DNA of 64,000 bases from the NCBI GenBank assembly GCA_009746045.1, contig RPFO01000024.1:5001-69000 (forward strand), written 5' to 3'. Position numbers and translations under genes: made by a program. Positions 1-64,000 of the stretch are shown here, one piece after another (position 1 is the first letter of the stretch; each line of letters opens with the position of its first letter). A model generated the notes under the pieces. The model saw only the letters and a program-made list of their open reading frames with translations. It had not been told where the DNA came from and ran no database searches. Origin of the DNA: Mesostigma viride. Taxonomy: Eukaryota; Streptophyta; Mesostigmatophyceae; Mesostigmatales; Mesostigmataceae.

Positions 1-1356
1 CGTGAATGCCTGTAGCGTCACTAACTTCCTCGTTGAATTATCGTCGAAATAATGCATGATAATTTTAGTATTCGAACATTCGACCGCTTTCATCCCGTGG
101 TAGAATGATGGGGTCGTCAGGTCGGGTGGACAGTAAGCTAAATGGGCCATCGAGCAGCAAAATTCCACGCGAAACGATTCACCGCGGAGGAAGCTATGTC
201 CCACTAGCCGGCACTTTCACATCCTGTATTGCTTCAATTGAATATCTAGTTTGGAGGGTCAACAACGGCAGGCTGCAGTCGGGATGACCCGGCAAGCTGC
301 AATTCAAAGCATCGGGGAAGAAATCCAAGCCTTCTGACGTACATGTTAGCAGGGCTGCGGATTCGTTGTCTCGTTCGTGTAGGGGCAATGTGAACTCAGA
401 TGAAAATCGGTTGTTTGAAGCGTGTGTACGTGTGTACGTGATATTGACTAAGAAGTCCACCTTGAAAGCACGTACCTTGGCGTGTTTGCCTACCTTTTGC
501 ATTATTGCGCAATTCACCCGGTGTCTTTACCTCTCTTCTCGCCTGGACTCCCTGCTGGACACTTATTCATGGCAAGTATACTAGCGAATGAAAGGTTTTT
601 CCAGCTTCAGTGGTCCACTGTAAACGAATATCTATTATGTGATATTCTTCTTCTTATTATTATATCTAGTGGTGAGTCATCTTCTATAGATTCAGCAATA
701 TCGGACATATTGGCACCCCTCTCCGGTAAAAAGTTTTTTTGCAGTTGGGCTGTTTCGAAGCGTTAAGTGAGATGCCTTCGGATCAGGAGACTCGCACAGC
801 CGCGAAATCATGCCAAAGGTCCTATGTTCGATTCCTTGTTGGTAGCTTCTCGGCTTTCTTACTTTCTGTGTTCCGCGGAATCTCAGATTTGGGCCGCTAG
901 CGTTTTCACGTTTGTTGCTTTCTGATCTGACAACAATTATATGAGGAAGGATATCGCCTGTGCATGGCAATTGCCTCAGGCATCACACGCCCCACATTGC
1001 CTGTCTCTCTGACTATTACCCCATCTTCTGTCATTTGTACGCGACATCAGTGTTCATGGGCGGACTTATGAGCAGCATGGCATGAAAGAAAGTACGTATG
1101 GTCCCTCTTACTTTTCTCTGACCTTCGTCCCCGTTTCCTTACTCCTTTCTGTGTTACATGCATGCTTAATGCTGTTATCGGTGGGCCCCTATGCGGGGCC
1201 CGAGGCCAGCATACGCCCATGGGAGTTTGTGCTTGAGCTTCCAGGGGCAAGGCTGGAGCAAACATGCGTGGTGACGCATGATGCTCGATGACGCTATCTA
1301 CACGAAGTATAAAGTGATCGCCGTGAATTTATTGGGGTCATCATTGCCAAGCGAGC
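1..1356. other. Upstream non-coding region, no gene recognised
   Basis: No ORF here has recognisable protein character and the short frames on both strands look random. It is presumably the 5' flank or promoter of the sulfotransferase-like gene that follows. A tRNA-like stretch near 780-850 was examined and does not fold. Confidence 0.5.
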
Positions 1357-2457
1357 ATGGCGCCGCTCTCCTGCAAGAGGGCCCGGTGGTACTTGATCCT
1401 ACTACTGACAGCCCTCACCATCTTGCTGTTCCTTCATATGTCACGGCATCAAGCCCCGAGCAAGAAACTGTTCTTCATCGGCCTGAACAAGTCGGGAACC
1501 AAGGTGCTAGACCAGCTGACCCTCCTCCTCGGCCTGCACAGCTGCCACGATGTGTTCTGGGCCAGGGCCTCGCGGCGCCTTAACGCCAGCTACTTTGAAC
1601 AGGAAGCGCCCAAGTGCCAGGCGTTTTGCGACGGCGAGCAGCCGGCGTTTGATTGGCTGGACAAGACCTTCCCAGGGTCTGCGTTTGTGATGAACACGCG
1701 ACCGCTCGAATCCTGGCTTGTCTCGCGCCAGGCAGCGTACCGCAGGCTGGTGGCCACCCGCTTCTCCACGGTGCCCGAGCAAGAGTTGCGGCTCGAGTAC
1801 AGGACCAGGGCGCCAGACGTGCATTACTGGATGACGATGCGTGAGGCGTACCATGCGCGCGTGTTGCGATACTTTTCCAGTCATTTGCTCTTGAATGTCA
1901 GCACATCCTATGAAGCGATGCCGGTACCTGCAGTGGCTCAGCCTGGGCCCCTAATGGCGCCCACAGGCACAATTTACCGCTGCAGCCACCCAGGCGAGTC
2001 GTCGCGTCCAACATCTTTCTTCATGATGGTCGACCTGATCACCGATGGGGAGGCACGAGTGAGGGAACAGCTGCAGGAGTTGTTGAGGGAAAGTGGCTTG
2101 GACAAGGTTGCTCGGACGGCCACAAATAGCGTGGGGCCGGTTGGTGTCATCGGGCCCCAGTACGCGGAGAACACGCGACGAGCCAAGGCGTGCGTCTCCG
2201 GTGTCCTGGACAGCATTTCCCTCACGGCAGGGGAGCGTGCATCTGACCTCTTAGTGGGGCGCCCGTTGCCCCCGTTGCCGCGTGCCTACGACGGGTCAAA
2301 CTGTGTATATGATGCTATTCCGCTCGTGGCTAACAAGGCGATGAATGGCACCTCGTTGTGGGCAAGAAAAGGCAGGGTTCATGCAACAGGGCTGTGGCGA
2401 TTACGGAACACCCAGTCCCAGAAACGTATGGAAAGTTGGAAACATGGCATGGCTTAA
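1357..2457 (+). CDS. Sulfotransferase-like type II membrane protein
   Basis: Single-exon ORF of 366 residues. The N-terminus is a short basic stretch followed by a hydrophobic segment at about residues 12-27, typical of a signal anchor with the catalytic part in the Golgi lumen. Right after it, LFFIGLNKSGTKVL resembles the 5'-phosphosulfate-binding loop of sulfotransferases, and FVMNTRPLESWLVSR at about residues 108-122 resembles the 3'-phosphate-binding R..S region. The arrangement recalls the Sulfotransfer_4-like family, which moves sulfate from PAPS to an acceptor. The acceptor is unknown. Asn-X-Ser/Thr sites are present. The start at 1357 gives the basic-plus-hydrophobic N-terminus. The stop codon lies inside the TTAA target of the transposon that starts at 2458, and the last six or so codons match a dispersed repeat, so the native C-terminus may be altered. 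Confidence 0.72.
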   Translation: MAPLSCKRARWYLILLLTALTILLFLHMSRHQAPSKKLFFIGLNKSGTKVLDQLTLLLGLHSCHDVFWARASRRLNASYFEQEAPKCQAFCDGEQPAFDWLDKTFPGSAFVMNTRPLESWLVSRQAAYRRLVATRFSTVPEQELRLEYRTRAPDVHYWMTMREAYHARVLRYFSSHLLLNVSTSYEAMPVPAVAQPGPLMAPTGTIYRCSHPGESSRPTSFFMMVDLITDGEARVREQLQELLRESGLDKVARTATNSVGPVGVIGPQYAENTRRAKACVSGVLDSISLTAGERASDLLVGRPLPPLPRAYDGSNCVYDAIPLVANKAMNGTSLWARKGRVHATGLWRLRNTQSQKRMESWKHGMA

Positions 2458-4280
2458 CCCGTGTTTTTTTAATTAGAACGCGATCTATCGCGTTGTAAGC
2501 TTTTTTTAGAACGCGTATAGCACCTAAGGAAAATTTTTTTTCATGGTCATGTATATACTTTCCTGAAAGCCCATAAATCAAAGGATTTTTTGAGCTACTC
2601 AGACCTACAAAATGCTTATTCATTAGAGAGATACACTGGTTTGAATACAGGGGGGTCTGACCATGACCGCGATTTCTTGACCCTAGTTAACAAGTCATGT
2701 GCTTATTCACAAATGGTTCATGAAAAAAATCTGGCTTCTTGCACGAGCTATGGGCAACATATGCAGGCTCTGTGAAACAAAACTCAGGCCCATTGGGCCA
2801 CTGGAGCTATTTTTCATTAGCATCACAATTACTACGCGGTACAACGCAGTGGGAAACATGAGAGCCCTTCACAACATTACGCAACGACACGAGCCCCATA
2901 AACGGGGCCATAGTGAGCTTGGAGGGTCAAAACGTTGAAAATAGGTGTTGTATAAGTTATACTGCATCAAACATGCATCAAACATCATGACTGGATGACC
3001 TAATATGACTGAATCAGGCAGCCATAGCCAAAGCCCATCATGAAATATGTGCTACATGACCTCCCCACGGAGGCATGTTATAATTTAATTTAATTTAATT
3101 TTAATAGCCAAAGCATCATCCACTCTCACGACGTGTTGAGCACATGCCTCGTGGGAACGGAGGTGCTGGGTTTTCATTCCATAACGCGTGCAATACTGAA
3201 AGAAAGAGGCACGTGTAATGCAAGGCTTGGATAGGTTGAGTGATCCATGAGCTTACATGCAGGCAAAGATGACGCTGGAATGCATGCTAGCAAATGGTGG
3301 CAAGATGCTAACAACACATGATTATACACCATGATTATGGGCACCTAGCTGATCTTCTTGCACAATCAACGCAGTATAAACCATCAATATCCAATCCTCA
3401 CGATACATGCACGGCTTGACGACGTATACAGCACCTAAATACTTCACAACTGCAACCTGGTATGGCTGACATGCAAGCAACGTCGAGTAGGATGGCGGTC
3501 TTAGAGAGGCTGGGCAGAGGTCGGTAGAAATAAGTGGAAAACTGGCAGAAACTAGGTAGAAACACGATATACTTACGCCTGCAAGCACTATTGAGCCGGT
3601 GGCAGAGGCCATTTCCAGGAAAATACAGCATACCGTAGCAATAGCCACGGTCACGCCTTATGCTATTTGCAGGCACCATCATGCCCGGAGCTACCCAATA
3701 AAAGTCTGCACAAATCTCGGTTTAGCCGAGAGTCCGGGCGTTCGGAATGAATGAACATGTGTTAAGAAGTCGAAACACCATGGAAATACCAAGCATGGTG
3801 CCGCAGCAGACCCGAGTCTTGATGTAATAATATGTATATGCCGGTTTCCAGGGTTTCCGCATGAAAGTTGGGTGAGAAACTGGAAAAAACTACGTTTCCT
3901 TTGCCCCAGTACCTCAACAAACTCGTAGAAACCTAATTATCAACCTTTGAACGCATCATCATGGTCGTGCTACCCAACAGCCACTGAAATTCGCGCGAAA
4001 ACTGGCGAGATCTACCTGCCGCCATCGCCGTCGTCTTCACCTTCGTCCCGCGAAAATGCCTGATTTCAGTGGTACATATTTGTTTGCAGCTGTCACAAAC
4101 AAAATACCAAAAATACCAGGATTTTTTCTGGAATTCTATGAGATGTTTCTGACCTATTTTGAAAGTTTCAGACCAAAAATCGCATGTTTAATAGGTTTGC
4201 CACGTGTCAGATTACAACGCGATACATCGCGTTCTAACCCTACAACGCGATGTATCGCGTTGTAAAAAAACACGGGTTAA
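2454..4280. mobile_element. Non-autonomous piggyBac-like transposon (TTAA duplication)
   Basis: TTAA occurs at 2454-2457 and again at 4277-4280. The enclosed 1819 bp begins CCCGTGTTTTTTTA and ends with its inverted complement TAAAAAAACACGGG. TTAA target sites with CCC/GGG ends are the signature of the piggyBac superfamily. Just inside both ends are palindromes of the type acgcgatNtatcgcgt, one at the left and two at the right, which are candidate transposase-binding repeats. No transposase ORF is present, so the copy is non-autonomous. It carries a nested LINE 3' end at 3042-3103. Confidence 0.8.
3042..3103 (+). mobile_element. 5'-truncated LINE/SINE 3' end with hairpin and TAATT tail
   Basis: A 62-bp insertion inside the piggyBac-like element. 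It contains gtgctacatgacctcccc, a CTCC/GGAG hairpin and a TTTAA-rich tail. It is flanked by a near-perfect 16-18 bp duplication beginning atagccaaagc (3024-3041 and 3104-3119). Long target-site duplications and a 3' microsatellite tail point to target-primed reverse transcription. Confidence 0.75.
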
Positions 4281-4653
4281 CGTAATGACTGACTAGCTAG
4301 ACCTTTTCAGTGGACGTTTTCCATTTGCGGGTATTTCCTCGTAAATGGTGGGAGAGCAATTGCAGCGATGGTGCTCACCACTAGACACTCCCGGCCAGTT
4401 AAACTCGAATTTAACACATGCTCTGATCAAGCAGCTGTTTCCGGCCCCGCCGTCTAGGTCATCTAGTCGCTCTACACGTAACCCAGCCATAATTTCAATG
4501 CACAAGGCTACACATCTCCATCTCCATTCATCTTCATAATCCTGAACGACTCGAAAATGCGGACAAGATAACGGCAGGCTCGAGCTACCGTGGTCCGGAT
4601 TCTCACGGTTTCTGGCCTGCGCTGGTTGTCTCCTTGATATGGTTTAAGCAACG
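4281..4653 (-). repeat. Dispersed ~500-bp repeat (family R), partial copy
   Basis: About 370 bp that recurs in the opposite orientation at 21014-21356 and at 57751-57945 plus 59254-59567. The copy continues on the other side of the piggyBac-like element, where about 20 bp before 2457 match the same family. The insertion therefore split this repeat at a TTAA. No coding potential. In the best-bounded copy the family is flanked by a 10-bp duplication. Confidence 0.8.
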
Positions 4654-5561
4654 CCCAGCCCTACCTGGCGGTGATTTGAGCAGTTTGCTAAACACGAAAG
4701 CAAGGCTTTCACAACCTACACGGGGTTGACAAAAGGGAAATGCACCCCAAGCGCATGCCATGGTTCCCTGTTAAGGCAACCACATTGGGTGTAATGGAAT
4801 GAAGCATATTATACCCTGCTGATTTCTATAGAAATGAAACTGAAATCACATCTCGTACCATATACTGAACATACATCCTGGTATGCTGGAGGGGCTTGAT
4901 GAATTCAATTGGTGAAAAACTTAGAGAGCGACTGATTCCAATCTTCGTGCCGGCCCTGCATGCGCCTAGACTTTGATCGCTCGGTGCAATCTTCGATCTA
5001 GCGCTTTTGGAGTTGAGGCTGTATTTTGTGCACATGCCTCGGCTCCAAAACCTGGATAGACCTTCAGCAATCAGGCTAGCTGCTTGGGCTCCACTCAGAT
5101 GGTTCCCATCACAATATCATGAATGCCAGCAGCTGAGAGCTGCTAGGTGGTTGCAACGCTCATAAAATTTGCGTTGAATACACCGTCACATGATGAGTGC
5201 TGCACAGGGCAGGCTTACTACGTTGCATGAGCCCATTGATCGGCCATGGCACAAATTTCATTGTACATGTGGCCAAAACATCCAACGTTCCATGCAGCCT
5301 GCGAGCAACTCGCTTCAGTGTATCCCCCAAAGTGCAAATGTAAGGGGTGCAGTCGGTGGACCTTCCCCCCACGTGGACGTTTCCTTGTGCAACACACGGC
5401 GCTGTGGCATGGGCATGCAGGCCCACAGGGCAATGGGAGATCGTCGCCGCGCACGCCAGCCGGCTCCCCGTGAGAGAGGCCAGCGCACGCAGACATGCCG
5501 GTCACCACACCGTGTGGGTGCATGGAACTAGGTAGAACAGTACTTGTGCCCCCCCGTGGGC
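4654..5561. other. 3' flank of the helicase gene, no gene recognised
   Basis: No convincing ORF. On the minus strand this is immediately downstream of the inferred helicase stop, so it probably holds its 3' UTR and polyadenylation region. An open frame of the helicase continues to 5218 if the stop at 5562-5564 is not used, but that extension has no protein-like composition. Confidence 0.4.
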
Positions 5562-6590
5562 CTAGGTGAGCGAGTACTTGTGCCCCCCGAGGGCCCAAAC
5601 TGTCCCCCGAACTCTCCTCCAACACACGTTTGACCTCGGCGCGCGCCTTCTTGACGATGCTCTCGGTAGGGCCCTCGATCACCAGGTACAGCTTGCGCTC
5701 CGTGCCCGTGGGTGGCGGCCGGTTGGGCGCAAAGTACTGCCCCTTGGTCGTGATCGCGGCACCGGTGAACTCGGTGATCTGTGCCATCGTCTCGCGGTGG
5801 GTGATCTTCCACCGCGCGTGCTGCGGGTAGTCATTGATCTCCAGCTCGCAGGCGTAATGGATCTGTTCACCCGCCTCCTCGCCGGTTGATGCCGCGGTAG
5901 CCGCCGCGGGCACGGGCGCCCCAGGCACGGCCACCCCCAGCTTGGCCTGCACCGCCATGGCCATGGCCTGTGCGGCTGCCTTGGCGGCAGCCATCGGGTC
6001 CCCCCGCGGCCGCCGCCTTCTTCTGTGCGAGGATGGCCTCTGCGGCCGCCTTGGCCTGCAGCACCGCCGCGCTGAGGGGCACCGCGAGCGCACCCCCTTG
6101 CCCCCCCCGCCGCGCCGCCACCCCCTGCGGCGCCCTTGACCACGCGGATGATGGTCCCGTCCGCCTGTGGTCCTGCTGCCCCCGGTCGCTTGGCATCGGG
6201 CGCCTCCTTCTCCTCGTCATCGCTCTCCTCGGCCTCCTTCTCCTCTGCGTAGCCGTACTCCAGCAGCTGCATCTTGCGGCTCTCCTTGCGCGCCGCCTCC
6301 TCGGCGATAGAGAAGCGGAAGCCACTGCCGCCAAACCCGGACCCGTGCGCCTGCACCAGCCCTGCCTTGACTTTGGCGTTGAAGCCGTCGGCAAGCTTGG
6401 CGAGGTCCTCTGGGATGGGGCTACCGGACTGTTCCAGCGCCTTGAGGATATCGGGCGCAAAGCGCTCCTCCTCCGGCGAGATGAAGGTGACGGCGGTGCC
6501 CTTGCGGCCGGCACGCCCCGTACGGCCCACGCGGTGCACGTAGTCCTCGTAGTGGTTCGGCACGTCGTAGTTGATCACCAGTTGCAGGTC
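5562..6590 (-). CDS. PRP5: PRP5/DDX46-like helicase, exon 7 (C-terminal region)
   Basis: Starts after the CAG acceptor at 6591-6592. It encodes [20 protein letters not shown] and motif [15 protein letters not shown], then an acidic region, an Ala-rich helical stretch and the conserved C-terminal block around [16 protein letters not shown] and TKGQYF that marks DDX46/Prp5 proteins. The reading frame changes at two C runs on the + strand (6101-6108 and 6000-6005), and each shift fits one extra base. A further one-base change at the C run 5583-5588 would give the ending GHKYSLT and the stop at 5562-5564, which resembles the short RY-type terminus of plant Prp5 homologues. With these three corrections the exon is exactly 341 codons plus stop. 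The indels could be sequencing errors or real lesions. Confidence 0.75.
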
Positions 6591-7146
6591 CTGCGGGGAA
6601 CCATTGTTCAAAAGGCATGGCAACAGGGGGCAAGAAAATGAGCCTTCCACCGTGCATGGGCGTGGGCATGCGTGGGGGCTCCAGAACAAATAGCTGCGAG
6701 CAAAGGAGAGCCATTGAGATCCAGCACGGCGCTGGCCCGTAGCAACCACAGCGAGCGCTACGCTGTACGCCTATCGACAAGCTCATAAGACAGGAACCGC
6801 AGAGCAAATCAACGCTTCAAAGGGGCGACACGGAAACATGGCAGCAACACAGGCCACGAGGGTGTCCAACTGTCCATGTGCCACGAGGGCGGCCAAGCCA
6901 AGAGCTGCCCCACATCACCCACCCACCATAACACATCCGCACGCATGCTTCCGCACAAAACACACACATGCTGTTCTCCTGCACAGCATGCCTAATGAGC
7001 TTGCAGCCTTTTCTGCCCCACAACCTGCCACATTGCGGGTGACCGCCTAGTGCGGGTGAACTATGAAATCCTACCCCTACTGTGGTGCAGCAAAGCATCC
7101 ACTCCCGAATGCTGGCGTTCTAGTCGGTGTGCCACATGGCCCTCAC
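6591..7146 (-). other. Helicase intron 6 (no tandem repeat)
   Basis: A 556-bp GT-AG intron (GTGAGG donor at 7146, CAG acceptor at 6591). It is the only intron of this gene without a tandem array, and nothing else was recognised in it. Confidence 0.75.
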
Positions 7147-7340
7147 CTTGACGTCCAGCCCCCTAGCGGCGATGCTGGTGGCGACGAGCAGGTTGCAGAT
7201 CCCCCCTTGAAGTCGGCCAGCGTTCCCTCTCGGTCTTGCTGGTCCTTGCCACCGTGCAGGCTGAGGCATGCGTAGCCCGCCTTGAGCAGGTCACGGAACA
7301 TGTTGTCCGCCTTCTCCTGCGAGTGCACAAAGATGAGCAC
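7147..7340 (-). CDS. PRP5: PRP5/DDX46-like helicase, exon 6 (motifs IV-V)
   Basis: Begins VLIFVHSQEKADNMF (motif IV region), continues with SLHGGKDQQDRE and ends at motif V, ARGLDVK, before the GTGAGG donor. The exon is 194 nt, one short of a whole number of codons. The frame breaks at a run of six C on the + strand (7201-7206). One more base there restores the expected LLVATS..ARGLD block and gives 65 codons. This RecA-like domain 2 segment binds RNA and ATP. Confidence 0.85.
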
Positions 7341-7553
7341 CTGCACGAGGGTGCGGGGGGGAGGGGAGGGCAGAAGCAGCGGGAAAGGAGTGCGAAGGTG
7401 GAGCAGCTGCCTCAGCCGCGCTATCGCATCACGTGCTGCTTTATAAATGGAATGCACACGAAATGCACAAGTAGAAAGACCACTCCAGCAACACATTTCA
7501 ATAAGTTTCCGGATCATTAGCAAGGCCACCCGCAAGTACTTGCTGTGGTTGGA

Positions 7554-7584
<31 letters not shown>

Positions 7585-8073
7585 GCTCCCGGAGACCAAC
7601 CATCCCACTGAGGCACAGGCGACCACTCTTTATGCGGCGCGCCCTACAACCAGGGTGCTACCAGCATGAGCCAGGGATCAAATCAGCCACCGCACGCCAG
7701 TAGGCAGATGCGTAGTGCCACGACATCTCATCCCCAGCACAGCTCTGCTTCGCTCTTGAGTCCTTTCCTATCCCTACGCGAGGGCCCTCAACCACCCCTA
7801 CCATGTCCAAACAACCCACGGCCGTATCTGAAACACGTCTGTATTCAACGTGCTCGGCTGCGTTGTCCATCTCAGCATCTACCCATTTCCCTTTCTCCAT
7901 CCACTCACCGCCCTCCCAAAACCCACCTTCCCCTTCTCCATCCGCTCCCCCCCCCATCCTCCCCGTCCCACCCACCTTCCCCTTCTCCATCCGCTCCCCC
8001 CCCCATCCTCCCCGTCCCACCCACCTTCCCCTTCTCCATCCGCTCCCCCCCCCATCCTCCCCGTCCCACCCAC
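7341..8073 (-). repeat. Helicase intron 5 with donor-duplicating 49-bp repeat and (GT)n
   Basis: GT-AG intron. At its 5' end the last bases of exon 5 plus the donor site are tandemly repeated with a 49-bp period. Donor-like GAAG|GTGGGTGGG occurs at 8073, 8024, 7975 and 7926 on the minus strand. A (GT)n microsatellite lies at about 7554-7578. Only the first and the fourth donor (147 nt apart) keep the reading frame. Confidence 0.85.
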
Positions 8074-8190
8074 CTTCCCCTTCTCCATCCACTCGCCCAG
8101 CAGCTCCAGCACGCGCAGGAAGCGGTCCCCCTCCTCGCGCACCTCCACAACCTGCGTGATGTCCTTGTTCACCACGCTGCGCCCGCCCAC
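8074..8190 (-). CDS. PRP5: PRP5/DDX46-like helicase, exon 5
   Basis: 39 codons in phase 0. It starts VGGRSVVNKDITQVVEV after an AAG acceptor and ends LLGEWMEKGK at a GTGGGT donor. This is the linker between the two RecA-like domains, and the VGGRSVV..D..Q sequence is typical of DDX46/Prp5. Upstream and downstream intron sequence is open in the same frame, so the exon edges were set by homology and splice consensus. Confidence 0.88.
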
Positions 8191-8373
8191 CTTCGCACGA
8201 TGCGAGCACACGCCGGCAGGGCAACAGGAAGCAGCACAACACAGACACATCGACGCCACCGCAGATTTACAGTGACACCACCGCAGGTTTGCAGCGCACA
8301 GCAAGATCAGTCGCTGGGCACACGAGCATGACTTTAATTGATTACCTCCGCAGTTGAAGTCACCATGCCCAGA

Positions 8374-10219
8374 ACCGCGTGGTATAAGAGATGGGTGCCA
8401 CCGCGTGATATAAGAGATGGGTGCCACCGCGTGATATAAGAGATGGGTGCCACCGCGTGGTATAAGAGATGGGTGCCACCGCGTGATATAAGAGATGGGT
8501 GCCACCGCGTGATATAAGAGATGGGCGCCACCGCGTGATATAAGAGATGGGCGCCACCGCGTGATATAAGAGATGGGTGCCACCGCGTGGTATAAGAGAT
8601 GGGTGCCACCGCGTGATATAAGAGATGGGCGCCACCGCGTGATATAAGAGATGGGTGCCACCGCGTGATATAAGAGATGGGTGCCACCGCGTGGTATAAG
8701 AGATGGGTGCCACCGCGTGATATAAGAGATGGGTGCCACCGCGTGGTATAAGAGATGGGCGCCACCGCGTGATATAAGAGATGGGTGCCACCGCGTGGTA
8801 TAAGAGATGGGTGCCACCGCGTGATATAAGAGATGGGTGCCACCGCGTGGTATAAGAGATGGGTGCCACCGCGTGATATAAGAGATGGGCGCCACCGCGT
8901 GGTATAAGAGATGGGCGCCACCGCGTGATATAAGAGATGGGCGCCACCGCGTGGTATAAGAGATGGGCGCCACCGCGTGATATAAGAGATGGGTGCCACC
9001 GCGTGATATAAGAGATGGGTGCCACCGCGTGGTATAAGAGATGGGTGCCACCGCGTGGTATAAGAGATGGGTGCCACCGCGTGGTATAAGAGATGGGCGC
9101 CACCGCGTGATATAAGAGATGGGTGCCACCGCGTGATATAAGAGATGGGTGCCACCGCGTGATATAAGAGATGGGTGCCACCGCGTGATATAAGAGATGG
9201 GTGCCACCGCGTGGTATAAGAGATGGGTGCCACCGCGTGGTATAAGAGATGGGCGCCACCGCGTGATATAAGAGATGGGTGCCACCGCGTGATATAAGAG
9301 ATGGGTGCCACCGCGTGGTATAAGAGATGGGTGCCACCGCGTGATATAAGAGATGGGTGCCACCGCGTGATATAAGAGATGGGCGCCACCGCGTGATATA
9401 AGAGATGGGTGCCACCGCGTGATATAAGAGATGGGTGCCACCGCGTGGTATAAGAGATGGGTGCCACCGCGTGATATAAGAGATGGGTGCCACCGCGTGG
9501 TATAAGAGATGGGCGCCACCGCGTGATATAAGAGATGGGTGCCACCGCGTGGTATAAGAGATGGGTGCCACCGCGTGATATAAGAGATGGGTGCCACCGC
9601 GTGGTATAAGAGATGGGTGCCACCGCGTGATATAAGAGATGGGCGCCACCGCGTGATATAAGAGATGGGTGCCACCGCGTGATATAAGAGATGGGTGCCA
9701 CCGCGTGGTATAAGAGATGGGTGCCACCGCGTGGTATAAGAGATGGGTGCCACCGCGTGGTATAAGAGATGGGCGCCACCGCGTGATATAAGAGATGGGT
9801 GCCACCGCGTGATATAAGAGATGGGTGCCACCGCGTGATATAAGAGATGGGTGCCACCGCGTGATATAAGAGATGGGTGCCACCGCGTGGTATAAGAGAT
9901 GGGTGCCACCGCGTGGTATAAGAGATGGGCGCCACCGCGTGATATAAGAGATGGGTGCCACCGCGTGATATAAGAGATGGGTGCCACCGCGTGGTATAAG
10001 AGATGGGTGCCACCGCGTGATATAAGAGATGGGTGCCACCGCGTGATATAAGAGATGGGTGCCACCGCGTGGTATAAGAGATGGGTGCCACCGCGTGGTA
10101 TAAGAGATGGGTGCCACCGCGTGATATAAGAGATGGGTGCCACCGCGTGGTATAAGAGATGGGTGCCACCGCGTGGTATAAGAGATGGGTGCCACCGCGT
10201 GGTATAAGAGATGGGTGCC
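8374..10219 (-). repeat. 26-bp minisatellite in helicase intron 4 (~71 copies)
   Basis: About 71 uninterrupted copies of a 26-bp unit of the form tgccaccgcgtgRtataaga plus gatggg. Variation is almost confined to two positions (ggTgcc/ggCgcc and gtgAta/gtgGta), so each copy is one of four types. The period is not a multiple of three and all three minus-strand frames are free of stops throughout. It lies inside intron 4 (8191-11285). Confidence 0.97.
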
Positions 10220-10715
10220 ACAGGGCCGCCTGCGCCAGGTGTCCACAAGGCAAGGCAGAGCCCATCTTGAGGGACTGCGTCGCTGCAGACGCATTGCCAT
10301 ATGCTGGCATCCCATCACTGCTTCCCATAACAGGCAGATGATGTTTACGTACATCACGAATGGTCAGCTGCTGCTGACGCATGCATTCAAGTCTTATTTT
10401 TCATCTAGCAACCATTCAAGTGGGCAGGGCAAGAATCTGCAGGCTGAAGGCTGATACACGCTGCAAGTGACGACAGCAAGGCCAGTTCTACCCTTGAAGG
10501 GCTTGCCACCCAGCACACAGGCCCACATGACTTGTATTAGCATTCAACTAGGAGAGATACACCCGCGTCCCTCAAACCACTGCAAACCACTGTAGTGTGA
10601 ACATGGCCCGCCAGCTGCTACCCACCTGCCTCTCTACTGCGTCGGACAATGGCCACTGCAGGCTAATCCAGCCCACATCCCTCTTACAAGACTTGCACAG
10701 GGGTCTCTGGTCGGC

Positions 10716-11284
10716 GCGCTCACCCCCACGATGGCCACCCCACGCTCACGCCCCACCTGTCGCCACGCTCACCCCCACGATGGCCACGCCACGCTCACGC
10801 CCCACCTGTCGCCGCGCTCACCCCCACGATGGCCACCCCACGCTCACGCCCCACCTGTCGCCGCGCTCACCCCCACGATGGCCACCCCACGCTCACGCCC
10901 CACCTGTCGCCGCGCTCAGCCCCACAATGGCCACCCCACGCTCACGCCCCACCTGTCGCCGCGCTCACCCCCACGATGGCCACCCCACGCTCACGCCCCA
11001 CCTGTCGCCGCGCTCAACCCCACAATGGCCACCCCACGCTCACGCCCCACCTGTCGCCGGGCTCACCCCCACGATGGCCACCCCACGCTCACGCCCCACC
11101 TGTCGCCGCGCTCAACCCCACAATGGCCACCCCACGCTCACGCCCCACCTGTCGCCGCGCTCACCCCCACGATGGCCACCCCACGCTCACGCCCCACCTG
11201 TCGCCGCGCTCAACCCCACAATGGCCACCCCACGCTCACGCCCCACCTGTCGCCGGGCTCACCCCCACGATGGCCACCCCCTCA
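10716..11284 (-). repeat. 49-bp minisatellite at the 5' end of helicase intron 4 (~11.6 copies)
   Basis: Tandem 49-bp units of the type cgctcacccccacgatggcc plus accccacgctcacgccccacctgtcgccg. Two main variants alternate (caatgg/cgatgg with aacc/accc). The array stops within a few bases of the exon 4 donor, and each unit carries a GGTGAGC-like donor motif on the minus strand. Confidence 0.95.
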
Positions 11285-11285
11285 C

Positions 11286-11540
11286 CTGGATCTCCACCGG
11301 GTTGGACAGCACTTTGCGCGCAAGCGTCTCCACCGTGTGCGGGAAGGTGGCGGAGAAGAGCACCGTCTGCCGGCTGGGCCGGATGTTGGCCACGATGCGC
11401 GAGATCTGCGGCTCGAAGCCCATGTCAAACATGCGGTCGGCCTCGTCCAGCACCACGTACGTCACGCGCTTGAGATTGGTGATGCGGCCGCCGGATGTGC
11501 TTAGGATGTCAATCATGCGACCAGGGGTGCACACCACGAT
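11286..11540 (-). CDS. PRP5: PRP5/DDX46-like helicase, exon 4 (motifs Ib-III, DEAD box)
   Basis: 85 codons in phase 0. It starts [13 protein letters not shown] (motif Ib TPGR), contains [16 protein letters not shown] (motif II, the DEAD Walker B box that coordinates Mg-ATP) and LFSATFP (motif III, coupling hydrolysis to unwinding), and ends NPVEIQ before a GTGAGG donor. All catalytic residues of RecA domain 1 in this exon are intact. Confidence 0.95.
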
Positions 11541-11560
11541 CTGGTGCAAGCAAAAGGGGC

Positions 11561-11588
11561 GGGGGGGGGGGGGGGGGGGGGGGGGGGG
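11561..11588. repeat. Poly-G run of 28 next to a 3' splice site
   Basis: Twenty-eight consecutive G on the + strand. On the transcribed minus strand it is a C-only polypyrimidine tract about 20 nt upstream of the intron 3 acceptor (CAG at 11541-11543). Its true length is doubtful in any assembly. Confidence 0.85.
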
Positions 11589-11808
11589 CGGGGGAGCGGA
11601 AGAGAATGTGCCACAACAGGAAAGAGAAGAATGGATATGCTGTCAGTAAACATCTCCACATGAACATAAAGAAATGCTATTCATACGCAGCGAGAGATGT
11701 GGTCCAGAAATACCCCCTCGCAGACTGGTCGCCACCACACAAGCAGACGGGAGAACAACGCACATGCGCACCGCCTGGGCACCACACCAAGGGCGACATC
11801 CCACATGA

Positions 11809-14800
11809 ACAGGACGGCTGCGCGCGATGGCCCATGAACAGGGCGGCTGCGCGCGATGGCCCATGATGGCCCATGAACAGGACGGCTGCGCGCGATGGCC
11901 CATGAACAGGACGGCTGCGCGCGATGGCGCATGAACAGGACGGCTGCGCGCGATGGCGCATGAACAGGACGGCTGCGCGCGATGGCCCATGAACAGGACG
12001 GCTGCGCGCGATGGCACATGAACAGGACGGCTGCGCGCGATGGCACATGAACAGGACGGCTGCGCGCGATGGCACATGAACAGGACGGCTGCGCGCGATG
12101 GCACATGAACAGGACGGCTGCGCGCGATGGCACATGAACAGGACGGCTGCGCGCGATGGCACATGAACAGGACGGCTGCGCGCGATGGCACATGAACAGG
12201 ACGGCTGCGCGCGATGGCCCATGAACAGGACGGCTGCGCGCGATGGCCCATGAACAGGACGGCTGCGCGCGATGGCCCATGAACAGGACGGCTGCGCGCG
12301 ATGGCGCATGAACAGGACGGCTGCGCGCGATGGCCCATGAACAGGACGGCTGCGCGCGATGGCACATGAACAGGACGGCTGCGCGCGATGGCACATGAAC
12401 AGGACGGCTGCGCGCGATGGCACATGAACAGGACGGCTGCGCGCGATGGCACATGAACAGGACGGCTGCGCGCGATGGCCCATGAACAGGACGGCTGCGC
12501 GCGATGGCCCATGAACAGGACGGCTGCGCGCGATGGCCCATGAACAGGACGGCTGCGCGCGATGGCACATGAACAGGACGGCTGCGCGCGATGGCCCATG
12601 AACAGGACGGCTGCGCGCGATGGCGCATGAACAGGACGGCTGCGCGCGATGGCCCATGAACAGGACGGCTGCGCGCGATGGCACATGAACAGGACGGCTG
12701 CGCGCGATGGCACATGAACAGGACGGCTGCGCGCGATGGCACATGATGGCCCATGAACAGGACGGCTGTGCGCGATGGCACATGATGGCCCATGAACAGG
12801 ACGGCTGCGCGCGATGGCCCATGAACAGGACGGCTGCGCGCGATGGCCCATGAACAGGACGGCTGCGCGCGATGGCCCATGAACAGGACGGCTGCGCGCG
12901 ATGGCCCATGAACAGGACGGCTGCGCGCGATGGCCCATGAACAGGACGGCTGCGCGCGATGGCCCATGAACAGGACGGCTGCGCGCGATGGCCCATGAAC
13001 AGGACGGCTGCGCGCGATTGCACATGATGGCCCATGAACAGGACGGCTGCGCGCGATGGCCCATGAACAGGACGGCTGCGCGCGATGGCCCATGAACAGG
13101 ACGGCTGCGCGCGATGGCACATGAACAGGACGGCTGCGCGCGATGGCCCATGAACAGGACGGCTGCGCGCGATGGCACATGATGGCCCATGAACAGGACG
13201 GCTGCGCGCGATGGCCCATGAACAGGACGGCTGCGCGCGATGGCCCATGAACAGGACGGCTGCGCGCGATGGCCCATGAACAGGACGGCTGCGCGCGATG
13301 GCCCATGAACAGGACGGCTGCGCGCGATGGCCCATGAACAGGACGGCTGCGCGCGATGGCCCATGAACAGGACGGCTGCGCGCGATGGCCCATGAACAGG
13401 ACGGCTGCGCGCGATGGCCCATGAACAGGACGGCTGCGCGCGATGGCACATGAACAGGACGGCTGCGCGCGATGGCCCATGAACAGGACGGCTGCGCGCG
13501 ATGGCACATGAACAGGACGGCTGCGCGCGATGGCACATGATGGAAATGAACAGGACGGCTGCGCGCGATGGCCCATGAACAGGACGGCTGCGCGCGATGG
13601 CCCATGAACAGGACGGCTGCGCGCGATGGCCCATGAACAGGACGGCTGCGCGCGATGGCACATGAACAGGACGGCTGCGCGCGATGGCCCATGAACAGGA
13701 CGGCTGCGCGCGATGGCCCATGAACAGGACGGCTGCGCGCGATGGCCCATGAACAGGACGGCTGCGCGCGATGGCCCATGAACAGGACGGCTGCGCGCGA
13801 TGGCCCATGAACAGGACGGCTGCGCGCGATGGCCCATGAACAGGACGGCTGCGCGCGATGGCCCATGAACAGGACGGCTGCGCGCGATGGCCCATGAACA
13901 GGACGGCTGCGCGCGATGGCCCATGAACAGGACGGCTGCGCGCGATGGCCCATGAACAGGACGGCTGCGCGCGATGGCACATGAACAGGACGGCTGCGCG
14001 CGATGGCCCATGAACAGGACGGCTGCGCGCGATGGCCCATGAACAGGACGGCTGCGCGCGATGGCACATGAACAGGACGGCTGCGCGCGATGGCACATGA
14101 TGGAAATGAACAGGACGGCTGCGCGCGATGGCCCATGAACAGGACGGCTGCGCGCGATGGCCCATGAACAGGACGGCTGCGCGCGATGGCCCATGAACAG
14201 GACGGCTGCGCGCGATGGCACATGAACAGGACGGCTGCGCGCGATGGCCCATGAACAGGACGGCTGCGCGCGATGGCCCATGAACAGGACGGCTGCGCGC
14301 GATGGCCCATGAACAGGACGGCTGCGCGCGATGGCCCATGAACAGGACGGCTGCGCGCGATGGCCCATGAACAGGACGGCTGCGCGCGATGGCCCATGAA
14401 CAGGACGGCTGCGCGCGATGGCGCATGAACAGGACGGCTGCGCGCGATGGCACATGAACAGGACGGCTGCGCGCGATGGCCCATGAACAGGACGGCTGCG
14501 CGCGATGGCCCATGAACAGGACGGCTGCGCGCGATGGCACATGAACAGGACGGCTGCGCGCGATGGCCCATGAACAGGACGGCTGCGCGCGATGGCACAT
14601 GAACAGGACGGCTGCGCGCGATGGCCCATGAACAGGACGGCTGCGCGCGATGGCACATGAACAGGACGGCTGCGCGCGATGGCACATGATGGAAATGAAC
14701 AGGACGGCTGCGCGCGATGGCCCATGAACAGGACGGCTGCGCGCGATGGCCCATGAACAGGACGGCTGCGCGCGATGGCCCATGAACAGGACGGCTGCGC

Positions 14801-17800
14801 GCGATGGCCCATGAACAGGACGGCTGCGCGCGATGGCCCATGAACAGGACGGCTGCGCGCGATGGCCCATGAACAGGACGGCTGCGCGCGATGGCCCATG
14901 AACAGGACGGCTGCGCGCGATGGCCCATGAACAGGACGGCTGCGCGCGATGGCCCATGAACAGGACGGCTGCGCGCGATGGCCCATGAACAGGACGGCTG
15001 CGCGCGATGGCCCATGAACAGGACGGCTGCGCGCGATGGCGCATGAACAGGACGGCTGCGCGCGATGGCCCATGAACAGGACGGCTGCGCGCGATGGCCC
15101 ATGAACAGGACGGCTGCGCGCGATGGCCCATGAACAGGACGGCTGCGCGCGATGGCGCATGAACAGGACGGCTGCGCGCGATGGCCCATGAACAGGACGG
15201 CTGCGCGCGATGGCACATGATGGCCCATGAACAGGACGGCTGCGCGCGATGGCCCATGAACAGGACGGCTGCGCGCGATGGCCCATGAACAGGACGGCTG
15301 CGCGCGATGGCCCATGAACAGGACGGCTGCGCGCGATGGCCCATGAACAGGACGGCTGCGCGCGATGGCCCATGATGGCGCATGAACAGGACGGCTGCGC
15401 GCGATGGCGCATGAACAGGACGGCTGCGCGCGATGGCACATGAACAGGACGGCTGCGCGCGATGGCGCATGAACAGGACGGCTGCGCGCGATGGCCCATG
15501 AACAGGACGGCTGCGCGCGATGGCCCATGAACAGGACGGCTGCGCGCGATGGCACATGAACAGGACGGCTGCGCGCGATGGCACATGAACAGGACGGCTG
15601 CGCGCGATGGCGCATGATGGCACATGAACAGGACGGCTGCGCGCGATGGCACATGAACAGGACGGCTGCGCGCGATGGCACATGAACAGGACGGCTGCGC
15701 GCGATGGCACATGAACAGGACGGCTGCGCGCGATGGCCCATGAACAGGACGGCTGCGCGCGATGGCCCATGAACAGGACGGCTGCGCGCGATGGCACATG
15801 ATGGCCCATGAACAGGACGGCTGCGCGCGATGGCCCATGAACAGGACGGCTGCGCGCGATGGCCCATGAACAGGACGGCTGCGCGCGATGGCCCATGAAC
15901 AGGACGGCTGCGCGCGATGGCCCATGAACAGGACGGCTGCGCGCGATGGCCCATGAACAGGACGGCTGCGCGCGATGGCACATGAACAGGACGGCTGCGC
16001 GCGATGGCCCATGAACAGGACGGCTGCGCGCGATGGCCCATGAACAGGACGGCTGCGCGCGATGGCCCATGAACAGGACGGCTGCGCGCGATGGCCCATG
16101 AACAGGACGGCTGCGCGCGATGGCCCATGAACAGGACGGCTGCGCGCGATGGCGCATGAACAGGACGGCTGCGCGCGATGGCCCATGAACAGGACGGCTG
16201 CGCGCGATGGCACATGAACAGGACGGCTGCGCGCGATGGCACATGAACAGGACGGCTGCGCGCGATGGCACATGAACAGGACGGCTGCGCGCGATGGCCC
16301 ATGAACAGGACGGCTGCGCGCGATGGCCCATGAACAGGACGGCTGCGCGCGATGGCCCATGAACAGGACGGCTGCGCGCGATGGCCCATGAACAGGACGG
16401 CTGCGCGCGATGGCCCATGAACAGGACGGCTGCGCGCGATGGCCCATGAACAGGACGGCTGCGCGCGATGGCCCATGAACAGGACGGCTGCGCGCGATGG
16501 CCCATGAACAGGACGGCTGCGCGCGATGGCCCATGAACAGGACGGCTGCGCGCGATGGCCCATGAACAGGACGGCTGCGCGCGATGGCCCATGAACAGGA
16601 CGGCTGCGCGCGATGGCCCATGAACAGGACGGCTGCGCGCGATTGCACATGAACAGGACGGCTGCGCGCGATGGCCCATGAACAGGACGGCTGCGCGCGA
16701 TGGCCCATGAACAGGACGGCTGCGCGCGATGGCCCATGAACAGGACGGCTGCGCGCGATGGCACATGATGGCCCATGAACAGGACGGCTGCGCGCGATGG
16801 CCCATGAACAGGACGGCTGCGCGCGATGGCCCATGAACAGGACGGCTGCGCGCGATGGCCCATGAACAGGACGGCTGCGCGCGATGGCCCATGAACAGGA
16901 CGGCTGCGCGCGATGGCCCATGAACAGGACGGCTGCGCGCGATGGCCCATGAACAGGACGGCTGCGCGCGATGGCCCATGAACAGGACGGCTGCGCGCGA
17001 TGGCACATGAACAGGACGGCTGCGCGCGATGGCCCATGAACAGGACGGCTGCGCGCGATGGCACATGAACAGGACGGCTGCGCGCGATGGCCCATGAACA
17101 GGACGGCTGCGCGCGATGGCCCATGAACAGGACGGCTGCGCGCGATGGCCCATGAACAGGACGGCTGCGCGCGATGGCCCATGAACAGGACGGCTGCGCG
17201 CGATGGCCCATGAACAGGACGGCTGCGCGCGATTGCACATGATGGCCCATGAACAGGACGGCTGCGCGCGATGGCCCATGAACAGGACGGCTGCGCGCGA
17301 TGGCCCATGAACAGGACGGCTGCGCGCGATGGCCCATGAACAGGACGGCTGCGCGCGATGGCCCATGAACAGGACGGCTGCGCGCGATGGCCCATGAACA
17401 GGACGGCTGCGCGCGATGGCCCATGAACAGGACGGCTGCGCGCGATGGCCCATGAACAGGACGGCTGCGCGCGATGGCACATGATGGCCCATGAACAGGA
17501 CGGCTGCGCGCGATGGCCCATGAACAGGACGGCTGCGCGCGATGGCCCATGAACAGGACGGCTGCGCGCGATGGCCCATGAACAGGACGGCTGCGCGCGA
17601 TGGCCCATGAACAGGACGGCTGCGCGCGATGGCCCATGAACAGGACGGCTGCGCGCGATGGCCCATGAACAGGACGGCTGCGCGCGATGGCACATGAACA
17701 GGACGGCTGCGCGCGATGGCCCATGAACAGGACGGCTGCGCGCGATGGCCCATGAACAGGACGGCTGCGCGCGATGGCCCATGAACAGGACGGCTGCGCG

Positions 17801-19852
17801 CGATGGCCCATGAACAGGACGGCTGCGCGCGATGGCCCATGAACAGGACGGCTGCGCGCGATGGCCCATGAACAGGACGGCTGCGCGCGATGGCGCATGA
17901 ACAGGACGGCTGCGCGCGATGGCCCATGAACAGGACGGCTGCGCGCGATGGCACATGATGGCCCATGAACAGGACGGCTGCGCGCGATGGCCCATGAACA
18001 GGACGGCTGCGCGCGATGGCCCATGAACAGGACGGCTGCGCGCGATGGCCCATGAACAGGACGGCTGCGCGCGATGGCGCATGAACAGGACGGCTGCGCG
18101 CGATGGCCCATGAACAGGACGGCTGCGCGCGATGGCCCATGAACAGGACGGCTGCGCGCGATGGCGCATGAACAGGACGGCTGCGCGCGATGGCCCATGA
18201 ACAGGACGGCTGCGCGCGATGGCCCATGAACAGGACGGCTGCGCGCGATGGCCCATGAACAGGACGGCTGCGCGCGATGGCCCATGAACAGGACGGCTGC
18301 GCGCGATGGCACATGATGGCCCATGAACAGGACGGCTGCGCGCGATGGCCCATGAACAGGACGGCTGCGCGCGATGGCCCATGAACAGGACGGCTGCGCG
18401 CGATGGCCCATGAACAGGACGGCTGCGCGCGATGGCCCATGAACAGGACGGCTGCGCGCGATGGCCCATGAACAGGACGGCTGCGCGCGATGGCACATGA
18501 TGGCGCATGAACAGGACGGCTGCGCGCGATGGCCCATGAACAGGACGGCTGCGCGCGATGGCCCATGAACAGGACGGCTGCGCGCGATGGCACATGATGG
18601 CGCATGAACAGGACGGCTGCGCGCGATGGCACATGAACAGGACGGCTGCGCGCGATGGCCCATGAACAGGACGGCTGCGCGCGATGGCACATGAACAGGA
18701 CGGCTGCGCGCGATGGCCCATGAACAGGACGGCTGCGCGCGATGGCGCATGAACAGGACGGCTGCGCGCGATGGCGCATGAACAGGACGGCTGCGCGCGA
18801 TGGCCCATGATGGCCCATGAACAGGACGGCTGCGCGCGATGGCCCATGAACAGGACGGCTGCGCGCGATGGCCCATGAACAGGACGGCTGCGCGCGATGG
18901 CCCATGAACAGGACGGCTGCGCGCGATGGCGCATGAACAGGACGGCTGCGCGCGATGGCACATGATGGCCCATGAACAGGACGGCTGCGCGCGATGGCCC
19001 ATGAACAGGACGGCTGCGCGCGATGGCACATGAACAGGACGGCTGCGCGCGATGGCACATGATGGCCCATGAACAGGACGGCTGCGCGCGATGGCCCATG
19101 AACAGGACGGCTGCGCGCGATGGCGCATGAACAGGACGGCTGCGCGCGATGGCCCATGAACAGGACGGCTGCGCGCGATGGCCCATGAACAGGACGGCTG
19201 CGCGCGATGGCCCATGAACAGGACGGCTGCGCGCGATGGCCCATGAACAGGACGGCTGCGCGCGATGGCCCATGAACAGGACGGCTGCGCGCGATGGCCC
19301 ATGAACAGGACGGCTGCGCGCGATGGCCCATGAACAGGACGGCTGCGCGCGATGGCCCATGAACAGGACGGCTGCGCGCGATGGCCCATGAACAGGACGG
19401 CTGCGCGCGATGGCACATGAACAGGACGGCTGCGCGCGATGGCCCATGAACAGGACGGCTGCGCGCGATGGCCCATGAACAGGACGGCTGCGCGCGATGG
19501 CCCATGAACAGGACGGCTGCGCGCGATGGCCCATGAACAGGACGGCTGCGCGCGATGGCGCATGAACAGGACGGCTGCGCGCGATGGCACATGAACAGGA
19601 CGGCTGCGCGCGATGGCCCATGAACAGGACGGCTGCGCGCGATGGCGCATGAACAGGACGGCTGCGCGCGATGGCACATGAACAGGACGGCTGCGCGCGA
19701 TGGCCCATGAACAGGACGGCTGCGCGCGATGGCCCATGAACAGGACGGCTGCGCGCGATGGCACATGATGGCCCATGAACAGGACGGCTGCGCGCGATGG
19801 CGCATGAACAGGACGGCTGCGCGCGATGGCCCATGAACAGGACGGCTGCGCA
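11809..19852 (-). repeat. 29-bp giant minisatellite in helicase intron 3 (~270 copies, 8 kb)
   Basis: About 270 copies of a 29-bp unit (gatggcNcatgaacaggacg plus gctgcgcgc). N is C, A or G, and nearly all variation sits at that base. Some units carry an extra 10 bp (gatggcNcat). Three carry a ggaaatgaac variant (about 13541, 14101, 14690), which reveals higher-order blocks. All three minus-strand frames are stop-free, giving reads of more than 2700 codons that are artefacts of the repeat. The array lies wholly inside intron 3 (11541-19918). Confidence 0.97.
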
Positions 19853-19918
19853 TGATACATGCCGTGGAAAAAAACTAGGGTACATCCCAGCACCATGGAC
19901 AGCGCCGCATGCGCGTAC

Positions 19919-20206
19919 CTCCACCCCGCGCTTGAGGATGCCGATCTGCTCGGCGACGCCCGACCCGCCAAACACGGCCACACATGAGAGGCCCAGCGGC
20001 TTGGCCAGCCGCTTGATGTCGTTGTAGATCTGCTGGCACAGTTCGCGCGTGGGGGCCATGATGAGCGCGATGGGGCCGTCCCCTTGCGCCAGCGGTGGCT
20101 GGTCCATCACGTGCCGCAGCATGGGCAGCACGAATGCAAACGTCTTCCCGGAGCCAGTCTTGGCAATGCCGATGCAGTCGCGGCCGCTCATGATAACAGG
20201 AAGGGC
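19919..20206 (-). CDS. PRP5: PRP5/DDX46-like helicase, exon 3 (motifs I-Ia)
   Basis: 96 codons in phase 0. It starts ALPVIMSGRDCIGIAKTGSGKT, in which AKTGSGKT is the motif I P-loop that binds ATP, followed by APTREL (motif Ia, RNA contact) and GG. It ends LKRGVE at a GTACGC donor. Residues around LPMLRHVMDQ and GDGPIALIMAPTREL match the DDX46/Prp5 subfamily rather than generic DEAD-box proteins. Confidence 0.95.
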
Positions 20207-20531
20207 CTGCGGGACGGGACGGGACGGGACGGAGGGGGGGGGGGGGAGTTTGGGTAGGGTCGGGGTTGGAGCAGAGGGGGGGACAAGGTAGGGCGAAGGT
20301 GTGGGCCAGCGAGGGTGTGCCAAATGGCTGTTAGCACATGTTCGTTACATGCATAGGCCAGCAAGCAGGCATGCAGGCGTACCGCCTGACCACCATAGGC
20401 GCATCCACGCCAGGTGGACGATGTGTAGACGGACCAGGGTGCGTAGCGAACGGATGACAACACGGGTTGATCGATAATTATACAGAGTCATGGTTGCATG
20501 GCGGCATGGGCACGAGTACGCAGAGCACACC

Positions 20532-21013
20532 ATCCATATAGTAGTACACATGGATATAGTAGTACACATGGATATAGTAGTACACATGGATATAGTAGTG
20601 CACATGGATATAGTAGTGCACATGGATATAGTAGTACACATGGATATAGTAGTGCACATGGATATATTAGTACACATGGATGTAGTAGTGCACATGGATA
20701 TAGTAGTACACATGGATAAAGTAGTACAAATGGATATAGTAGTGCACATGGATATAGTAGTACACATGGATATAGTAGTACACATGGATATAGTAGTGCA
20801 CATGGATATAGTATTGCACATGGATATAGTAGTACACATGGATCTAGTAGTACACATGGATATAGTAGTACACATGGATATAGTAGTGCACATGGATATA
20901 GTAGTGCACATGGATATAGTAGTGCACATGGATATAGTAGTGCACATGGATATAGTAGTGCACATGGATATAGTAGTACACATGGATATAGTAGTGCACA
21001 TGGATGGATATAT
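20532..21013 (-). repeat. 18-bp minisatellite in helicase intron 2 (~27 copies)
   Basis: Units of gtagtRcacatggatata with R = A or G and a few other substitutions. The period is a multiple of three, so long repetitive ORFs appear on both strands. The array lies inside intron 2 (20207-21433) and directly abuts the family R repeat. Confidence 0.96.
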
Positions 21014-21356
21014 CAAGCGACAACCAGCGCAGGCCAGAAATCGGGAGAATCCGGACCATGGTAGCTCGAGCCTGCCGTTATCTTGTCCACGTGTTCGAGT
21101 CGTTCAGGATGATGAAGATGAATGGTGATGGAAATCTGTAGCCTTGTGCATTGAAATTATGGCTGGCTCACGTGTAGAGCGACTAGATGACCTAGACGGT
21201 GGGGCCGGAAACAGCATGCTTGATCAGGGCGTGTGTTTCGAGCCTAACTGGCCGGGAGTGTCTAGTGGTGAGCACCATTGCTGCAATCGCTCTCCCACCA
21301 TTTACGAGGAAATACCCGCAAATGGAAAACCACTGAAAAGGTCTAGCTATCTCCAT
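21014..21356 (+). repeat. Dispersed repeat family R, copy in helicase intron 2
   Basis: About 340 bp related to the copies at 4281-4653 (inverted) and 57751-59567. Its left end follows the last 18-bp minisatellite unit without a gap. No coding potential and no clear target-site duplication here. Confidence 0.85.
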
Positions 21357-21433
21357 ATCCATCCATCCAGGTAGGCGTCCTCATGGCTGCACGTGCACGA
21401 TCTTGGCCAACCATCTCCCACCCCGCCCCGTAC

Positions 21434-21613
21434 CTGTGACTGGATGGGCATGGGCTTGTCACAGCCCAGCTTCTTCAGCGTGTCGAGCACGCGGTTGCTG
21501 AGCCCCGCCTGGACCCAGCTGCGGATGGGCCGTGGCACGTCCTTCCCCCGCACCTTGATGCCGTCCATCTCTTTACGCATCGCCGCCACCTCAACGTCGC
21601 TCATCTTGGCAAT
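21434..21613 (-). CDS. PRP5: PRP5/DDX46-like helicase, exon 2 (Q motif)
   Basis: 60 codons in phase 0 between a CAG acceptor and a GTACGG donor. It encodes [20 protein letters not shown], then a [11 protein letters not shown] segment and KPMPIQSQ, the Q motif that senses adenine. The RSWVQAGL / KPMPIQ combination is the standard lead-in to the Prp5/DDX46 core. Confidence 0.95.
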
Positions 21614-22215
21614 CTGTACGCCAATGCAGCGGCCACAACCACCCCGGCCACCGCAGGCATCGTGTCCCATCCCTCCCCACCCCACCGCACCCCGCCGAAG
21701 CCACCACATCGGCCAAGTGAGCGGCAAGGGGTTCCCACAACCGTCACACGACCCACAAAAGGAGCGGGTTCTCGGGCAGCAGGTGCGCAGGTGGCAGGGG
21801 ATGAGTGAGGGGGCGTGGTGGGGGCATGGCGAGGGCGGGGGGCGGGGTGTGGCCAAACGTACGTTGGCAGGAGAGCCACAGGCAACAGGCAAGAAAGGTG
21901 AGGCAGGCAGCAATGGACAACACGCACACAGGTATGTGCACCCAAACTGATCACATGGCTAACAGGTACCCATGAGGAGGGGCATGCGTGCGGCACACGA
22001 GGCCAGAGGACAGGTGGCACCCACCGCAAGGTGGCCTACCTGCGACGAGGCACAAGTGGCTTTCAGGTTGGCGCATTAACTGCTTCTGGCCCTGCTGCTA
22101 TCGGCAGGTGATGTCAGCGGACAGCCGGCCACACGCGTACCTTCCAAGGGCCACGGTCTAAGCCCCATGCCAGGGCAGAGGCTAGAGCGCAACGGAGGTG
22201 TTCTGCCACCACCCG

Positions 22216-22599
22216 ACACGGGAGGGCAAGCGTGCGGCCACACGGGAGGGCAAGCGTGCGGCCACACGGGAGGGCAAGCGTGCGGCCACACGGGAGGGCA
22301 AGCGTGCGGCCACACGGGAGGGCAAGCGTGCGGCCACACGGGAGGGCAAGCGTGCGGCCACACGGGAGGGCAAGCGTGCACCCACACGGGAGGGCAAGCG
22401 TGCGGCCACACGGGAGGGCAAGCGTGCGGCCACACGGGAGGGCAAGCGTGCGGCCACACGGGAGGGCAAGCGTGCGGCCACACGGGAGGGCAAGCGTGCG
22501 GCCACACGGGAGGGCAAGCGTGCGGCCACACGGGAGGGCAAGCGTGCGGCCACACGGGAGGGCAAGCGTGCGGCCACACGGGAGGGCAAGCGTGCACCT
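22216..22599 (-). repeat. 24-bp minisatellite in helicase intron 1 (16 copies)
   Basis: Sixteen near-perfect copies of cacacgggagggcaagcgtg plus cggc. One variant copy at about 22378 reads gcaccc. The array is inside intron 1 (21614-22753). Because the period is 24 it produces repetitive ORFs in five frames that should not be called as genes. Two short repeats of cctaaccataactcctaacc lie between the array and exon 1. Confidence 0.96.
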
Positions 22600-22753
22600 A
22601 CGTATACGGGCAGCCAGGGCAGGCAGCGGGGGTCCGCATGTTGGGTGGATGACTACGGCGCCTAACCATAACTCCTAACCGTGGCTCCTGACTGTGGAGC
22701 CTAACCATAACTCCTAACCGTGGCTCTCAACTGGCCTCCAAACCGTGGCTCAC

Positions 22754-23929
22754 CTCCTTGGGCACAATGTAGAAGTCCTTGCGGAACTCTGGGTACTTGA
22801 CCTTGGCGTGGTCCACCATCACCATCTTGTCCGCCTTGGCCACCTTGGCCACTGCCTCCTCCTCCTCGGGTTCGCCTCCCTCGTCGCTCTCGTACCCCTC
22901 CCCCTCCGACTCCTCACCCGCGTCTACGCGCTGGCCCCGTCGTGACAATGGCGCCTTCTTGCTGCCCCCCGGTACCACCCCAGTAGCTCCCCCGCCACCC
23001 TCAGCTTCCTTTTTCACCGCCACGGTGGCCCCGTTGGCGCCCCCCGCGGCCTGGGACACGGCGGGTCCAGTGGGTGCGGATGATGCGGGAGCGCTCGCGG
23101 CCGGGGGGGCAGTGGAGGCAGCCCCGTTGGTGGCCCCACTCGCCCCGCTGGTCGCCTCGAGCCGCTTCACCTCCGGCAGCACCTGCGCCGCCATGAACGC
23201 GTCCAGCGGGTCCTCCTCGTCCTCGCCAGATGGTGGCGGCGGCTTCTTGCTCGCGTCATCCTCCTCGCTGTCGCTGCTGAGGAAGCCGATGCCGCGCCCA
23301 CGGCCATGCGCACGGCCGCGACCAGTCATCACGTTATCGTCGTCATCGTCGTCACTGACGGCCATGAGGGCCTTCCCTACCCGCTGCCCTGGCTTGCTCG
23401 CGGCCGGCTTGGCCTCGATCTCGCCCTCCTCCTTCTTCTCGTCCTTGACAGCTACAGGTGGAGTCGCCTGCTCCTGCATTTTCTTGAGCTGCTCTTGCCA
23501 CTGCAGAGCGCGCCGGCGCTTCTTCTCCGCTGCCTCTGCCGCCTTTGCACTCTCTGCTTCCACCTTCGCGCCCTCAACCTTCACCGCGGCCTCCTCGGTC
23601 TTCACCTTGGCACTGCTGGCTACCGCCTCTCGTGCTTGACGGAGTTCCTTCTCAGCGGCACTTTCCGTCTCGTTTTCCTCCTTGCTAGATTTTGAACGGC
23701 GGCTGTCGTCCTTTGTCTTTTCTTTGTCGTGACTCCTGCGTTTGGGGCTATCCTGGTCATCCCCTGAATTGTCCCCGTGCTTCCGCCTCCGCTCTTTGTC
23801 CCCATGCTTACTAGAATGTTTACTTCTTGCGCGCCGCCTGTCCTCCTCATCAGAGCTATCGCCCCTAGTTCGTTTCCGGTACTGTCGATTACTTCTAGAC
23901 CTGCGGTCATCGTCATCTGAAGAGGACAT
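22754..23929 (-). CDS. PRP5: PRP5/DDX46-like spliceosomal DEAD-box RNA helicase, exon 1 (start; whole-gene note)
   Basis: The first 392 residues of an inferred protein of about 1078 residues spread over seven exons (this one to 5562). Prp5/DDX46 is the ATPase that lets U2 snRNP bind the intron branch site when the prespliceosome forms in the nucleus. This exon is the N-terminal regulatory region. It is rich in Arg, Ser, Asp and Lys (MSSSDDDDRRSRSNRQYRKR at the start), has Lys/Glu-rich coiled-coil-like segments around residues 85-175, and an Ala/Pro-rich stretch. It ends PEFRKDFYIVPKE, the conserved segment just before the helicase core, at a GTGAGC donor. The ATG at 23927-23929 is the first in frame. 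Exon-exon joins 1-6 are all phase 0. The gene spans about 18 kb because of repeat-filled introns. Confidence 0.93.
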
Positions 23930-24933
23930 GATGAAAACACATGCACGTCACTTATCCCGCCTCTCGTGCACTTATAAACCTCGTGCCAAAGTTAACCAAA
24001 TTCTATGGACCAGCCAGTGCGCATTCTCTGCAGGCGGTAATTTCTCGAGTTTCCGATTTGCTAGAAACGCGGCCGATCGGTTACCCAACAGCCAGCACCA
24101 ATGAAATGAAGTAGTCTAATTACAAGGCGGTTGCCATCATTTATTAGTGAAGGCCGTCATTTATTAGTGAAGGCTGTATGCCTATATCTGCGCTCGCCAT
24201 TCCTTCGGGTGTTCGCAATGCAATTGTGGTGGAATGTTTCTGCTTGCTGCGCCCAATTTGTCCGTATCACGCTTCCGTAATTTATCCGAGTACTCATTCA
24301 GAAGGCGTGGGTATGCATGTTCACATCAGCTCCTATCTACAGTGCTGTAAGCGGAACCACCCACACATACAAATTCAACGCATCGAGAAACGGTTTTACT
24401 GTACTGTACAAGAAGCGAGTCCAAAGCCCGCGGAAAGCTGCGCCAAGCTGGCACCCAGAGCCAACCAGCCTGGGGGACGGGGCAGCGCATCGATTGGCAT
24501 GAGTGGCATCGTGCGGAAATGCAACGTATGTCATACGTACGTATGCGCTGCCAGCTAGGTTAAGCTGGTTATGAAGCCCGTAAGGCAGCCACTGTTGTAA
24601 CGTGCCTCAACATATCATTGCATTAGCCCCATAGGATTGGGTATCATTTTCATTAAAAGTACTTTTGCAAGGTTCAATGGCGGCAATTTTTCTCCACGGT
24701 TTGTGCCAGGCAGTTTCATGCAGTATGGCCACCGCCAAGTCTCCCATTTCGGCATACCAGGTTGGTAAAGATGGCTAAACGAGCGCATGAGCCACGATGC
24801 CTCGAGGAACCACCCGATGGCGGCCATTGCTGTGCAGATGCTTCTCTGGATCTTTCGATGCTTGGTTTCTATAAGGATTGCAAATTTTGTTACTCACCTG
24901 CGTGAATTTGTATGAGGCAACGACAACGATACC
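23930..24933. promoter_or_regulatory. Divergent intergenic region between helicase and UPF0426-like gene
   Basis: About 1 kb between two divergent starts, so it probably carries both promoters. It contains a direct duplication of catttattagtgaaggc (about 24138-24178) and a palindrome catacgtacgtatg near 24532-24545. No ORF is convincing. The promoter role is inferred from gene orientation only. Confidence 0.45.
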
Positions 24934-25302
24934 ATGGATAATAATTCCGTTTGGATGGCCTTGTTTTCATCACGATTGCAGGGCCGGCGGGATATGAAGC
25001 CATTTTCGCCATTTAAATCGCGCGTATCTTCCCGTCATATGCAATTTAGAGATCGCCGCGTTCCCCGACGGGTTCAAGCAAGCTGCCTATTCGACGATGA
25101 ACCAGTTATCAGGGACGCTCTTAAAGAGCCGATTGCGTTTGCTGGAGGCGTACTGGCTGGTTTGCTGAAGCTTAACCTAGACGAGGATCCCTTGCGGGAG
25201 TGGATTGACACAACAACAAAGAAGGCGGGCGTTGCTGAGGAGCTACAAGCAAAGGACGCACAGGATGACGACGACGGGCCCGTAGATATCACCATCGACT
25301 GA
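24934..25302 (+). CDS. UPF0426-like, probably chloroplast-targeted protein
   Basis: 122 residues. The first 45 or so are basic and Ser/Arg-rich with almost no acidic residues and end RRVQASC, the look of a chloroplast transit peptide. The mature part has DEPVIRDALKEPIAFAGGVL, then AGLLKLNLDEDPLREWI, followed by an acidic tail ending DITID. This pattern (ALKEPxAFxGG, AGLLxLxLxEDPLxEW) matches the UPF0426 family known from plants and green algae, function unknown. The ATG at 24934 is used because it is the first in frame; a start a few codons later (MALFSSRLQGR) is also possible. Confidence 0.75.
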   Translation: MDNNSVWMALFSSRLQGRRDMKPFSPFKSRVSSRHMQFRDRRVPRRVQASCLFDDEPVIRDALKEPIAFAGGVLAGLLKLNLDEDPLREWIDTTTKKAGVAEELQAKDAQDDDDGPVDITID

Positions 25303-25799
25303 TCAGCTATCATGGGGCTTCGTCTACAGAGTTATCACCGTGGTCCTTCCTGCAGCATGTGATCCTCCAGCCTTTCTTGTTCACTTCACTGCCGGCTGTG
25401 CTGCCACAGGCTACCTGTAGGTGCTGCTGAAATTAGAAAAGTGCAAGGTTGCTTTGGCAAGCGCATGGCCTAGGAGACATCAGCTCAACCGTTAAATTGT
25501 CAAGCGCATGGCCAAGGAGACAATCAGCGCAACCGTTAAATCGTGAGGACCTTAACTACAGGAAGCTAGCTATCCATCATCCATGCCATCTATCCTTCAG
25601 TTCAATGGAGGTGAGACCGATATGAGGATGGCTGATGCTTAGATGGGGTCTTGAAGACCAATCAGTGCCAGGAACAAAAGTTAACAAAGTTGCATGTACA
25701 TCAGTGCTGCATGTAAATATCTTTGTGCGAGTACAGCCGTGTTCAAAGGAATAGCACCACCTGTGTTTACATGTGTACATGAAGAGTGACGTCGGATTA
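25303..25799 (+). other. 3' flank with imperfect ~50-bp tandem duplication
   Basis: No gene recognised. At about 25456-25545 a segment beginning caagcgcatggcc and running through gctcaaccgttaaat occurs twice with small differences. Confidence 0.5.
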
Positions 25800-26235
25800 A
25801 AATATGTGAATTAAATTATAACACGACTCTGTTGGGAGATCATGTGGCACGTATTCCTTGTTGGATGGATGGAGGTGGGCGGAGCCGCGAAACCTAACTA
25901 AGCTAACTCTAAGCTAATCTAGAAAATCCTAACTACTCTACTCAGCAGAGCGCCCCTTCCTCCTGGTGGGGGGGGGCTTGCCCACAGGGGCTGGCGCGTG
26001 TGAGCCTGCATGGACAATTGTCTGCCACCTCTTCTTGTTCTGCATAGCAGTCCAAGCGTGAGAGAGGGAGGAAATGCGGTGTTCGAACTTAGCTGGGACC
26101 ACTAGGTCGGCCGGCAACTGCTGTGTATAGTTCATGGCAAATTTACCCATCTTACTAGGATCGATGGGCCCCCAGCGGCTTGGCCAGCCACGGCGGCATA
26201 TTTTGACCTGGCCTGGCCCCAAGGACATCCCCAAA
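25800..26235 (-). mobile_element. Non-LTR retrotransposon 3' end (minus strand)
   Basis: On the minus strand a frame ending at 25938 carries EHRISSLSHAWTAMQNKKRW, then a Pro/Lys/Arg-rich end and a stop. It is followed by a short 3' UTR, gatctcccaacagag and an AT-rich tail at about 25800-25850. The same peptide end and UTR occur on the + strand at 27421-27700, 27701-27905 and 50753-50950. No reverse transcriptase is attached. Confidence 0.7.
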
Positions 26236-26595
26236 AGGGTAGGGAAAATGCCACGAACTACACCCAGATGTTGCTGGCCGACCTACTAGTGGTCCCAGCC
26301 CAGTTTGAACACCGCATCCACTCTCTCGCATCCCAGCCAGGTCGACACCGCCCTTGGTCTGGCGTCCCCAGCGGCTCGGCCAACCAGGGCGGCATATTTT
26401 GACCTGGCCTGGCCCCAAGAACATTCCTAAAAGGGTAGGGAAACATGCCATGACCTATACCCAGATGTTGCTGGCCGACCTAGTGGTCCCAGCCCAGTTT
26501 GAATACCGCATCCCCTCTCTGTGGTGAGCTGGACATGTCGGCTGTCCGCCTCCCCCGCGCGCGGGAGAAGGCTGGCCCGGCACCCGTGCTCCTCA
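26236..26595. repeat. Mosaic of LINE-derived duplicated segments
   Basis: Two direct copies of a segment beginning acccagatgttgctggccga and ending about 70 bp later in the accgcatcc region (about 26262-26335 and 26459-26520). Each is preceded by a related ggcggcatattttgacctgg segment. A + frame here reads NYTQMLLADLL, matching NYTQQLPADL of the adjacent minus-strand LINE end, so two copies lie head to head. Confidence 0.55.
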
Positions 26596-27148
26596 CCTTT
26601 AATTAAGTACATGGCGGACAAGCTGTCGTTCCTTAAATGCCGCAAGAAGCTCTCGGAGACTCGCTTCACGCTGGACGACGACTTGACCCTGGCCCAGCAA
26701 CAGCGGCGACGCGAGCTATGGCCGACCTACCTTCAGCTCCGGCAGAGCGCACGGGGGAAGCCGGTATACTGGAGGGGGGCGGTCATCCACGTTGACCACA
26801 AGCCCTGGCAGCCCCCTCCTGCAACCTCAGACGTTAGGAATATATACCAGTAGTGTAGATTAGTCAGGCTTAGCCTAGCATGTGGCCCACGCGCATGTGC
26901 GCCCCTAATGGCCCCCATGGATGCTGCCTTCAGCATTTAGCCAAGCCATGTCTATAACGGGACCTCCCGTGGATGTTGCATTAAGAATTTAGCCATGCTA
27001 TGCCTGGTGCACCTAGAGCAGGGGTAGCTTACATTCCCACCCTTGCATGAAGTAGCCTAGAATGTATTAAAAGCCATATGCCCCTTCTCAGGGATATGTG
27101 CTACATTGACTCCCAACGGAGTGATGTTGATAATTAATTAATTAATGC
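26596..27148 (+). mobile_element. LINE fragment with ORF1-like C-terminus, hairpin and (AATT)n tail
   Basis: A + frame (ending 26853) reads LSFLKCRKKLSETRFTLDDD, then LTLAQQQRRRELWPTYLQLR and KPVYWRGAVIHV. It resembles the C-terminal part of ORF1 proteins of L1-like elements in algae and is homologous to the better preserved frame on the minus strand at 45482-45781. The stop is followed directly by a UTR ending in a CTCCcaacGGAG hairpin and taattaattaatta (27103-27147). No ORF2 lies between, so the copy looks like an ORF1-only derivative. Confidence 0.65.
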
Positions 27149-27420
27149 CTATGCAGAGAGATGCTCTCTGTTGAGAAGCCATGCCCTAGCTCTTGTATAG
27201 CCATGATGATCTTTCTCCCCCGTGCCGGGATCCCCTTAGTTGGGTTGAACCCGAGACAGCATGGTGGTGCCGGTGCCCTTGAGGCACCTAGAGCAAGTGT
27301 TGCTTACATTCCACTCTTGCAGGAAGTAGCCCAGAATGTATTAAAAGCCGTATGCCCCTTCTCCGGGATATGTGCTACATGTACTCCCAACGGAGTTATG
27401 TTTCTAATTAATTAATTAAT
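27149..27420 (+). mobile_element. LINE 3' UTR copy with hairpin and (AATT)n tail
   Basis: Repeats the UTR of the preceding element (gcacctagagca, agaatgtattaaaagcc, gggatatgtgctacatg) and again ends in an actcccaacggagt hairpin and taattaattaattaat (27361-27420). It lacks coding sequence and sits directly behind its relative, as if inserted into that element's tail. Confidence 0.7.
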
Positions 27421-27905
27421 CCCCTCTCTCTCCCTTCTTTGGACTGCCATGCAGGACAAGAAGCGGTGGCAGAAGATTGTCAAGGCTCACACGCCAGCCC
27501 CTGCTGTGGGCAAGCCGCCTCCCCCCAAGAGGAGGAGCCGTTTTGATGAGTAGCGTAGATAGGCTTTTCTAGACTAGATAGCTCAGAGTTAGGTTAGTTC
27601 GATTACGCGACTTCCTCCACTCCACCCATCCATCCTGGAATATGTGCTACATGATCTACCAACGGAGGCATGTTATAATTTAATTTAATTTAATTTAATC
27701 CACTCTCTCTCCCTTCTTTGGACTGCCATGCAGAACAAGACGCGGTGGCAGAAGATTGTCAAGGCTCACACGCCAGCCCCTGTGGGCAAGCCACCTACCC
27801 CCAAGCGGAGGAGGCGTTTTGATTAGTAGTGTAGTTAGGATTTTCTAGACTAGATAGCTTAGAGCTAGGTTCGGTCGATTACGCGGCTTCCTCCACTCCA
27901 CCATC
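27421..27905 (+). mobile_element. Two tandem LINE 3'-terminal units
   Basis: Two units (27421-27700 and 27701-27905) that start with nearly the same cactctctctcccttctttg stretch. Each encodes a peptide beginning TAMQ(D/N)K(K/T)RWQKIVKAH and ending in a Pro/Lys/Arg-rich tail with RFD(E). The first ends with a hairpin and (TTTAA)n tail at 27644-27700; the second runs into unrelated sequence. The shared start suggests insertion of one copy into another. Confidence 0.7.
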
Positions 27906-28106
27906 CATGGGGGTCCCATTATTATGCCATATGTGAGCATGGCATAACAAGGAGCGTGGGCAAGTTATCTGATCATAGCCAGGACGTAGCATGGCTGTAC
28001 GTACAAGGACTAAGCTAAGGCTAAGGCTGGTTGTGTACCGTGCGTTAGCGGTGCACGTGACTAGGTATGGTGGCACAGCTAGGCAAACATTCTAAGCATG
28101 GCTGCC
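27906..28106. other. Short unassigned spacer before the Copia element
   Basis: About 200 bp with no gene. It contains near-repeats of ctaaggctaaggctgg. It is the left flank of the Copia insertion and was originally joined to sequence now at 45434 onward. Confidence 0.5.
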
Positions 28107-28111
28107 ATAGC

Positions 28112-28807
28112 AGTTAACGCCAAGCGCATTGGCGTGATCCTGATTCGGCATTTCTCTGCGATTCCAGCGGCACCGGAACGAGTTCATTCCGACAAGTATC
28201 AAGAAAGTTATGGCGTTCCGACTTCCCGGTCGCGCGCGAGCGCGAGCCGGCTGTTCTTCTAAGTCGGACGTGAATATTTGCCGACGACATATGGGGTCGA
28301 CAGTAATTCCTGGGCTGACAGGAATTAGGTGCTGTACCTACGACGGTATTGGATTAATACGTCGTACGCAGGAAATAGGAACCTTAAACTGTGGTCTGTT
28401 GGTACCGCAGGCCTAGTCCTGGACTTCTAGGTGCAGATGCAATAATCACTGTGGTGACTGTACTCTGTGGTCACTGTGCCTGTATGGCAGACCTACTGTA
28501 TAGGAACTGGGCGCTGTACAGGTAGTGAATACTGTACCGGGGTGTTATTACTGAGCATACCTCTAGGCTGCTCAGGACTAGCAAGCACAGTGCACAAGTA
28601 TATAAACAATAGGCCAGTGCCATTTGGGCATCTCTTGCGAGCCCGCCTCACGTGTTGTGCCTTGACTTGGCAAGCGCGTGTACAAGCCTCAAGTGTGTGA
28701 GCGCTGTAACATTATCCAATTTTAACAAAGCTCCGTTTCCAACCATATTCACACATTGCTGCATTGCAACCATATCCTTCACATTGCGTTTGCTAGGAAC
28801 GTTAACT
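28112..28807 (+). repeat. Copia 5' LTR
   Basis: 696 bp with 8-bp inverted ends AGTTAACG/CGTTAACT, matching the 3' LTR at 44729-45428. Notable differences are ggcagacc/ggaagacc, ggggtg/gggagtg and ctctaggctg/ctcttaggttg. A tata box-like aagtatataaacaatagg lies near 28596-28613, about 200 bp before the LTR end. Confidence 0.95.
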
Positions 28808-28847
28808 CAAATTACAACCAGTCTCAGCGGAACGGCCAGGAGGGTCG

Positions 28848-29830
28848 TTGCCGGTTGCGGTGTGCAGCGTTGACGACGCGAGGAGCTCGTCCGGTGGTGA
28901 ATGGTGCAGGAAGAACAACGGCAGCAGGATTTCCGTTTTCGGCAGTCTGCTGGGGGTTCAATTTCGCCTGAATTGCGTCGTGTCGTTCGGGATCTATCTT
29001 TATTGCTTGCAGATCGTCTGCCTGCATGTTAATCGCAGCTTCGTGCAATTCGTCGACGACCAGGTCGAAGATTGGGAGCGAATTCTGCGGCACGTACAAA
29101 CCATCGTCATTCCGGAGTACCGGAGCATCGACGACATCGAGCAGGAGCTTCACGGTTTGGTCGGCATCCAGACGGTGATTACAGCAGTAGCTGAGCGAGT
29201 GCGTGCGGAGTTGGCGGCAAGGCGAGGCGAGATTGCGGAGGCAGCTGGTGCAGTGCGACACGAGTTTGTACCGACAGCAGCGGGTGCGGGTGTACCACGT
29301 ACTTTCGCAGGCGTCATCGGCGACGAGGGTGTTGCAGCGGGGCCAGTTAGGCGTGAACGACGCGGAGCGCGGAGCACTACAGGCGGCTTGCAGAGGTCGG
29401 GGCGACAGCGGAAGCCATCACCGGAGGACAGCGCGCGGCAAGAGTCGGCAGGTTTCCGGAGCGAGCAAGGGTTCCTTTTCAGGAACTGCCCCAACCCCTT
29501 CGCGTTCGTGTGACGCGTTGGGAAGAGTTTGCACCTCTTGGGTACGATAGTGACCTTGAGGTGGGAGCAGGGGGCGTCGCTGGGCTAGGCGACGAGGCAC
29601 TGGGCGACCACGAGGTGCCAAGATACAATCCGCGGGGTGCCAACGACGGGTTGTCACCTGCGGTCTACTATACCAACGGTGACGATTCAGTCATCGCGGG
29701 CCGACAGCGGGTCGACGACGGCGCAGCGGGGAGCAGGGTGCCAGAGCTGATTGTGGTGAGCGACAGCGACAGCGACAGCGACAAGGAGAACCAGGACGCG
29801 CCTGGGGCCAGCTGTGGTGGTCTTGCCTGA
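28848..29830 (+). CDS. Possible accessory ORFs upstream of Copia gag
   Basis: Two overlapping + frames (28848-29513 and 29510-29830) lie between the LTR and gag. The first has an acidic helical section around VEDWERILRHVQTIVIPEYR; the second ends with a Ser-Asp repeat (SDSDSDSDKEN). Neither has a clear ATG or a known domain. They may be a captured ORF, a decayed gag extension or simply a long leader. The minus strand is also open over part of it, so coding is uncertain. Confidence 0.3.
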
Positions 29831-29932
29831 GTGGTAACACTTGGCACTTTCCTTTCTTGTTCAGTAGCTTATATTGCTTTAATTGCTGCTTGGCCACTTG
29901 GCTGGCTGTAGCAGATCTGAACAGAGGCCATC

Positions 29933-31123
29933 ATGGATGATGGAGCTACTATCAACCAACAAGCGGGCTTTATGGGCTTCGCGCGGCGCGGCGCTGGGAT
30001 GGATGGACGAGATGGACGCGATGGACGCGGTGGACGCGATGGACGCGGGGACGGCCAGGCGCTGGGAGACCAGGCTGCGGGGCCAGATGATCAGAGCCAA
30101 GGATCGCAGGGCGGTCAGAACGCGCCAGCCGCAGATCAAGCGGCACCTAAGCGACCGACCGTGGCTGAAGGGTACGCGGTGCTAGGCCAGTTTCAGTCCA
30201 TCAAGGACAATTGGCAGCCCCGGGATGCTGAGAGGATGTTAGAGGACATGAACTTGTTCACGGAGATATACACCGGTGACAAGCTTCGCATCCTGGCGTC
30301 TAGTGCCTACATAAGGCAGTCGGCAAGGCGGCTGTTCAAGTTTGTTCGGGAGCGGCACGCGGCGGGGGACACCTGGGCGGCGTTTATGACGCGACTCAGG
30401 TCGTTCCTGAGTGACAAGAGGACCATAGATGGGTCCCACCTGAAGCAAGAATACCTGGACTACAAGCCCATCAAGGGGCAGCTAGTGGTCCACGCCTTTG
30501 AAGACTTCGTCAAGCTGAGGGAGGACGCCATGGCCAAGGGCTTCTTCGTCGCAGATCGGATGGCCATGGGCGACTTTCTCAAGTCGCTGCAGCTGGATCC
30601 GGTCACCATGGATAATGTGACCATCCACATGCGACAGGTCCATGGCTGGGCAGCCATGACGGACCAGTTGTATGAGTGTTTCAGCGGCAAGTACGTGGGT
30701 GGTAAGCGCCCTCGTCAGGGTGATGAGGAGGCCACTGAACCCACGGTTAAGTCCATGAGGGGATCGGGCCACGGGGGCCCAGCGCCCTCGAGAGGGCCTG
30801 AGACCTCTTCAAGGGGTCGAGGAAGGTCCAGGAGGGGGCGTGACAGAAGGGCTGGACGGGGGACCCCGCCGAAGTCGGGACATCCACAGTCCCAGTTTGA
30901 CTTCAAGAGGGTGGGTGGTCCTCCCAAGGCTGGGCCCAGCAGTGGGACCTCACGGGACATCAGTCAGGTGGAATGTTATTTCTGCCAGGGGAAGGGTCAC
31001 TTCAGGAATGAGTGTCCCTCGTACCTGAGGCAGGAAGGTCAGAGCAAGCCAGCTCAGGGTGGCAGCAAGGACAAGGCTGGTCCATCCCAGGATAAGGGCA
31101 AGGGCAAGGCTGCTGATCATTGA
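29933..31123 (+). CDS. gag: Copia Gag polyprotein
   Basis: 396 residues starting at an ATG. A Gly/Arg/Asp-rich repeat (RDGRDGRGGRDGRGDG) occupies about residues 23-45, then a helical capsid-like region (about 75-235), an Arg/Gly-rich basic region, and one CCHC zinc knuckle CYFCQGKGHFRNEC at about 343-356 that binds the genomic RNA. It ends in a Lys/Gly-rich tail before a single UGA (31121-31123). The next ORF continues in the same frame, which suggests Gag-Pol is made by stop-codon readthrough. Confidence 0.88.
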   Translation: MDDGATINQQAGFMGFARRGAGMDGRDGRDGRGGRDGRGDGQALGDQAAGPDDQSQGSQGGQNAPAADQAAPKRPTVAEGYAVLGQFQSIKDNWQPRDAERMLEDMNLFTEIYTGDKLRILASSAYIRQSARRLFKFVRERHAAGDTWAAFMTRLRSFLSDKRTIDGSHLKQEYLDYKPIKGQLVVHAFEDFVKLREDAMAKGFFVADRMAMGDFLKSLQLDPVTMDNVTIHMRQVHGWAAMTDQLYECFSGKYVGGKRPRQGDEEATEPTVKSMRGSGHGGPAPSRGPETSSRGRGRSRRGRDRRAGRGTPPKSGHPQSQFDFKRVGGPPKAGPSSGTSRDISQVECYFCQGKGHFRNECPSYLRQEGQSKPAQGGSKDKAGPSQDKGKGKAADH

Positions 31124-32968
31124 CTTGAGCCTGCACACATCCCTGAACCCTGGAGGGTGCCCCCAGGGGTGTGTAATGTAGCTGCTAGTGACGGCAGTGA
31201 GGGGCAGCCCCATGCTCTAGTGAAAGAGCCTATTGGACACGATGGGGCAAGCTTGGTTACCACAGAGAGTATGCCAGCTGTAGCTGCAGTGGTTACTCGC
31301 CAACGTGCCCGCCATGGCGGTGCTGAGCCTGAGGTAGGACCTGGTGATGTGGACCCAGGTGGATCTCAGAAGCATTCTGACCGTGCAGGACTGGCACAGG
31401 ATGGTCAGGATGAGGATAGGGCTGGAGACAGTCTGACAGGCACGACCCTGGTGCCTCCTGTACATAAGGGATCTGTACATACCTTGAGTGCTAATAATGA
31501 CAATAAAAGGTTTTCTCTCTTGTATGACATTGCCTCAAGGTTGCATACCATGTTTGGCCATGCAGCTCAGTCTTTGCAAGTTGCTAGACGGCTGGGAGGA
31601 AGTGAGTTGTACTCCATCTGCCAACAGGTTGCTCAAGCTTGCAAGTGCAGGCTAGTTGCTAGAAAGCCCAAGCAGTCTCATGCCAGGACTCCTATTTTGC
31701 AGCCAGGCCATGTGCAGGTAGATATTCAGAGAATCAGGGGTTTGAAGCTGCTGGTGGCAGTGGACAGATATACCAAGTACAAGACCCTAGAGATCCTGCC
31801 TGACATGGAGAAGCCTACATTGATTGCTGCTCTGAAGTTGACAAGGAGCAGGTACCCTGGGTTGGAGTTGTTGCAGTGTGACATTCAGTTTGAGTGCTGT
31901 GAGAACCTGCCAGAGTTTCCAGAGTTGCTGATTACACCCAGGGAGAGCCACGGCCAGCAAGGGGTGGTGGAGAGAGCCATCCAAGAGATCAAGACTGTGC
32001 TGCTGGTGGAGAGGATTCCAAGGACGTCATCTGCCATTGTGACATCTGCATGGCTACGTTCTGTGGAGGATAGGCTGAACCTGAGGACTCCCATGTTCTT
32101 TGGTGACATTGCCATCAATCCTCTTATGCTGCATACCAGGATGCTGCCAGCTGATGCTGAGCAGGCATGGAAGGAGAAGCTAGAGGCCAAGTTCCTCAAG
32201 CTGAGGCAGAAAGACAAGGGCTGGAGTGTCCTAGAACCTAACGTTGGACAACAGGTTGTTGTGTGGAAGGAACCAAGCTTTCCAGGGAAACGTGGCAGCT
32301 GGCATGATGGGGTGGTGACCCGAGTAGAAGCCGCTGGCCATAAGTGCTGGGTGGCCATTGATGGCTCCCAAGCAGTGCACCGTCTGTCCTGGTCAAAGAT
32401 CCGTCCCCGGGGAGGTAATCAAGGAGACCTCTTCCAGGTGCCCGCTGGTGTACAAGGCGGGGGTGACGTGGAGCTTCCTGATCAGGGTGCTACAGCTGTA
32501 TCGAGCCCTCAGGGTGACCCTGGCCCGGCCCCTGGGGTACCTTCACATACGGTGGTTGGGCAAGCAGGCGGACAGGCTGCACCTCCGGAACGGCCCGACA
32601 CCAGGCCTAGGGGTGTGCGTCTATCAGATATTGTACAGGCTTTGCAAAGAGCCAAGAAGGAGCCTAAGGTGTCCAAGCTTGTCCAGTTGGATGAACCTGA
32701 GGTAGCTGCCATGGAGATAGATACCAATGCACAGGTTTCTGTCATGGGACCTCAGCATACAGGAGAACTGCTGGTCGGAGAACCAAGTTGCCCCTGGGTG
32801 TCTGATTTCAGTGGTAGGACGCATCTAAGGGTGTTGGGAGAGGTTACTGCCCCTGTCATGGGTGTGGATGTGACCTTCCTTGTCCTAGAGGACTATGATG
32901 GCCCTGTGATTTTGGGTCAGAATTTTCTGGGCAATCCTGGGATTTCTATCAGAGCCGTACAGCTCTGA
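31124..32968 (+). CDS. pol: Copia Pol part 1: integrase followed by aspartic protease
   Basis: In the same frame as gag, just after its UGA, open for about 614 codons. It contains an integrase zinc-binding region (HTMFGH ... C..CKC, near 31540-31660), the catalytic core with Asp in VDIQRIRG, Asp in LLQCDIQF and Glu in SHGQQGVVERAIQEIK, and a C-terminal segment with GQQVVVWK. Unexpectedly a retropepsin domain follows: EIDTNAQVSVMGPQ, then a beta-rich stretch, and VILGQNFLG. Protease normally precedes integrase in Copia elements, and the active-site Gly of D-T/S-G is Asn here. The frame closes at 32968 and the reverse transcriptase continues in the -1 frame. Confidence 0.85.
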   Translation, partial: LEPAHIPEPWRVPPGVCNVAASDGSEGQPHALVKEPIGHDGASLVTTESMPAVAAVVTRQRARHGGAEPEVGPGDVDPGGSQKHSDRAGLAQDGQDEDRAGDSLTGTTLVPPVHKGSVHTLSANNDNKRFSLLYDIASRLHTMFGHAAQSLQVARRLGGSELYSICQQVAQACKCRLVARKPKQSHARTPILQPGHVQVDIQRIRGLKLLVAVDRYTKYKTLEILPDMEKPTLIAALKLTRSRYPGLELLQCDIQFECCENLPEFPELLITPRESHGQQGVVERAIQEIKTVLLVERIPRTSSAIVTSAWLRSVEDRLNLRTPMFFGDIAINPLMLHTRMLPADAEQAWKEKLEAKFLKLRQKDKGWSVLEPNVGQQVVVWKEPSFPGKRGSWHDGVVTRVEAAGHKCWVAIDGSQAVHRLSWSKIRPRGGNQGDLFQVPAGVQGGGDVELPDQGATAVSSPQGDPGPAPGVPSHTVVGQAGGQAAPPERPDTRPRGVRLSDIVQALQRAKKEPKVSKLVQLDEPEVAAMEIDTNAQVSVMGPQHTGELLVGEPSCPWVSDFSGRTHLRVLGEVTAPVMGVDVTFLVLEDYDGPVILGQNFLGNPGISIRAVQL

Positions 32969-33564
32969 AAAGAGATGGCTGGGGGATGATTCCCCTAGAA
33001 AATTTCAGGACAACATTTCCAATCAGGTGCAGGGCCAAGCCGGTCAAGGGTGTAAAATGGGATGAAGGGGAGGTGCCCCCAGCGGCCAGTTTGGTGATTC
33101 CAGCTGTGTTGCACCCCAGCAGTATTGGCATAACTCACAGGAGCCTTGCTGCACACTCTCCTTTGACATATGACCAGCTGGTCCAAGAGATGAGCTCGCC
33201 TACTTTGTTTGAGGCTTGGAAGCTCGCCTTCTCCAAGGCATTGGAGGAGTGGTTGCAGTTTGAGTGTGCTGCACCAACAGACAGACGTCCCCCAGCATCA
33301 AGGAAGCTTGCTTTGAGATTTGTGCTGAAGAGGAAGGTTGTGGATGAGGTATCAGTGCCCCATGTCAGGCCTGTCCTGAATGAGTATCACGGCACGGGGA
33401 GTCTGCCAGGAGAGGAGCTATACACGCCAGGGATGCTACACGACACATGGAGAATTTTGCTATGTCTCTACGTGGGGTTGCTGAACAGGGGAGCAGCTAT
33501 GTCATCAGTGCTGCTGGACTTCAAGAGGGCATTTTTAAAATCTGATCCAGAAGTGGCCAGGAGG
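32969..33564 (+). CDS. pol: Copia reverse transcriptase, N-terminal part (interrupted)
   Basis: The frame (-1 relative to the preceding ORF and open across its stop) encodes the start of a Copia-type RVT_2 domain: PTLFEAWKLAFSKALEEWLQ, KLALRFVLKRKVVDE, and the catalytic-Asp block SSVLLDFKRAFLKSDPE. It is cut after VARR by the Gypsy insertion; the reading resumes at 42765-42769 with VWKQDEPYCVEVP. The usual K.RLV..G.Q motif is degenerate. Confidence 0.82.
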
Positions 33565-34138
33565 TGTTACGTCCTGGCTCGACTCTATCCCAAACATCTC
33601 GCCTAACCTTACCTAAACTAGTGATGAGGCACCTACCGAGGAGTGAGGAGCTATATTGGCTATAAGACCTAGGACGCGACGACGCTGCTTCTCAATGCAT
33701 TCCCTTATAATACGCCATATACCGAATAAAACCAGGGTACTACGAAGGAAACAATACTACACTGCCGTGACCCAAGCCTATATGTGTTAATTCATTTAAC
33801 ACACGCCGAGTGCCATTCACGAAGGACAACTGCTGCATAAATGATCGCCGACAGGCGTGTATGCTCGGGCCGACATCGACCCTCGCACACAGGACCAACG
33901 CACGTCCACAAGGTTCACACGCAGGATAAAAGGACCACTACTAAAGTACGCAGCGCGGCGCGACTGCACCGAACCACCATACTGTACAAGTGCCACGTCA
34001 CAAGGCCCGGTACCGACCGGCCAAAAGGTCCTTACTACACGTAAGCCTAGGAAAGTCAGCGAACTGCTCCGGAATGGCTGAGGCAACAAGGGACCTAATT
34101 TACGTCCGTAACAACAACAAAAGTTACGCGACGTAACA
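33565..34138 (-). repeat. Gypsy 3' LTR (element orientation)
   Basis: 574 bp, TG...CA ends, apparently identical to 42191-42764. Small ORFs inside it are present in both LTRs and are not genes. Confidence 0.95.
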
Positions 34139-34156
34139 CCTCCCCCCCCACAAAGG
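34139..34156 (-). promoter_or_regulatory. Gypsy polypurine tract
   Basis: On the minus strand, TTTGTGGGGGGGGAGG lies directly before the 3' LTR. A purine run abutting the LTR primes plus-strand DNA synthesis. Confidence 0.8.
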
Positions 34157-34508
34157 TAGGGAGCCCTCTCCCTACGCACAGGGAGGAAACCAAGGGATAG
34201 GAAACCTAATGCACCCAGCACACACCAACACAATCGGCAGGCCATCCAAGATACAAAGCACCAACGTATTAACTCGGTCTCCACCACCACGCCGGGAGGT
34301 GTAGGGTTAACCAGCACCAAGCCTGGTGGTAGGTTCCCCTAACTGCCTGGAACAGAGTCCTTGCCGGGGGGGACGGCACTGGGCAGGACACACAGAGTAA
34401 ACAAATCAGTACCAAGGACCAAGAACGACCAGTCAACTGGCCAGAACGTGAGGGCGACTCTATATACCGGAGGGACAACACCCTCAGGTCGGGCCTAAGG
34501 CCCTCTAT

Positions 34509-36466
34509 CTAGTTGCCATCAGTCTGATAAGTGCCACGCGAGGCCAGCAGAACATCCAGATACGCATGGTAGTGGGCCACATCATCGGCATTGTCATGCC
34601 TATCTACAGTGAGGAAAACATCGGCCCACACGCCATCAGGAAAAAGACCCAGGAAGGCCCAGTAATACCTATGCTGCGTAAGAACGACCTGGCCACGGGC
34701 CCAGTCCAGGAAACCACAGGCAAAGAGGCGTAGGAAAGGCTCTACCGCGATCAAGCAGAGAGCCCGCAGGAGTAGGCGATGATACCGGATCCGAGAGCGC
34801 AAACCCGTCGGGAAGAACAGATCTACCAGGGGCTCCACGTCAGACGGCCACATCCGGATGTGCCGAACCTCACGGAAGCGCCACCGACGGGCACACTGTC
34901 GCGACCCGAACGTCTCGAGGTAGTCGCTAGCCCGAGGAGGAGGATGGCCACGGGAGTCCAGACCCTGGCCCGGGATGGGCGCTGGACGACGGGCATCCCA
35001 CTCTAGGATGGGCTGGAGAACCGTGCTGTACGTAGCACCCGGCACCACAGGAAACTCTACCGTAAGGGCATCTGAGGCCATAATGCCCAGAGGCGGAGGG
35101 TAAGCCCACTGGAACCCACCGTAGGTGTCCAAGTCATTGTGACGCCTAGCCCAGCGATACAGAACGCGCCGAACCAGGATCTCGCCCTGGAACACAGGAT
35201 CAGCTACAATAACCATATCGAAAGGAGGCCGATCAGTCTCAATGGGTAGGCCACGGTCCCGCGGCGCCCGACACACCTGGGAGAACCCGAGGGACATGGG
35301 CGAAATGGCAAGCTCGGCGGAGGCGCGCGGCAGGTCACACTGTCGGCAGGCGTGCGCAGACATACCGTACCCAAGGACAGGCGTGTCGCGCGACTCCGGC
35401 GTCGCATGCACCACAGAAGGGACCCGATCCTGATCGCCCTCGGACAACTCCCGGAGGGAATCAGCAGCGCGGGTGGCGCGAGGATCAGGGCCGCTGGCCC
35501 GAACAACCGCAGCCAAAGACCGCGGGGCCGAAGGGACAGGGGCCGAAGCAGGGGTATAGGAACCGGCACAGACGCAGACGGCGCCGGTACAACAGGAGGT
35601 CGCGTCGGACCTGCTGCCGGAGGGGGTCGCGACGGACCCGCCACCGCAGCTGGCGCTCCGGTCTCCGGTGGCGGCGCACCCCCAGGCCACATGTTGAAAA
35701 CAGGGCCCGTAGGGACAGGCAATCCGGCATACGACTGGTTACCATCCAAGCTCCAGTCGGGCACCGGAATCCTCTGCGGAGGACCACCCTCCCAAAGCCT
35801 GGGAAGACCGCCCGGGTCGCTAAAGAAACCCCGCGATGGCGGCGCTGGCGCTGTGGGGGGCCCGGAAGCGACGACGGCGGGCGCGGCCGCTGGGGCGGAA
35901 GACTCGCGCAGAGGCGCAGGTACGTCGGTAGCAGGCGCAGAGACAGCCGGAGGCGTAGGAGCCGCAGCAACAGAAGAAACCGCAGCTACCGAGGGCTCGC
36001 ACAGCGCGGGCGAAACCGTAGGCGCCGAGGCAACCGAAGGGGAAGGGGGCACAGATACAAAAGACACCCCACCTGGCGTGGCTGGAGCATGCGCCTGGGC
36101 CGCCATGAAGGCCCCGAAAGCCGCGGTCAGGGACTGGATCTGTGCCTGCATCGCAGAAACAGTCGCCGAGAGAGGATCAGGCTCACGATCCGAGCCCAAA
36201 CGGGTAGGCTCCACCGACGCGCGCCGGGTCGACCGTGGTGAAGACGGGACAGGGGAAGGAGCCGACACTGAGGAGGAGGACGCTGCAGGGGAGGCCGAAT
36301 ACTCTGGCGTGTACTGTGCCTCGACTGGTGCGTCCGTAGGGGAAGGGTCGCCAAATGCTACTCCCGCTGTCTGGTCCGCGATCTCCATGAACTCGACCGC
36401 CCGTAGGAGGTCACAGGGGTTGTCATCTATATCTGCCTCGCCCTCGCCCGGAAGCCAGGGGAACAC
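34509..36466 (-). CDS. Unknown accessory ORF replacing the Gypsy integrase
   Basis: Two overlapping minus frames (36466-35204, then 35690-34509) that look like one protein of about 640 residues with one frameshift near 35550-35690. The first part is Pro/Ala/Ser-rich with a possible short helix around LSATVSAMQAQIQSLTAAFG, as in some Gag proteins. The second is globular, with CRQCDLPR, MVIVADPVFQGEILVRRVLY, WRFREVRHIRMWPSDVE and a Leu/Phe-rich end (YYWAFLGLFPDGVWADVFL). I recognise no family. It starts right where the integrase zinc domain breaks off at ARSYYW, and the integrase catalytic core is absent. It may be a captured gene or a second gag-like module. Confidence 0.55.
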
Positions 36467-37785
36467 CTCCAGTAGTAAGAGCGGGCTACTAGGTCCCGTA
36501 CCCGTTTACCACCCTGATGAGCAGCTAAGTCATGCAACTCAAAGAGCAAGGAGGAGCGACAGATAGGAGGGACATACAGGCGCCATTGAGGGGGAGAATC
36601 GGCTATTTGCACATATAAAAACCCACCTACAAATTTACAAGGGTGCTTGCCTAATTGTTGGGGAAGGGCTGCAATGGCAGCTAAAGCTTCCGGCTCAGTG
36701 GCCGTAAATCTACTAATAAGGCGTTCAAGATCAGAGGTAGGCATCGCTACAGAGGTATCCAGAACAGGTTTAAAGAGGTCTCCTACCGCCTTGCCAAAGA
36801 GAAGGGGAGGTCCTAGAGGGACTATGTTATCATAAGACTTTCCTGACCTAGTCGCTATATGGCTAAGCGGTATGGAAATTTTATTTTTCCCCTCCCCCCC
36901 CACCGAGACCACAGGAAGGGCCTCACACGGGAGAGAGAGTCCTACGTGAGAAAGGAGATCAGGCATGCGAACAGCAGTATGAAAGAGATAGGCAGAGGAT
37001 TCATCATCAGGTAGTTCACCATAAGGGGTTACACCCATAGTAGTAGGAACTAGAGTAGTATTGAGAGCATCCAGGTCCTCGAAAAAGGAGTAATCTGCGC
37101 GACGGGAGAGTGCATCTGGTACTATGTTATCTACACCATGAACATACTGAAGTTTAAAAGGGGAAAACTGTGCTAAAAACTCCATCCAGCGCGCTTGACG
37201 AGGGGTAAGGTTGGGTTGGGAGAGAAGATGGGAAAGGGGACGGTGATCCGTTTGAATAACTAATCTATAAGGATCTATCTCACAGGGTTCATTCAGGCAG
37301 ACATCAAATTGAGCACCTTTAAGAAAGTGCTGCCACGCGTGGCAACAATACACCACCGCTAAGAGTTCCTGCTGGTGTACGGGATAGTTACGCTCCGCAG
37401 GGAGCATTGTCCTAGAGATATACTCAATTGGCTGTAAGCCCTGACCCTGATCCTGGAGAAGGACGCCCCCGATAGCTACCTTACTAGCGTCTGTAGCTAC
37501 CACAAAGGGTTTAGTAGTATCCGGTAGGATGAGTACGGGAGGAGAGAGGAGTAGGGATTTTAGACACTGAAAAGCCGACTGACATTCACTACTCCAGACA
37601 AAGGGGATATCCTTCTTTAATAAATGATTAATAGGGGCTGCTATAGTTGCGAAACGCGGGATAAAACGCCTATAGTAAGAGGCAATCCCTAGAAAACTAC
37701 GTACACCTTTAACGTCGGTAGGGGTAGGCCATTCCTGAATTGACTTAGTTTTATCCGGGTCGGTAGCGACCCCGGCATCTGACAA
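36427..37785 (-). CDS. pol: Gypsy RT thumb, RNase H and truncated integrase zinc domain
   Basis: 452 residues. It starts SDAGVATDPDKTKSIQEWP and FLGIASYYRRFIPRFA (reverse transcriptase connection), then the RNase H domain with VVATDASKVAIGGVL, the ERNYPVHQQELLAVVY Glu and QTDHRPLSHLLSQ Asp, and HGVDNIVPDALSR. After a linker comes HDLAAHQGGKRVRDLVARSYYW, the start of the integrase H2C2 zinc domain. Similarity stops there and a stop follows about 13 codons later. The DDE integrase core is missing. Confidence 0.88.
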   Translation of the reverse strand: MSDAGVATDPDKTKSIQEWPTPTDVKGVRSFLGIASYYRRFIPRFATIAAPINHLLKKDIPFVWSSECQSAFQCLKSLLLSPPVLILPDTTKPFVVATDASKVAIGGVLLQDQGQGLQPIEYISRTMLPAERNYPVHQQELLAVVYCCHAWQHFLKGAQFDVCLNEPCEIDPYRLVIQTDHRPLSHLLSQPNLTPRQARWMEFLAQFSPFKLQYVHGVDNIVPDALSRRADYSFFEDLDALNTTLVPTTMGVTPYGELPDDESSAYLFHTAVRMPDLLSHVGLSLPCEALPVVSVGGEGKNKISIPLSHIATRSGKSYDNIVPLGPPLLFGKAVGDLFKPVLDTSVAMPTSDLERLISRFTATEPEALAAIAALPQQLGKHPCKFVGGFLYVQIADSPPQWRLYVPPICRSSLLFELHDLAAHQGGKRVRDLVARSYYWRCSPGFRARARQI

Positions 37786-37793
37786 AACATGTC

Positions 37794-38138
37794 CTAAAAA
37801 TGGTACACTCCTACCAGAACAACTTTAGCACGGCGAGCCCACAAGGAATTTTCAGCCATTATCTCTAATACTTTCTTTAAAGCACGTAGGTGCGTTTCAA
37901 AATCAGGAGAGTAAATAAGGATATCATCTAAGTAAGCTTGAGCACAAGAACGGTCATGCTCAGATAAAGAAACAGAGGAGAAGGACGGATCCTTTAAATC
38001 AGATGACACTTGAGGAAGGTGAGAATTACCCATAACAGGTCTAAGCACTTCATTCATTAACATTTGAAAAGAGGCAGGAGAGTTACAGAGTCTCATGGCC
38101 GCTACTCTAAACTGATAATGACCAAAAAGGGGTAGCAA
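37794..38138 (-). CDS. pol: Gypsy reverse transcriptase, palm segment
   Basis: Frame carrying FRVAAMRLCNSPASFQMLMN and the catalytic AQAYLDDILIYSPDFETHL (the Y-X-D-D box). It is separated by frameshifts from the neighbouring pol frames at about 38120 and 37790. The sequence between NSPASFQ and YLDD has an insertion rich in Ser (HLPQVSSDLKDPSFSSVSLS) compared with typical Ty3 enzymes. Confidence 0.82.
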   Translation of the reverse strand: MLPLFGHYQFRVAAMRLCNSPASFQMLMNEVLRPVMGNSHLPQVSSDLKDPSFSSVSLSEHDRSCAQAYLDDILIYSPDFETHLRALKKVLEIMAENSLWARRAKVVLVGVYHF

Positions 38139-39375
38139 AGGCGGTTTTATGGCAATCCTCAGGGGCTATACGCAGTTGCCAAAAACCATCCGCACAATCC
38201 AGTACCGTGAAACAAGTGGAACCTTTAACCTTATTAAATATATCATCAATACGAGGTAGAGGGTATTTAGACTTCACAGTAATGTCATTTAACTTCCTAT
38301 AATCAGTAACTAGGCGAAACTTGCCATTTGGCTTAGGAACTAACAGGACACCAGCTGAGTAGGGGGAGTTACTAGGCTCTATCAATCCTGCTTCTAATAG
38401 TGACACTAAAATCTGTTTTAGTTCCTTTAACTCGGTAGGGCCCATTCTATACATCGGAGAGTGCGTAGGAACTGCACCGTCCTTAATAACTACACGGTGT
38501 AAAACAGAACGAGGAGGAGGATAAGAAGGACTCTTTTCTTCAAAAACTTTGGAGGAATCTATCACAGCCATGTATCTTACTATTTCGTTTTCAGTATATC
38601 CCACTCCTATTGTATCCACTGTGTTTACATCTATATCCACACTATTATTAGTGATAGGTATCTCCTGTACTTCTAACTGAAGGAACATACATAATAAATA
38701 TCCATATTCCTTTAATTCAGATCGCAACTCATCATTGGACATTAATACTTCAGGTATAGGTCTTACAGGAGGATCAACAGGTGTAGGAGGAGTAATATCT
38801 ACCAAGGATAAATTTTCTACTTTATAATGACGTTCTGGTACCCAGTAAGAGCTATCTGGAAACCAAATGACCATGGTAACATAATTAATGGTAATCTTAT
38901 TATCCTGGTGCCAATCTAATCCTAGTAATACATCAGCGGTAGTGATAGGGCCTATAGTGGCCGTCAGGTTGACAGTACGTCCTTGTATGACCAGGGGAAG
39001 GGACACCGTACCCGGGGAATGACTGGTGCGACCGTCAGCATAATGAACAGTGACAGGCTTGGTGTGAGGGATAGGGACTAGTTCTAAACGCCTAACTAGG
39101 GCCTCGCTCACAAAGGAGCTAGCCGCACCGCTATCCACTAACACACAGACATTCAAAAGTTCATCAGCATGCAAGAAGGGGTCTACAACAGTGTGGGGAA
39201 CGGTTAAGCCACCATTCCAAAACATAAGAGGACGAACACGTAAGGGTAGGGATGATTCAGCTCCTACAGAAGTTATGAAAACAGGCAGGCAAAAATTATT
39301 ATCTGGGGTACTATCTAAGGACCTGTCCAGGTTACCCCCGGCTGACAGGCCTACTGTTCCCCCTCCCCCCCACAT
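38107..39375 (-). CDS. pol: Gypsy protease and N-terminal reverse transcriptase
   Basis: 422 residues. The protease has the active site LVDSGAASSFVS (about residues 80-91) and the conserved ADVLLGLDW. The reverse transcriptase starts with HRVVIKDGAVPTHSPMYRMG, PYSAGVLLVPKPNGKFRLVT, DYRKLNDITVKSKYPLPRID and FTVLDCADGFWQLRIAPED, holding the first catalytic Asp. Overlaps the gag frame by 44 bp in another frame, as expected for gag-pol frameshifting. Confidence 0.9.
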   Translation of the reverse strand: MWGGGGTVGLSAGGNLDRSLDSTPDNNFCLPVFITSVGAESSLPLRVRPLMFWNGGLTVPHTVVDPFLHADELLNVCVLVDSGAASSFVSEALVRRLELVPIPHTKPVTVHYADGRTSHSPGTVSLPLVIQGRTVNLTATIGPITTADVLLGLDWHQDNKITINYVTMVIWFPDSSYWVPERHYKVENLSLVDITPPTPVDPPVRPIPEVLMSNDELRSELKEYGYLLCMFLQLEVQEIPITNNSVDIDVNTVDTIGVGYTENEIVRYMAVIDSSKVFEEKSPSYPPPRSVLHRVVIKDGAVPTHSPMYRMGPTELKELKQILVSLLEAGLIEPSNSPYSAGVLLVPKPNGKFRLVTDYRKLNDITVKSKYPLPRIDDIFNKVKGSTCFTVLDCADGFWQLRIAPEDCHKTAFATPFWSLSV

Positions 39376-41053
39376 CCATTGGGACTAACCCCGAAGAAGT
39401 CCCTGGCGAAAAAGCCACTGCTGGAGGGTCGCGAGGGAGCGAAGAGGGTGCAGGAGCCTGATTATCATAGGGGAACCCTGAGGGTCCTGTCTGCACAACA
39501 TTCAGCCTACTAGGGGTAGCTGAGGGAATGCGTCCTGGAGTGGGACGAATAGGAGCACGCTGAGGGGTACGAGGAGGGCGAGCATCGGGATGAGGGGGAG
39601 CACCAGAAAGGAACTTGGGGCACTCCGCCTTAAGATGGCCCACCTCATGACAATGATAACACGAGATGTGAGACACATCCAATGCAGATATATCTGTAAC
39701 GCAAATATCGAATTCTTCTACATATGCCTATTCTTCTTCAGGAGTGAGGACAAGGTTATGAACCCTAGTACACAAAGGAGCATGAGCATACATGCAATCA
39801 GCAACACGGAGGAGATGGGTAGGAAGAGGAGTGGTAAAGAAATCTGCTACTCTTTAATAGACGTTGTCGCACATGCTTGAGGGGCAGATCAGTGAAACGG
39901 TAGGCAGAGAACTGGCGTTTTACCTCACGTAATAAGGGTCTACTGAGGCCTTGAAGGAAACGAGCACGTACTTCTGCGCCCGACAAATCCCTAATTCGTA
40001 CCATCTGTGCATCAAGTTCTTTCATATATTCCTTAAACGGTTTAGTACCTTGCTGCAAAGTACCAAAGGCTAATCTATCCTGCCAATCTGCATCAGGAGG
40101 AACTAAATGGCTCTCTAACCGCTAAAACAATCCTGCTACTGAGTTAGGGTAGGCATGAGAGGCCAAGGATTCACACTGGATGAGGTTGGCAAGCTCAGGG
40201 GTAATACAGGTAGTAAGATAGTGAGGGACTAAAACAGCATCAGAGAGACGCCATCTATTATGATTCTGCCACGACTCTGTGTTCTGGGTAAGCAACATAA
40301 TAAAAGTGAAAAACTGTTGAGGGGTAGACTTGACATCCAGCTAATTGGGAAGGTTAGCAAAGAGGGGAAGAGCAGGAGGCTTAGGGGGATTCGAAGAGTC
40401 AGTTTTTCCCATAGGGCCACTATCTTCCACTGCTACATAAGCGGGATAGAAGGAAGGAAGAGGAAAGGTTTTGGGTAGGGGTCGAGAAGGGGCCACCGTT
40501 TCAGACTGGTGCCCATAGGAGAAAGGAACAGTATATTGCTCACGAAGAGAGGAGTAGGCAAAATGATCATAATTTCTATCATCTAGGGGCATGGTGCTGA
40601 AATCACTATTACTTCTAAATCAGCCACACGGGTAGGGACCTGGGCTGCCTCATAGGCCGTCTCAGGGTAGGACCAGGAAGCAGGTGGGTAAAATGGAACT
40701 GCACTAGGGCGCCCAGAGGGGCCGACAGGGGCAGAGGTACGACCCGTGTTAAAAGCAGGCATGGAAGGCACAGAGTGGGAAGGAGGCCTAGAAACATTGT
40801 TAGTTAGTGAGGACCTGCTGGGGGGTTGAGCCAAGGTTGCAAGAGGGGCAGGGGCCTGGTTCAAGGTAAGGGAAGGGTCATCACTAAATCTGACTTGCAT
40901 ACGTTGTTCATAGGTAGGAGGGGTGACAGAGGGACGACGATTGTTATTATTATTATTATTATTATTGTTGTTGGCATTATTAGAATTATTAGTGGTAGGT
41001 ATAGGTGACATCTCTCCACCCACTAGATCCATGTTCAGTTTGAGGAAAAACAA
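39332..41053 (-). pseudogene. gag: Gypsy gag, broken into several frames
   Basis: Minus-strand frames at 41053-40583, 40592-40341, 40058-39798 and 39682-39332. They hold an Asn-repeat N-terminus encoded by an ATT/GTT microsatellite (about 40942-40975), Pro/Ser-rich sequence, a retrotransposon-gag helix region around FKEYMKELDAQMVRIRDLSG and ARFLQGLSRPLLREV, and a zinc knuckle CYHCHEVGHLKAEC. In-frame stops and shifts separate the parts, so no full Gag is made from this copy as read. Confidence 0.75.
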
Positions 41054-42177
41054 TTAAGGTTGCAATAAGGAGGAGGACAACGCCCTAATTTAAAGCAAGG
41101 AAAGCAAAAAGGAAAAACTTTTAATGTCCTAAGAGAGGAAAACAAGTAAAATCAATCCTTTTTAATAACAGTAATGGATAGGGAGCCAAACTCTAAGGTG
41201 AGAGGAGTATCTACACTAGAGGAGGATGACACCGTAGGACGAGGGGGAGATGGAGGTAGTGAAACCAAAACAAGGCTATCTACCGAAGGGCGAGCAAGAG
41301 GAGCAGGAAAAGAACGTCTTGGGGGTACAGCACCAGAGGTAGGGGCTGCAGGAAGGGTAGAAGTATAGTGACAGGGGGAGGACGTATTGGCTCACTGGCC
41401 CGTTGCTGGGCAGCCCTAACCTTAGGGGTATCAGTAGGGTTACCTTGTACCTTGAAGGCAGGGGTAGGGGAAGACCGATCAGGTTTCATAGGCAATAGTA
41501 GACACTGATATGGGAGTCGTTGAAAGATGGCGCCCAAATGGTCGTCGATGACCAACGCCGTAGCCGAGGAACTCCTGCTGTGGGGTACAACACCAACCAC
41601 AAGGGTCTAAACATAGGCATATACATCCAAGCGTAAAAGAGAGTGGAAGGCGATGAACAACGTTCTAGCATCGGCGACTAGCCGAATCTATTCCTAGGCA
41701 CTTTCCTATTCTAGCCGATTCCTAATGAACGGATAGGAGGCACTTGAGGTGGAGGAGGTCCTACCTCTCCTCCCCCCCCACAAAGCATCTATGATGCTCG
41801 CCTAGAGCTAACGAGCATATAAGAAAACGCAGCAGCGTGCACGGAAAAGAGGTGTAGTCTAAAGGGACGCTAATCGTCCCACTATCCATCACTATTGAAC
41901 CGTCAAACCCACTAGCTAACGTCAAACAGCACCCAGCAAGGAAATGCACACACAGATGGAAAAGGAAAAGGAAAAGGAACTAGCTACGTGAGGAGTTCAT
42001 CCGCTTTGAGCAGGTCTAACTTCTAGGCAGGGCGTGTCCCGAATCGGGCAGCACTACCCCCCTAGCTTGACGGCGACCCGCCCATTACCTGTCAAGAGGT
42101 TGTCTTCTTCTGTGCCCTGGCCGCGGAAGGCCTCTGGCGTATAGGGTTGCAAGGGAACTTCGTCGCGTCTACCTAAA
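41054..42177 (-). other. Gypsy untranslated leader
   Basis: About 1.1 kb between the primer-binding site and gag on the minus strand. No convincing ORF. It contains a second stretch (41770-41786) resembling the polypurine tract and its neighbourhood. Confidence 0.5.
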
Positions 42178-42189
42178 CCTCCGCTACCA
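42178..42189 (-). promoter_or_regulatory. Gypsy primer-binding site
   Basis: On the minus strand TGGTAGCGGAGG starts two bases inside the 5' LTR end (42191). TGGTA followed by a GGAGG-like stretch complements the 3' end (CCTCCGCTACCA) of an initiator-methionine-type tRNA, differing at one base from the vertebrate initiator tRNA end. Confidence 0.7.
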
Positions 42190-42190
42190 T

Positions 42191-42764
42191 TGTTACGTCC
42201 TGGCTCGACTCTATCCCAAACATCTCGCCTAACCTTACCTAAACTAGTGATGAGGCACCTACCGAGGAGTGAGGAGCTATATTGGCTATAAGACCTAGGA
42301 CGCGACGACGCTGCTTCTCAATGCATTCCCTTATAATACGCCATATACCGAATAAAACCAGGGTACTACGAAGGAAACAATACTACACTGCCGTGACCCA
42401 AGCCTATATGTGTTAATTCATTTAACACACGCCGAGTGCCATTCACGAAGGACAACTGCTGCATAAATGATCGCCGACAGGCGTGTATGCTCGGGCCGAC
42501 ATCGACCCTCGCACACAGGACCAACGCACGTCCACAAGGTTCACACGCAGGATAAAAGGACCACTACTAAAGTACGCAGCGCGGCGCGACTGCACCGAAC
42601 CACCATACTGTACAAGTGCCACGTCACAAGGCCCGGTACCGACCGGCCAAAAGGTCCTTACTACACGTAAGCCTAGGAAAGTCAGCGAACTGCTCCGGAA
42701 TGGCTGAGGCAACAAGGGACCTAATTTACGTCCGTAACAACAACAAAAGTTACGCGACGTAACA
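42191..42764 (-). repeat. Gypsy 5' LTR (element orientation)
   Basis: 574 bp, paired with 33565-34138. It ends GACGTAACA on the + strand, directly followed by the ggagg duplication. Confidence 0.95.
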
Positions 42765-43921
42765 GGAGGGTGTGGAAGCAGGATGAGCCTTACTGTGTTG
42801 AGGTGCCTGCCATCTGGAAGCTGGAGCTGCATCAACAATTCCTGGTTATTCTGAAGGGCCTGGAAGGACTCAGGTCGAGCCCAATCATCTGGAGGCTCAC
42901 GCTGCAGGAAGCTCTGATCAGTGAGTGTGGCTTGAGAGTGTCTTCAGTTGATCCCTGTTTGCTGCTGGCCCAATGGGAGGGTCTGCCAGTGTATGCTAGT
43001 TTGCATGGAGATGATCTGCATTTGCTAGCCCCCACGACCTGGCTGAAGAAGTTTATTCCTGTCATCAGTGGCAAGTTTTCACTGGGCAAGGAGCTGTGGC
43101 AGGAGCCCAACAAGCCTGTAGTGTTCTGTGGAATGCAGGCTACCCTGTTCAGGAGGGACGGGGAGTGGAGTATCAGGCTTCAGGCTGGAGGAGATTATAA
43201 ACAGACCATTGTGAAGGCCTTGCCAGAGAAGATCACCCAGGCTGCAGGACCTGAGTTGAGAGGCATGTGGGCCTGGTTTGCCAGCATCTGTGGTCCGTCT
43301 TTGATGGTCCATAGCAGAATGCCTGATGAGGTGCTTGAGGATGAGAAGCCTCGAGTCATAGCCCGGTTGGTGGAGAGTACCCCTGATCTGATTTTGTCTG
43401 GGATTGACTTTGCCCAGCCTATCACCTTGGAGATCTTTGTTGACAGTTCCATGGATGCTCGCCAGGTTACCAAGGTCAGGGGGAGATCTGCTGCTCTGTT
43501 TGCTTTTTATCAGAGCAGGGCAAGTTTGTTCAGCTGGTACAGCAGACTGCAGAAGAGGGTCTGTATCAGTTCAGATGTGGCAGAATGCAGGGCCATATGC
43601 GAGGGGATCCAGTCCAGCTTGTACATAAAGGAGTTAATGCTGGAGCTGGCTTCAGTTACCCCTTGGACCTTGCAGATGGAGACGTTGTTGCTAACAGACA
43701 GCATGGGTATGGTCCAGTTTGTTCACAAGCAGCTGGCCAGAAGCCGCGACCTGGATTATTTGTTGCTGAAGGAGTTGGCCAGTCTGGTTGACTTGAAGCA
43801 TATCCCTGGCGAGGAGAACCCTGCTGATGCATTGACAAAGCTGCCACACAAGGCCCCAGCCCAGTACAATGTACTGAGGAAGCTCATGAATGCTGACTGT
43901 CAAGTCGGTCTATCTGTCTAA
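42765..43921 (+). CDS. pol: Copia reverse transcriptase (C-terminal part) and RNase H
   Basis: Resumes the frame broken at 33564. It contains VWKQDEPYCVEVPAIWKLEL, LEGLRSSPIIWRLTLQEAL, the second catalytic motif as VYASLHGDDLHLLAP (GDD rather than the usual YVDD), then RNase H with IFVDSSMDARQVTKVRGRSA, the SSDVAECRAICEG Glu, LLTDSMGMVQFVHKQL and HIPGEENPADALTK. The stop is at 43919-43921. The Copia class assignment rests on this RNase H ending and on integrase lying before RT. Confidence 0.9.
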
Positions 43922-44728
43922 AAGCTGAGAGCTGGGTGCTTAAGTCTCTGGATATCAGGCTGGGAGCTTGATTGTACATAATCCTGAGCACACCTTGAGG
44001 GGTGAGACATGTCTCTGGTGTGGGAATGTCTGACATTGTCTCTGATGGAGAGATGTCTATCTGGGGTTTTCATCTCAGTCTGAGGTTTCCCCAGATCTGT
44101 GGTTTGTGGGCGGGGTTCGATTCCCTGGTGCCGTCTTAAGGCGGAGTTTCACGGACTGGCTGACCCATCCACCATGCTGGTGAGGTGGCGACAGGTCCCC
44201 TGATTTTCCACGGTTGGAACGAGTATAGGAGCTTGTGTTTTGCATGTGCTTTGCGTAGATGTTGTGTCTGGTTCGATAAGGGGCAGCAGACCGGCGCCGA
44301 CTCCCGTCTGGGGGTCAGCAATGTTTTCTGATGAGCTGTTGTGGGTGATCTGTGGGGTTTCGCCTAAGGTCCTGAAGGTTGTACATACTTCTCAAGTTCT
44401 TAGCTGAACACCTATGGGCTGCCACAGTTGGCCAACCTCTTGTACATGGGTAACACAACGAGCCTCCCGTGAAGGGATAGGGACTCATTGTAATTTGTTT
44501 GTGCTCCTGAACCAGTATGGGTGCTATGTACATATAATAAGGAATCCAAGCTGACTGTCATGCCCAGTGGGTTGTGACTTGTAGTCGGGGAGGATGTCCA
44601 GGAATCCAAGCTGGCTGTCATGCCCAGTGGGTTGTGACTTGTAGTCGGGGAGGATGTCCAGTACCCATTGTGTGTGTTTGTATGTAGACTTGTGTGAGCT
44701 GCTACAGCTCAAGAAAAGAAAGGATTGG
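43922..44728 (+). other. Copia 3' untranslated region with 60-bp tandem duplication and polypurine tract
   Basis: No gene. A 60-bp unit starting ggaatccaagctg is present twice in tandem (44541-44600, 44601-44660) with one difference. A purine-rich stretch aagaaaagaaaggattgg (44711-44728) touches the 3' LTR and is the likely polypurine tract. Confidence 0.75.
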
Positions 44729-45428
44729 AGTTAACGCCAAGCGCATTGGCGTGATCCTGATTCGGCATTTCTCTGCGATTCCAGCGGCACCGGAACGAGT
44801 TCATTCCGACAAGTATCAAGAAAGTTATGGCGTTCCGACTTCCCGGTCGCGCGCGAGCGCGAGCCGGCTGTTCTTCTAAGTCGGACGTGAATATTTGCCG
44901 ACGACATATGGGGTCGACAGTAATTCCTGGGCTGACAGGAATTAGGTGCTGTACCTACGACGGTATTGGATTAATACGTCGTACGCAGGAAATAGGAACC
45001 TTAAACTGTGGTCTGTTGGTACCGCAGGCCTAGTCCTGGACTTCTAGGTGCAGATGCAATAATCACTGTGGTGACTGTACTCTGTGGTCACTGTGCCTGT
45101 ATGGAAGACCTACTGTATAGGAACTGGGCGCTGTACAGGTAGTGAATACTGTACCGGGAGTGTTATTACTGAGCATACCTCTTAGGTTGCTCAGGACTAG
45201 CAAGCACAGTGCACAAGTATATAAAGAATAGGCCAGTGCCATTTGGGCAGATCTCTTGCGAGCCCGCCTCACGTGTTGTGCCTTGACTTGGCAAGCGCGT
45301 GTACAAGCCTCAAGTGTGTGAGCGCTGTAACATTATCCAATTTTAACAAAGCTCCGTTTCCAACCATATTCACACATTGCTGCATTGCAACCATATCCTT
45401 CACATTGCGTTTGCTAGGAACGTTAACT
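44729..45428 (+). repeat. Copia 3' LTR
   Basis: 700 bp, matching 28112-28807 apart from a few substitutions and 1-2 bp insertions. It is followed by the atagc target duplication. Confidence 0.95.
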
Positions 45429-45474
45429 ATAGCGGCAGTGACTACCAATGGATACAAGCTAGGGCTATTATGCA

Positions 45475-46740
45475 GGCTATTCTAGCTCGCTGGGGGCGTC
45501 CACATCTTGTGGTTGATCATCAGGTCCCCGCCCCTCCAGTACACCTTGGGCTTCTGGGGGCCGGTCCCGTGCTTGTGGCGGAGGTATTCCGGCCACATGT
45601 CGCGTCGCTGCTGCTGCTGCTGAGCGGGGGTCAAGTCGTCGTCCAGCGTCCAGGTGAGGTCGTGCAACCGCAAGCTTGCGTTGCGAGAGAGGAACCGCTG
45701 CTTGTCCTCACGGGAGGGGAAGGTGAGCCGGACTGGTGGGGGAGCGCCGCCCTGTCCCGTGAGTGGGGAAGGCGGTGGCACCCACGCAGTTCTACCTCAC
45801 CTACCAGGCCCATGAGGGTAAGGAGCTGGTCCTTAAGCTCGTCGGCAAGGGAGGTTGACGTCTCACCTGGCTTCTGCATGGGGGAAACGACGCAGCACCA
45901 CCTGGCAGTCGCGGCGGGCGCGGTCGGTGGCCTGGCGAAGGTCTTCAAGCTCCTGGAGTTTCGTAGCGATGGCGTCGGTGGTGGAGGCAGTCGCTGTCCC
46001 GTCCGCAGCAGGTCCGCATAGGAGAGGGGCGGGAGGTCACCAGCATCCAGCCAGGGTGGCTGGGATGCGATGGTGGCCGTCTGCTCGGCGATCTTTCGGA
46101 CCTGTGAGGCCAGGGCCTCAGTGTGGGCGGTGATGGCTTCAAGCTTCTTCATGAGCACTCCGCACTTGCCCTCCAAGCTGGTTTAGGCGAGAGACAAGTG
46201 CAGCGTGCGTCTCGGATGCCTGCGCCGCGGTGCACATGCAGCGCCGTGAACTGAGGTTGGAGCTTGTGGACGCCTTACCTTGGTTTCCACATTGGAGACC
46301 GCCTCCACCGTGTACGTTGAGCGTCGTGTTCAGCAAGGTCAGCTTCTCGGCCAACGACCAGACGTCACGTGCTCCTCCATCACTGCTCGGATGTCATCCT
46401 TGCGGAGGGAGGGAGCCGATGTGGCAGCTGGCTGCGCAGGCCAGGCTAGGTTGCGGAGCTTGCTTGTGATGTCGTCTTCCGTTAGCTGGAAGAAGCTGCA
46501 CAGGATAGCGAGGCGGTGGGCGGTCACTGGCATCTTGGTGAGGAACTCCTCCAGGTGCTCGTCGCGGATGGGCGCATGGGGGCCACGGAGCTTGCGTTCC
46601 TGTGCTAAGAACTGGACTACTTCGGCGCATTCTTCCTTGGTCAGTTGCAGCCAGCGAAGGAAAGAAAAGCATTCGTAATCTGGTAGGTACTTTCGCCATT
46701 TGTGTTCGTCGGGATATGCCTTTTGTTCGGTCAGGATATG
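45475..46740 (-). pseudogene. L1-like LINE ORF1, decayed
   Basis: On the minus strand successive frames carry TAHRLAILCSFFQLTEDDIT, a coiled-coil-like EAITAHTEALASQVRKIAEQ, PPLSYADLLR, then VRLTFPSREDKQRFLSRNAS and LDDDLTPAQQQQQRRDMWPE with KVYWRGGDLMI. This coiled coil plus RRM-like plus C-terminal order is typical of ORF1 nucleic-acid chaperones of L1-clade elements. Several frameshifts break it. The Copia element inserted next to its 3' end. Confidence 0.65.
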
Positions 46741-46752
46741 CCGCCCTAGTTG

Positions 46753-47700
46753 GCCAATTAATTAATTGATTAATTAATTAATTAATTAATTAAACTCGTG
46801 CTCCCGTTGGGGAGTCACGGAGCACAGGAGTGCTTTTAATCCCTGAATGTCAAGGAGACAACCAGCACAGGCCAGAAATCGGGAGAATCCGGACCATGAA
46901 TGTGCACATGAACAGGAAGAAAGGGCAGAGACATCCTTTCTCCTTCATGCCAGAGGCATGCCACAGCAGCAATCGGACACGATAAACAATCCGGCAAGTT
47001 CTGTGGGTGCAATAAGACCCATGTGGTTGGCCAACCCGCTGGCCGCGGGGGCCGGCCAGACCAAGGTTGGTGTCTACCTGACTGGCGAGCAAGGTTAATT
47101 ATTTCGTGCTCCCGGCCTCCCGTTGGGGCGAGCAAGATGTCCTACGAATGCTATCCTACGCTGCCTAATCTCGTCCGAAATGCGAGGCATATACCCTGAT
47201 ACAAAGACTCTAAAGACCTATGTGTGGAAAACCCTACGTTCAGGACCTGCCGAAGCATCCTGGTAACCGTGCCGTCCATGCAGCCAGGTGGCCAGCGCTC
47301 GTGTCCGTGAGCGTACATGCCTCGGCGCCGTAGGTGAGCACCGTGAGGAACAGGACCTTGAGGAGCACTCGCTTGCGGTTCTCGCCCAGGTCCTTTGAGT
47401 GCCAGCAGGCGGGGTTTGAGCGAACGAAGCCTGGCCCAGGCCAGGCCGATGCGGATGTCCACGTCGTCGGCGGGATCGGGGAGCATGCTCGGCCCAGCAG
47501 TTTGAAGCGATCACGTACGGAACGGGGGCCTCCGTCCCGTCTAGCAGCCGTGGCTTCAGTTCGGCGGGCAACTGGTAGCCCCAATCACCATCGCCTCAGC
47601 TTTGACACTAATTTCCAACCCCACCGCCCGCGCCTCCAAGCCCAGACAGTCCAGCCAGATATGGAGACGTCCGATGATGTACATGCATGAATAATTAGTT
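46753..47700 (-). mobile_element. LINE 3' part (minus strand) with hairpin and (AATT)n tail
   Basis: Minus frames around 47150-47690 read LFLTVLTYGAEACTLTDTSA and resemble LTYGAETWTL of the LINE at 60044-61457. The 3' end has gtgactccccaacgggagca and a long (TTAA)n tail (46757-46796). A 40-bp piece of the family R repeat (46853-46893) lies between the coding remnant and the end, so the copy is rearranged. Confidence 0.65.
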
Positions 47701-48254
47701 AATATTGAATGTAGGGAAGTAAGTGCGTGAACATGCACTGAAGCGGGCATGCATGCCACGGAGTACCCGATGAGGTACTTTTCTACGTTGATACTTCACC
47801 CGCGAAGGCAAGTGGCGCGACTCACTCGCCCAGCTAGGTCTGGAGTCGCAGATTATTAGCAACTCCAATAATATCGAATGTGAAAAAATTAAATTAAGGA
47901 GTATACATGTTTGTGTAGTTTTTTTGCAGGTGCATGTGCTTCAATTCTTGTCATGGATTACATCACCGTTAACCGTACTGGCCAGATCTTTTTAGTGGAA
48001 GAAAGAATGCGGATCGCACTAGCATGTATACAGTGCTGTGGCCGCCAGACAATGCCCCACCATGCGATCACCCACGCACATTTCAGCATTAGTGCACCCA
48101 CAGTTATGCCAGACTCTACTAGTGAGTAGTTAAGATTGCAGCTGTAGCTTGCCTCCGGGCATCATTGAGGGAAGATGGGTGTCTCTGCCCCCTTCCCAGT
48201 GTGCAACCTACAGGGATGAAAAGCACTTATTGATGTTACTAATTAATTAATTAA
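47701..48254. other. Unassigned spacer ending in an (AATT)n tail
   Basis: No gene recognised. It ends at 48238-48258 in a run of AATT repeats, probably the tail of another LINE copy, into which the next TTAA element inserted. Confidence 0.45.
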
Positions 48255-50540
48255 TTAAGGGGAGGGGACATGCCTAAAGGGCACTTTTCTGGAAACCATA
48301 CCTATGCATGTGCAAAAAATCCAATGATGATTGGGGACCATAAATATGATTAAAAAAAAATTTTCCAGCCACTTGGGGGGGGTACTAGCCCCCACCATAC
48401 ACCGGTAACGCGCTAAAAATAGAAAAAGACGCTATTTTAGTCACATTTTCCCTAGGACAATGGGCAAACATATTGGGACCAAATCATATATTCCCGCATA
48501 GTTCCCCCACTTTTGAGAAATTCTACCTAATTGGGACCAAGAAATAAGAATGTTTACTCACGTTGATGGATTTCCCGCAAAACAGGTACTTTTTTAATCC
48601 AAAAAAAAAAAATCAAATCATAAACACATCATATCGTGCTCCACCATATATTCCCAAATATTACAGGTGGGGGGACATGCAGCCCCAAATTTTCAGGTCA
48701 TTCTGACGAGCGCAGCTCTAGTTGATGGATTTCCTAGGTAGCCACCTGTGACGAAGCTAAGGGAGGTTTCTTAGTGTATCTTACACCATAAACACCCCTT
48801 TATCCATCCAAACCATGCAAAAACTGGCCAAACCACATGCTGCCAACCTCTGCACATACGGTACCTCCTATGTTCAAGGTTTGACGCCATTCTGACAAGA
48901 ACTGCCCAAGTTACAACCATTCCAAGACGGCCACCCATGTGGACTCTACAAGGAAATTAGAGTAACCATTCAGCCACACTAGCACCTCCTTCTTCATCAA
49001 GGACATCTGCAAACTGACCAAAGCACACATAATTAACTCTTGCACGCTGACGGCAACGCATGCTCAACGTGGGGGGTCATTGTGACAAGAACTACTCAAG
49101 TTGATGGGTTTCCTATATGACCACCTGACAAGGCGCTAAGGACCACTCAGTAAGTTAGTAACCCCACAGTGCCACTTCGTATGCCATCCAACATGCACCA
49201 AAACCATGCTGAGTATGTTTACAATGTACGAAGGGGTGGCCACGCTCCTCATATGTCTTCATCATCCCTCCAGCATGGCCAGCCTTGTAAATATGTTCAT
49301 AGCCTTGACGATGGTAGCCCTAATATGCCTAAGCAGCATTTCCTATGTTTCTCCTAGGTTAGAGTGTAAGGTTGATGAAAACCAAGCTAATCAACTCAAC
49401 AACACCTCCTAAACTGTCCTCCCCGGCATGGATGACAAACTGGGACTATGGAGGGCAAGGAACCAAGTAGGAACATGGTATATATAGCTTGCATGCAGTC
49501 ATGCATGTCAACCATGGTTGGCTCAGCACATTGTAGTCTTGTCACATCATCATAACAAAGGAAAGCTCAAACAACCATTGGTGACAGCTATCTACATGCA
49601 GTCACACATATGCAATATCTCCAACATCATCATCACTAAAACACTTCCATCCCTGCACGATAAAATTCAAAGAAACCATTGGCGGCCCTTCAGCGCATGA
49701 GCGCTGTGATGCCGCTGAGAAGAGAGGGTGCGTCACTCTCACACAACAAGAAGCGTCCATACGCACAACATCCTTGCCGGAACACGTTTTATGAAATGCC
49801 TTATACCTTCCCGAAGAGCTATAGGCTGCGACTGAAGCGGCCCTGATCACGACATCAACGAAAACAATCTAAAGCTGCCAGGTATTCGACAACACAACGG
49901 CAAGCGACGGCGAGATAGCTGGCGGAAACGGCCCAAAAAGAACGCAAAAAACCTCGAACGATGAGCTCATAGAAGAAAGCACTGATAGCAGATAACATTC
50001 GCGACAAACCTGTACCTCGCTCTCGTAAATCCCTCGCCCAGGCGCGCAACAACCGCCGTTCTTCCATGGACAGGTCAGACACGCACTGCGCAGGTCTGAA
50101 CAATTACTTACCGATTATGGCCGAAAATCTGGCAAAAAGCACCAGCTCGGTTTAGAATTCGATGCAAAGGGTATTAACGCCTGCTTCACGGTCAAAACAA
50201 CCCTAAAAACCGCGATTTTACTGCCGCTATCATGAATTCTATTTTATTCCGCGCGACCAAAAAATTCAGATTACCCCCCATGCCGATGGCATTAAAAAAC
50301 AACAGCGATATTGTAAACCAGCTGATTTCCGCCACAAACTAACATCATAAACTCATCGTCTTTTAGATTCGAGTAAAATTTTTGCATTTCGCCTGCCCTA
50401 GTGTGGTAGTTTCGCCTGAACGCAGTCGCCATGGCCACTTCTGCAATGGGTGCGCGCACCGTGCACGTGAAATTTATGACCTTCGGTACCGGCGCGAATT
50501 TTTTGGCGCCAAAAAATTCGGGCATGTCCCGTCCCCTTAA
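48255..50540 (+). mobile_element. 2278-bp TTAA-flanked DNA transposon, copy E1
   Basis: TTAA at 48255-48258 and 50537-50540. Ends GGGGAgGGGACATGCC and, inverted, GGGGAcGGGACATGCC. The interior has no ORF above 83 residues, so it is non-autonomous. TTAA duplication with GG ends is compatible with Kolobok-like elements and less so with piggyBac (CCC ends). A copy of exactly the same length lies inverted at 54336-56613. Confidence 0.85.
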
Positions 50541-50752
50541 GGGGAGGGAATATGCCTAAAGAGCACTTTTCTGGAAAACCATACCTATGCATGTGCTTAA
50601 AATCCAATTATGATTGGGAACCATAAATATGATTTTTTAAAAAAATTCCAACCACCTGGGGGGGGTACTAGCCCCCACCAGATGCCGGTTACGCGCTAAA
50701 AATAGAAAAAGACGCTACTTTTGGCATATTTTCCCTAGGACAATGGGCAAAC

Positions 50753-50950
50753 CCTGTGGGCAAGCCACCTCCCCCCAAGAGGAGGAGGCGTTTTGATGAG
50801 TAGGGTAGTTCGGATTTTTCTAGACTAGCTAGATTAGCGTTAGGTTAGTTCGATTACTACGCGGCTCTCCCCACTCCACCACCCATCAAGGAATATGTGC
50901 TACATGATCTCCCAACGGAGGCATGTTCTAATTTAATTTAATTTAATTTT
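50753..50950 (+). mobile_element. LINE 3' end inserted in E2
   Basis: 198 bp: a peptide end VGKPPPPKRRRRFDE, stop, UTR with ctacatgatctcccaacgga and a (TTTAA)n tail. Flanked by the duplication aatgggcaaac (50742-50752 and 50951-50961). Confidence 0.85.
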
Positions 50951-51055
50951 AATGGGCAAACATATTTGGACCAAATCATATATTTCCATATAGTTCCCCC
51001 ACTTTTGAGAAAGTCTGCCTAATTTTGAGCACAAAATAATTATGTTTAGACACAT

Positions 51056-52898
51056 TCGGGGTTCTTTGAACGGAGTTTCTTCTATACGTGAATGCGGGAA
51101 CAAGAGGCCGCTGGATGAGCGGCTTATAGGTCGTAGTGTCTTCTCGTAGCTGTTTGGCTAGAGCTTTTGTGATTAGTAGATGCAGTATAGTGCATGGTTG
51201 AAAAATGAATTAAATAAATGTGCGTTCCGCGCTTGGGTTGATTATACCCGGGCGGAACGGGGCGTGAGGTGCAGTGCCCCTGAAAAGAACAACCTACGCA
51301 TTATTTAATACTAGCCGTGCAGATTCGGGATATTCTACCCCCGGTCTGTACGGTTAGCGTCTTACTAGCATCACTGAACATAAGGGTTTAATGACGTCAG
51401 TTAGCTAGGGATAAGGGAGGTTTTGCGACTAAAAGCCGCTCTGGCTGGTTTTGTCGGCCTCTTTCTTTGCTCGTTGTCGTTGCGGCGGCAGCCGCAGCTA
51501 TGGGTGCTGCGGAGCAAAATCCCAAAAGCACTGGTTGCACCGGCCACTTGGCCAGTGGTGAGACTTCCAGTTGTTAACCGGCCAGGCGTAGTTCCTCGGC
51601 CGGTTAACTAAAAGAAAAGAAAATGATTACCTCCGGTCCGCACCTTTTCCCCAGCTTGGGGTCTTTGGTGGGCCGGGTGCCGTGACAGGTGCTCAACTGT
51701 CGCTTGGTCGGCCCAGTGCGCGAGCTGGTGCTCCGTACCTGGGGATGCTTGCACCCCGGGTTGGAGCCGGATGGCTGGCACTGGCGACCCGTGTCTCGGT
51801 CCGCGGCCTGCGGCTTTTTCTTCGGAAATTGCTGCTGGCCAGCAAACTTTGCAATTGCCTTCCGCCGAGGGGGGGGGGTTGGGGCTGGGGACGGCGATGG
51901 GAAAAGCGCCTAAGCTAGAAATTTTTTCCCCACGCATAGAAACCTCGGGGGGGAATGCGGTCTTGGCTGAACGGACTCTCGTTCAGCCAGGTGCCTGGGG
52001 CTGTGGCCTCGGGCATCCGGGCTGGCGGGGTCTGGGCTAGGTCCACGTTTTTTCTCGAAGCACCCCGGGTCTATGGGGAGACGGCCATAGCGGTACCGAC
52101 TCGGGGCCCCGAGAGGGGTCATGATAGGCTGGCCGTGCGCAATCGCAGTGCAAATGCGCTGGGCCTTTTTGGGCCTGGCCATGCATCCACAGCCGCCGGG
52201 CACACGCCTCCCGATGTGGGGGGGCTCCCGTTTTGCGGCAGGGCGGTCACTTCTGACAACGAGCAAGGTGGAGTGCGGCTTCAAGGGAAAGCCAGGGCGG
52301 GGGTGATTGGGCAACGTACTTCATGAAGGGCCTTGAACGGCGTGCCTCCGGGCATGTCAATAGTGTCACATGTATGCTTCCACTTATTGTTTTAATGAAG
52401 ATGCTGGTTTTTGTGGGAGCTACGTGGGACATGAATCGGGGTTCTTTGAACGGAGTTTCTTCTATACGTGAATGCGGGAACAAGAGGCCGCTGGATGAGC
52501 GGCTTATAGGTCGTAGTGTTTTCTCGTAGCTGTTTGGCTAGAGCTTTTGTGATTAGTAGATGCAGTATAGTGCATGGTTGAAAAATGAATTAAATAAATG
52601 TGCGTTCCGCGCTTGGGTTGATTATACCCGGGCGGAACGGGGCGTGAGGTGCAGTGCCCCTGAAAAGAACAACCTACGCATTATTTAATACTAGCCGTGC
52701 AGATTCGGGATATTCTACCCCCGGTCGGTACGGTTAGCGTCTTACTAGCATCACTGAACATAAGGGTTTAATGACGTCAGTTAGCTAGGGATAAGGGAGG
52801 TTTTGCGACTAAAAGCCGCTCTGGCTGGTTTTGTCGGCCTCTTTCTTTGCTCCCCACCCACCCACCCTTGTCTTGGTTGCCTCTAGGGCAACGTACTT
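51056..52898 (+). mobile_element. Non-autonomous DIRS/PAT-like element G (split direct repeats)
   Basis: A 417-bp repeat A occurs at 51056-51472 and 52436-52852 with two differences. The 127 bp before the second A (B1, 52309-52435) has its first 13 bp repeated (52886-52898) after a ccca-repeat linker. The A1-internal-B1-A2-B2 order matches the split direct repeats of PAT-type DIRS elements, with B2 truncated here. The 0.84-kb interior has no reverse transcriptase or tyrosine recombinase. It shares short interior motifs (gtacctggggatgcttgc) with element F. Confidence 0.65.
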
Positions 52899-53141
52899 AT
52901 TACATTGATGGATTTTCTCGCAAAAAGGGTACTTTTTTTCACCAAAAAATATAAAACAAATCATAAACACATGGAATCATGCCATATCTTATATTTTCAA
53001 ATACTGCAGAGGGGGGGACATGCAGCCCCAAATTTTCAGGTCATTCTGACAAGCGCAGCCCTATTTGATGGATATTCCTAGATTGCCACCTGTGATGACG
53101 CTGACGGAGGTTTTAGATTAGCTAGTATTTAACCACACTAA

Positions 53142-56100
53142 TCGGATTTCTTTGAAAAGAGTTTCTCGAAGTGAGGCGGGGAATAAGGCCGCTCACGGGA
53201 GCCGCCTGGATGGTCGGCTGAACCGGGCGGGTTTGGCAGATGTAACCGGATTTGGCTAATGGCTGGCGACCTGGAATTGTTAGTAGGGGCAGTGGCCCTA
53301 TTGTGCTACAATCTCGAAACAATCTTATGCTTAAAGTTTGACAGGGCCGGGTTTGTTGAACCGGTTTGTTGAATGATAATTAGAACCTTTCGGAAAGGGT
53401 ATTTGATTGGTTGTTGTTTTTGTGGTACGGTAGTAGGTGTCGCTACATTCTCAGGTTGGCGTGTTAAGTTAAGCTCGGTTGCTGATGTCAGCCCCGTGCT
53501 AGGGCAGTTTGACTACTTTGGCGGCGTAGTGACATTGTTGTGGTCTTTTTTCTTGTAAACGTTGGCTGAGCGCCGACGGCTGAGGCTATGGCGGTACAAG
53601 AAGTGCCTCACCAGCCTTGCGCTCAGCATGGGTGCGGGGCTAAAATTTGTTAACCAAATTTCCGGCATCCATGATCCCTGGCTGCTTAAGGCGGTTGGGA
53701 TTCATGGCTGCCACTGGCCCGGAATTAATGTCCGGGTGATCGGGGTTTAAATGCGAAGCGGGGGCTGATGCATTATTTAATGGCTGGTTTGTTTGAAAGA
53801 AACGGCCAGCTGGCCGGGTTGGGCAAGGGCTAGCTTGCTTGATGGTTCCGTACCTGGGGATGCTTGCGCCTCGGGTTGGGCTGTCGGCAGGCTGGCCTGC
53901 CTTTGAGTTGTCTCGTACCTGGAAATGCTTGCATTCCGGGTTGGGCTTGGCTTGAGGGCCGCCGCGGCTCGGGGGGGTAAAAAATTTAAGTCACCGTTGT
54001 GGGACACGGAGCCTCGGCGCAGGAGGCAAGGGCTGAAAACCAACTTGATTTCGTAATCAGTGGTATTTCCACTTTTTTGTACGGAAGGAGTGTTTATGTG
54101 CTCGGCACTAGGTTGGTTGCTCTTCAAAAAAGTTGTAAACTGGGCGTCGGCTGGAATCAGCGGCGCCAGTCAGCAGCTTTTGCTTTGACTTTGTGTTCCG
54201 CGACAGCACCCCTTAGCGGACCAGAGAAGAGGTCGGCAACGAGGTCAGCGGGGGCCCCCGAGTGGGGTCAAAAATGCGAGCTGTGTCGATTGACAGTGCA
54301 TGAATTTTTGTGCATTCACAGTCGCTGGGAATTAAGGGGACGGGACATGCCCGAATTTTTTGGCGCCAAAAAATTCGCGCCGGTACCGAAGGTCATAAAT
54401 TTCACGTGCACGGTGCGCGCACCCATTGCAGAAGTGGCCATGGCGACTGCGTTCAGGCGAAACTACCACACTAGGGCAGGCGAAATGCAAAAATTTTACT
54501 CGAATCTAAAAGACGATGAGTTTATGATGTTAGTTTGTGGCGGAAATCAGCTGGTTTACAATATCGCTGTTGTTTTTTAATGCCATCGGCATGGGGGGTA
54601 ATCTGAATTTTTTGGTCGCGCGGAATAAAATAGAATTCATGATAGCGGCAGTAAAATCGCGGTTTTTAGGGTTGTTTTGACCGTGAAGCAGGCGTTAATA
54701 CCCTTTGCATCGAATTCTAAACCGAGCTGGTGCTTTTTGCCAGATTTTCGGCCATAATCGGTAAGTAATTGTTCAGACCTGCGCAGTGCGTGTCTGACCT
54801 GTCCATGGAAGAACGGCGGTTGTTGCGCGCCTGGGCGAGGGATTTACGAGAGCGAGGTACAGGTTTGTCGCGAATGTTATCTGCTATCAGTGCTTTCTTC
54901 TATGAGCTCATCGTTCGAGGTTTTTTGCGTTCTTTTTGGGCCGTTTCCGCCAGCTATCTCGCCGTCGCTTGCCGTTGTGTTGTCGAATACCTGGCAGCTT
55001 TAGATTGTTTTCGTTGATGTCGTGATCAGGGCCGCTTCAGTCGCAGCCTATAGCTCTTCGGGAAGGTATAAGGCATTTCATAAAACGTGTTCCGGCAAGG
55101 ATGTTGTGCGTATGGACGCTTCTTGTTGTGTGAGAGTGACGCACCCTCTCTTCTCAGCGGCATCACAGCGCTCATGCGCTGAAGGGCCGCCAATGGTTTC
55201 TTTGAATTTTATCGTGCAGGGATGGAAGTGTTTTAGTGATGATGATGTTGGAGATATTGCATATGTGTGACTGCATGTAGATAGCTGTCACCAATGGTTG
55301 TTTGAGCTTTCCTTTGTTATGATGATGTGACAAGACTACAATGTGCTGAGCCAACCATGGTTGACATGCATGACTGCATGCAAGCTATATATACCATGTT
55401 CCTACTTGGTTCCTTGCCCTCCATAGTCCCAGTTTGTCATCCATGCCGGGGAGGACAGTTTAGGAGGTGTTGTTGAGTTGATTAGCTTGGTTTTCATCAA
55501 CCTTACACTCTAACCTAGGAGAAACATAGGAAATGCTGCTTAGGCATATTAGGGCTACCATCGTCAAGGCTATGAACATATTTACAAGGCTGGCCATGCT
55601 GGAGGGATGATGAAGACATATGAGGAGCGTGGCCACCCCTTCGTACATTGTAAACATACTCAGCATGGTTTTGGTGCATGTTGGATGGCATACGAAGTGG
55701 CACTGTGGGGTTACTAACTTACTGAGTGGTCCTTAGCGCCTTGTCAGGTGGTCATATAGGAAACCCATCAACTTGAGTAGTTCTTGTCACAATGACCCCC
55801 CACGTTGAGCATGCGTTGCCGTCAGCGTGCAAGAGTTAATTATGTGTGCTTTGGTCAGTTTGCAGATGTCCTTGATGAAGAAGGAGGTGCTAGTGTGGCT
55901 GAATGGTTACTCTAATTTCCTTGTAGAGTCCACATGGGTGGCCGTCTTGGAATGGTTGTAACTTGGGCAGTTCTTGTCAGAATGGCGTCAAACCTTGAAC
56001 ATAGGAGGTACCGTATGTGCAGAGGTTGGCAGCATGTGGTTTGGCCAGTTTTTGCATGGTTTGGATGGATAAAGGGGTGTTTATGGTGTAAGATACACTA

Positions 56101-57425
56101 AGAAACCTCCCTTAGCTTCGTCACAGGTGGCTACCTAGGAAATCCATCAACTAGAGCTGCGCTCGTCAGAATGACCTGAAAATTTGGGGCTGCATGTCCC
56201 CCCACCTGTAATATTTGGGAATATATGGTGGAGCACGATATGATGTGTTTATGATTTGATTTTTTTTTTTTGGATTAAAAAAGTACCTGTTTTGCGGGAA
56301 ATCCATCAACGTGAGTAAACATTCTTATTTCTTGGTCCCAATTAGGTAGAATTTCTCAAAAGTGGGGGAACTATGCGGGAATATATGATTTGGTCCAAAT
56401 ATGTTTGCCCATTGTCCTAGGGAAAATGTGACTAAAATAGCGTCTTTTTCTATTTTTAGCGCGTTACCGGTGTATGGTGGGGGCTAGTACCCCCCCCAAG
56501 TGGCTGGAAAATTTTTTTTTAATCATATTTATGGTCCCCAATCATCATTGGATTTTTTGCACATGCATAGGTATGGTTTCCAGAAAAGTGCCCTTTAGGC
56601 ATGTCCCCTCCCCTTAAATCTGTTTTCTGGCAACGGAGAGCGCCCATCGCGACAGGACAGCTTTTGACGGGAAAGGAAATGGTGCTTCTTTAGCGGACCG
56701 GAGGGCCAGGAAGGGGAGGTTGGGTAATCGCGAGCCATGCCTAAGGAGTTCTTAATAGCGGTTCTGTAACCGCTACCTGTCTGTATGCATCTACTTATTG
56801 TTTTAACAAAGATGCTGGTGACTATGGTGAGCAAACGGGTGTATGAATCGGATTTCTTTGAAAAGAGTTTCTCGAAGTGAGGCGGGGAATAAGGCCGCTC
56901 ACGGGAGCCGCCTGGATGGTCGGCTGAACCGGGCGGGTTTGGCAGATGTAACCGGATTTGGCTAATGGCTGGCGACCTGGAATTGTTAGTAGGGGCAGTG
57001 GCCCTATTGTGCTACAATCTCGAAACAATCTTATGCTTAAAGTTTGACAGGGCCGGGTTTGTTGAACCGGTTTGTTGAATGATAATTAGAACCTTTCGGA
57101 AAGGGTATTTGATTGGTTGTTGTTTTTGTGGTACGGTAGTAGGTGTCGCTACATTCTCAGGTTGGCGTGTTAAGTTAAGCTCGGTTGCTGATGTCAGCCC
57201 CGTGCTAGGGCAGTTTGACTACTTTGGCGGCGTAGTGACATTGTTGTGGTCTTTTTTCTTGTCCCACCCACCCACCCTCTTTGGTGGCCTGGTCTGCGCG
57301 GGTAATCGCGAGCCATGCCTAAGGAGTTCTTAATAGCGGTTCTGTAACCGCTACCTGTCTGTATGCATCTACTTATTGTTTTAACAAAGATGCTGGTGAC
57401 TATGGTGAGCAAACGGGTGTATGAA
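53142..57425 (+). mobile_element. Non-autonomous DIRS/PAT-like element F with complete split direct repeats
   Basis: A1 53142-53556 and A2 56848-57262 (415 bp each). B1 56722-56847 and B2 57300-57425 (126 bp each, apparently identical). B1 directly abuts A2, and a 37-bp (ccca)-containing linker separates A2 from B2. This is the A1 ... B1-A2-B2 design of PAT/Kangaroo-like tyrosine-recombinase retrotransposons. The interior (about 0.9 kb without the nested E1 copy) has no RT, RNase H or recombinase, so it depends on a partner. Confidence 0.72.
54332..56617 (-). mobile_element. 2278-bp TTAA-flanked DNA transposon, inverted copy inside F
   Basis: TTAA at 54332-54335 and 56614-56617. Same length as E1 (2278 bp) and almost identical in reverse orientation; one difference seen is attggg versus atttgg. 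It sits inside the interior of element F. The small ORFs are mirror copies of those in E1 and are not genes. Confidence 0.88.
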
Positions 57426-57937
57426 CACCCCTTTATACATCTAAGCCACGTGAAAACTGGCCAAACCACACACTACCATCCTCTGCACATATGGTACCTC
57501 CTATGTTCCAGGTTTGACGACGTTCCGACAAGAACTGCCCAAGTTACAACCATGCCAAGACGGCCACCCATGTAGACACTACAAGGAAATTATAGTAACC
57601 ATTCAGCCACACTAGCACCTCCTTCTTCATCAAAGACATCTGCAAACTGACCAAAGCACACATAATTAACTCTTGCACGCTGACGGCAACGCATGCTCAA
57701 CGTGGGGGTCATTGTGACAAGAGCTACTCAAGTTGATGGGTTTCCTATATCAAGGAGACCAGCGCAGGCCAGAAATCGGGAGAATCCGGACCATGGTAAC
57801 TCGAGCCTGCCGTTATCTTGTCCGCGTGTTAGAGTCGTTCAGGATGATGAAGATGAATGGTGATGGAAATGTGTATCCGTGTGCATTGAAATTATGGCTG
57901 GCTTACGTGTAGAGCGACTAGATGACCTAGACGGTGG

Positions 57938-59261
57938 GGCCGGAACAGTGAACAGCCATACGGCGTATAATACGCCGTATGGCGCGTATTATACGCCATA
58001 CGCAAGATTTCCGTATGAAAATGGGAAAAAAAATACGCACTGCGTATTTTTTGCGTATTTTTTGCGTATTGCGTATTTTTTGCGTATTTTTTGCGTATGA
58101 ACCGCGTTCGAAGTAGCTTCTGGCATCATTTTGGACGGCACGTGGAGCCGGAACTAGACTGTATCTAGGCGACCTGGAACTCCGCGACAAATAAACGACA
58201 TGCAGGTGCCAAGCTGGCCGTGCATGTACGACTGTACGTGCATTGCTGCAGATTGCTGCGTGTCGGACTAGGGTCTAGGAGACGAAGGACGAGGAAATTA
58301 GGTGACGAAGTTATGTTGTCTGCCAACAAGGGCGCGCATCTGGCACCTAACATTTAATCGTAGCACAATTGACATCCAGGCACCATGGCTAGCGACGGTG
58401 ATGGTGTGGGTCTATGGAACACGATGATGACTGGGCCGACGAGATGCAGGCCGTATTCGAGACTGTCTGGACACACATCGTGAAAGAACAGACTCTCAAC
58501 AAGAAAGGGCAGCCGACAGGTAACTACAAGCTAAGTGACGTGCACACTTTTGGATGCAAAATTCTCGGGTTCTACCACCCGAGCAAGGCTAGCACCCGCC
58601 ATATCATGGGCGCTACGTACGCGAAGGAGGCAAGAGTGAGCGAGTGCAAGAGGCCGCCGGAGGCATTACGTCGCAGGCTGCGGGGTATTTGGTGTGACTC
58701 GCGATGCACATAAATGCCTTATTTAGCCATGCAGGCTGCTGCTAGCCAGCCACCGTACCATATGTGTTAATGGTTTAGGGAAGCTGGGTCGGGTTGCTGG
58801 CATGCATAGTATCCTGCACGCTAGCCACATTGTTGGCAGCCCGTATGGATTCTTGCTTCATGTAGATCAATATTGCATGGTGGCCTACCACGAGTAGGCA
58901 AGATGTCTGCTTCTGGCACAATGTCTTATTACTTTTGGCAAGTTGGCCGACTGACCGTGTGCTATTTACAGACATTATTAATAACAACAGATGTACAATG
59001 CTTGTATTTGTAGGCATGCAGCGACGGCAACGGCAATATTATGTGATGATGTGTTAAATAAAGGCAAGTGGTATTGCAAGAACACACAAAAAAAATGCCT
59101 GATTGGTCAGAATGTTGAAGAACCCCCTGAACCATGCAAAAAACAGCATTTTCAAGAGTCCCCGTATGATTTGCGTATTATACCCCGTATGGCGTATTAT
59201 ACACCATACCCATGGGCCCCGTATGATTGCGTATTGCGTATGGCTGTACACTGGGCCGGAA
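57938..59261 (+). mobile_element. hAT-type DNA transposon, 1308 bp, non-autonomous
   Basis: The 8-bp duplication ggccggaa occurs at 57938-57945 and 59254-59261. The element begins CAGTGAACAGCCATACG and ends in the inverted form of CAGTGTACAGCCATACG. CAGTG/CACTG ends plus 8-bp duplications define the hAT superfamily. Both subterminal regions are packed with GCGTAT motifs in both orientations, probable transposase-binding sites. No transposase domain is recognisable. Confidence 0.92.
58414..58713 (+). CDS. Small ORF inside the hAT element, function unknown
   Basis: 99 residues from an ATG: acidic start EHDDDWADEMQAVFE, then VWTHIVKEQTLNKKGQPTGN and a basic end. Its composition looks protein-like and no family is recognised. 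It could be a remnant of transposase or a captured exon (there is a possible GT donor at 58519). Confidence 0.35.
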   Translation: MEHDDDWADEMQAVFETVWTHIVKEQTLNKKGQPTGNYKLSDVHTFGCKILGFYHPSKASTRHIMGATYAKEARVSECKRPPEALRRRLRGIWCDSRCT

Positions 59262-60034
59262 ACAGCATGCTTGATCAGGGCGTGTGTTTCGAGCCTAACT
59301 GGCCGGGACTCGGGAGCTAGTGTCTAGTGGTGAGCACCATTGCTGCGATCGCTCTCCCACCATTTACGAGGAAATACCCGCAAATGGAAAACCACTGAAA
59401 AGGTCTAGCTACTAGTCAGTCATCACGTTAGCCATGCCATGATTCCAAACGCCCAAGAACTGCACACCGCCAGCACACGGTGCAAAGGCAAAAAGCCGGA
59501 CGACAGCACTTTCAAATGTGCGGCGGGAACCAAAAGCCCGCGTATGCCAGGGTCTCCTATATTCTGATTTCCTATATGATCACCTGACAAGGCGCTAAGG
59601 ACCACTCAGTAAGTTAGTAACCCCACAGTGCCACTTCTTATGCCATCCAACATGCACCAAAACCATGCTGAGTATGTTTACAATGTACAAAGGGGTGGCC
59701 ACGCACCTCATATGTCTTCATCATCCCTCCAGCATGGCCAGCCTTGTAAATATGTTCATAGCCTTGACGATGGTAGCCCTAATACGCCTAAGCAGCATTT
59801 CCTATGTTTCTCCCAGGTTAGAGTGTAAGGTTGATGCCAACCAAGCTAATCAACTCAACAACACCTCCTAAACTGTCCTCCCCGGCATGGATGACAAACT
59901 GGGACTATGGAGGGCGAGGAACCAAGCAGGAACATGGTATATGATAGCTTGCATGCAGTCACGCATGTCAACCATGGTTGGCTCAGCACATTGTAGTCTT
60001 GTCACATCATCATAACAAAGGAAAGCTCAAACAA

Positions 60035-61466
60035 CCATTGGTGGAGGGACTGCAACGCCTTCAGCCTGGTGAGTCCCCTTTGCACCTTGTGCTGGTGGAC
60101 TTCATCAAAGCCTTCGATTCGGTTTTCTGGCCTGCGCTTTGGGACATCCTCGAGTTGTTCCGGATCCCCCGCCCCCTGATTGCGGTCATCCGCAACCTGT
60201 ATGAAGGGTCCACCACTTCGGTGCGCACTTCTTACGGGACCACGCCCCCATGCCCTTTACAGAAGGGTGTGTGGCAGGGCTGCGTGCTGTCGCCCTACCT
60301 GTTCATTATTGTTGTCGAATACGTAATGATTCAGGCGCGCAAGCGATTTGCCCGCATCGTGGGCAGGGAACCAGGAGTGCAGGTTGCTAACAAATTCTGG
60401 CATGGCGGTGCGGACACGGAGATTCGGCTGGCAGACATCATCTACGCAGACGACACCACCCTCTTCGAGGACACTGAGCACGTGCAGACATGGCTTGACT
60501 GCCTGGCTCTCGAGGCCCGTGCAGTGGGGCTGGAGGTCAGCAAGAAGACAGAGGCCCTGGCGGTTGGGCTCACCAACTCACCGCCGCCCCTCTATCTCCT
60601 AGACGGCTCTCGAGTCCTGTATCGGGACCGCGTTAATTAAGCCGCTGGGCAGCCTGCTCCCCAGCTGCGAGGTTGATGTGGACCATCGCATCTCCCTCGC
60701 CTGGCACGCTTTACGCCAGTACCGGGCCCTGTGGCGCAAGCCCCTGGGCAAGATCGAGAAACAGGACCTGTTCAAGGTCCTCGTGCTTCCTGTTCTCACG
60801 TATGGAGCCGAGACGTGGACCCTCACCGCCGACCTGGCCCGCAAGCTGGACGGCGCGGTCACCAGCATGCTGCGTTCCATTTTCAGAGTAGGATATGCTG
60901 CTCATGTCCGCAATGAGGACCTGTACCAGGGCATGCCCTATATCACCAGCACCATTAAGCAACGACGCCTGCAGCTAGTAGGGCACCTAGCTCGCACCAA
61001 CCAGGTAGACACCTCACGTGGCCCCCCCGCAGGACTGCGACCAGCCCAGCCTGGCCGGCACCTCCTGACGTGGGCTGGGCCCAGTGATGTTAGACGCCGC
61101 AAGGCCCGCACCTTCAAAGAACAGCTAGTAGAGGACATGGGGGGCCTAGGCCTCTCCGTGATTTGGAAGAAGATGATGGACAAGGCCAAGTGGGCCCAGG
61201 TCATAGAGGACAACGAGCCCCCCCCAGTGGGGAAGCGCCCGCGTGTGCAATCCCGTGGGAGGCACGCCAGATAGCTCCCCTAGGGCAGCGTGCGGCTGCC
61301 TAGATAGATGTTGTAGTCAGAATGCTGTTAGATAGATGTAGTGTGTAGCCAACGTAGATAGATTAGACCGGTAGGACTGTTTGCACCTATCCATCCATCC
61401 ATCGGGGTTAATGCTCCGTGACTCCCCAACGGGAGCACGAGTCTAATTAATTAATTAACCATTGGT
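60035..61466 (+). mobile_element. 5'-truncated LINE with reverse transcriptase
   Basis: Insert 60044-61457 flanked by ccattggtg (60035-60043 and 61458-61466). It carries the C-terminal half of ORF2 and ends with a tgactccccaacgggagca hairpin and (TTAA)n tail (61429-61457). It interrupts the diverged E2 copy. Confidence 0.9.
60044..61274 (+). pseudogene. LINE ORF2 reverse transcriptase, C-terminal half
   Basis: The first frame (to 60640) encodes VLVDFIKAFDSVFWPALWDI (first catalytic Asp), PLQKGVWQGCVLSPYLFIIV and IRLADIIYADDTTLFED (YADD box). A frameshift near 60620-60640 leads into the second frame (to 61274) with VLVLPVLTYGAETWTLTADL and KQRRLQLVGHLAR, the usual thumb and C-terminal region of non-LTR reverse transcriptases. 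The 5' part (endonuclease, ORF1) is absent because of truncation, so this copy is dead. Confidence 0.88.
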
Positions 61467-62024
61467 GCCAGCTATCTACATGCAGTCACACAAATGCAAT
61501 ATCTCCAACATCATCATCACTAACACACTTCCATCCCTGCACGATAAAATGCAAAGAAACCACTGGCGGCCCTTCAGCGCATGAGCGCTGTGATGCCGCT
61601 GTGGCCTGCGAAGAGAGGGTGCGTCACTCGCAAACAACAAGAAGCGTCCATACGCACAACATCCTTGCCGGAACGCGTTTTATGAAATGCCGGCTTATAC
61701 CTTCCCAAAGAGCTATAGGCTGCGACTGAAGCGGCCCTGATCACGGCATCAACGAAAACAATCTAAAGCTGCCAGGTATTCGACAACACAACGGCAAGCG
61801 ACGGCGAGCTAGCTGGCGGAAACTGCCCAAAAAGAACGCAAAAAACCTCGAACGATGAGCTCATAGAAGTAAGCACTGATAGCAGATAACATTCGCGACA
61901 AATCTGTACCTCGCCCTCGTAAATCCCTCACCCAGGCGCGCAACAACAGCCGTTCTTCCATGGACAGGTCAGACACGCACTGCGCAGGTCTGAACAATTA
62001 CTTACCGATAATGGCCAAATCATG

Positions 62025-62084
62025 GAATATGTGCTACATGACCTCCCCACGGCGGCATGTTATAATTTAATTTAATTTTTTTTA
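62025..62084 (+). mobile_element. LINE 3' end inserted in E2 (second)
   Basis: A 60-bp insert with atggaatatgtgctacatga, a cctccccacggcgg hairpin and a (TTTAA)n tail. Flanks ggccaaatc and ggccgaaaatc are an imperfect duplication. Same family as 3042-3103. Confidence 0.75.
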
Positions 62085-62385
62085 ACGGCCGAAAATCTGG
62101 CAAAAAGCACCAGATCGGTTTAGAATTCGATGCAACCGATATTAACGCCTGCTTCACGGTCAGAACAACCCCCAAAACCGCGATTTTACAGCCGCGATCA
62201 TGAACTCTATTTCATTCCGCGCGACCGAAAAATTCAGATTACCCCCCATGCCGATGGCATTAAAAAACAACAGCGATATTGTAAACCAGCTGATTTCCGC
62301 CACAAACCAACATCATAAACGCATCGTCTTTTAGATTCGAGTAAAAATTTTGCATTTCGCCTGCCCTGGTGTGGTAGTTTCGCCT

Positions 62386-63079
62386 TGTAACAACCAAATG
62401 TTACATCCAAAGTTTTCCTACTGTTGATCTTATTATGAGTTCTTGAGGACAATTATTTGAGAAGTTAGGAGGCTTGACGTCTATTGGATATTGGGCCTGT
62501 TAAGACCTGTCGAATTTATTGTTCTACCCTCATTGGTCGTGGCCTGATCCACGTAGGGTACTTTGTACGGTTTTGTTCAGTCAGTCATAGATTCTCCTTA
62601 ATACCGTTGTACCTGGTGGATCTGTTTCCAGGTCATGGAGATTCAGTATGTGCTGGCTTTGTGTTGTGTGGAGGATTCGGAGGATAAGATCTTATCTTGA
62701 GTGATCCTCACTTTTGATTGGTCCTTCCGGGTTAGGGTTGAGCCGACTCTGCGCACGATGACTTTTATCCTGTTGGGTGGCGTGCATGTGTGCGTGTGAG
62801 AACTAAAGCTATGGTGTAATTCAAGGGTTTCCTTGTTTCATCAATCAAACAACCCTTGCTAAAAGTCAACTATAACTTCAACAGATAGTCGACTTGGATA
62901 TAACTTGTCTGTTGTGTCTAACAAGGGTGGGGACTCATTCCCTTAACTGTTGAAGATCCATCTTCATTGCTTCTCTGGACGTGAAGTTATCTGTCGCGAC
63001 TCCAACCCAGGTATAAAGATCTTTTCACATCAATGTTGAAACTGAGGCTGTTGCAAACACAACATTTTTAGTCGTTACA
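62386..63079 (+). repeat. 5' LTR of a third LTR retrotransposon
   Basis: Starts TGTAACAACC where similarity to E2 stops and ends CGTTACA just before a primer-binding site, so 694 bp with TG...CA ends (TGTAAC/GTTACA inverted). The second LTR must lie beyond the window. The boundary is inferred from the E2 break, the terminal dinucleotides and the PBS. Confidence 0.72.
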
Positions 63080-63080
63080 T

Positions 63081-63092
63081 TGGTATCGGAGG
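63081..63092 (+). promoter_or_regulatory. Primer-binding site of the right-edge LTR element
   Basis: TGGTATCGGAGG one base after the LTR. It complements an initiator-methionine-type tRNA 3' end and differs at one position from the Gypsy site at 42178-42189. Confidence 0.72.
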
Positions 63093-63141
63093 TTTCTACC
63101 TAGGTGTTGGTTGTCTTGATAGTATTAGTTCACGGTTAACA

Positions 63142-64000
63142 ATGGAATTCTTGCCGACCCAGAGAGGGTACGTTATGCTGTGTGTTCGGACAGTTTTAGA
63201 GTGTGACTCATCCTTATGTGACAGTCTTGCTCTGAGAGCTGCTTTGAGCCACAAGTCTCTAACGTTCCCCAGTCCGGCATGCGCGACCCATGGAGTGATG
63301 AGTAACCCGGAGACACAACCACCGTTATCAAGTAAGAGAGTTGAAGATGCAACCACATCTTTAGCAGCTCAACGGACGACCGGTGATGAAAGGGTTTCAT
63401 CATCTACTCCCAGACGTCAACTATTTGGAGATACCACCTTAATGTCTGCTTCCCGCAGATATTCGCTGTCGGTCGGCCCAAAGTTCTCCATCTTGCCCCT
63501 CGGTGTGCAACCAGGCGAGCCCTCCCTGCGTGGCATTGGTAGAGGTGGACCACGGTTCTCCAACGTGGAGGACACGCGTTCGCCAGCACCCGAATACGGT
63601 TCGGCTATTCGTTTTGGCTACAACACGGTGCCGGGGCGAGACGGCACTCGGCTAGCGGCTGACGAGCTGACAGCGGAGAAAATTCGATTACAACATGAAC
63701 GTGAGGAAGCTGCGAGAGCTAGAAGTGTGGCGGAAGCGCTGGAGAAGAGTGTGGGTAGGACTATTGCGCGTGTGCAGCAACTTGAGTCGCAAGGGCAGGC
63801 GGGCGATGGAGAGTCTGTTTTCGTGGATCAACCGTCTCCAACACTGGGTATACGAAGGGTATATGCGGTTGACGCTCCTTTTGTTGATGAAGGGACAGAT
63901 GCACAGGGGCATGAGCCTCCACGGCTCTCGGTGGCTGCGACATTGCCGGAGAGTCAGAATGCACCACACGCCCCAGTGATGGAGCTCACGTCTTTGTATC
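63142..64000 (+). CDS. gag: Partial gag-like ORF running off the window
   Basis: An ATG at 63142, about 63 bp after the primer-binding site, opens a frame without a stop to the last base (at least 286 codons). It begins MEFLPTQRGYVMLCVRTVLE, then Ser/Thr/Pro-rich sequence, then a strongly charged helix LTAEKIRLQHEREEAARARS with VAEALEKSVGRTIARVQQLE, likely a coiled coil. The placement and composition fit Gag, but no zinc knuckle is reached, so neither Gag nor the Copia/Gypsy class is proven. Confidence 0.6.
   Translation, partial: MEFLPTQRGYVMLCVRTVLECDSSLCDSLALRAALSHKSLTFPSPACATHGVMSNPETQPPLSSKRVEDATTSLAAQRTTGDERVSSSTPRRQLFGDTTLMSASRRYSLSVGPKFSILPLGVQPGEPSLRGIGRGGPRFSNVEDTRSPAPEYGSAIRFGYNTVPGRDGTRLAADELTAEKIRLQHEREEAARARSVAEALEKSVGRTIARVQQLESQGQAGDGESVFVDQPSPTLGIRRVYAVDAPFVDEGTDAQGHEPPRLSVAATLPESQNAPHAPVMELTSLY

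Follow-up and report, generated by a model that had tools for sequence, protein, structure and literature searches.

Two gene-less elements with split direct repeats inside one old transposon copy, very probably non-autonomous tyrosine-recombinase retrotransposons

Split direct repeats have been described in tyrosine-recombinase retrotransposons as A1-B1-A2-B2 (PMC4157794), and the commonest form is given as 'A1-internal-B1-A2-B2', with target site duplications lacking (PMC8969392). According to the replication model described for these elements, the copies of each repeat are near-identical at insertion (PMC6681497), and the model against which we read the present locus is the one set out across four accounts (PMC4157794, PMC3266345, PMC6681497, PMC8969392). 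PAT, Ngaro and VIPER have one layout in common (PMC4157794, PMC6681497), and PAT-like elements are reported from Chlamydomonas, Volvox and relatives (PMC3266345, PMC8226300).

Element E spans positions 53142-57425 of the window (the whole 64-kb stretch of DNA that was analysed) and amounts to 2002 bp once a later transposon, T, and one TTAA are removed, or 1998 bp with both TTAA removed. It is built from two pairs of direct repeats, identical at 415 of 415 and 126 of 126 positions, respectively, which follow each other as A1, interior, B1 directly against A2, a 37-nt linker and B2. The sequence-only reading had proposed both repeat pairs, their arrangement and the later opening of the element by a transposon, and all of these were confirmed, the last by the TTAA on both sides of T and by a near-identical second T copy. 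The parts of E are as follows.

53142-53556, plus strand: A1, left terminal repeat of E, identical to A2
53557-54335, plus strand: left part of the E interior, up to and including the TTAA target of T
53850-53879, plus strand: hairpin motif copy 1
53915-53944, plus strand: hairpin motif copy 2, with changes on both stem sides
54336-56613, unstranded: later TTAA-flanked terminal-inverted-repeat transposon T, present in a second copy and outside E proper
56618-56721, plus strand: right part of the E interior
56722-56847, plus strand: B1, against A2, identical to B2; proposed copy of the circle junction
56848-57262, plus strand: A2, identical to A1
57263-57299, plus strand: linker joining A2 to B2; its 16 initial nt recur in the second element (E')
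57300-57425, plus strand: B2, right end of E, identical to B1

E begins where A begins, with AATCGG, and stops where B stops, with GTATGAA, and the linker begins CCCACCCACCCACCC. The dinucleotide AA precedes A1 (53140-53141), closes B2 (57424-57425) and also stands where B1 meets A2 (56846-56847), and the identity between A1 and A2 extends to 417 nt when the preceding AA (from 53140 and 56846) is counted. The junction expected of a circle, in which the end of B is joined to the start of A, is present inside E, where B1 gives way to A2 at 56847/56848 with a single AA. As a control for chance repeats, 20 first-order Markov simulations of 64 kb each were run, and the longest exact repeat was 14-18 nt in all 20 runs, which excludes a chance origin of the A and B repeats.

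The body of T, 2.28 kb long, splits the interior of E and has TTAA at 54332-54335 and 56614-56617, with inverted ends reading GGGGA(C/G)GGGACATGCC. A second young copy lies at 48255-50540 in the other orientation and is 99.956% identical over 2286 nt, with one mismatch. An old T copy survives in pieces along 50541-62385, all in a single orientation and 83-97% identical to the young copies, and E lies inside this one old copy together with a second element, E'; the sequence-only reading had missed both E' and the old copy. E' runs from 51056 to about 52901 and follows the same plan, although it is diverged from E. Its parts, and those of the old T copy around both elements, are listed below.

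50541-51056, plus strand: old T, left part up to E', interrupted at 50752-50951; 85.8-88.9% identical to young T
51056-51472, plus strand: A1' of E', 99.52% identical to A2' over 417 nt
51735-51764, plus strand: hairpin motif in E'
52309-52435, plus strand: B1' of E', directly against A2' by alignment; its last 65 nt match B at 75.8%
52436-52852, plus strand: A2' of E'
52853-52885, plus strand: linker of E', 33 nt, with the same first 16 nt as the linker of E
52886-52898, plus strand: B2' of E', reduced to the first 13 nt of B'
52902-53139, plus strand: old T between E' and E, the left flank of E; 83.0% identical over 212 nt
57426-57750, plus strand: old T, right flank of E; 93.3% identical over 326 columns

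The sizes of the parts in E and E' are nearly equal (A, 415 and 417; B, 126 and 127; linker, 37 and 33), and the order A1-interior-B1-A2-B2 is complete in E, whereas E' keeps only the 13 nt of B2'. The two elements resemble each other in sequence at four places only: about 57 columns where A starts, the final 66 columns of B, the first part of the linker and a single stretch of the interior. When this local similarity was judged against 300 dinucleotide shuffles, the observed score was reached by 0/300 for the start of A, the end of B and the interior each, and by 1/300 for the linker. In A and in B alike, the conserved portion is the one next to the B-A junction. In both elements the linker after A2 is a C3A repeat, the other strand of which is a G-quadruplex-type GGGT repeat.

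The old T copy is interrupted by at least six foreign stretches, namely 50752-50951, E', E, 57747-59567, 60044-61456 and 62019-62087, and its right end was not found. A further repeat family shows at both ends of the insertion 57747-59567, which match pieces at 4275-4640 and 21009-21349 (83.5-95%), and frames of a non-LTR-type reverse transcriptase (RVT_1) are present at 59948-61274, also inside the old T.

With E and E' inserted in an old T copy, intact T provides paralogous empty sites, and at both sites the joined flanks align with intact T. The flanks of E, left ...CACACT and right CACCCC..., share only AA, show no 4-6 bp duplication and offer at best an imperfect CACT/CACC, with 3 of 4 positions matching; the empty-site join reads ...CACACT-AA-CACCCC.... 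Against intact T, the join scores 263 with one AA, 262 with both and 260 with none, and joins that assume a duplication score 257 and 253 for 4 bp, 254 for 5 bp and 252 for 6 bp. The best joins, at 268, lie a few bases away, and a join that loses four left bases with AA kept also scores 263. The empty site of E can thus be placed no more closely than to a few bases, and therefore the argument rests mainly on the flanks of E themselves. E' is flanked by the 5-bp ACATT at 51052-51056 and 52902-52906, where intact T reads ACGTT, and B1' ends in ACATGAA, which resembles this target. Judged from these bases, ACATT could have arisen if E' inserted abnormally and duplicated 5 bp, or if B2' lost an internal part and kept last bases that resemble the target; neither the 5-bp repeat nor the 13-nt B2' is predicted by the recombinase model. 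The sequence-only reading had proposed to examine empty sites for lack of a target duplication; at E, with the site placed to a few bases, the flanks share AA alone, and at E' ACATT stands on both sides.

Two LTR elements in the window served as positive controls. A gypsy-like element has identical 574-bp LTRs (33565-34138 and 42191-42764), TG...CA ends and GGAGG on both sides, and a second element, with LTRs at 28112-28807 and 44729-45428, has ATAGC on both sides. These perfect 5-bp duplications indicate that such repeats are visible in the window when present. The second element (28112-45428), with 696- and 700-nt LTRs and an ORF with a CCHC zinc knuckle, encloses the gypsy-like element (33565-42764).

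Outside T, open frames between stop codons do not exceed 132 aa in E, where the next longest has 130 aa, or 137 aa in E', and no Pfam family scored above its curated cut-off in ten frames of the two elements, the sole match being DUF7315 (E-value 0.076, 13.9 bits against a cut-off of 27). These frames leave no room for a reverse transcriptase or recombinase gene, in agreement with the earlier view that neither is encoded, and together with the lack of a recognised Pfam domain in them they support the small, non-autonomous character proposed for E. The window gave no Rfam match at gathering scores and no tRNA with ARAGORN, and the polyadenylation motifs taken from one published account (PMC1868727) gave no help in placing the RNA ends.

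Two copies of a motif, GTACCTGG..ATGCTTGC....CGGGTTGG, lie 65 nt from each other in E and a third lies in E', and the copies fold as a hairpin with energies of -15.4, -14.1 and -25.8 kcal/mol. Across the three copies all 39 of 39 cells pair, and changes on both sides are seen in 3 of the 13 pairs; when the partners are slid, pairing drops to 26-59%, and 29 of 500 shuffles equal the real pattern. The search pattern was derived from the same three copies. With so few copies, 29/500 shuffles as good and a pattern taken from the copies themselves, a conserved hairpin in E and E' is suggestive only.

In light of these data, we consider that E and E', two elements in one 64-kb window, are very probably non-autonomous tyrosine-recombinase retrotransposons with split direct repeats. 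The ends of different sequence, the internal B1-A2, the near-identical repeat pairs and the absence of a 4-6 bp duplication at E all fit the published split-repeat model. We propose that reverse transcriptase and recombinase would be supplied by an autonomous relative and that the RNA of E would be copied, with the internal B1-A2 serving as the template or bridge that restores the incomplete ends and closes the circle. The closed circle would then carry one B-AA-A junction, which the recombinase would exchange with AA in the target, with no staggered cut giving a 4-6 bp duplication. The target of E was an older T transposon, and a younger T landed in E afterwards.

E is a clean further example of a known element type, with nothing new in principle. 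For the circle model, which has been little tested, split-repeat elements without genes offer a natural minimal system, and the nested old transposon provides rare ready-made empty sites. The features common to E and E' must be what the reverse transcriptase and recombinase need in cis. As a speculation, possible but doubtful, the two may be satellites of one tyrosine-recombinase retrotransposon, in which case the shared pieces would be a minimal recognition map and the 5-bp repeat at E' would come from an occasional other integrase. The signals kept by both diverged families, in a green alga outside the Chlorophyceae, would be the sequence on either side of the B-A junction, the C3A-repeat linker after A2 and the internal hairpin with its two-sided stem changes, a proposal as doubtful as the satellite relationship to which it is tied.

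Could the layout have arisen from an ordinary LTR retrotransposon with a DDE integrase? The real LTR would be A-linker-B (56848-57425), and indeed A2, linker and B2 form a contiguous block of 578 nt, the left copy and the extra B being the outcome of truncation or tandem rearrangement; the ACATT around E' also has the length of the duplications at the two LTR elements of the window. However, E carries A at its left end and B at its right end, has no TG...CA ends and no 5-bp duplication, and the same rearranged layout would have been needed independently in the diverged E', so that we find this origin improbable. Taken as a candidate in its own right, an LTR retrotransposon was rejected for E: the same repeat at both ends, TG...CA and a 4-6 bp duplication, all seen in the control elements, are absent, and E' has the 5-bp repeat but different ends. 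It is scarcely credible that chance or recombinational duplications within the old T and its insertions mimic a mobile element. One T copy holds several insertions and the region has undergone heavy rearrangement, but E and E' each break into T cleanly, at separate sites, and have in common a layout and partial sequence that T does not share, and local duplication was rejected on these grounds.

Within the split-repeat elements, the sequence-only reading had taken the layout as diagnostic of the PAT-like group, which is not the case, since Ngaro and VIPER have it too (PMC4157794, PMC6681497); membership of E in PAT is for that reason unproved. E resembles the PAT-like DIRS elements PAT, TOC3 and Kangaroo in its split repeats, A1 ... 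B1-A2 ... B2, with no 4-6 bp duplication at E, but E and E' are about 2 kb in size, encode nothing recognised, being without reverse transcriptase, methyltransferase-like domain and recombinase, and have an A2-B2 gap of only 33-37 nt. TOC1 of Chlamydomonas, as generally described, has split ends like E, is taken as non-autonomous and contains an internal array of short repeats, with which the two hairpin-motif copies of E, 65 nt apart, may be compared; TOC1 is longer than E. The layout of Ngaro is given as A1-[ORFs]-B1A2B2, like that of E, but Ngaro is described as autonomous and about 6 kb long, whereas E is without genes and has a linker between A2 and B2 (PMC8547959). SIRE, the short form of VIPER in trypanosomes, is a gene-less split-repeat derivative like E, but is described as the A2-B2 region alone, whereas E retains A1, its own interior, B1, A2 and B2 (PMC6681497). 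A partner of the Ngaro or VIPER type in place of a PAT-like one is rather unlikely. It would suit the layout, which is the same in these groups (PMC4157794, PMC8547959, PMC6681497), and the host is probably not a volvocine alga; the green-algal reports that we met concern PAT-like elements (PMC4157794, PMC3266345, PMC8226300), and in those accounts we met none for Ngaro or VIPER. That E is PAT-like is plausible, and the assignment to PAT-like or to Ngaro/VIPER-like is decided by the autonomous partner.

In our literature search we met no description of this element, which is no proof that none exists. Exact-pattern scans gave no matches for a B-derived 38-mer and the hairpin in viral contigs or for the start of A2 in a second contig collection, blanks that say little because the collections hold viral and prokaryotic contigs.

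The host was approached through a PRP5-like helicase, which the window encodes on its minus strand and which belongs with proteins of the Viridiplantae. A tree was built from the window protein and 11 proteins chosen from the 120 matches listed, with no Volvox or Chlamydomonas sequence among them; Sanguina, Monoraphidium, Scenedesmus and one further protein form a clade (support 99) that excludes the helicase, which stands next to Chlorokybus with weak support (55). We take Sanguina, Monoraphidium and Scenedesmus to be the sampled Chlorophyceae. The Volvox and Chlamydomonas frame of the sequence-only reading is therefore not borne out by this one host gene, and the comparison with those algae is one of layout only. 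With the low-complexity N-terminus of the helicase as query, no protein was matched. A retroelement protein of the window has an exact match, and among its named relatives the best, at 48%, comes from Mesostigma (label Mesvir1). From these comparisons the host is green and probably not a volvocine alga. Between exons of the helicase gene lies a minisatellite (11804-19851) with a 29-bp unit in about 271 copies, and further arrays of 18-49 bp units are found near it.
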